In this document: in pieces, positions 1-32,355 of the stretch | Layout: every line of letters starts with the position of its first letter | Numbering within the stretch: position 1 is the first letter of the stretch | From: Acaryochloris sp. CCMEE 5410 | GTDB lineage: Bacteria; Cyanobacteriota; Cyanobacteriia; Thermosynechococcales; Thermosynechococcaceae | Reading direction: 5' to 3' | DNA: 32,355 nt | NCBI RefSeq assembly: GCF_000238775.2 | Contig: NZ_AFEJ02000012.1 | Location: forward strand, 1 to 32,355 | Notes under the pieces: generated by a model | Database searches by the model: none | The model's input: the letters and a program-made list of their open reading frames with translations, nothing else | What the model was told of the DNA's origin: nothing | Program-made: the position numbers and the translations under genes

Positions 1-2637
1 TTTTTCAAAATTCGCGGGATTACTCCATACTTCACTTTGCTCAGGACCACCCGGCAGAGAGGTCCACTGCAACGGCGACAGCACCCGATCAGCTAAGGCA
101 AAGTCCCCTCTCTCAATCGCGGCCATCAAATCAACATTCTCTTCGGCCCCAATGATTTTGATCCACTCCACCGCAGCTTGAGCCGCAACCGCCCGGTCCC
201 TGGTCCAACCATCTATCCCTGTTCGTTGTAGAAGAGACTGCCTAGACTCTGGCGTGAACTGATAAATTCCATAAGCACCCGTCTGAGAATTGGGCTTCCA
301 ATTCGTCCCATCACTGCTTTCGCCAATTCTGATTCGGGCTAGATACTGTCTGAGATTATGATCAGGATCGGCGGGCGTTGCAGGCGTTGACGTGCCCTGA
401 CTTTGACCATTGCTAGCGGTAGGGCTGAAGGTAGCAGCCGCCTGATCCGTACCCACAAACCGCCAGTGCCAAGGCTCAAAGCTCACCCCTTGGCTATTGC
501 CCTCTGGGAATGACAACTCAAACCCATACTTGCCCGCATTGGCTTGCATCCAGGCATACTCAGATGTCCGTGCCCCAGACCGATCTAAGCTGGCATTCTG
601 GTTGTTGCCCACATCCACCGCTAGACCCGTGTGATGCTCACTATGACCGGGAGGAGCTGAGGTCAAAGCAACCACTTCTGGAGAAGCACTCGCCACCTTG
701 TTATCCCAAATCGACTGCTGAACAGCCACGGAACGGAAGCCCGAGACTACCTTGATATCTAATCCTTGGGACGCAGCATCTCTCCGCATCTGTTCAAAGG
801 CTTGGGCTGCTTCTGGAGCTAGGGTCTCCTGTACGCCATCGACAGAGGTCACGTTGACTAATTGACCCGTGGTTTCTGCATAGGCAAGATGACCATATTT
901 TGAATTGGTTGGAGAAACATCACTCTGACCCGTCGAAGCAATAATCTGATTGGGGTCGCAGTACACCTGACTGAGGCCCGCAGCCGTCAACGCTCGATTC
1001 CTAAACTTGGCAATCTCAGCAGGCAGGCTCCTTCGACTCGCCACTAGGAACAAGCCCCCTTCTTGAACAGTGAATGGTGTCGGAATCACAAGAAGTGAGG
1101 GTGCATTGCTCCCCAGGATCGGAATGGTGTAGCAGAATTGGATGGCAAGGGAAGCTTGGCAGTACTCGGTTATCGGATACTCCTTAATATCCCTCAAGAC
1201 AAACTTGGTGTAAGAATTAGGACCAAAGGGCTTAATGCCTGCTGGTTCCCAACCCCCATTGACAATCTTTGGTAAACCCTTACCCCCTTTGACACCCTGA
1301 CCATTCTTACCTTTCGAGTGTCCTGCAACCCACTGTTTACCCTCAACATCGTCATCCCCCGTCACTTGAGCTAGAGGAGAGCTGATAAACTTCCGCATCT
1401 CGAAGTGGGGGCAATTGTTTGCTCTCTGGTTTTTAGTCTGACCGAGGGTGCATTTAATGGGTCTGAATTTCTGGTCTTCCGTGCCACCGGACAAGGCATG
1501 TTGGACGGAGGGTTCCTCTGGCCCTTCCACACCGCTGTAGGCAATATCAAACCTCGCAAACACGTCACCCGCGAGAAAACTAAAGGCCAGATCAAAGGGC
1601 AGCTTGTTGACGGGAATGTCGGAGAGGCCAGGAACGGAGTTGATCAATTCATCCTCAGCACCGGGTATCTCTTCAATCGCCAGGTCCGCAATCTTAGGTA
1701 GGGTCTGCTCAATGGGCTGATTGACCAGATCGGGGACGGCACCCAAGGGCAAATTCTTTAGCTCAGGCACGGCCTTGATGACCTCCTTGACGGCTACATT
1801 CGTCCCTTTAGCGAGGAGATAGGCTTGTGCCCTTTTCCTGACTTGCTGCCAGTTGCCACTGATGGCATCACCGACAAGCGGGACAATCTGATTAACGGGC
1901 AGTTTCTTGAGGGTGGGGCCAATCTTCTTACCAATCCCCGCTAGCTGAATCTGCTCAGCCTTGGAGATGACCCCCTCCCAATTGCCCCGTGCTAAATCCT
2001 GAAGCGGAATCCCTTTAAAAGCAGGTATCTTGCTGAGTCTGGTTATCAGAACTTTCTCACCTGTGGACAGTGCCGCTTGCTGGAGCTGCTTACCTGCTTG
2101 AGACGGGTCATACAATACCCCTAGTGCAGCTTGAATGGCAGGAGCGGCATCATCAACGGTGATTTTCTGACCGTTATTGAGCTTCGTGTAGAGGTTATCG
2201 ACTTCATCAACCGTCAGGCCATAGACAAGGGGCACATCGCCAATGGGTACTCCCGCAATATCCGTACCCTGCCTCGCTGAAATATCTCGCAGGGTGAGCT
2301 TGGTGAAGGATGCCGTGACGGGATTCTGCTGCAAGTCTCCAAACTTGAGGATTTGGTCAGGAGTCGCCCCTTGAGGCCATGCCCGATCAATCTGGTAAGG
2401 AAGCTGCACCCCATTGGGTAAAGGTGGAATCTCGACATAGCCAGCTTGCTCGGCGGTGGTGAGTTGTCGGAACGTCGGGGACGGTCCAGGGTCTGGGTCA
2501 TAGTAGAGGCCCGGTAAGTTGACGGGGGTATCTGGGCTGAGGGCTGCCGTCTGTTGCTGCTGTTGAGCGAGGACGGGGGCTATCTGCGTCACAGTGGGCA
2601 GACTAGCCAGGAAAAAGGCAAGTAATTTCTGTTTCAT
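1..2637 (-). CDS. VirB1-like bifunctional peptidoglycan hydrolase (M15 peptidase + lytic transglycosylase), partial
   Basis: An open frame of 879 codons runs from ATG 2637 off the left edge without a stop. Residues 1-24 look like a signal peptide (MKQK, hydrophobic core, VLAQ), followed by a Gln-rich linker. Residues of about 60-600 match nothing I recognise. A VanY/M15 D-Ala-D-Ala carboxypeptidase domain follows: SGFRS near 632, SEHHTGLAVDVG at 666-677 (zinc His and Asp), EPWHWRF at 721-727. A lysozyme/SLT-like domain starts near 770: IGESSDG with candidate catalytic Glu773, then GAYGIYQFTPES. The family roles are cleavage of peptide crosslinks and glycan strands. As the last visible gene of a VirB-ordered operon it probably opens the wall for the secretion channel. 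No Shine-Dalgarno is obvious. Domain calls are strong; the T4SS role is inference. Confidence 0.85.
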   Translation of the reverse strand, partial: MKQKLLAFFLASLPTVTQIAPVLAQQQQQTAALSPDTPVNLPGLYYDPDPGPSPTFRQLTTAEQAGYVEIPPLPNGVQLPYQIDRAWPQGATPDQILKFGDLQQNPVTASFTKLTLRDISARQGTDIAGVPIGDVPLVYGLTVDEVDNLYTKLNNGQKITVDDAAPAIQAALGVLYDPSQAGKQLQQAALSTGEKVLITRLSKIPAFKGIPLQDLARGNWEGVISKAEQIQLAGIGKKIGPTLKKLPVNQIVPLVGDAISGNWQQVRKRAQAYLLAKGTNVAVKEVIKAVPELKNLPLGAVPDLVNQPIEQTLPKIADLAIEEIPGAEDELINSVPGLSDIPVNKLPFDLAFSFLAGDVFARFDIAYSGVEGPEEPSVQHALSGGTEDQKFRPIKCTLGQTKNQRANNCPHFEMRKFISSPLAQVTGDDDVEGKQWVAGHSKGKNGQGVKGGKGLPKIVNGGWEPAGIKPFGPNSYTKFVLRDIKEYPITEYCQASLAIQFCYTIPILGSNAPSLLVIPTPFTVQEGGLFLVASRRSLPAEIAKFRNRALTAAGLSQVYCDPNQIIASTGQSDVSPTNSKYGHLAYAETTGQLVNVTSVDGVQETLAPEAAQAFEQMRRDAASQGLDIKVVSGFRSVAVQQSIWDNKVASASPEVVALTSAPPGHSEHHTGLAVDVGNNQNASLDRSGARTSEYAWMQANAGKYGFELSFPEGNSQGVSFEPWHWRFVGTDQAAATFSPTASNGQSQGTSTPATPADPDHNLRQYLARIRIGESSDGTNWKPNSQTGAYGIYQFTPESRQSLLQRTGIDGWTRDRAVAAQAAVEWIKIIGAEENVDLMAAIERGDFALADRVLSPLQWTSLPGGPEQSEVWSNPANFEK

Positions 2638-2773
2638 AAGGGGAATGCTGTGGTGCGATAAATGAATGTACCGCTCAAGGAAAACGGCCCCATCTGGAGC
2701 CGCTATCTGTCCATCCCAGAAGGGAAAAACTAAAAATGATTGATTGACGATCTACAGCTCAACAAATTGAGGT
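2638..2773. other. Short intergenic gap, no clear signal
   Basis: This is the longest non-coding gap inside the transfer cluster after the small membrane peptide. I looked for a terminator hairpin and for -35/-10 boxes reading leftwards into the hydrolase gene and found nothing convincing. Confidence 0.4.
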
Positions 2774-2914
2774 TCACTGATCACCTCCTGAGCCATTTCC
2801 AGAGTCCTTGAGCAGCAAAATCCAGGCGATAATCCCCAAAATCCAACCGATAGGACCTGCAAGGAACAGGAAGGGCGTCAGGACGATCAGGAGGATGACA
2901 AGACAACCTTTCAT
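2774..2914 (-). CDS. 46-aa membrane peptide in T4SS operon
   Basis: This small frame begins MKGCLVILL and ends GGDQ. Its start overlaps the stop of the upstream gene as TGATG (TGA 2916-2914, ATG 2914-2912), the classic arrangement for translational coupling. Nearly all of residues 4-38 are hydrophobic, with a Gly-Pro kink, so it is one long or two short membrane segments. Cys4 follows the start closely, but there is no proper lipobox, so I do not call it a VirB7 lipoprotein. Its position after the VirB10-like genes and the coupled start make it very likely real. Function unknown. Confidence 0.7.
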   Translation of the reverse strand: MKGCLVILLIVLTPFLFLAGPIGWILGIIAWILLLKDSGNGSGGDQ

Positions 2915-3306
2915 CAGACACCCTCCACGAAGTAAATTTCCACTTCCTTATCAAAGTGATAGAGGCCATTTCGAGAACCACTAGAGCGATTGGGGGCAAA
3001 GCTATTCACGAGGGACGAAGCTCTATCACCCACACTGCTAGAGCGAAGCTGGTCAATGCCGACGTTCAGGCCCGCCCTAAGCAGCTTGTTGCCAAAGCCT
3101 TCTCCTTGGCCTTTGAGCTTGGCTTGCAGATAGGGAGATTGCTTATATTGAACGACTGCAACAGGCGTCTTTCTGGCTTCGGGTGATTCATCCGTCAGAT
3201 TGACATGCTCAATGGGCTGCTGATTGACTTCCACCACTTGCATACTCAAAAAGTCGCCCTCTGCACTGGTCACCTCAGCAATGACTTTTGAGCCTTTCTT
3301 CGCCAT
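2914..3306 (-). CDS. C-terminal half of a VirB10/TrbI-like protein
   Basis: 130 aa. The start KKGSKVIAEV resembles the VirB10 'PkGtrliGe' strand, and the end EVEIYFVEGV resembles the final VirB10 strand. The middle contains a Gln/Gly-rich stretch near residues 65-90. The preceding gene ends with TAA at 3315-3313. Only two codons (GGG GCA) separate that stop from this ATG, and both genes lie in the same frame. The two products therefore look like one VirB10-like protein cut by a single stop codon. AAGGGG overlaps the stop and sits 2 nt from the ATG, so reinitiation is possible though the spacing is short. In the family this domain forms the outer-membrane-proximal channel ring with VirB9. Confidence 0.65.
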   Translation of the reverse strand: MAKKGSKVIAEVTSAEGDFLSMQVVEVNQQPIEHVNLTDESPEARKTPVAVVQYKQSPYLQAKLKGQGEGFGNKLLRAGLNVGIDQLRSSSVGDRASSLVNSFAPNRSSGSRNGLYHFDKEVEIYFVEGV

Positions 3307-3312
3307 TGCCCC

Positions 3313-4362
3313 TTAGTCTTCACTCAGGGTCAACAGATACCGTTGACCGATGATCGCGTCACTGTTCTGGGGTATCCAGGTAATCGGATTGTCGAGCTTC
3401 GCCTTGGCGGTCGTACCAGGGGAAATCAGTCCTTTACCGAGGGGGCTACTGCTAGCGGGGTAGAGGGCAGTGGGTGCATCGGACTGCACCTGATTATCCT
3501 CTAGCAAATCCCCAGTCAAAGACGCCACCAGTATTCCCTGGGGTGGAGGGGCTTTAGCAATCGGTTTTGTAGAGATCGGTTTACGGACGGGGTGTGAAGT
3601 GGATACCTTGATGGGACGAATGGGCTTGGGTTGGATGGGCCGAGCAGGCTGCACGGGCTTCGGAGCAAAGGCCGACTGCTGGGCAAGGCTGAAGTTAGCA
3701 GCAGGCTTGGGGGTTGGGGTGACGGGTCGGGGGGCTGGGGGTCTAGCGGCAACCGCAGGCTTGGGTGCGGGTCTATTGCGATAAACGATCCGAGGGCGAG
3801 ATGGGGGTACAGACCGACGTACCTGGATGGGTCGGGTAACCCGATGGGCTGTACTGGGCGGTCTGCGGTTAGACTGGGCTGGCTTTGTCTTCGGCACCAC
3901 TATCGGCTTCTGGGGAACCGCCGTGAGCTTGTTCTGGCCCGGAGCATCCGTCACATTCCCCGTTTCATACTTCTGCTTTAGCTCAGAAATTTGGACGGCT
4001 TGGCTCTTGATAATGGCATCCTTATCATCCTCTGGCATCCCAATCGTGGGCTGGGGCTTGGTGGCTACCGCTGGCTTGGGAGAATCACTGTTTCCCGATG
4101 TCACGGCTTGAACCACCGCCAGAATCAGAAAGATACTCCCTCCAATCACTCCAATCTGGATGGGTAGCCGTCGCCTGGTCTTGGTCGGTGTCTGGGTATC
4201 AAACTCATGGGTCAGTTCCGGTAAATGGAAGTCTTGCAGGGTCGCGGGTACAGGTTCTTGTGGTTGCACCTGTGCTGGGTCTGGCTTGGCGTTGACACTC
4301 GCTTTGGGCTTAGTCTTGTTAATCGCAGCTAGGGCTTCTTTTTTGGTCTTGATATTAGACAT
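3313..4362 (-). CDS. virB10: VirB10/TrbI-like inner-membrane to periplasm scaffold, N-terminal part
   Basis: 349 aa. The layout is that of VirB10: a cytoplasmic Lys/Pro-rich head (1-64), an arginine stop (TRRR), one membrane span at 66-87, a short coiled segment near 108-130, and a very Pro-rich periplasmic linker to about 290. The beginning of a beta domain follows (PLGKGLISPGTTAKAKL then ITWIPQNSDAIIGQRY). VirB10 normally carries about 150 further residues of beta-barrel; here they lie in the next frame-matched gene after an in-frame TAA. The ATG lies 2 nt after the TAG of the VirB8-like gene. VirB10 links inner-membrane energy to the outer-membrane core. Family call from architecture and order; sequence similarity is modest. 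Confidence 0.75.
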   Translation of the reverse strand: MSNIKTKKEALAAINKTKPKASVNAKPDPAQVQPQEPVPATLQDFHLPELTHEFDTQTPTKTRRRLPIQIGVIGGSIFLILAVVQAVTSGNSDSPKPAVATKPQPTIGMPEDDKDAIIKSQAVQISELKQKYETGNVTDAPGQNKLTAVPQKPIVVPKTKPAQSNRRPPSTAHRVTRPIQVRRSVPPSRPRIVYRNRPAPKPAVAARPPAPRPVTPTPKPAANFSLAQQSAFAPKPVQPARPIQPKPIRPIKVSTSHPVRKPISTKPIAKAPPPQGILVASLTGDLLEDNQVQSDAPTALYPASSSPLGKGLISPGTTAKAKLDNPITWIPQNSDAIIGQRYLLTLSED

Positions 4363-4364
4363 GA

Positions 4365-5084
4365 CTAAAAATCCTCCATTGATGTAATCATCAGGCCGTG
4401 ACGCTGGTACTTGGTGATCAGGTGGTTGAGTTGGCTATAGGAGTCCCCAAACAGTCGCTGGGCTTCCCCTTCCGTGGGAATCACCGCCTCAACCACGAGC
4501 TTTTTATTCAATTTCTCCGGGAAGGATTTACCGTCCTTAGACCGATGGGTACGGATGGAAATCACATGGATCTGCCACTGACCCGGTTTGATCTGGGTGA
4601 GATGGATGTCCGTATCCCGCTTAATCTCAACAACGCTCTGCCATTGACCCGACAGGTATTCTTGAATCGGTTGCTGAGCTTTCTCATATTTCTGATGCTC
4701 AATCTCTAGCCAGCCATCCCGGAGCAGGGGGTCGATGGACTGGGCTACGGCAAACAGCTCCCCTGGATAAATGTGGTCGTTATGCTTCTTGGGAGGACTG
4801 CCCCCATTCCAGGTCCAGCCCACTTTGACGAGTTCATAGGCATAGGTTCTCAGGAGTTCTTCCTCCCGGTGTAAGGGGTCCACTTTCTGGGCCTGGACCG
4901 TCTCATCGTCCTGGGTCTGAACGTAGATGGTGGATTGGTCTGATGCGAGTTGGGCACTGCGGGAGCTGGACAAGAAAGCTCCACAGCTTGAAAAGAAGTT
5001 GAGGGTGAACACCCCCAAAATCGCATACAGCACATAGGGGCGTTGCTTCTTGTGGGTGTCGGTCGGATCTTGGAGTTTTAGCAT
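4365..5084 (-). CDS. VirB8/TraE-like bitopic T4SS assembly protein
   Basis: 239 aa. A short basic cytoplasmic head (residues 1-16) precedes one membrane span at about 17-38, and the rest is predicted periplasmic. The extracytoplasmic part carries FAVAQSIDPLLRDGW and a TYAYELVKVGWTWNG segment compatible with a VirB8/TraE NTF2-like fold. Downstream strands (QWQIHVISIRTHR, KLVVEAVIPT) also fit. No enzyme motif is visible. It sits between the VirB6-like and VirB10-like genes, exactly where VirB8 lies in VirB operons, and ends 2 nt before the VirB10-like start. VirB8 nucleates assembly of the inner-membrane complex. The call depends on topology and gene order more than on residue identity. Confidence 0.6.
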   Translation of the reverse strand: MLKLQDPTDTHKKQRPYVLYAILGVFTLNFFSSCGAFLSSSRSAQLASDQSTIYVQTQDDETVQAQKVDPLHREEELLRTYAYELVKVGWTWNGGSPPKKHNDHIYPGELFAVAQSIDPLLRDGWLEIEHQKYEKAQQPIQEYLSGQWQSVVEIKRDTDIHLTQIKPGQWQIHVISIRTHRSKDGKSFPEKLNKKLVVEAVIPTEGEAQRLFGDSYSQLNHLITKYQRHGLMITSMEDF

Positions 5085-5113
5085 GGGTCTTGCAATTGGG
5101 AATGAGGGGGCTG

Positions 5114-5620
5114 TTATCGATTTCTCAAAGCTCTGGATGTGACGGCTGAACTCGCGGATAAGGCAGCGGAAGACACAACGGTCACTGCTGCTCCCACGGT
5201 GGTCACCACCGCTCCCGTATAGACCCCTGATGCAGCCAACGCCCCCACCGTCACCGCAGCCGTGGCGACCGCAGGGGCGATATAGCCTAAGAAGGTGGCA
5301 AAGGCTTCTCCCTGGTCTGAGATGGGATTATCCGTTAGATAGATCGCTCCAAATCCAATCACGAAGATGTAGGCGAATCGCACAAGGGCAATAATGACCA
5401 GGGCTTTCAGGTACTGCAAAACTGCCCACTTATGACCCGCAATCGGCAGGGTGGAATAGATGATCATGATCGGGGCTAAGATCCCTGACAGAATCAAGGC
5501 CAGTTCTTGGCCGGAGACAAACCAGTATTGGATCTGGAGGGGACCTTCGATAGAAGCGGTCCGTACCGCATTCTCTTTAACCACGTTGAAGCCATGTATG
5601 GCGTCATCGATGGGGTTCAA
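5114..5620 (-). CDS. VirB6/TrbL-like polytopic membrane protein, C-terminal part
   Basis: 168 aa from a TTG start at 5620 with no Shine-Dalgarno. It has membrane segments near 38-58, 70-95, 107-130 and 133-153, then an Ala/Ser/Val-rich tail. The open frame extends upstream without a start codon (reading ADLGRISAAIFNT before the TTG) into the end of the previous gene, which lies one frame away. Joined, the two parts read smoothly as a single protein of about 460 aa with seven or so spans, typical of VirB6, the inner-membrane channel subunit. I therefore think the TTG is a default start on a fragment, not a natural one. Confidence 0.6.
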   Translation of the reverse strand: MNPIDDAIHGFNVVKENAVRTASIEGPLQIQYWFVSGQELALILSGILAPIMIIYSTLPIAGHKWAVLQYLKALVIIALVRFAYIFVIGFGAIYLTDNPISDQGEAFATFLGYIAPAVATAAVTVGALAASGVYTGAVVTTVGAAVTVVSSAALSASSAVTSRALRNR

Positions 5621-5649
5621 GGTGTTAAATATCGCGGCACTAATGCGGC

Positions 5650-6495
5650 CTAGATCGGCTTGAATCCCTTCTTACGACTCTCAATCACTTCCAGAGCCGT
5701 CTCACAGCTCGGGCAGTCTTCTGATGGCAGCCTCATCCCGTTCCAGCTTTGGGCCAACAACTCCAAGCAGCGCACGGCGGTTTGCACTTTCGGGGTTTGA
5801 ACCTGGTCTAGCCCTTTACCGGAAGCAGCGGCTGCGGGGTCTCTGAGGGTGATCGCTGGCAGACGAGAACAGCTTGCAGACTGACGGTTATATTCGGCTA
5901 TCGCTGAGGACGCATGAATCTTATCCTTGAGAGCATCCCGGACCACTAGCCCCGCCCATTGGGAATCGAGGATCAGTTCGCTCCCTCGATTCGCCACCTC
6001 CCGAAAACTCCAGGCAACGGCTTTCGCCCCCCAGCCATAGTTGAGGGTAAAGGCGAGGAGTAAGACGATGGGGACGATCTGCTGCAAGACAATCCGATGG
6101 GTCTCCCCACTCAAAAAGCTCATCCCCGCTCTCGCCATGAGCACGAGGCAGGCCACGAGCAAAAAAGGCAGCAGGATGCTAAACATCGCCTTGTTATTGA
6201 CAGTCGTCCGGGGGTTATCTCCAAGGATGTCCTCCCATAAGGCATCCCACCATTGGGAGGTCTCAAACATGCGGATCTTGGACTGCCGCAGCAGGTCTAC
6301 ACCCACGGAAGGGTCGAGGTCCTCATTAATGGCATGGGCTGACACTTCACCCAAAGCGATAAACAGTAGGGTGAGACCGATGACGGACACTATCGTTCTA
6401 GGGAGCGGCCTCTGAATATAAGCCAGGAATGTAGAGGTAGTTGAAGCTAAGCTGCTCCCGCAGAGCACGCTGGTCTTGGGCACGGTGTCGTTCAT
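5650..6495 (-). CDS. VirB6/TrbL-like polytopic membrane protein, N-terminal part
   Basis: 281 aa with spans near 34-50, 104-121 and 136-153, and a Trp-rich loop (QWWDALWEDILG) between spans one and two. ATG 6495 has TGGAG about 10 nt upstream but lies 98 nt inside the preceding gene; a GTG at 6390, just after that gene's stop, is an alternative without a ribosome site. The product ends ESRKKGFKPI, where the reading frame jumps by one base into the downstream membrane-rich frame (see the next gene), probably near 5665-5680. Order between VirB5-like and VirB8-like genes supports VirB6. Start uncertain. Confidence 0.6.
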   Translation of the reverse strand: MNDTVPKTSVLCGSSLASTTSTFLAYIQRPLPRTIVSVIGLTLLFIALGEVSAHAINEDLDPSVGVDLLRQSKIRMFETSQWWDALWEDILGDNPRTTVNNKAMFSILLPFLLVACLVLMARAGMSFLSGETHRIVLQQIVPIVLLLAFTLNYGWGAKAVAWSFREVANRGSELILDSQWAGLVVRDALKDKIHASSAIAEYNRQSASCSRLPAITLRDPAAAASGKGLDQVQTPKVQTAVRCLELLAQSWNGMRLPSEDCPSCETALEVIESRKKGFKPI

Positions 6496-7549
6496 CTTTG
6501 TATAGCTCCAGTTCAGCTCGGATTTGTTCTTGGAGAGTGAGTTCTGAGGCGCTTAAGTGCAGCCCCATCGTGCGCTGCTGATGGGCAAGGGCAGAGCCAA
6601 CCACGAGGGCATCTGAGGACTTCTTCTGCTCCTCCTGACCCGATACGACGTTGCTAAGCAAGCCCCCATTAATGGCAGTCCCTCGCGCCATCTTGGTGTT
6701 CTGAACCGTGAGGGATTTGAGGACGGCTTGGGAGGATTTGAGGGTTTGGGCTTTCTGGCCCGTCTCCCCAACAGAGGTGGCAATCTCAGCCCCCGCTGTG
6801 GCTTGCTCTTTGCTAGCGGCACTGAGCTGCACGAGGGCTTGAGTGGACTCAATGGTGTTGACCACAGACTGCTGCACCTGCTCCCCCTGCTGCTTAATCA
6901 GGGCTTGACCATCCTCAGAGAAGACGAGCTGCGTCATCAGTTGGGGGAGTAAGGCTTTACGAGCCTCGTTGTTGCGGGCTTGGGTATACACCTGAAAGGG
7001 GTCTTGGGGATCCGAATAAATGGGGTCCTCAGATCCACTACCTCCTTGCTGGCTCCCGCTGGTGCCATTCGTGCCCAACTTGTCGTACTCAGAGAGGACG
7101 GTAGAGATGGACCCGCTTAGGATCCGCTTCAGGGAGAAGTTATCAATGGCGTCATAAATGGCTCGGCCTACCTTGTAGGCATCAAGCGCTTTCTGTCCAT
7201 ATTCATAAGCTTTAAGTAGCTTGCGTTGGGTCTCATTGATGGTCCTGGCCTGTCCCGGTTTCTGTTTAGGTCCAAGGACATTAAAGACCGTGCCAAGGAG
7301 ACCACTCGGAAGCTGAGCCGTGGGTACTTCCGTATAGGTGGACGTATCTAGAGGATTATCCTTGGCTATCGTCACATCCCCCGTGGGAATGGGCACATCA
7401 GGGAAGGTGGTGGGTGTGGTGGTAGTGGGGAGGGTGATATCGTCGCTAATCACCGGATCATCGTAGGACACCTGAGCATAGGCAGGAACGGTGATGACGG
7501 TGGCCTGTACCGATAGGATAACGATGGCTAAAAGGCGTTTACGCTGCAT
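6398..7549 (-). CDS. Secreted VirB5/TrbJ-like protein
   Basis: 383 aa from ATG 7549, chosen because it gives a proper signal peptide (MQRKRLL, hydrophobic core, VPAYAQ) where the longer in-frame start does not. The mature part has a Thr/Pro-rich linker, then helices rich in Ala, Gln and Leu (about 105-160 and 200-383) with coiled-coil character. This is typical of VirB5/TrbJ pilus-tip or periplasmic helper proteins. The start overlaps the end of the VirB4-like gene by 11 nt, indicating coupling. The C-terminal end overlaps the presumed VirB6 start. No catalytic motif. Assignment is by position, export signal and helical composition. Confidence 0.6.
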   Translation of the reverse strand: MQRKRLLAIVILSVQATVITVPAYAQVSYDDPVISDDITLPTTTTPTTFPDVPIPTGDVTIAKDNPLDTSTYTEVPTAQLPSGLLGTVFNVLGPKQKPGQARTINETQRKLLKAYEYGQKALDAYKVGRAIYDAIDNFSLKRILSGSISTVLSEYDKLGTNGTSGSQQGGSGSEDPIYSDPQDPFQVYTQARNNEARKALLPQLMTQLVFSEDGQALIKQQGEQVQQSVVNTIESTQALVQLSAASKEQATAGAEIATSVGETGQKAQTLKSSQAVLKSLTVQNTKMARGTAINGGLLSNVVSGQEEQKKSSDALVVGSALAHQQRTMGLHLSASELTLQEQIRAELELYKDERHRAQDQRALREQLSFNYLYIPGLYSEAAP

Positions 7550-8369
7550 GGTCTTCCACTCCAATGGTCTCAACTTCAATCCCTTGTTTGTTGGCCTGGG
7601 AGAGCCGATCACCAAAGTCCACTAATCCCGCAACGGGGTCATCAGGATAGCGAGACATCACCCGGTTGCGGGCTTTGGTTTGCTCTCCTTGGTTCGCACC
7701 GACCCCCAAGGTGAAGTTACTGGGGTTATGGGTGACAATCAGTTGCCGGGAGTCTCGCTGCCAGCACCAGTGGGACTGCTGAAGGGACTTGGAGGCTTTG
7801 AAGGATTCATGCTCAAATTTCTCAAGGATCTCGGACTGGAACCCAAATTCTGAGACCAACTGCTCACGGGCATACTTGTTGACGTGGCTGACAAACTTAT
7901 TCTGGAGGTTGGAGACAACCTTGGACGAACAGCTTGAATTCAGCAGGGTTTCTACCTCTGTCATCCCGATAAGGATGTTGCACTGCCACTTGCGGCCTGA
8001 GTTGGCGAGAGACCCCACCATCTCGGCAAAGATGGGACGGGTCAGTAGTTCCGAGCCTTCATCCACGGGTAATAGGGTGCGTTTGCCATTCATGGCTTTG
8101 CGAATTAGCAGATCAAACCCCGCCACCCCATACACGAGGGAGTCACTATCGTTATCCACGTTGGTTAATCCCAAGATTAGGGCATCCACGTTGGCGTCAA
8201 AGGAGCTGATGCCATTGATGGAATCGCCTAATGCCGTGGGGATGACGCCCTCCAGGAGCAGCTGCAGGTTCTCAAAGGTGCGCTGTAAGTCTGGGCCACA
8301 GTCATTGTCTTGGATATACTGCTTGAGCCAACCTTTGGCAAAAGCAACGAACTCCTCATAAATGGGCAT
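7539..8369 (-). CDS. virB4: VirB4-like ATPase, C-terminal fragment (Walker B)
   Basis: 276 aa that continue the VirB4-like ATPase. Residues 96-104 (GKRTLLPVDE) contain Walker B with Asp103-Glu104. SGRKWQCNILIGMTEVETLL follows, matching the VirB4 segment after Walker B, where RK and a sensor residue occur. The frame is open upstream of the ATG (reading SCFDAFHQANLERYTKAS and EEAAQ before Met), so the Met is internal to the original protein. The preceding fragment lies one base away; the break is near 8450-8470. The C-terminal end overlaps the VirB5-like start by 11 nt. VirB4 supplies energy for pilus and channel assembly. Confidence 0.75.
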   Translation of the reverse strand: MPIYEEFVAFAKGWLKQYIQDNDCGPDLQRTFENLQLLLEGVIPTALGDSINGISSFDANVDALILGLTNVDNDSDSLVYGVAGFDLLIRKAMNGKRTLLPVDEGSELLTRPIFAEMVGSLANSGRKWQCNILIGMTEVETLLNSSCSSKVVSNLQNKFVSHVNKYAREQLVSEFGFQSEILEKFEHESFKASKSLQQSHWCWQRDSRQLIVTHNPSNFTLGVGANQGEQTKARNRVMSRYPDDPVAGLVDFGDRLSQANKQGIEVETIGVEDHAA

Positions 8370-8422
8370 CTGTGCCGCTTCTTCGGAACCAAAGGGAGCT
8401 ATAGAAGCTTTCGTATAGCGCT

Positions 8423-8653
8423 CTAAGTTGGCCTGATGGAATGCGTCAAAGCAAGACCTAAGGCCCGCTCAATTAGCAAATCCTCCATTGGGCTGGACTG
8501 GCCCGCCTCTCCCAAGGCAATGGCCTTAAGGATACGGAGCTTATTACGCTTGATAAATTTCCAGGCTTCCTCGTGGGTCGGCTGCTGAGAGTCATAGCCT
8601 GGTTCACCGGGTTTGGGCAGATCATCAATCCAGGAGACATCGGGCGTCTCCAT
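8423..8653 (-). pseudogene. virB4: VirB4-like ATPase, middle fragment in the third frame
   Basis: This 76-aa frame (METPDVSWIDDLPKPG ... EDLLIERALG) fits between the Walker A half and the Walker B half of the VirB4-like protein. The upstream frame is sensible up to PVDKATIT near 8660 and then turns into Pro/Arg-rich nonsense. This frame is sensible up to LIERAL near 8460, after which the next fragment continues. It is not an independent gene. It shows that the ATPase is split over all three minus-strand frames, each step equal to the loss of one base. Confidence 0.65.
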
Positions 8654-10683
8654 GACGTGATGGTGGCTTTGTCCACGGGCTGGTAGGTGGAAGACACATT
8701 GATCTGCTCTTGAGTTGCCATATAAGGTTCATAGCTGGATTTACCCGTGGGGGGTTGGAAGTCAAACCCGACAACATTCATCCCTTCCCGCTGACAGTAG
8801 CTGGTCATCTCCAGCATCAGCATGGTTTTGCCTGCCCCCGTTTTCCCGGTGACGAGGGTGTGATTGGGAAAGATATGGGCTAGATCCAGGTAGAAGGGGA
8901 TGGGCAGATCATGGCCTAACAGCATTATGCCTCGACGATCCATTGGGGCAGGATGGATTTGGGGCAGGGTGGGCAGCACTCTCGGGGACATGGTTTTATA
9001 CAGGTGATTCCCCCCGCCCGGTAAGGTGAGCATGGGGGCGGCACTGATGGCGAGGCTCGTACACCAGTGATGCTCAAATTTCTGGGTAATCTTGACGGCT
9101 TTGGTCCCCTCTAGCTTTTGAGCTAAGTCGTCCAAGTCGAGGTTAAGTTGGTCTACGGAATCCCGATAGAGGAAGATGGCGAAGGCGACCCAAAAGGGAC
9201 GATTGCCGTTGTTCATCCACTCTAGGTTTTTCTTTGTTTCCTCTAAGCGCTCTAGGGCAATGGGGTTCAGTTCTTTACGCTGGGCAGCATCCCCCATCTT
9301 GCGGATGGAGTTCCGCCCCGTCTGCTCCAGGATGGCTCGGGTCAGCCCGGATTTGATGGGCAGCAGTTCGGTGACCACACGAGCATCCAAGAACAGTTCT
9401 TCAGGGGTAGCGAGGGTGTCAAATAAGAATTTGATAAATCCCAATTCCGTGGAGTCTTGGACTTCTGGGATGGTTCGTAGTCCCTCGAATCGGAGTGCCC
9501 CGACATATTTGCCTTTACTCGGCAGGTAGGCGAGGCTTTCACCGAACTGAGGAACAGCGGGTTTCCCTTTCTCGGGTTCAAACAGGACCCCCAGGCTATG
9601 GAGATGATGCTCACTAACTACTGGATTGGGGTCTAGGCCCAGGTCGTCATAGCGAGTGTATTGGGGAATGGGGATGCTCTCTTCATGCAGCTCGGCGTAG
9701 TCCCAATCAAATAGCTCTTGGGCCGTGAGGGGCTGAATTTTATGACCTAAGCCTTCTGCGCCCGTGAGCATCCTCGTCATCCGCTTATAGGAGTTGGTAT
9801 AGGCGGCAAAGATGGCTTTCTCCCACTGCTCTTTGGACTGGTAGGCTTCCCCCATGACCTTTTGGGCGACGGTGTCATTCCAAAAGCCCGATACCCACTC
9901 GAACACCACATCAGCGGGAGAGTCCGGGGTGTCATAGTCTCCCCCCAGTCGCAACCGACATTTGGCTTGGTAGAGGAGGCGGGATTTGGCGATACGACCC
10001 TCAGCTTCTAGGGATTGCAGGTTCTCGGCATCGGATTGTAGTTGAGCGGTGGTCAGGGCATCCGTGGCCTTCCCTAGGGCCGTGGCCGTGGCAATCAAGG
10101 GGCCTGAGCAGTCTGCTCGGATATCCAAAATTGCTTTGAGGTCGGTGCCACCGAGATGACAGATCTTCTGGTTGCTTTTATTGAGCTGCTGTTTGGATTG
10201 GGCGGGGGTGACGGTCGGGTCTAAACCCAGCACGTCAAACATAAACGCAATTTTGATCTCTCGACTATTCCAGTGATGAAGGTGGAACCCAACGGTGACC
10301 CCTTCAAATTCAAACTGCCCATAGGTCTTGAGGCAGAAGTTATCTTGAATCCGTCTCAGGGGGTCTGTCTTCTTGGCCTTTGCCATAACGGGCATCCCCA
10401 CGTTGTCGAACCTTAAAGACGGGCGACCATCCATATACGTCGTGGGCTTACCTACCCGCTCCATCTGTTTGGAGGGACTGCGGCCAAAGACAAAAATGAT
10501 ACCGACGCTCGTTAAGGCGATAAAGAGGACGGCCAGCAGAAACCCAAATTTGATTAAGACGGCAAAACCCACCCCCAAAACGGCGATGGATGCTCCAAGG
10601 TAGAAGACGGGTATACCGTCTAGCATCGTGTTCACGGAGAGGATATCTCGTGTTTGACCTTCGTTAACGGCTTCAAAGTCCAT
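8473..10683 (-). CDS. virB4: VirB3-VirB4 fusion ATPase, N-terminal fragment (Walker A)
   Basis: 736 aa as read. Residues 1-75 look like VirB3: a short head, two adjacent membrane spans (about 24-44 and 45-67) and a basic exit. The long VirB4 N-terminal region follows, then Walker A GKTGAGKT at 613-620 within LVTGKTGAGKTMLML and VGFDFQPP shortly after. True coding ends near 8650, where the frame slips into the next fragment; the last 60 or so residues (TSWRRPMSP onward) are out of frame. AAAGGAGGA sits 6 nt before ATG 10683, an excellent ribosome site. Summing the three pieces gives about 1040 aa. Fused VirB3-VirB4 proteins are known in several T4SS lineages. Confidence 0.85.
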   Translation of the reverse strand: MDFEAVNEGQTRDILSVNTMLDGIPVFYLGASIAVLGVGFAVLIKFGFLLAVLFIALTSVGIIFVFGRSPSKQMERVGKPTTYMDGRPSLRFDNVGMPVMAKAKKTDPLRRIQDNFCLKTYGQFEFEGVTVGFHLHHWNSREIKIAFMFDVLGLDPTVTPAQSKQQLNKSNQKICHLGGTDLKAILDIRADCSGPLIATATALGKATDALTTAQLQSDAENLQSLEAEGRIAKSRLLYQAKCRLRLGGDYDTPDSPADVVFEWVSGFWNDTVAQKVMGEAYQSKEQWEKAIFAAYTNSYKRMTRMLTGAEGLGHKIQPLTAQELFDWDYAELHEESIPIPQYTRYDDLGLDPNPVVSEHHLHSLGVLFEPEKGKPAVPQFGESLAYLPSKGKYVGALRFEGLRTIPEVQDSTELGFIKFLFDTLATPEELFLDARVVTELLPIKSGLTRAILEQTGRNSIRKMGDAAQRKELNPIALERLEETKKNLEWMNNGNRPFWVAFAIFLYRDSVDQLNLDLDDLAQKLEGTKAVKITQKFEHHWCTSLAISAAPMLTLPGGGNHLYKTMSPRVLPTLPQIHPAPMDRRGIMLLGHDLPIPFYLDLAHIFPNHTLVTGKTGAGKTMLMLEMTSYCQREGMNVVGFDFQPPTGKSSYEPYMATQEQINVSSTYQPVDKATITSWRRPMSPGLMICPNPVNQAMTLSSRPTRKPGNLSSVISSVSLRPLPWERRASPAQWRIC

Positions 10684-10695
10684 AGCTGTCCTCCT

Positions 10696-11247
10696 TTATC
10701 GGGTTGCCGCAAAAATCAGGGCACCAATCATGATCATGACGATGATGAAGTACAGCAGACCGACCACGGGGCGGGACATCTCTTGAATATCTCCCCCATG
10801 ATGAGAGTGGCCCAGGCTGTTCTTACCCGCAAAGCCAATGGCACCGAGGACGACCCCTGCGAGGATCAGCCAGCCAATCCCACAGACGGCTCCCGCTAAG
10901 GAGAACCCTTGGACATTCAGCCAACCCAAGCCCCCAATCATGGCCTTCCCAAAGCCAGGGATAACATCGAAGCCATTACAAACGGAGTCAGGGACGTTCA
11001 GTTGAGCTTGGGCATATTGTTGATAGCCGATGGTGATGCTCACGGTTTGCAGGCCCGCAAGGACATGGGGGGATCTGCGGATAGTTTTGCGCCAAGCGAC
11101 GGCTGATGCTGTGATGGCAAGACAGGCTACGGAGGTCGCTTGTAGCCAGGGCAGATTGTAAATCAGGCCGATGATGAGAAAGCCACTATAGCCAAACCAC
11201 CAGGGCTGTTTTGAGGTTTTATCGTAAAGGATCTTGAGTCGTTTCAT
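10696..11247 (-). CDS. VirB2-like membrane protein (pilin candidate)
   Basis: 183 aa. Two hydrophobic segments at about 20-53 precede a basic stop (WRKTIRRS). A polar stretch then leads to a Gly-rich region and a span at about 113-140 (SLAGAVCGIGWLILAGVVLGAIG), and a last span at 160-180. VirB2 pilins are shorter and have two spans, so this would be an extended form; the last two spans with a small loop could be the pilin core. It lies directly before the VirB3-VirB4 fusion, 12 nt upstream, where VirB2 is expected, and 31 nt after the VirB9-like gene with AAGAGG before its ATG. Assignment from position and Gly/Ala-rich spans only. Confidence 0.5.
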   Translation of the reverse strand: MKRLKILYDKTSKQPWWFGYSGFLIIGLIYNLPWLQATSVACLAITASAVAWRKTIRRSPHVLAGLQTVSITIGYQQYAQAQLNVPDSVCNGFDVIPGFGKAMIGGLGWLNVQGFSLAGAVCGIGWLILAGVVLGAIGFAGKNSLGHSHHGGDIQEMSRPVVGLLYFIIVMIMIGALIFAATR

Positions 11248-11278
11248 TGGAGTTGCCTCTTATGGGTCAGTAGTGCTG

Positions 11279-12070
11279 TTATTGCTGGGCGTAGTTGAGT
11301 AGGGTCTGGAGTTGGTCAGGAGAGATTTTGGCCCGCTTTGCTGCATCCTCTGGAGACTTCCCCCAACGCATCTGGCGAATCATGCCGTTGACGCGCCAAT
11401 GCATTTCCGAGCGATAGCGATACGTCTTATCTCCTGACGCTCTAGCGATGTTCAGACCCCTTAAAAGCGTCGCTGGAGTGATACGGCTATCGGACACGTT
11501 GTTTTTAGCAGTGAGACTGGGTGATGTCTGCTTGGACACGGACATTCGTCGCACAGGAGAACGTTTGACGGTCTTAGGCTTGGGCAGGACTTTGGTTCTA
11601 CGTTGAAGGGTCAGGGGTTGAACCGCTGTCGTAGCTTGATGAACGCGAGTCCTCTCAGGTGGTTGACCCAGGCGACCTGTGAAGACTCGCGATTGCTCAG
11701 GGGTATGAGCAATGGGGGTGGGCACTCCAATCCGAGTGATGGCAGTACTGGGGGCACTGTCAGACCGATTGATCGTTAACTCCATTGAGGAGCGGTTGCA
11801 GCCCACTAAATCTAGGATTAAGTTGGTCGATTTCACCTGGGTATTGGGTTTCCAGGTCAGGTAAATCTTCTGGGTTTGGGGTTGGGGCTGATCCAAGCTC
11901 AAGTCAAAGATACCCCTCGTGCCCATATAGGCTTTGGAGACCCGGCACCCACTGGAGGTAAGGTCAATCAGGTGACCATGACCGGGCGCTATCTTGATGG
12001 TTTCCGCTGTGGCTGGGGAGATGAACAGCCCCAACCAGGCCGCTATAAATGCGGCAATGGTTTTATACAT
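11279..12070 (-). CDS. VirB9/TraK-like secreted protein
   Basis: 263 aa from ATG 12070, with AAGGA 8 nt upstream and a clear signal peptide (MYKTIAAF ... SPATAE). The mature N-terminus GHGHLIDLTSSG, the strand-rich segment QKIYLTWKPNTQ and TNLILDLVG resemble the beta domain of VirB9/TraK secretins. A basic Pro/Thr/Ser linker (about 130-190) leads to a C-terminal helical region (EDAAKRAKISPDQLQ) that I do not recognise. The same frame runs open upstream into the sigma-like gene, so an automatic caller may report one 700-aa protein; the internal start is much more credible. VirB9 forms the outer-membrane ring with VirB10. Moderate confidence. Confidence 0.6.
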   Translation of the reverse strand: MYKTIAAFIAAWLGLFISPATAETIKIAPGHGHLIDLTSSGCRVSKAYMGTRGIFDLSLDQPQPQTQKIYLTWKPNTQVKSTNLILDLVGCNRSSMELTINRSDSAPSTAITRIGVPTPIAHTPEQSRVFTGRLGQPPERTRVHQATTAVQPLTLQRRTKVLPKPKTVKRSPVRRMSVSKQTSPSLTAKNNVSDSRITPATLLRGLNIARASGDKTYRYRSEMHWRVNGMIRQMRWGKSPEDAAKRAKISPDQLQTLLNYAQQ

Positions 12071-13366
12071 GGCGTTTTTCCTTGGCAAGTTCGTCTGTTC
12101 GGGAGGGGGATTGCTATCAAAGACAGCTTCCTTCCGATGTTCACGGTGCGGATCTGGACCCGCCCGTGATGGAAATCCTCTAAGGCAATCAGATATTGCT
12201 GCTAATGGTCTGTGGATAAATTCGGTTACTGCTGGGCCGAATCCCAGATGTCCTCGCCCAATCGTTCCAGGCTCTCCCAATCCACGGCATCGCTGATCCG
12301 CTGCGGTAGGTTGATGCCCCGGTCGATCAATAGGCCCGTCACTGCAACTCCCACGAAGAACCAAAAGAGATTCCTGAGCATGGGTAATCACTCCTTTGAC
12401 TAAGTTGATAGCTTTGGTAGGAAGAGACTCTGTAGCGACGGAGGGAGTTTGGGGAGGATTTTGGGAATAAGCTGAAGGAGTAATACTGTTTTCGTAGCAG
12501 AAGGAAAGAGAAGCAGGCCAAGTGCTGAGATTTACTCGCTCCTGACCTACTTCTGGCTCTGAGGAATATCTGCTGAAACTTTGGGAAAATCCCAGTCGAG
12601 TATGTTCCAGCTGGTCTTTGGCTGCATTCACGAACTGAGCCATGCCAACCCGGAACCACTGATTGAGGAGATGGACGGGGATTTGATACTTCGGTGGAAT
12701 GAAAGGTGGAGGTGCTTTGATTAGGACGAGATTTGTCTTTGTCTCAGGTTCAATCTCGAAATCAAAGGACTCATCGTAATCGTCTTCATCTATATACAAT
12801 GATTCATCATTGATCGTAAATTCATGCCAGTCTGGGATTTCTTGGAACGAACGGCCCCAATAGAGTAAATCTTCGATATATTCCAGCTTTAGATTGGCTT
12901 TTTGAGCAATCTCTTCCAGATTGGCATCAGGAAACTGGTTTTGGAGTCTATAAACCCAATCAAGATGGACTTGTTTTTTTTCGGGCAATCTCAGTTGCTT
13001 GGGTCTGTTTTTATAGCAAAATCTGCGGATATATCCCCTAATCCAACCTCTAGCATAGGTGGAGAACTTGCAGCCTTTTGTAGAGTCGAATTTCCGCACG
13101 GCATGACGGATTCCCAGCATCCCCTCTTGGATCAGGTCTTGAGCATCATCCAAAGTCCATGCGTATTGTTTGGCGAGTTTCGCCACCAAACGAACATGGC
13201 CGATCATCAGCCATGACAAAGAGGTCTCATGGCCTCGCTTGGCTTTGCGGATCAGCTCCAGCTCTTGCTCTGGGTCAGGAATCGGGAAGCGGTGCAAGAA
13301 CTGGGTTAGATAGTCGGGTAAACGGATGCCCTCGGAAAAAGGGCTAGAAATCATAGCGGCAGTCAT
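11279..13366 (-). CDS. Sigma-70-like factor lacking region 4, frame running on into the VirB9-like gene
   Basis: ATG 13366 is preferred over ATG 13381, because GGAGGGCAAGCTC precedes it with 7-8 nt spacing. Numbering from ATG 13381, residues 54-121 are sigma region 2: GHVRLVAKLAKQYAW, DLIQEGMLGIRHAVRKFD and FSTYARGWIRGYIRR (core binding and -10 recognition). A region-3-like HTH (LEEIAQKANLKLEYIEDLL) follows. After an acidic stretch (IDEDDYDESFDFEIE) I see no region 4. Credible coding ends near 12400; the same frame has no stop until 11279 and overlaps a 51-aa gene and the VirB9-like gene. A lost stop or an indel near 12400-12660 is likely. As first gene of the transfer operon it may control transfer. 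Confidence 0.7.
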   Translation of the reverse strand: MTAAMISSPFSEGIRLPDYLTQFLHRFPIPDPEQELELIRKAKRGHETSLSWLMIGHVRLVAKLAKQYAWTLDDAQDLIQEGMLGIRHAVRKFDSTKGCKFSTYARGWIRGYIRRFCYKNRPKQLRLPEKKQVHLDWVYRLQNQFPDANLEEIAQKANLKLEYIEDLLYWGRSFQEIPDWHEFTINDESLYIDEDDYDESFDFEIEPETKTNLVLIKAPPPFIPPKYQIPVHLLNQWFRVGMAQFVNAAKDQLEHTRLGFSQSFSRYSSEPEVGQERVNLSTWPASLSFCYENSITPSAYSQNPPQTPSVATESLPTKAINLVKGVITHAQESLLVLRGSCSDGPIDRPGHQPTAADQRCRGLGEPGTIGRGHLGFGPAVTEFIHRPLAAISDCLRGFPSRAGPDPHREHRKEAVFDSNPPPEQTNLPRKNAMYKTIAAFIAAWLGLFISPATAETIKIAPGHGHLIDLTSSGCRVSKAYMGTRGIFDLSLDQPQPQTQKIYLTWKPNTQVKSTNLILDLVGCNRSSMELTINRSDSAPSTAITRIGVPTPIAHTPEQSRVFTGRLGQPPERTRVHQATTAVQPLTLQRRTKVLPKPKTVKRSPVRRMSVSKQTSPSLTAKNNVSDSRITPATLLRGLNIARASGDKTYRYRSEMHWRVNGMIRQMRWGKSPEDAAKRAKISPDQLQTLLNYAQQ
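12226..12381 (-). CDS. 51-aa single-span small protein
   Basis: Starts MLRNLFWFFVGV and ends WDSAQQ. Residues 3-19 form one membrane segment; the rest is amphipathic and acidic. AAAGGAG lies 8 nt before ATG 12381, and an in-frame TGA lies just upstream, so the start is fixed. It occupies the stretch between the recognisable sigma-like domains and the VirB9-like gene. The long frame through this region reads Pro/Arg/Gly-rich nonsense here, which argues that this small gene is the real coding unit. Function unknown; possibly a small accessory of the secretion complex. Confidence 0.6.
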   Translation of the reverse strand: MLRNLFWFFVGVAVTGLLIDRGINLPQRISDAVDWESLERLGEDIWDSAQQ

Positions 13367-13381
13367 GAGCTTGCCCTCCAT

Positions 13382-13479
13382 AAATGGAAGAGAGAGGACT
13401 TTATTTAGATAATTTGTTGATTACGATTATTCGATGAGCACAAACTCTCTGAAGCCAGATGTCCCAGTTGCCTAGCGAA
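13382..13479. other. Intergenic gap before sigma-like gene
   Basis: About 98 nt between the 143-aa gene and the sigma-like gene. I see no clear terminator or promoter boxes, so the two may be co-transcribed. Confidence 0.35.
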
Positions 13480-13911
13480 CTAGGCAGCAGTTGTGGGAGT
13501 AGCTTGAGCTTGGCCCAGCTCCAAGGGTACGGGTGGGGCGATAGCAAGCCGCTGACGGATATAGTGTCTTGCACCACGCTCAGATAGATGGTGGTGGAAC
13601 ATCTGGGACTGGATATAGGGGCCGTGAAATAGAATATTGACCTGATCGTCTTTGGAATAGCCACAAAGACGAAGCTCATAGCTCACCATGAGGTCAATTC
13701 GATAACTCAAGGGTGGGTGTTCGCAACCTAAGTTATAAAGTTTGTCGTAGGTGTAGGCGACACCCATAGACATCAAATTTTGAACTTTTACAGCAATCTG
13801 GAGATAAATTTCTCGAAATTCTTGAATCACCTGTGGATCAAGCTGATCAGAGCTTTGGAGGTCATTGTTGCCTCCACGGGGTTTCCCGGAATCAGTATTT
13901 ATAGTTAGCAT
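13480..13911 (-). CDS. Unknown 143-aa protein
   Basis: ATG 13911 (MLTINTDSGKPRGG) is chosen because GGAG lies 8 nt upstream; the longer frame to 14061 reads through the presumed promoter. The product is soluble with no membrane segment: a polar head (Gly/Asn/Asp-rich to about 20), a helix (DPQVIQEFREIYLQIAVKVQNLM), then aromatic and His-rich segments (VNILFHGPYIQSQMFHHHL, ERGARHYIRQRL) and a Pro/Ala/Thr tail. I recognise no family. It lies just ahead of the sigma-like gene in the same direction. Confidence 0.55.
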   Translation of the reverse strand: MLTINTDSGKPRGGNNDLQSSDQLDPQVIQEFREIYLQIAVKVQNLMSMGVAYTYDKLYNLGCEHPPLSYRIDLMVSYELRLCGYSKDDQVNILFHGPYIQSQMFHHHLSERGARHYIRQRLAIAPPVPLELGQAQATPTTAA

Positions 13912-13984
13912 GAAAACATCTCCTATCGCGGAGGTATAGATCACGGCTTGTGCGTTGTGGTAGATGGGCAGGCCGTGGTTTGCA

Positions 13985-14012
13985 AATTTAACTAGAGAAT
14001 ATTCCTGTGCAA
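13985..14012 (-). promoter_or_regulatory. Candidate sigma-70 promoter
   Basis: TTGCAC (14012-14007), 16 nt, then TAAATT (13990-13985), reading left towards the 143-aa gene and the sigma/T4SS operon. A perfect 11-bp palindrome CAGGACTCCTG sits just upstream at 14025-14035, overlapped by CCTGTCAGG, and could be an operator. Matches to consensus are partial. Confidence 0.3.
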
Positions 14013-14035
14013 GACAGAAACAGGCAGGACTCCTG

Positions 14036-14246
14036 TCAGGGATTCCCGATAGAAATGGCATTTAAAACAGTCTAAACAAAGGATAGACCTTTGCTGTTTC
14101 TTGTGGGTGGTAGTAGAAATACAAAAAAGATAAAGTTGGGTGCGAAAACATTCGCTTAAATCACTTGGCTGTACTTTAGCGCCAACCCAGGAGTGGAGTC
14201 AAAGCGAAAGAAACACTTAGTTACAATTGCCAAAATCTATCAACAA
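14036..14246. other. Intergenic region
   Basis: No gene is supported on either strand. Short frames here are shadows. Together with 13912-14035 it separates the replication genes from the sigma/T4SS block and is the natural place for regulatory sites. Confidence 0.4.
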
Positions 14247-14459
14247 CTACCGCAACCTATTGACCCCCTCAAATCTTTTCACCACAAGCCTTTTTGATGC
14301 CAGAGACCCCAAACACTCAACAACTTCAAGAGCCTCCAACAATGTAAGAGACTGCGCCTCAGTCTGGTCTTTGGTCATAGTGAGTTTCTGTTGGTTAAGG
14401 TCAAAATCTTTCACAAATGAGCCATCGTCATGCAGGACAAATCTTTTAGGGAAAGCCAT
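14247..14459 (-). CDS. Unknown 70-aa protein coupled to the replication gene
   Basis: ATG 14459 (MAFPKRFVLHDDGSFVKDFDL) has AAGGAG 6 nt upstream and overlaps the end of the primase gene by 14 nt, a sign of translational coupling. The product is charged and soluble, with a C-terminal helix (LTLLEALEVVECLGSLASKR). No family recognised. Its position immediately after the replication primase suggests an accessory or copy-control role, which is inference. Confidence 0.55.
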   Translation of the reverse strand: MAFPKRFVLHDDGSFVKDFDLNQQKLTMTKDQTEAQSLTLLEALEVVECLGSLASKRLVVKRFEGVNRLR

Positions 14460-16527
14460 CAGTATCTCCTTCAAAATCCAAACAAACGCCAAACATTCGT
14501 TCCATTGCCCGCAGGGTAAACACGGCTGATAATTCTGTGTAAGGTTGCCACTGTTCCTCGGCCAACACCCAATACTCTCCGTCCCTCCAAGAGTAATCTG
14601 CAACTAACTTGCACTGCATCGCTAACTGATACCAATGGTCAAACTCCTCTCGTTCACTAAGTCGAGCTTCTCGTTCAATCGGCTGTTCACCATTAGTGAT
14701 GAGTTGAAGGGGAAGCTGTTCCTGATTTTGCGGCCGCAATTCTGTGTTTGCTTCACTAAGCGCTTTTCGCTGTGACTTCCTCGCTTTCAGTCGTTGCCGC
14801 CGACGCTGCTCATACTCAAGTTCACGCTGTTGTTGTCGCTTGGCTTTAGAGATTTTCTGCTGCAGGCCCGAAGGTAGGGATAAGTGCAGCTGATCCCAAT
14901 TTTGGATTGGAATAACCTTGGAGTTCCCCCCCAGACCCCCCCGATCTAGGTCTTCAGAATTCACAAGCGCCGCTTTCGCCGCCCTTTGGCCTTTAGGGGC
15001 CAGGGCGACGGCGGCTTGGATTCTCATCGTCATGATTACAAACCCTACATAAATATAGAGTTGTAAAAGATCCTTTAATTGATATAGTTCCAGCTTTCGC
15101 TGGTTTAAAAAGTGAGTATTGTTCGAACGTAGTTGTGTAATAGTCCCTTCCTGCGAGGGTTCTGGGGCTTTATGAAGGGTTTCTGGGGGTAAATGATGGG
15201 GGTGCCAGAGTTCTAGGTTTGACTTGCGGTATAAGGTTTTCTGGCTGGTGTGAGCTAGTTTTGCAATCGCACTAGCACGAGCTGCGATACCAGGGGGGAG
15301 TTTGCTGACTCTTCTTAATTCAAAGACGGCTTTTTTGATCCGGTTCTGGGCGGCTTCGCGCTTGGATTGGTGATAGCCAAAGTCGGCAGGAGCGACTTGT
15401 TTGTCGTGGTATTTGGCGTCTCGGGCAGGGGCTGAACCAGCGGGCCAGTAGTAGCGCATAGCCCAGGTTGCCACCTCATAACTACGGCGCTCGATTTCAT
15501 GCTGGTGGCGGCAATGTTCGTTAAAGCCTGGGGTGTTCTGAGCAGTTTGGCAAACGTATTCTGCGATCTGCTCTGGACTATCCATTCCCAAAAATACGCG
15601 GGCTTCGCAGGCGATGATCTTCAGCTTCTCGTTGGTTTGGCCGGGGCCGGTCCAGCCTTGGGGTTTCTCTTCGTGAATGCGCTCCTGCCAGGTGGCGAGG
15701 GAGGAGGCGTTACCGGATTTACGGACTTTGAAGTTTTGCTGCGCGTCTGCGATCGCATGGTGAAGACGACCCATGTCCTGGCCATCGGCGCATAGCTCAA
15801 AACAATCTAGCCAGTCTTCCAGGGACCAGGGGAGAGGGTTTAGATCGGTGTCGAGTGGATGGAAGCCGCTACCCGGCTGCATAGGGAGACGGAATGCAGC
15901 AAAGAGACTGTAGCCCTTACCTTTGGGCACATACCGCTTGGGGTTGGGGTAGAGTTCGCATTGACCTCCATAAAATTTGACGCCTTCAGCTTCCAGGTTG
16001 AGTTTGATGCACACACTCAACCAAAAACTACTGACGGATTCGGGCAGGGGGAGGTAGAGGTGTAAGCCGCCGCTATGGCTACTTTGACAAAGGAGTGAGC
16101 GGCAGATACCGATGTCTTCCAGGGCATGTCGGATCTTTGGAAGCCAATGGGGAGCGCTGGCTGGATGATAGCGAGAGTCCTTGTCTATATCGAGGACCAG
16201 CCAACGGGTCTGGGCATTGGGCCTCACTCCGATCAGACAGTCTGGGTCTTGATGAAGTGACCACAACTCCACGGGGGAGAGAGGGAATTTCTTCACCGTT
16301 TCCCAGTCAACGGGATTACCTTGTTCCGGGACTGACGCAAAGATCCAATCCCAGCCATTGAGGAAAAGTAAGGCCAATCTTTGACCCAATGGATCTGCTG
16401 GTAATGGGTCATGCTTAGGGCGTCTGGGATGCTGAAATACATAATCTGGGACATGGGAAGGCGAGCCATGTTGACGCTGAAGCATGTCTTGGAAATACTC
16501 CCAAATTTTAGATTGGGGTATTTTCAC
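14446..16527 (-). CDS. AEP-type primase/plasmid replication protein
   Basis: 693 aa from a GTG start at 16527 with no obvious ribosome site. The N-terminal 230 residues carry archaeo-eukaryotic primase (prim-pol) signatures: WLVLDIDKD (Asp113, Asp115, metal ligands), SSHSGGLHLYLPL (His156, nucleotide binding) and GGQCELYPNPKRYVPKG (Glu191, third acidic site). A helical middle region has an HTH-like stretch (IAARASAIAKLAHTSQKTLYRKS). A highly basic coiled segment (about 560-610, KAKRQQQRELEYEQRRRQRLKARK) follows. Iterons lie directly upstream, the usual setting of a plasmid initiator. It probably primes and/or initiates replication of this plasmid. A HIP1 octamer lies inside the gene at 15749-15756. 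Confidence 0.8.
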   Translation of the reverse strand: MKIPQSKIWEYFQDMLQRQHGSPSHVPDYVFQHPRRPKHDPLPADPLGQRLALLFLNGWDWIFASVPEQGNPVDWETVKKFPLSPVELWSLHQDPDCLIGVRPNAQTRWLVLDIDKDSRYHPASAPHWLPKIRHALEDIGICRSLLCQSSHSGGLHLYLPLPESVSSFWLSVCIKLNLEAEGVKFYGGQCELYPNPKRYVPKGKGYSLFAAFRLPMQPGSGFHPLDTDLNPLPWSLEDWLDCFELCADGQDMGRLHHAIADAQQNFKVRKSGNASSLATWQERIHEEKPQGWTGPGQTNEKLKIIACEARVFLGMDSPEQIAEYVCQTAQNTPGFNEHCRHQHEIERRSYEVATWAMRYYWPAGSAPARDAKYHDKQVAPADFGYHQSKREAAQNRIKKAVFELRRVSKLPPGIAARASAIAKLAHTSQKTLYRKSNLELWHPHHLPPETLHKAPEPSQEGTITQLRSNNTHFLNQRKLELYQLKDLLQLYIYVGFVIMTMRIQAAVALAPKGQRAAKAALVNSEDLDRGGLGGNSKVIPIQNWDQLHLSLPSGLQQKISKAKRQQQRELEYEQRRRQRLKARKSQRKALSEANTELRPQNQEQLPLQLITNGEQPIEREARLSEREEFDHWYQLAMQCKLVADYSWRDGEYWVLAEEQWQPYTELSAVFTLRAMERMFGVCLDFEGDTDGFP

Positions 16528-16630
16528 AGAATAATTTTTGTCTTGTTTACATTTGCATTTAAATTAATTTAAATAATTGGGTTGTCTTATAAGGCTACAA
16601 ACCAGTCACAGAAAGGGATTTTACAAAACT

Positions 16631-17066
16631 TAGTGCATAGATACGGAGATTTTAGTGTAGGCATACGGATAACATAGTGCATAGAAACGGAGAATATTGT
16701 CTCTTCCTTAAAGGGCCACCCAGCTTAGGTTAAGTGCCGATAAATGAAGTTGATTTTATTAAGACAAAAAATATATTAAGTGTAGGGATACGGATATTGA
16801 GACAATCTATCTTTTAGTGCTAGGATACGGAGAAATTTGTCTCATCCTGTCTTACACCTTGCTCGGTATCCAATAATTTAGGTCTTGATACTAAGTGCTA
16901 GGATACGGAGAAATTTGTCTCATCCTGTCTTACGCCTTGCACGGTATCCAATAATTTAGGTCTTGATACTAAGTGCTAGGATACGGAGAAATTTGTCTCA
17001 TCCTGTCTTACGCCTTGCACGGTATCCAATAATTAGGTCTTGATACTAAGTGCTAGGATACGGAGA
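16631..17066 (+). repeat. Eight iterons, consensus (T/A)AGTGCTAGGATACGGAGA
   Basis: Nineteen-base repeats start at 16631, 16653, 16675, 16778, 16815, 16893, 16971 and 17048. The first three are spaced exactly 22 bp, two helical turns. The core ATACGGA is kept in seven; the third has AAACGGA. Iterons bind the plasmid initiator, here presumably the AEP-type protein. Confidence 0.8.
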
Positions 17067-17110
17067 AATTTGTCTCATCCTGTCTTACGCCTTGCACGGT
17101 ATCCAATAAT
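16815..17110 (+). repeat. 78-bp tandem repeat carrying iterons 5-8
   Basis: Four near-identical units start at 16815, 16893, 16971 and 17048 (periods 78, 78, 77). Each holds an iteron, a constant TTTGTCTCATCCTGTCTTA stretch and CGGTATCCAATAATT. GGATAC of the iteron and GTATCC near the unit end form an inverted pair. The units differ at only a few bases (CACCTTGCTC or CGCCTTGCAC; one T lost in the third unit). The fourth is cut by the insertion sequence at 17111. Confidence 0.85.
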
Positions 17111-17209
17111 TTACTTGAGTTTGGACTAAGTTTAAATCTCCAGACAGAGTAAAATATCCCATGGCCCTTGAAAGCCTGAGCATAAGTTTTTCTGGTATTA
17201 ACTCAGCAG

Positions 17210-18410
17210 TTAAGCAGCGGTTTTTGAGACAATCTTTGCTTTCCTGCGTTTGGAGACTCGTTTTTTGACCGTTGGATATCGAGTTCTTGGTGGTTGAGAT
17301 TGGCCTTGCTTGCGTCCGGGTGATTTACCGCGAGTTTTTGGTGCTTGAGCAGGTGTTCCAATCGCCGCAATAATACTTGGGAATGCTTGAGCGACGCGTC
17401 CTGGTGATAGAACTTGTTGAGGAGACTGCCAGGGTAAAGGCGTATCCATACAGTCTGACCGAGCAAACCACAATTGCCAAGATATCATCCCAATCAAAGT
17501 ACTCCATCGCTCTGTCGCTTCATTGGACGTGAGTTGAGGGGTCGTCCAATAGAGCCGTTGTTTGGCAAATCGATACCAATGCTCAATGCTAAAGCGCTGC
17601 AGATATCTTCGCCATAATCGCTCCAGACTTGGCATGCATTCTCCAGTCCAGGCCAGCCAAAGCGGCTTAAACTTTCGTCGTTTACCTTTCGGTTGGATGA
17701 TCTCAACGCGCAAAATTTCCATTTCTCGTTTGGCCGAATTACGGAAATGGAATTGGCTCCAGCGAGTTACTCTGACCTGTCCAAGTTGGGTGTCTTCTAT
17801 CTCCAATATTTCGCTGGCTTCTGGATATGTATTAGGGGCATTCAATTTGAACTTATGTCCATGCTTACGAGGAGCCCCTCGTCCTGAATAAGCGAAGGGA
17901 ATACCATAGACACAGCGATTGGATGCTAAGCGCAATAACAGGTCGACTTCAATCCCTGCAGTGTGATTGAGAAAGATGCCATTACCGTAGTGACGGTCAA
18001 ACGCGGCTAGAGGACGCACCGGCAAATGACGACAGACTTGCTTTAATTGAAACGTGGCTTTGGTCAAAGCGGTCTCAAAGCTCGTGATTCGTTCATGGCG
18101 TAGGGGCAGTGCCCAATGCTGACTTTCGTCTGGGACCCAAGAAAGGGTGCTATAACTTTGGCCTACCCCGACAGTATGTCCCCCTTGATGATGAAAACCT
18201 CTGTCTTTGAGGGTCTTGGCCTCGGGACGCAGCCAAGGACTACTATCTCCCACGAAGAGCGGCTGGTCTTGAGCGGAAACTTGTCGAACTAAATACCGGT
18301 GAAGTTGGCACGATGGATACGACCATCATGCAGGGCTGAATAGGTACTCGACCATGACGACGGAAGATAGGATGTTGAGACAACACACAAATGAACGCAG
18401 GCTCGGACTC
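17210..18410 (-). pseudogene. Transposase of IS D (IS4-superfamily DDE), main part, frameshifted
   Basis: From 18253 down an open frame of 347 aa shows GDSSPW (first catalytic Asp), PLAAFDRHYGN (second Asp) and YLQRFSIEHWYRFAK, which fits the Y-(2)-R-(3)-E-(6)-K signature with the catalytic Glu. Its Lys/Arg/Pro-rich tail resembles a transposase family common in cyanobacteria. Upstream the N-terminal part is spread over other frames (LSQHPIFRR, then SSWSSTYSALHDGRIHRANF near 18300-18370). The very N-terminus (FDHLRQFRQTLYSC, DALFELMDAVLM) lies beyond the inserted element at 21229-21350. It is probably inactive unless the frame breaks are sequencing errors. Confidence 0.8.
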
Positions 18411-18695
18411 TGCTGCATAATCACGACTTCTCCGGTTGAGTGGCACTAACTTCTCCACCCCAACCAAAAAATATTGGCCAACCATTTTCGACAGGTAGAT
18501 ATGGAATTATGGTTGCAATCATAGGCAAAAATCAGCTCTGAATTCATACATATCACGAATGGAAGATCGTGATCTCATCCGGTCTATTCATGTATCTGTC
18601 CCTCCTTTTTTTCATCCTTCTTCTCCTTGTGCGTTTTAAGGTTAGATCTTGGGATCGTTCTCTCGTTGTTTTCTCCTCATGTGAACGGTCATTAC

Positions 18696-19441
18696 TCAGT
18701 TCTCTTCTGGCTTCAGGGTCAGTTTGCTGGTCAATTTCCGCATGGATTCTCCTCGGAGCAAGACCTTCATCGCATCATGGATAATCCGGTCGAGGATGGC
18801 ATCGGCGAGGGTGGGATCTTGATTTGTGAGTGCCATTGCTCCAGGGGCATTTGCGTGGCGAATAACAGGAGGCTTTACGGAAACGCTCGTCTAGGATATC
18901 GAGTACTTCTCGAGCTTCAAAGACAGACAGGGGATCTCTAAGCCATTCATCCAGCACCAATAGATCGTAGGCCGCTAATTGTTTTCGGAGTTGGGATAAG
19001 ACCCATCTCCTTTGGCCAGCTTCAACTCCAGCACCAGGTCAGCGGTTTGATATAGCGCACGCTATGGCCTTGCTTGCACAGATGATTTGCAAGGACCGAC
19101 GCCAAGAAAGACTTCCCTACACCGGTCGGCCCCAATAGAATCAATGACAGGTTTTCTTGGAGCCAATGGCCTTGAGCAAATTCAAGGAACTGGATTTTAC
19201 GGAGTCCTCTGGGGACATCGAAATCCACGGCATCTAAGGTGGCATGCACCGGCAGTCGCGCTTGCCTGAGTCGGCGTTGCATCCGTTGATTCTGACGCCG
19301 GATGTATTCGCGCTCTACCATCAAGGCCAGTCGTTCATCGAAGGACAGATCATGATAGGTGGGCATCGCCTGCTGTTCTCGCCAAGCTTCGAGTACGCCG
19401 GTGAGTTTCATTTGTTGTAGCTGTTCAATCATTGCTTGCAT
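18696..19441 (-). pseudogene. istB: istB helper ATPase, copy A, frameshifted
   Basis: Starts MQAMIEQLQQMKLTGVLEAW at ATG 19441, with GGGGAG 6 nt upstream and the istA stop 12 nt away. Walker A LLGPTGVGKSFLASVLANHL is intact. The frame breaks near 19020-19050 (after HSVRYIK) and resumes as VLDEWLRDPLSVFEAREVLDIL. A further break lies near 18850, and the protein ends [10 protein letters not shown] at 18696. IstB is the ATPase partner that helps IstA choose targets. Copy B of the element has a longer intact istB. Confidence 0.8.
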
Positions 19442-19453
19442 CGTTGTCTCCCC

Positions 19454-20993
19454 CTACGTCGCTTGATAATATTCGGACCCTCGGACATTGGCATGGTGAA
19501 TAGGAATCACCTTATGGGTTTCATCCGGTAAGGGTCGGATTCAAGTTGTTTGGAGCATGGACTTGAGATAGCGTTGGCCCACCATCCCCATAGCATTAGC
19601 CCGATTACAGGCGGCTTCCAACCTTTCAGCACCATGGGTGTTCTCAGATGTTGCACCCCTTTTAAGGCTCGAAATGCTTGTTCATCATGGGCTTTCTCTC
19701 AAAGATCTCTATCACTGTTGCTTCGTTGCCGGTCCAACATTCTGAGCCCAGGTGATGAAGGTCTCTCTCGATTGGTTTTGTGGGCTAAGTGCGCCGGTGG
19801 CATATGCCCTCTTGCGTGGAATGCTGAAATGAAACGCTGGAACGTTCATGTACCGCAATGCGCTGATGGTCATGGAAATCTGCACCAAAGATTCCGTAAT
19901 CTTGACCGATACCGATTGACCCACATAGCCATAAGGGACACTGTAATAGTGGCGGTTCACCTCATGTGATAATCAAAACTCACTTTCGCAGTTTTAAATT
20001 CGCCAAACTCAACGCATGGCTGGGCAAGGACCTCAGTTCCGGTGGTCCACTTGCTCAAATAATCTCGACGGGATAGACCATAGGATTCATGGTCCGATGG
20101 TGAGTTTCTCGAGTCCCGCTGCTATCGCTTCATTCAGTTGCTTGAAACTGGTAAGGTCTGATCTCTCAATGGCGCTAGGATATGACGCTCCACTTGCTGT
20201 ACCGCATTCTCCACTTTGGGTTATCCCGAGGGCATTTGGGGCGAGCGGGCAGAATAATCACGTTGTAGTGTTCCGCAAGTCCTGATAACTCCGATTGATA
20301 CCGGGCTCATAACGACACGGATCTGTGACTCCTGACTTGAGGTTGTCTGGAACGATAGCGACCGGCACCCCACCAAAGAAGGCCAAGGCCCGTTGATGAG
20401 ATCCGAGCCAGTTCTGATGGTTTGGCTTTCGGTCGCCTCTGCATAGGTGTAGTTACTCGCTCCACAGCAGGCTACAAATACTTGAGCTTGAGTCACCTCA
20501 CCGGTTTGGGATGGACCACCGGCACCGTCATACCGCAGTAGTCCACAAAATCTTTTCCGCTCCCTTGTGAATCTGGCGCATGGATAGCGAGTGCTGCTTT
20601 TCCACTGACGGTATCGACGGCAAAGCCACTATAGCTACAGTTCCAGTCTCCTCTCTCTTTACCCTCCATCCACAGTAGGCCCAGGGTGACCCCTTTGCGT
20701 TGCATCTCTCGATGCACATATTCGAAGTCAATCGCTGGCTTCTTACGGAGGACTGACGCTGACCTTTCCCAGCAAATGCTGGATATCACTATCACTCAGT
20801 TGGCTTAACTGGTCATAACTGAGAGATTGACCCTGGGCACGGCGCAGATAGTCCCGGACACTGGTACGGGAGATGAAGCAGCTACGAGCGATCTCCGATT
20901 ATTGTGGCCGAGTTCATGTAAACGGATAATTTCGCGAAATTTACTCATCGACAGGGTTGCTCCTTGACGTTTATAGGCCATTGCCATCTCCAT
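19454..20993 (-). pseudogene. istA: istA transposase, copy A, frameshifted
   Basis: Starts MEMAMAYKRQGATLSMSKF at 20993. Fragments in several frames follow the intact order: the HTH (FREIIRLHELGHN), KKPAIDFEYVHREMQRKG, the first catalytic region DFVDYCGMTVPVVHP, then VAIVPDNLKS and the Glu region KVENAVQQVERH in other frames. NRHYYSVPYGYVGQSVSVKI comes next, and the end is HANVRGSEYYQAT (TAG 19456-19454). At least five frame breaks. Not functional as read. Confidence 0.8.
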
Positions 20994-21426
20994 TCCTCTG
21001 GCTAATGCACAGAAGTTAGAGGTGGCCTGGCTAGGGATAATGACCTGTCGAAATGATGGTTAAGGGGTGGAGAAGTTAACTGCCACTATCCGGCGAAGTT
21101 GTTGCCACAGGGTGGAGAGTTTATTGCCACTTGACTGGCGAAGATAACTTCCATAGGGGTGAGAAGTTACTGCCATTCGACCGGAGAAGTCAACCTCCAC
21201 AGGGTGGAGAAGTTGGTGAGAATATGCAGACTCATCAATACCGCATCCATTAGCTCAAATAACGCGTCTTTACTGGCGCCAAGCAGCTATACAGAGTTTG
21301 GCGGAATTGACGCAGATGGTCGAAAATCATAAGGGCAATGAGTGTGATGATCATTGACCTTAAAGCAGTCGGTGTACTTCATTGACTGCTTTTCTCGTTG
21401 CTTTAGTCCAAACTCAAGTAATTAGG

Positions 21427-22938
21427 TCCTGGAGTCTGGCAAATTTCATCAAAGTTCAGCCTCCTTTCATTACCGCCAGAACAGGCGGTAACCTACTCTG
21501 AAGTGTGTGCCTCAGAGCAGTAACTCGAATTCAGCTAATGTTTCTCAAGCCATTAGGCTGCAATCCGAGTTGGTAGAATGAAGCGCTTCACGACTCCTTG
21601 CGTATTGCCATCCGTGATGGCCTGCTCACAAGCAGCCATTAAGACCGCTTGAGCCTGTTGCTGTCGGTGATGTTCAATCACTTGGGCAATTGAAATGAAT
21701 GGATCATCCCTCTGTTGAGAACAGCGCAGTTGAGCATACAAAAATGCAACGCTAAATGCACCAAAGAGTACCACTTGTGAATCGCTTCATAGTGTTGGAC
21801 GCGAAACTCCCCCAATCCCAAACATTGCTTGAGATACCAATAATCTGTTTCAATGGACCAGCGCTTTGAGTAGCGTTTCAGTATTTGGCCGCAGACAATG
21901 AGGTGTCTGTGCACAGGTAATACTTCGGGTGAGAATCCCGAGGGTGCCGCTTGGAGATGACCACACAGACGTCAAAAGGCACCTCATTTAATCGGCCCGT
22001 AATCGAGCGCGTTAGGTAGGTGTGCTTTGAGCCTGTCACTGTTTTTAACTCAACTGAGTCGTAGTGTTTGTGCTTGAGGTCTTTGTTCCATTGACTCAGA
22101 CGCTTGCCATCAAGAATGCGATTGGATTTGATAGCGCCCAAACAAAACCATCGCTTGCCTTGCCGCCGAACAAACTTGAGTAGTTTGGCGGAGGCATACC
22201 AGCTATCGAATAAAACGTACACCCGCCATTCTTTGGGTAATAGAGGCTGGAGCTGCTGAAGCATCTCCCGGACCAGTTGATACTTGGTTTGGAAGCGCAA
22301 TCGCTCCTCCTTGGCACGTCCCCGGTTCAAGTTGCGAACCGTTTTTGCCCGTAAATAGAGCCGATAGGCGAAGGGAACACTGTGGTTGCCAATTTGAACC
22401 CGACAACTCACATGCACCATCCCTTTCTTGTACTTGGGAGTATTGCGACCACTGGCATTGTGGTCATGCTGCCAATCCACCCCTTCCAAGGCATGGGTAT
22501 CCTTATCTTTGCTACTGGTCGAGTCATCAATACTCACATACACCACAGGAGAACTTCCTCCTCGCTGCACGCGCTCTATGACATCGGCCAGGTTGATTTC
22601 CCCAAGGCGTTTGTCGAGAGATTGCTCAGACCAGGTACTCACTCGTAAAAGTCAGCCACTGCACTGGCATCTGGAGCATCAACCCACTGAGCATACAAGT
22701 GGCTAAGGGTTTGCGGCCATTGCCCACAATCAATCCTTCAACAATACGCAGCACATGCTGCTGTTGAGGTTTAGATAACGGGATGCTCAAGTGTGAGAGG
22801 TACTGTTTTAGAGCCTGGTCTGGATGGATGATGCTTTTAGAATGACTACACCTTTGGGCAAACACGATGGTTAATGGCCTGAATTTACTACGGTGTGGTC
22901 TTTGATGGCCAATCAAGCAGTTTTGCCAGACTCCAGGA
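21427..22938 (-). mobile_element. IS element E (IS4 superfamily)
   Basis: A perfect 17-bp terminal inverted repeat TCCTGGAGTCTGGCAAA at 21427-21443 and its complement at 22922-22938 define a 1512-bp element lying 5 nt from the end of IS D. I see no convincing target duplication (left flank TTAGG, right flank GATAT), so neighbouring DNA may have been deleted. Confidence 0.8.
21553..22870 (-). pseudogene. Transposase of IS E (YREK-type DDE), frameshifted
   Basis: Read over four frame breaks the product includes VVYVSIDDSTSSKDKDTHALEG (first Asp), YVLFDSWYASAKLLKF (second Asp) and YSKRWSIETDYWYLKQ, an exact Y-(2)-R-(3)-E-(6)-K signature with the catalytic Glu. The longest piece is 254 aa (21878-22642). 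N-terminal pieces (KPQQQHVLRIVEGLIVGN, AQWVDAPDASAVADFY) and the C-terminal end FILPTRIAA lie in other frames. Every step corresponds to the loss of one base. The start codon is uncertain; GTG near 22870 is one choice. Confidence 0.75.
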
Positions 22939-23540
22939 GATATAGATTTCGGTGCGTGGCCTTGAAAATTGAACTGAAAAAAATCAAGCAATTCTGAAAA
23001 CTAACGGGAATCCGATACTAACTATCTCAGTGAACATGCTAACCGATCCCAATTATTCTCTCTGAGAGTAGAGGTAAACTTTACAGTGACTCAGGATTTT
23101 GCTGAATGACTATTTGCGAGTAACTCAATTAGAGTAATTAATTGAGAATATTCACACGAGTTCTCCACAGTTTACTCACAATATTTCTAAAGTTCTCCAC
23201 AGCCTAAAGGAGGTTTTCCACAGGTAAGAACGGGAGATTAAGGACTTCAGCTTTTTCTGGGGAATACTCAAAGAAGGAATTCTAGCTCGATCCTACGGTG
23301 TGTCTAGCTTTGAGTCTAGTCAATGATTTTCAAGAAAGTGATTGACAATCGCTCTAGTTGATCGCAAGATAGGACACCCAGCCTTAAGTGCATGCGCTCA
23401 ATATTGAGCAAACTATAGGGTCGAAGAAAGTTGTTCGACACTGACTGGTTTGATCAAAGAGGGCGTCAATTTCATACTTATTTTTTTTGTACAGAGACCA
23501 TCACTACCGACCTCACTGTTGTTCAAGGATGACCGAATTT
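22939..23540. other. Gene-free region with origin-like features
   Basis: No coding region is supported. It is AT-rich, has an inverted repeat CTCAATTA/TAATTGAG (23124-23131, 23139-23146) and the DnaA-box-like cluster described separately. The rest (23230-23480) shows nothing I recognise. Confidence 0.45.
23147..23222 (+). promoter_or_regulatory. DnaA-box-like cluster
   Basis: TTCTCCACA at 23161 and 23193 and TTTTCCACA at 23214 all read on the plus strand. The last fits TTWTNCACA exactly; the other two differ at one base. ATATTCACA just before 23157 is a further near match. Starts are 32 and 21 bp apart, about three and two helical turns, so the sites would face the same side. AT-rich DNA with an inverted repeat lies just upstream. 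Binding is inferred. Confidence 0.5.
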
Positions 23541-23822
23541 ATGTCTACGACGATTAGCATTCTGGCTGATATCCCTGAAGAGCTACATGATGCCTTGAAA
23601 GGTTATTTAGATACTCATCCTGACTGGGATCAAGATCGGGTTTTCTCAGCGGCGCTATCCTTATTTCTCATGCAGTATGGAAAAACAGATCGTCGCACAA
23701 CTCGTGTTTACTTAGATAGTCTCTTCAAAAGAGAACTGCCACCGCCTGCTGAGGATCTTGGCCGAACAGTGTCACAACCAATCAGCTTCCTTGACTGCTT
23801 TAAAGAGTTCAACTTCATTTAG
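23541..23822 (+). CDS. DUF2811-like small cyanobacterial protein
   Basis: 93 aa from ATG 23541 (MSTTISILADIPEELHDAL); AAGGA is 11 nt upstream, and ATG 23529 is an alternative start. The core IPEELHDALKGYLDTHPDWDQDRVFSAALSLFLMQYG closely fits what I remember of the DUF2811 family, small proteins widespread in cyanobacteria. The following DRRTTRVYLDSLFKRE is also typical. No catalytic residues are evident; a short strand followed by two helices would suit a small DNA- or protein-binding fold. The 3' end overlaps the converging small gene by about 50 nt. Confidence 0.7.
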   Translation: MSTTISILADIPEELHDALKGYLDTHPDWDQDRVFSAALSLFLMQYGKTDRRTTRVYLDSLFKRELPPPAEDLGRTVSQPISFLDCFKEFNFI

Positions 23823-24061
23823 GTAAAAGTCAAACAGAACAGGGACTCCTTCTTCATCAAGACATAGCTTGGCTGATTCTGGGTTATAGAGATAGACAAT
23901 CAGTTCTTTGACCGCAGGTTTAGCGTTAGATGAGGATTGGCTGTGGCTTGGGATTCAGCTTTGACTCTGGCAGCAATGATGCCATGAGTATAGACTTCAA
24001 TGCTGTCTGTTTGAATTTGGTGGGGCTGTCTCAGTTTGACAATATCACCACGTCTCATCAT
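23772..24061 (-). pseudogene. Small unknown protein, frameshifted
   Basis: ATG 24061 (MMRRGDIVKLRQPHQIQ) has GGGAGAA 6 nt upstream and reads EVYTHGIIAARVKAES. It then meets a stop, while a frame one base away continues VKELIVYLYNPESAKLCLDEEG and LFDFYLNEVELFKAVKEADWL to TGA 23774-23772. Joined, it would be about 96 aa, compact and beta-rich. The break lies near 23915-23950. It converges on and overlaps the DUF2811-like gene. No family recognised. Confidence 0.5.
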
Positions 24062-24123
24062 CGATTCTCCCTGCTACTACTAGGGTGATCATAGTCTTGT
24101 GGCAGGTTTAGTCGCATAAGATA

Positions 24124-24570
24124 TTGTTTCTTGATCAGGGACAATCATCAGCCTCAACCCCAAGCCCAACCCCCAGACCACCCCAGACCAACCCAAGCCC
24201 GCCCTCCCTCCCCAAACTGGTTAGTAGGACAGCATTTCCTAAGAAAACACCGGAAGGCACCCGACCACCCAAGCAAGAGCCAAGGCATGGGGAGCTGGGA
24301 GGAATACGTCGGAGTGTTAGGCGATCTCACTGGACAGCCAAACCTGAGTTTACTCCTAAGACAAAATCCTCAGAAATTTCCCAGACTAGTCAACCGAGAA
24401 CCCCCAGAATATCGGCAGAGCTGGAGAGGCGATTCAGGAATCTGAAGTTGAAACAGAAGAATCTGGTGGAGCAAGCCAGGACGCGAGGGGAGCTGGAGTA
24501 TCTGGCTGTTTCCAAGAATGGGGCTGGACGTTACTGGATTACCGTGGCGGGAACGGGGAAACCTTTCGTG
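24124..24570 (+). CDS. Unknown gene, 5' part, interrupted by IS21-like element B
   Basis: The frame opens at TTG 24124 and runs into the insertion at 24571. The N-terminal half is Pro/Ser/Thr/Lys-rich and probably disordered. The C-terminal half is folded: a basic helix (ELERRFRNLKLKQKNLVEQA), then ELEYLAVSKNGAGRYWITVAG. After removing the element and one TCGTG copy the frame continues at 30009 as ESFATPGFCWECAVEIEENF and ends at 30131, giving about 189 aa. No family recognised. As read it is disrupted, with 21 or so foreign residues added from the IS end. Confidence 0.65.
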
Positions 24571-24765
24571 TGCATATTCTCACCAACTTCGCCACCCCTT
24601 TGGAGGGTAACCTCGCCGGTCGAATGGCAGTAACTTCGCCACCCCTTTGGAAGTTATCTTCTCCAGTCAAATGGCAATAAACTTCGCCACCCCTTAACCA
24701 TCATTTCGACAGGTCATTACTTCTAACCAGGCCATCCTCTAAACTTCTGTGCCATAGCCAGAGGA

Positions 24766-25942
24766 ATGGAGACAGCAATGGCCTATAAACGCCAAGGAGC
24801 AACCCTGTCGATGAGTAAATTTAGAGAAATTATTCGCTTACATGAACTCGGTCACAATAAATCTGAGATCGCCCGTAGCTGCTTAATGTCCCGTTCCACT
24901 GTTCGAGACTATCTGCATCGTGCCCAGCGTCAATCCCTCAGTTATGACCAGTTAAGCCAACTGAGTGATAGTGATGTCCAGCATCTGCTGGGAAAGGGCA
25001 ACGTCAGTCTTCCCGCAAGAAACCTGCAATTGATTTCGAGTATGTGCATCGAGAGATGCAACGCAAAGGGGTCACCCTCGGCCTACTGTGGATGGAGGGT
25101 AAAGAGGAGGAGACTGGAACTGTAGCTATAGTGGCTTTTGTCGTCGATACCGCCAGTGGAAAAAACAGCATTCGCTGTCCATGCGCCAGACCCACAAGGA
25201 GCGGAAAAATCTTTGTGGACTACTGCGGGATGACCGTTCCGGTGGTCCATCCCAAAACTGGTGAGGTGACTCAAGCTCAAGTATTTGTGGCCTGCTGTGG
25301 CGCCAGCAACTACACCTATGCAGAAGCGACCGAAAGCCAAATCATTAAGAACTGGCTCGGATCTCATCAACGGGCCTTGGCCTTCTTTGGTGGAGTGCCG
25401 GTCGCTATCGTCCCAGACAACCTCAAATCAGGCGTCACAGATCCGTGTCGTTATGAACCGGGTATCAATCGGAGTTATCAGGACTTTGCGGAACACTACA
25501 ACGTGATCATCTTGCCCGCTCGCCCCAAATGCCCTCGGATAACCCAAAGTGGAGAATGCGGTGCAGCAAGTGGAACGTCATATTCTCGCACCCTTGAGAG
25601 ACCAGACCTTTACCAGTTTCAAGCAACTGAATGAAGCGATTGCATCAGGGTTGGAGAAACTCAACCATCGGACCATGAAATCCTATGGTCTATCCCGTCG
25701 AGAATTATTTGAGCAAGTGGACCAACCAGAACTCAGACCCTTGCCCAGCCATGGGTTTGAGTTTGGCGAATTTAAACCGCGAAAGTGAGTTTTGATTACC
25801 ACATTGAGGTGAACCGCCACTATTACAGTGTCCCTTATGGCTATGTGGGTCAATCAGTATCGGTCAAGATCACGGAATCCTTAGTACAGATTTTCCATGA
25901 CCATCAGCGCATCGCAGTGCATGAACGTTCCAGCGTCTCAGA
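24766..25942 (+). pseudogene. istA: istA transposase, copy B, 5' part
   Basis: Starts METAMAYKRQGATLSMSKF at 24766. The N-terminal HTH (LHELGHNKSEIARSCLMSRSTVRDYLHRA) is intact. Later frames carry FVDYCGMTVPVVHP (first Asp), VAIVPDNLKSGV (second Asp) and VENAVQQVERHILAPLRDQ (Glu), so the DDE triad is all present. Breaks occur near 25010, twice near 25530-25555 and near 25785. Copy A keeps a GGG where copy B has GG (CTCGGATAACC), showing one break is a homopolymer loss. The gene is then cut by element C; its 3' end lies at 28605-28956. Confidence 0.8.
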
Positions 25943-26098
25943 TGTCAATTACGTAGGCCAAAATTTTTAGTTTTACCTGCTACTTTTGATTATGGTTGCG
26001 GGTCGATTTGAGTCTTGGCAATACCATCTTGAGATCTAGAAATGGTGATCTTTTCCGCAGGTGATCGCGCCAGTGAGCAAATGACAATATCAATAAAG

Positions 26099-26144
26099 CC
26101 ACCCTAAATAGAGCTCTTACAAGTAGAAGCTCTATTTAGGGTGG
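26099..26144 (-). terminator. Strong hairpin downstream of istB of element C
   Basis: A perfect 17-bp inverted repeat CCACCCTAAATAGAGCT / AGCTCTATTTAGGGTGG with a 12-nt loop, about 20 nt past the istB stop. No T-run follows (CTTTATTG), so it may be a terminator or another structural signal. Confidence 0.45.
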
Positions 26145-26165
26145 GGTACAGGGGTTTTATTCTAG

Positions 26166-26917
26166 CTAGGGATCAGCTGGCAGCCTTTGAGACTTGGCTG
26201 TGTGTTTGGCAGCTTCTTGCTTACGAAACTTTCTGCTTGCATCTCGAAAATGGTGGCGTGGTGAATTAAGCGATCAATGGCAGCCACGGTCATCATTGAG
26301 TTAGGAAGATTTTGTCCCATTGACTGAAAGGTTGATTGGCCGTGATGAGTAGGCTCTTTCGCTCATACCGGTGAGCAATCAACTCAAACAGGACCGAGGT
26401 TTCAACATCGGACTTTTGGACATAACCGAGATCATCAATGATAAGTAGATCATAGCGGTCAAGTTTGGACAAGAGACTCTGCAATTCCAATTGAAGTTTG
26501 GCCAGCTGTAGTTGTTGCACCAGGGTTGTGGCTGTGACAAATTTTACTCGCTTACCCAACTCAATAATAGAAGCTCCTAATGCAGAGCTGACGTGTGTTT
26601 TCCCTGTTCCGCTCGGCCCAAAATTAGAATGTTGCTGCCGGACTCTAGCCAGTGAGTCGTTTGGGCAAACTCCATGAGAGCAGCTGGATTAAGGGTGGGA
26701 ACATGGGCAAACTCAAAATTGGTCCAGGACTTTCCGTAGGGCAGCTGCGCTTCGGTTAGAGCGCGTGAAATCCGATTCTGCTCCCGACGGCTGGCTTCGC
26801 CTTGAGCTAAAGCCAACAGAAACTGGGCGTAGGACCAGTTCTCCTGAGTCGCTTGATGCTCGATGCTCTGCCACTCGTCGAGGAAATGCCTCAACCGCAA
26901 CTGTTTTAGGGTTGTCA

Positions 26918-26918
<1 letters not shown>
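26166..26918 (-). pseudogene. istB: istB helper ATPase of element C, frameshifted
   Basis: ATG 26918 (MTTLKQLRLRHFLDEWQSIEH) overlaps the presumed istA stop as TGATG. Walker A appears only across a frame break: ILILG, then GPSGTGKTHVSSALGASII. Walker B YDLLIIDDLGYVQ and ERKSLLITANQPFSQWDKIF are intact. A second break near 26300 leads to MMTVAAIDRLIHHATIFEMQ and the end SQRLPADP at 26166. Repaired length is about 250 aa, normal for IstB. Confidence 0.8.
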
Positions 26919-28429
<1,511 letters not shown>

Positions 28430-28604
28430 TAGAGGTTCCTAATTGCGTAGGAGTACAAACCCTAGTGTCTTTCCTGTATTGGGGATATAAAAAATCGAAG
28501 TGACTGATGCTCTCTCTGCAGATGTGATCTCTGGATTGAACTAGATTCTGATTCCTAGAGAAGACTATGCAATGACAACCTCTGTCTACGTAATTGGTCA
28601 CTCA

Positions 28605-28956
28605 ACTCAGCGTTTCATTTCACATTCCACGCAGAGGGCATATGCCACCGGCGCATTTGGCTCACAAAAACCAATCGAGAGAGACCTCATCGCCTGTGTT
28701 GGACCGGCAACGAAGCAACAAGTGATAGAGATCTTTGAGAAGAAAGCCCATGATGAACAAGCATTTCGAGCCTTAAAGGGGTGCAACATCTGAGAACAAC
28801 CCATGGTGCTCAACGATTGGAAGCCGCCTGTAATCGGGCTAATGCTATGGGATGGTGGGCCAACGCTATCTCAAGTCTATGCTCCAACACAAATTGGATC
28901 CGACCCTTTACCGATGAAACCCCATTCATGCCAAAAGGGTCTGAATCAGCACGTAG
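28605..28956 (+). pseudogene. istA: istA transposase, copy B, 3' part
   Basis: Continues the istA of copy B after element C: SQRFISHSTQRAYATGAF and VGPATKQQVIEIFEKKAHDEQAFRALKGC, then LEAACNRANAMG, ending at TAG 28954-28956. Relative to copy A about 20 nt are missing near 28930. The istB start follows after GGGGGAG. Confidence 0.7.
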
Positions 28957-28968
28957 GGGGAGAAAGTC

Positions 28969-29640
28969 ATGCAAGCAATGATTGAACAGCTACAACAAAT
29001 GAAACTCACCGGCGTACTCGAAGCTTGGCGAGAACAGCAGGCGATGCCCACCTATCATGATCTGTCTTTCGATGAACGACTGGCCTTGATGGTAGAGCGC
29101 GAATACATCCGGCGTCAGAATCAACGGATGCAACGCCGACTCAGGCAAGCTCGACTACCGGTGCACGCCACCTTAGATGCTGTAGATTTCGATGTCCCCA
29201 GAGGACTCCGTAAAATCCAGTTCCTTGAATTTGCTCAAGGTCATTGGCTCCAAGAAAATCTGTCATTGATCATCCTGGGACCAACGGGCGTTGGGAAGTC
29301 TTTCTTGGCGGCCGTATTGTCCCATCATTTGTGTAAGCAAGGCCATAGCGTGCGCTATATCAAAACCGCTGATCTGGTGCTGGAGTTGAAGTTGGCCAAA
29401 GGAGATGGGTCCTATCCAAAACTCCGAAAACAATTAGCTGCCTACGATCTACTGGTACTGGATGAATGGCTTAGAGATCCTCTATCTGTCTTTGAGGCTA
29501 GAGAAGTGCTCGATATCCTAGACGAGCGGTTTCGCAAAGCCTCCTGTTTATTTGCCACGCAAATGCCCCTAGAACAATGGCACTCACAAATTCAAGATCC
29601 CACTCTGGCTGATGCCATCCTGGGACCGGATTATCCATGA
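28969..29640 (+). CDS. istB: istB helper ATPase, copy B
   Basis: 223 aa. Starts MQAMIEQLQQMKLTGVLEAW with GGGGGAG upstream. Walker A IILGPTGVGKSFLAAVL and Walker B YDLLVLDEWLRD are intact. The C-terminus is cut short: copy A reads [14 protein letters not shown], whereas here one extra base changes ILDR to LGPDYP and a stop. The original end continues in the next frame at 29612-29803 ([19 protein letters not shown]), where the copy A stop is also lost. The ATPase core could still be functional. Confidence 0.85.
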   Translation: MQAMIEQLQQMKLTGVLEAWREQQAMPTYHDLSFDERLALMVEREYIRRQNQRMQRRLRQARLPVHATLDAVDFDVPRGLRKIQFLEFAQGHWLQENLSLIILGPTGVGKSFLAAVLSHHLCKQGHSVRYIKTADLVLELKLAKGDGSYPKLRKQLAAYDLLVLDEWLRDPLSVFEAREVLDILDERFRKASCLFATQMPLEQWHSQIQDPTLADAILGPDYP

Positions 29641-30008
29641 TGCGATGAAGGTCTCGCTTCGAGGCGAATCCATGAGGAAATTGACTAGCAAACTGACCCA
29701 GAAGCCAGAAGGGGAAATGAGTATTGACCGTTCAGATGAGGAGAATACAACGAGAGAGACAACCCTAAATCGAACCCTAAAACGCAAAGGAGAAGAGGAA
29801 TGAAAAAGGAGGGACAGATGGATGAATAGACCGGATGAGATCACGATCTTCCATTCGTGATATGTATGAATTCAGAGCTGATTTTTGCCTATGAATTGCA
29901 ACCCATAATTCCATATCTACTGTCGAAATGGTTGGCCAATATTTTTTGGCTGGGGGTGGCGAAGTTACTGCCACTTAATCGGCGAAGTCGTGATTATGCT
30001 GCATCGTG

Positions 30009-30131
30009 AGGGAATCGTTTGCTACACCTGGATTTTGCTGGGAGTGCGCCGTCGAAATTGAAGAGAACTTTGAGATTGGGGAAGTGATTGAGCTGAGGCC
30101 ACCGGAGACGATGGAGCGGATCGGGAGATGA
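30009..30131 (+). pseudogene. Unknown gene, 3' part separated by IS21-like element B
   Basis: Continues the frame of the gene beginning at 24124. With one TCGTG copy removed the junction reads GTGKPFVRESFATPG, then CWECAVEIEENFEIGEVIELRPP and the stop TGA 30129-30131. The smooth reading across the join shows the insertion was clean and that this is the true C-terminus. It has no start codon of its own. Confidence 0.65.
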
Positions 30132-30205
30132 TCGGAGTGTGGTTGGAGAGGGAGCGGGTGAGTAGGGTTTGGGGTGAAGTCATGCAGCAAGGGAAGGTCA
30201 CATAA
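30128..30205 (+). CDS. Possible 25-aa ORF overlapping by ATGA
   Basis: ATG 30128 overlaps the TGA of the interrupted gene. It reads MIGVWLERERVSRVWGEVMQ and ends at TAA 30205. It could be a coupled micro-gene or simply a frameshifted tail of the upstream protein. Confidence 0.25.
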   Translation: MIGVWLERERVSRVWGEVMQQGKVT

Positions 30206-30527
30206 TTTTAAATAATTTCAGTAGTAATACTGTTGCGAAAAATTGGGCATAATAGTAAAGCGCAGAAATTTGACTCACTTATGATGCCATTCCATATTCC
30301 TTTGAATGTAGTGGGATATACAGTGTTCAGAGTGCTGCTGCGGTGACTGTACAGTTAGCAATTGCACATGGAATAGAGAAATAATTCAATTCCCAATTTG
30401 GGATTGAATACTCCTTTAGGTGCTGCGCCAAGAATTATGTGTGTTTCTTGGGTAAATTTTGCTGCTTTGCAACTAGAAGAACATCTAGTTTACAGAAAAT
30501 GCTATCTAATTAGTAGTTACAAGAACC
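30206..30527. other. AT-rich intergenic region
   Basis: No gene is supported. A TTG-started frame from 30398 reads into the following gene but its first 45 residues are not convincing. No clear promoter or hairpin found. Confidence 0.35.
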
Positions 30528-30931
30528 ATGAACCAGATTCATATAAGAGATCGACTAAAGGTTGCCAAGCGAGAAGGCGCGCAGAACTTCAACATAAGAC
30601 ATCCCTCACTGATATCAGTAGCAATATTCTAGAAGCATCTTATAAAGCTCAATTAGATTTAGCAGTCAAAGGAGTTCTATTTGAGAGTCTTTATCCTCTT
30701 AGCCCTGAAGAAATAGTGGATCGGATGACTTGGTGGATGCCTGATAATAATTTCAGCAAGATGAATCAGGTGTTCGCTTCATTGCAACGTTTGATCACCC
30801 ATAAATTCGTTTCGGCCACACGGGTTATTGACCAGGAAAAAGAAGTCACGAAGTATCTGCTGAACCTTCCTTATGAATATCTGCAAAAGGAACGAGCAGA
30901 TAGAGTCAGGATAACGACTCAAATGAACTAA
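30528..30931 (+). CDS. Unknown small protein, probably frameshifted near its start
   Basis: The stretch SSNILEASYKAQLDLAVKGV, SPEEIVDRMTWWMPDNNFSK and YEYLQKERADRVRIT to TGA/TAA 30931 looks like a real, helical, soluble protein. The best start, ATG 30528 (MNQIHIRDRLKVAKREGAQ), lies one base away and would join near 30590-30620, giving about 135 aa. In the unbroken frame the nearest starts are ATG 30437 or TTG 30398. No family recognised. It converges on the histidine kinase gene, 28 nt away. Confidence 0.45.
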
Positions 30932-30959
30932 GCCTCTGACCTACAGGCTAAGTCCTCAT

Positions 30960-32355
30960 TCACTCTCTCAAAACGGCTAGGGCTGTCTCCATGATGACGT
31001 CATATCGATAGGTGGTCATTAAATATTTCAATGAAGATTTTAGGGTAGGTTGGTCATGAGGGATCTCCTTTGCCAACTGCTCCAGCATATCTTCATCCAG
31101 CTTTATCGCGGCATCATGGAGTAGCTGTATCCAAGAGTGTGGCATCGGGGTTAACTGCTCTCTTGTCAGAGGTGTGGGCTGAGTTGAAGGCCTAGATGGA
31201 TGGGAGACATCATAACGGTAGGTGATGTCTAAATGCTGAGCCATTTTGTCAAAGACTTGAGCGGCTTGGTAGGGTTTGCGCAGGTAGTTATCACAGCCTG
31301 CTTTGAGTGCCTTTACTTCATCAGCCTCAAGCGCTTGAGCTGTGATGGCAATAATCACGGGTGGGTTATCCTGGGCTTTGATCAATTGCGTGGCTTCTAG
31401 ACCATTCAGCAAGGGTAATTGTAAATCCATCCAAATTAAATGGGGTTGCCAAGTTGGTTGATGTCCACTGCCTGCTGACATTCTCCGCTTCTTTGACCTC
31501 AAACCCTACCGCTTCAAGCATCATGACCAAAATCTCGCGGTTATCAGGATAGTCTTCTACGACCAAGATGCGATAGGGGGAGTATGCTCAGCCAGACCTA
31601 AGGCAGTCTTCTGGGACACTGAAGGCTCAAGTACAGGTTCACCCAATTCAACTGGAATATAAACGAGCTGTCGTGCCCTGACCTTCAATACTGTCTATGG
31701 CAATCTCGCCCTTCATCAGATCGACCAAGCTTTGGCAAATGGTTAGCCCCAATCCGATGCCACCGAACTGATCGCGAGTCAAGGGGTCTTGGCAAAAGAA
31801 TTAAACAGATGGGCAGCATTTGTTGGGAATCCCTGGACCCGTATCTTGGATCGTGACCCTTAATTGGTGAGAGGAAATATCAGGACTAGGGGGATGCCAT
31901 TGCACTTGGCAATCATCCTCCCTCGTTTGTAAACTTGATGGCATTACCGAGTAAGTTGATGAGAATTTGCCTAAGTTTTTTGGCATCGGTTCTCACATAT
32001 TGGGAATATCAGGAGCCAGGTGGATGTGGAATTGGATGTGCTTGGAGTCAGCCTGTAGGAAAATAAGTCTTCTATCCCTCCAAAAGATCGTGAAGATTCA
32101 CATCTTTAGATTCATAGGTCAGGGTGCCTGCCTCATTTTGGAGAGGGTAATGACTTCATTGACCAGGGAGAGCAAATGTTCACTACTCCGATAAATGGTA
32201 TTGAGGCTAGATTGTTGCTCTGGAGTGTGGCGGTCTCGGAGCAGGAGTTGACTGAAGCCCATAATGCCATTAAGGGAGTACGAAATGCATGGCTCATATT
32301 GGCGATAAATCGGCTTTTGGCTTGATTTGCAATTTAGCGACTTCATTGGCTGATT
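30960..32355 (-). pseudogene. Hybrid histidine kinase (HisKA-HATPase-REC), 3' portion, frameshifted and partial
   Basis: Runs in from beyond the right edge. The H-box reads SRFIANMSHAFRTPL (His codon 32291-32289) and continues one frame over as NGIMGFSQLLLRDR. The ATPase domain shows RVTIQDTGPGIP (G1) and GIGLGLTICQSL (G2). The receiver has VVEDYPDNRE, LIWMDLQLPLLNG (phospho-Asp codon 31427-31425), IIAITAQ and the Lys of NYLRKPY. The C-terminal tail (ITMPHSW-like to MTTYRYDVIMETALAVL) is typical of cyanobacterial hybrid kinases. At least six one-base frame breaks. The sensory input domain is outside the window. Confidence 0.8.

Follow-up and report, generated by a model that had tools for sequence, protein, structure and literature searches.

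In the IncQ plasmid RSF1010 (RepC/RepB′/RepA), the AEP primase is separate from the iteron-binding initiator. In ColE2 Rep, one protein binds the origin and primes, according to the available text of PMC5862659, which also defines the AEP superfamily by motif I (hhhDhD/E), motif II (sxH), and motif III (hD/E). The S-2L PrimPol has been assigned to the all3500-like AEP family (PMC8065100, available text). With regard to large cyanobacterial plasmids, a 2024 AR-seq study describes the information on Rep proteins as limited (PMC10899382, available text), and the terms "iteron" and "helix-turn-helix" were not found in the available portions of the papers on CyRepA1/A2 and CyRepX (PMC10899382, PMC9978351, and PMC10079941). 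A search of the open-access literature found nothing on the AEP family described below in cyanobacterial plasmids and nothing on an HTH/iteron partner of the CyRep enzymes. We analyzed a stretch of 32,355 nucleotides from Acaryochloris sp. CCMEE 5410 (the window), in which an AEP gene adjoins an iteron array (Table 1).

The AEP gene and its predicted protein

Table 1. Positions of the AEP gene, its predicted domains and motifs, and the repeats in the window.
Feature	Position	Strand	Basis or remark
AEP primase-polymerase gene	14446..16527	-	693 aa, GTG start
AEP catalytic domain, residues about 46-230	15838..16392	-	AlphaFold model and PDB matches
Motif I, D-I-D (113-115)	16183..16191	-	invariant in 20 and in 44 members
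Motif II, G-G-L-H (153-156)	16060..16071	-	H156 invariant
Motif III, C-E-L-Y-P-N (190-195)	15943..15960	-	E191, P194, N195 invariant
Helical domain, residues about 236-360	15448..15822	-	AlphaFold model
HTH-like helical unit (our reading), residues about 384-441	15205..15378	-	AlphaFold model
Iteron 1	16632..16649	+	repeat, genome-wide pattern search
Iteron 2	16654..16671	+	repeat, genome-wide pattern search
Iteron 3 (degenerate)	16676..16693	+	repeat, triple-repeat test
Iteron 4	16779..16796	+	repeat, genome-wide pattern search
Iteron 5	16816..16833	+	repeat, tandem, genome-wide pattern search
Iteron 6	16894..16911	+	repeat, tandem, genome-wide pattern search
Iteron 7	16972..16989	+	repeat, tandem, genome-wide pattern search
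Iteron 8	17049..17066	+	repeat, tandem, genome-wide pattern search
78-bp tandem (steps 77-78 bp) with iterons 5-8	16816..17113	+	
IS block splitting the array	17114..22936	.	

The reading frame of the AEP gene extends slightly upstream of the GTG codon (705 codons open against 693 aa), and the true start is therefore uncertain. The prim-pol motifs DID, GGLH, and CELYPN listed in the initial annotation are present, and D113/D115, H156, E191, and R213 were invariant in alignments of 20 and of 44 relatives; D113/D115, G-L-H156, and C-E191 agree with the motif definition of the superfamily. A structure prediction for comparison with RepB′ and prim-pol proteins had been suggested at the outset; the AlphaFold model and its PDB matches indicated an AEP fold. 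The best solved match was the CAPP PrimPol (Z 18.1, rmsd 3.4 over 197 aa); LigD-Pol (Z 9.6) and RepB′ (3h20, E 4e-5; 3h25, Z 6.8) were also matched, and the S-2L PrimPol was a weak match (E 0.044). Beyond residue 450 the model is mostly of low confidence; a long helix around residues 553–595 is modelled more confidently, and the C-terminal half had no match in the structure searches, a result that makes no statement on its fold. The HTH-like label in Table 1 is our reading of helices and conservation in the model; this unit had no family match.

By sequence, the window protein alone had no match in Pfam or PHROGs and only weak LigD-Pol matches in NCBIfam and PDB. Pfam Prim-Pol was found in 6 of the 44 family members (best E 8e-5), and PriCT-1 was absent among the families returned for these 44. 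In viral contigs, patterns derived from the window protein alone revealed no relative of the AEP. The motifs and the predicted fold place the gene product in the AEP superfamily as a primase-polymerase with predicted activity.

Like ColE2 Rep, RepE/RepS, and PrimHYQ (PMC5862659, available text), the window AEP consists of a primase followed by helical units, with no helicase domain seen. Compared with the ColE2-type architecture (AEP, PriCT-1, and HTH), the AF2 model shows two further helical units, and the families returned for the 44 members lack PriCT-1; unlike in these three systems, the iterons appear to follow another protein. A His in motif II and an association with mobile elements are shared with the Anabaena all3500-like family, whereas CAPP is a far better structural match than the S-2L PrimPol of that family.

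The iteron array and its partner proteins

The eight iterons reported upstream of the AEP gene in the initial annotation are real. They are repeats of about 18 bp, all on the + strand. Their pattern had 9 matches in the whole 8.09-Mb genome (7 in the window array and 2 on contig C19) and none when read backwards, and in the intergenic region the most frequent 9-mer had 5 copies, whereas none of 20 shuffles exceeded 2. On C19, beyond a copy of the IS block, lie two further iterons and a gene for a 707-aa HTH protein (L034 5781–8036). The Acaryochloris plasmid pREC2 carries an unbroken ten-iteron array between a 707-aa HTH gene and an AEP gene, and the two abutting halves of this array region were matched by window 16301–17113 and C19 5766–6400. 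Judged from these matches, the array of this genome is split 8 + 2 across two contigs by the IS block. The pairing of AEP gene and iterons, which had been proposed for a search of other cyanobacterial plasmids, recurs on pREC2 and pMB01. The finding named in advance as contrary was another Rep gene with its own iterons together with a lack of binding by the AEP protein. For the first half there is a counterpart: a second candidate initiator gene flanks the array on pREC2, pMB01, and C19, and in both partner families the iteron type goes with that gene and not with the primase.

The only domain recognized in the HTH protein is a C-terminal XRE domain. In regards to R373, the flanking protein of a second set of arrays, Pfam gave nothing better than E 0.09. 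Structure searches with its model (mean pLDDT 55) gave RctB (E 7e-5) and RepE (E 4e-3) as first matches, and a second search gave RctB (Z 9.0) and Pi (Z 7.4), where a Z under 8 may reflect only a common arrangement. This low-confidence model suggests that R373 is RctB/RepE-like. R373 would resemble the winged-helix initiators RctB, RepE, and Pi in its predicted fold, and it shares iteron arrays with them, but differs from them in the lack of a Pfam match better than the above value. A profile comparison of R373 with the HTH protein gave no alignment, and a relation was not found.

Iterons elsewhere also serve as operators and centromeres. The repeats might accordingly be a centromere or a copy-control/operator array, in which case the HTH protein would be a partition adaptor or a repressor, and the plasmid would start replication at another site; the XRE domain, as carried by repressors, and the ParB gene that precedes the HTH gene on pREC2 would fit such a role. 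We nevertheless consider it quite unlikely, because past the array a priming enzyme recurs as the next gene in both partner families, because CyRepA1 and CyRepX, two families with experimental support, are among these next genes, and because R373 resembles replication initiators in its low-confidence model.

Association of array types with partners and enzymes

The comparison covered 60 of 66 AEP, 40 of 46 HTH, 60 of 148 CyRepA1, and 60 of 117 CyRepX rows. Partner detection relied on tblastn and a single query per partner (E 1e-6), and the examined stretch was short at some loci. Since the locus set contains duplicate contigs (L035=L061, L042=L067, L036=L063, and L037=L062) and near-copies (L152/L153; L074/L094 of one strain; three Fremyella/Tolypothrix plasmids; two L. 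boryana plasmids), and since the window is closely related to pREC2 and pMB01, the independent cases are fewer than the rows.

Closely similar AEPs adjoined different arrays. At L061, an intact AEP 79% identical to that of the window is accompanied by another repeat (10 copies) and by R373. Over 379 aa, the AEP of the Moss Beach plasmid pMB01 shares 96.8% identity with that of pMB05, yet the two plasmids differ in array and partner; pMB05 additionally has a CyRepX homologue. The pMB02 AEP is 97.6% identical to that of pMB01; its fetched 8-kb flanks contain no partner and no array upstream. All three AEP genes are recorded in split or truncated form. Conversely, the 12-mer of the L061 array, TATACGCCGGAG, recurs together with R373 and in the same 25/32-bp rhythm, in 10 copies on pMB05 beside the AEP, 9 on a Chroococcidiopsis plasmid, and 6 on an Allocoleopsis plasmid; the latter two encode a DUF3987 enzyme and no AEP within the fetched stretch.

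All 14 R373 loci examined had 6–14 copies of a 12-mer, against at most 2–3 in 20 shuffles each. A 12-mer (1 mismatch) occurred at least 4 times in 7 of 75 AEP upstream kb, all of them R373 loci. Among the controls, 18 of 678 other kb taken from the 75 loci and none of 75 shuffles had such an array; among the 65 partner-free AEP upstream kb there was none. On these counts, we no longer regard iteron arrays as a general feature of the AEP family. At least 4 copies were found in 5 of 16 HTH regions (window, pREC2, pMB01, L150, and L090). The 12-mer test misses more degenerate HTH-type arrays, and a triple-repeat test was therefore adopted. This test was designed after inspection of the data and was controlled with shuffles and 346 other windows. 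A triple repeat with 21–23 bp steps and a score of at least 11/16 lay between the HTH gene and the next enzyme in 13 of 18 HTH loci (regions L043, L090, and L096 exceed the 1-kb controls in length, and the L158 steps are 21 bp); among the 65 AEP upstream kb where no partner was detected and among 346 other kb, none had one. The other 5 loci scored below 11, L048 and L151 no better than shuffles. The HTH-family triple repeats, about 22 bp apart, were found upstream of AEP, PriCT-2, CyRepA1, and CyRepX enzymes alike. These comparisons suggest that the iteron type tracks the far-side partner gene, not the primase, in both partner families.

At least 19 of the 40 HTH plasmids listed had an AEP, PriCT-2, CyRepA1, CyRepX, or DUF3987 enzyme within 1.4 kb downstream on the same strand, and CyRepA1 and CyRepX (PMC10899382, PMC9978351, and PMC10079941, available text) take the same slot as the AEP adjoining the HTH partner on other plasmids. 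Unlike in position, the window AEP had no detected sequence relation to CyRepA/CyRepX (Slr7037 and Slr6031) at E 1e-3. At this threshold, no pSYSX or pSYSA record was among the matches listed; the 5 Synechocystis records among the rows examined were all pSYSG or a 33-kb B12 plasmid. Within this genome, CyRepX and CyRepA1 queries found matches on contigs other than C12, that of the window. The AEP family is found on 66 plasmid records, including pSYSG, and is named "hypothetical protein" in nearly all rows examined. The closest solved fold is a CRISPR-associated PrimPol, and ORFs of transfer type, VirB4-like ones among them, are found in the vicinity, which could point to repair, conjugative transfer, or defence with an incidental position beside the array. 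That the AEP occupies the CyRepA1/CyRepX slot beside the same partner family, and that it is also on a 13-kb plasmid with ParA/ParB, makes such a function highly improbable.

The initial annotation had combined initiator and primase in one self-sufficient protein. The primase part is upheld by the motifs and predicted fold; the iteron-binding part is unsupported at the sequence level, as near-identical AEPs occur with different arrays and the array follows the partner. The AEP might still be the initiator if the iterons were bound by its basic tail or by the HTH-like unit in its C-terminal part and the same protein primed, with the HTH gene as a regulator. The HTH-like unit predicted behind the AEP domain would be consistent with this. 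So would the ATACGGA arrays of G030 and G055, which stay with the AEP with no adjacent HTH gene; the HTH homologue (54–55%) is on another contig, with no ATACGGA array within the fetched flank. A longer motif pattern (≤1 mismatch) had one match each in G030 and G055, beside the AEP; its single match in G056 lies on a different contig from the AEP, and 5 other genomes had none. Furthermore, 89 of 110 AEP loci had no HTH or R373 partner in the stretch examined, loci at which the AEP may act alone; on pSYSG, for which the available text of PMC10899382 names no Rep, there are two AEP genes. Against this stand the two unrelated array types adjoining near-identical AEPs, the same array types accompanying unrelated enzymes, and the above 0 of 65 partner-free regions with a 12-mer array, and we regard the AEP as an unlikely initiator.

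A proposed two-component replicon

We consider it fairly probable that these loci are two-component replicons, in which an iteron-reading initiator is combined with an interchangeable priming enzyme in an RSF1010-like split. The proposal builds on the gene order, the arrays, the swaps, the AEP motifs, and the predicted AEP fold; for DNA binding, origin opening, priming, and recruitment we infer the following. The iterons would mark the origin region of the Acaryochloris plasmid. A separate DNA-binding initiator, here probably the 707-aa XRE-HTH protein on the far side of the array (C19), would bind them. Once the origin is opened, the near-side AEP protein would lay the first primer as a dedicated primase-polymerase. 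Initiator and array would form the address, and the priming enzyme (AEP, PriCT-2, CyRepA1, CyRepX, or DUF3987 protein) would be exchangeable. Several results weigh against the proposal: the G030 and G055 arrays that lie beside the AEP with the HTH homologue on another contig, the 89 of 110 AEP loci with neither partner in the stretch examined, pMB02, the split or truncated pMB genes and the CyRepX homologue of pMB05, the 5 of 18 HTH loci that scored below 11, the 12-mer count reached in only 5 of 16 HTH regions, and the low confidence of the R373 model. As in RSF1010, an AEP primase would be separate from a candidate iteron-binding initiator, and RepB′ is among the structural matches; unlike in RSF1010, the primase has extra helical units and a long tail, and the candidate initiators are from other families.

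The analysis adds a primase-polymerase family and two initiator-like families with arrays to the known plasmid proteins, and the two-component model predicts that the priming enzyme can be exchanged while initiator and array are kept. Large cyanobacterial plasmids may more broadly follow a modular replicon grammar, in which a few initiator and array addresses are combined with several exchanged priming enzymes (AEP, CyRepA1, CyRepX/PriCT-2, and DUF3987) and the proteins labelled Rep are, in such replicons, the swappable half only; we see the chances of this joint claim as evenly balanced. If the two-component model is true, incompatibility typing and vector design would go by the initiator-array pair, beyond the enzyme now named Rep. 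If the modular grammar holds, near-identical primases could serve different arrays in one cell, which would help explain the coexistence of many large plasmids.

The AEP gene and its surroundings

The window is the complete contig C12 (32,355 bp) of an 8.09 Mb genome in 23 contigs, and its closest plasmid matches are from Acaryochloris. The three prim-pol motifs named in the initial annotation of the 693-aa protein are all present, and their key residues are invariant in alignments of 20 and of 44 relatives. A profile search gave matches to LigD-Pol, with an E-value of 0.006, and to CRISPR-associated PrimPol, with one of 0.11, and the Pfam Prim-Pol model matched 6 of 44 family members. The AlphaFold model comprises a confident catalytic domain, two helical regions, and a tail of mostly low confidence with one more confident long helix. 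The comparison with RepB' and prim-pol proteins that had been proposed returned an AEP fold: the top solved structure was CAPP PrimPol (Z 18.1 across 197 residues), and the values for LigD-Pol (Z 9.6) and RepB' (Z 6.8) were both far lower. These results indicate that, by sequence and predicted fold, the protein is an AEP primase-polymerase.

The gene contains two runs of seven C (window about 14926-14943), and its homologue on the Moss Beach plasmid pMB01 is divided into two ORFs at the corresponding place (L052 9600-9670), through either sequencing error, decay or slippage. Near the AEP gene, a 700-aa protein (window 11279-13381) has sigma-70 region 2 as its sole recognised part, and pMB01 also carries an annotated sigma-70 gene downstream of AEP (L052 12661-14274). 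Two further ORFs (window 8473-10683 and 7539-8369) jointly match one 1015-aa DUF87/VirB4-like pREC2 protein at about 22% identity, which points to a transfer ATPase that is split or broken. Homologues of CyRepX (contigs C3-C6) and CyRepA1 (C4, C5, C7, and C10) are encoded in this genome; none was found on C12, which is one portion of a plasmid, and no Rep_3 protein was found.

Features of the AEP locus and of compared loci
Feature	Location	Strand	Remark
AEP ORF	window 14446-16527	-	693 aa
Motif DID	AEP residues 113-115		key residues invariant
Motif GGLH	AEP residues 153-156		key residues invariant
Motif CELYPN	AEP residues 190-195		key residues invariant
Catalytic domain	AEP residues about 46-230		AlphaFold model, confident
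Helical domain	AEP residues 236-360		AlphaFold model
Helical unit	AEP residues 384-441		AlphaFold model; interpreted as HTH-like
Eight iterons	window 16632-17066	+	first three spaced 22 bp; last four within 77-78 bp tandem
707-aa protein gene	C19 (L034) 5913-8036; L056 5473-7596		C-terminal XRE HTH; adjoins iterons
Tandem AEP genes, Synechocystis pSYSG	L059 13695-15104 and 15590-17317		candidate Rep genes

The iteron array and the HTH partner

The eight iterons described upstream of the AEP gene were recovered, and their pattern occurs only twice elsewhere in the genome, both times on contig C19. Three elements make up this contig (8,240 bp): a stretch of transposase genes that copies window 17172-22947 at 98%, two iterons, and the gene for a 707-aa protein. 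The gene-iteron pair was also found on another cyanobacterial plasmid, pREC2 of A. marina MBIC10699 (330 kb), in the order 707-aa gene, unbroken ten-iteron array, AEP gene. One half of the pREC2 array region is matched by window 16301-17113 (98.4%) and the other by C19 5766-6400 (99.2%), and the two matches share a two-base overlap. These matches therefore indicate either that the array was split by an IS block in this genome or that the assembly runs through that block by two paths, C12 and C19. The IS block occupies window 17114-22936 and C19 1-5765, with a junction overlap of TA, and its two copies (98% identical) reflect two insertions or else a split made in assembly.

Relatives of the HTH protein, in which XRE is the sole recognised domain, occur on 46 plasmid records. 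In at least 19 of the 40 plasmids listed, the HTH gene is followed on its own strand, at a distance of no more than 1.4 kb, by the gene for a priming enzyme, a lower-bound count that includes near-copy plasmids; among the matches listed, these enzymes are AEP (at least 9), CyRepX (at least 5), CyRepA1 (at least 3), and PriCT-2 (at least 2). Three repeats in 21-23 bp steps are kept in this family between the HTH gene and the next enzyme gene. Of 18 HTH loci, 13 gave this triple a score of 11 or more out of 16, and in these the next enzyme was AEP (window, pREC2, pMB01, L148, L150, L096, and L043), PriCT-2 (L152 and L153), CyRepA1 (L154), CyRepX (L157 and L158), or a hypothetical protein with DnaB (L155). 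Lower scores were obtained for L090 (10), L147 (9), L149 (9), L048 (7), and L151 (6). Among the control sequences, comprising 65 AEP upstream kilobases in which no partner was detected and 346 other kilobases, a score of 11 was reached by none of either set, and a score of 9 by 1 and 4, respectively.

Array type in relation to AEP and its partners

Three sequence comparisons weigh against the AEP protein as the iteron reader, one being the triple repeat that accompanies the HTH family across different enzymes. Another concerns similar AEPs beside different arrays. In an Acaryochloris MAG (L061), an intact AEP 79% identical to that of the window adjoins an array of ten copies of another repeat, and the partner is the divergently transcribed 373-aa protein R373, which differs from the 707-aa HTH protein. 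In strain Moss Beach, the AEPs of pMB01 and pMB05, whose genes are split in their records, share 96.8% identity over 379 aa, but the arrays differ, being HTH-type and R373-type, respectively; the AEP of pMB02 (97.6% to pMB01) had no partner and no upstream array within the flanks examined. In the remaining comparison, R373 and its array also occur without AEP. The identical 12-mer TATACGCCGGAG, in the same 25/32-bp rhythm, is present 10 times on pMB05, 9 times on a Chroococcidiopsis plasmid, and 6 times on an Allocoleopsis plasmid, the enzyme of the latter two being DUF3987. Chondrocystis and Gloeobacter plasmids each carry an R373 array variant of their own, with enzymes matching CyRepA1 and DUF3854, respectively. 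All 14 R373 loci examined contained 6-14 repeat copies, compared with at most 2-3 in 20 shuffles each. The low-confidence R373 model (pLDDT 55) resembles known initiators in predicted fold: one structure search placed RctB (E 7e-5) and RepE (E 4e-3) at the top, and a second gave Z values of 9.0 for RctB and 7.4 for Pi with iteron DNA.

In its extended form, AGTG-N5-ATACGGA followed by TTGTCTYA, the window's motif is also present elsewhere, with 6 core copies on L147 and 3 on L048, where the HTH proteins are 54-55% identical to the window's partner and the AEPs just 28-33% identical. Genomes G030 and G055 are exceptions: the motif, in 3 and 5 core copies, lies upstream of AEP, and there is no HTH gene alongside. 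Both carry the gene for an HTH homologue (54-55%) on a different contig, with no array within the flank examined; this arrangement may mean that HTH acts in trans, or may count in favour of AEP reading the motif. Loci L044 and L045, where the ATACGGA motif lies beside AEP and the HTH gene on another contig, are the cases observed of a separated array and partner. Two or more ATACGGA cores upstream of AEP were found in 0 of 73 genome loci with 1.2 kb of upstream sequence, and the core is therefore not, on these sequences, a general AEP feature. Taken together, array types appear to track the HTH and R373 partners and not AEP, and the single initiator-primase originally proposed is not the best reading.

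The AEP family and the proposed division of labour

The AEP family was detected in 335 genome stretches, 80 of which were retained, and on 66 of 72,556 plasmid records, whose names, among the matches listed (60 of 66), are all cyanobacterial. Within the stretches examined at 110 AEP loci, a count that includes some contigs twice, R373 was present in 12, the HTH partner in 9, and neither in 89. Arrays of at least four 12-mer copies occurred in 7 of 75 AEP loci with 1 kb upstream, every one an R373 locus. For most members, then, no partner and no array are visible; these may act by themselves, as in ColE2, or with a distant partner. At about 2-3 kb upstream of AEP, seven Nostoc-type loci (L119, L120, L121, L123, L124, L125, and L131) have in common a protein of some 312 aa, which we take to resemble ParM/actin. 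The Rep of pSYSG, which has two tandem AEP genes, was stated to be unknown in a 2024 AR-seq study (PMC10899382). Of the final library reads in that screen, 99% came from pSYSX and pCC5.2, and this argues mildly against a pSYSG AEP sufficing in a 1.5-2.5 kb fragment.

Most likely, the HTH protein would bind the ten-iteron array and open the origin, the AEP protein, by its predicted fold, would make the primer and may also extend it, and the host helicase and polymerase would come next. The same division of labour, with a separate iteron-binding initiator and primase, is found in RSF1010. A term search of the portions available of the CyRep papers (PMC10899382, PMC9978351, and PMC10079941) returned no mention of iterons or a helix-turn-helix partner. 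As far as the open-access literature searched shows, three things are new: the place of the cyanobacterial AEP family as part of a replicon, the two families that partner it (HTH and R373) with their arrays, and the interchange of enzymes (AEP, CyRepA1, CyRepX/PriCT-2, and DUF3987) behind these partner families.
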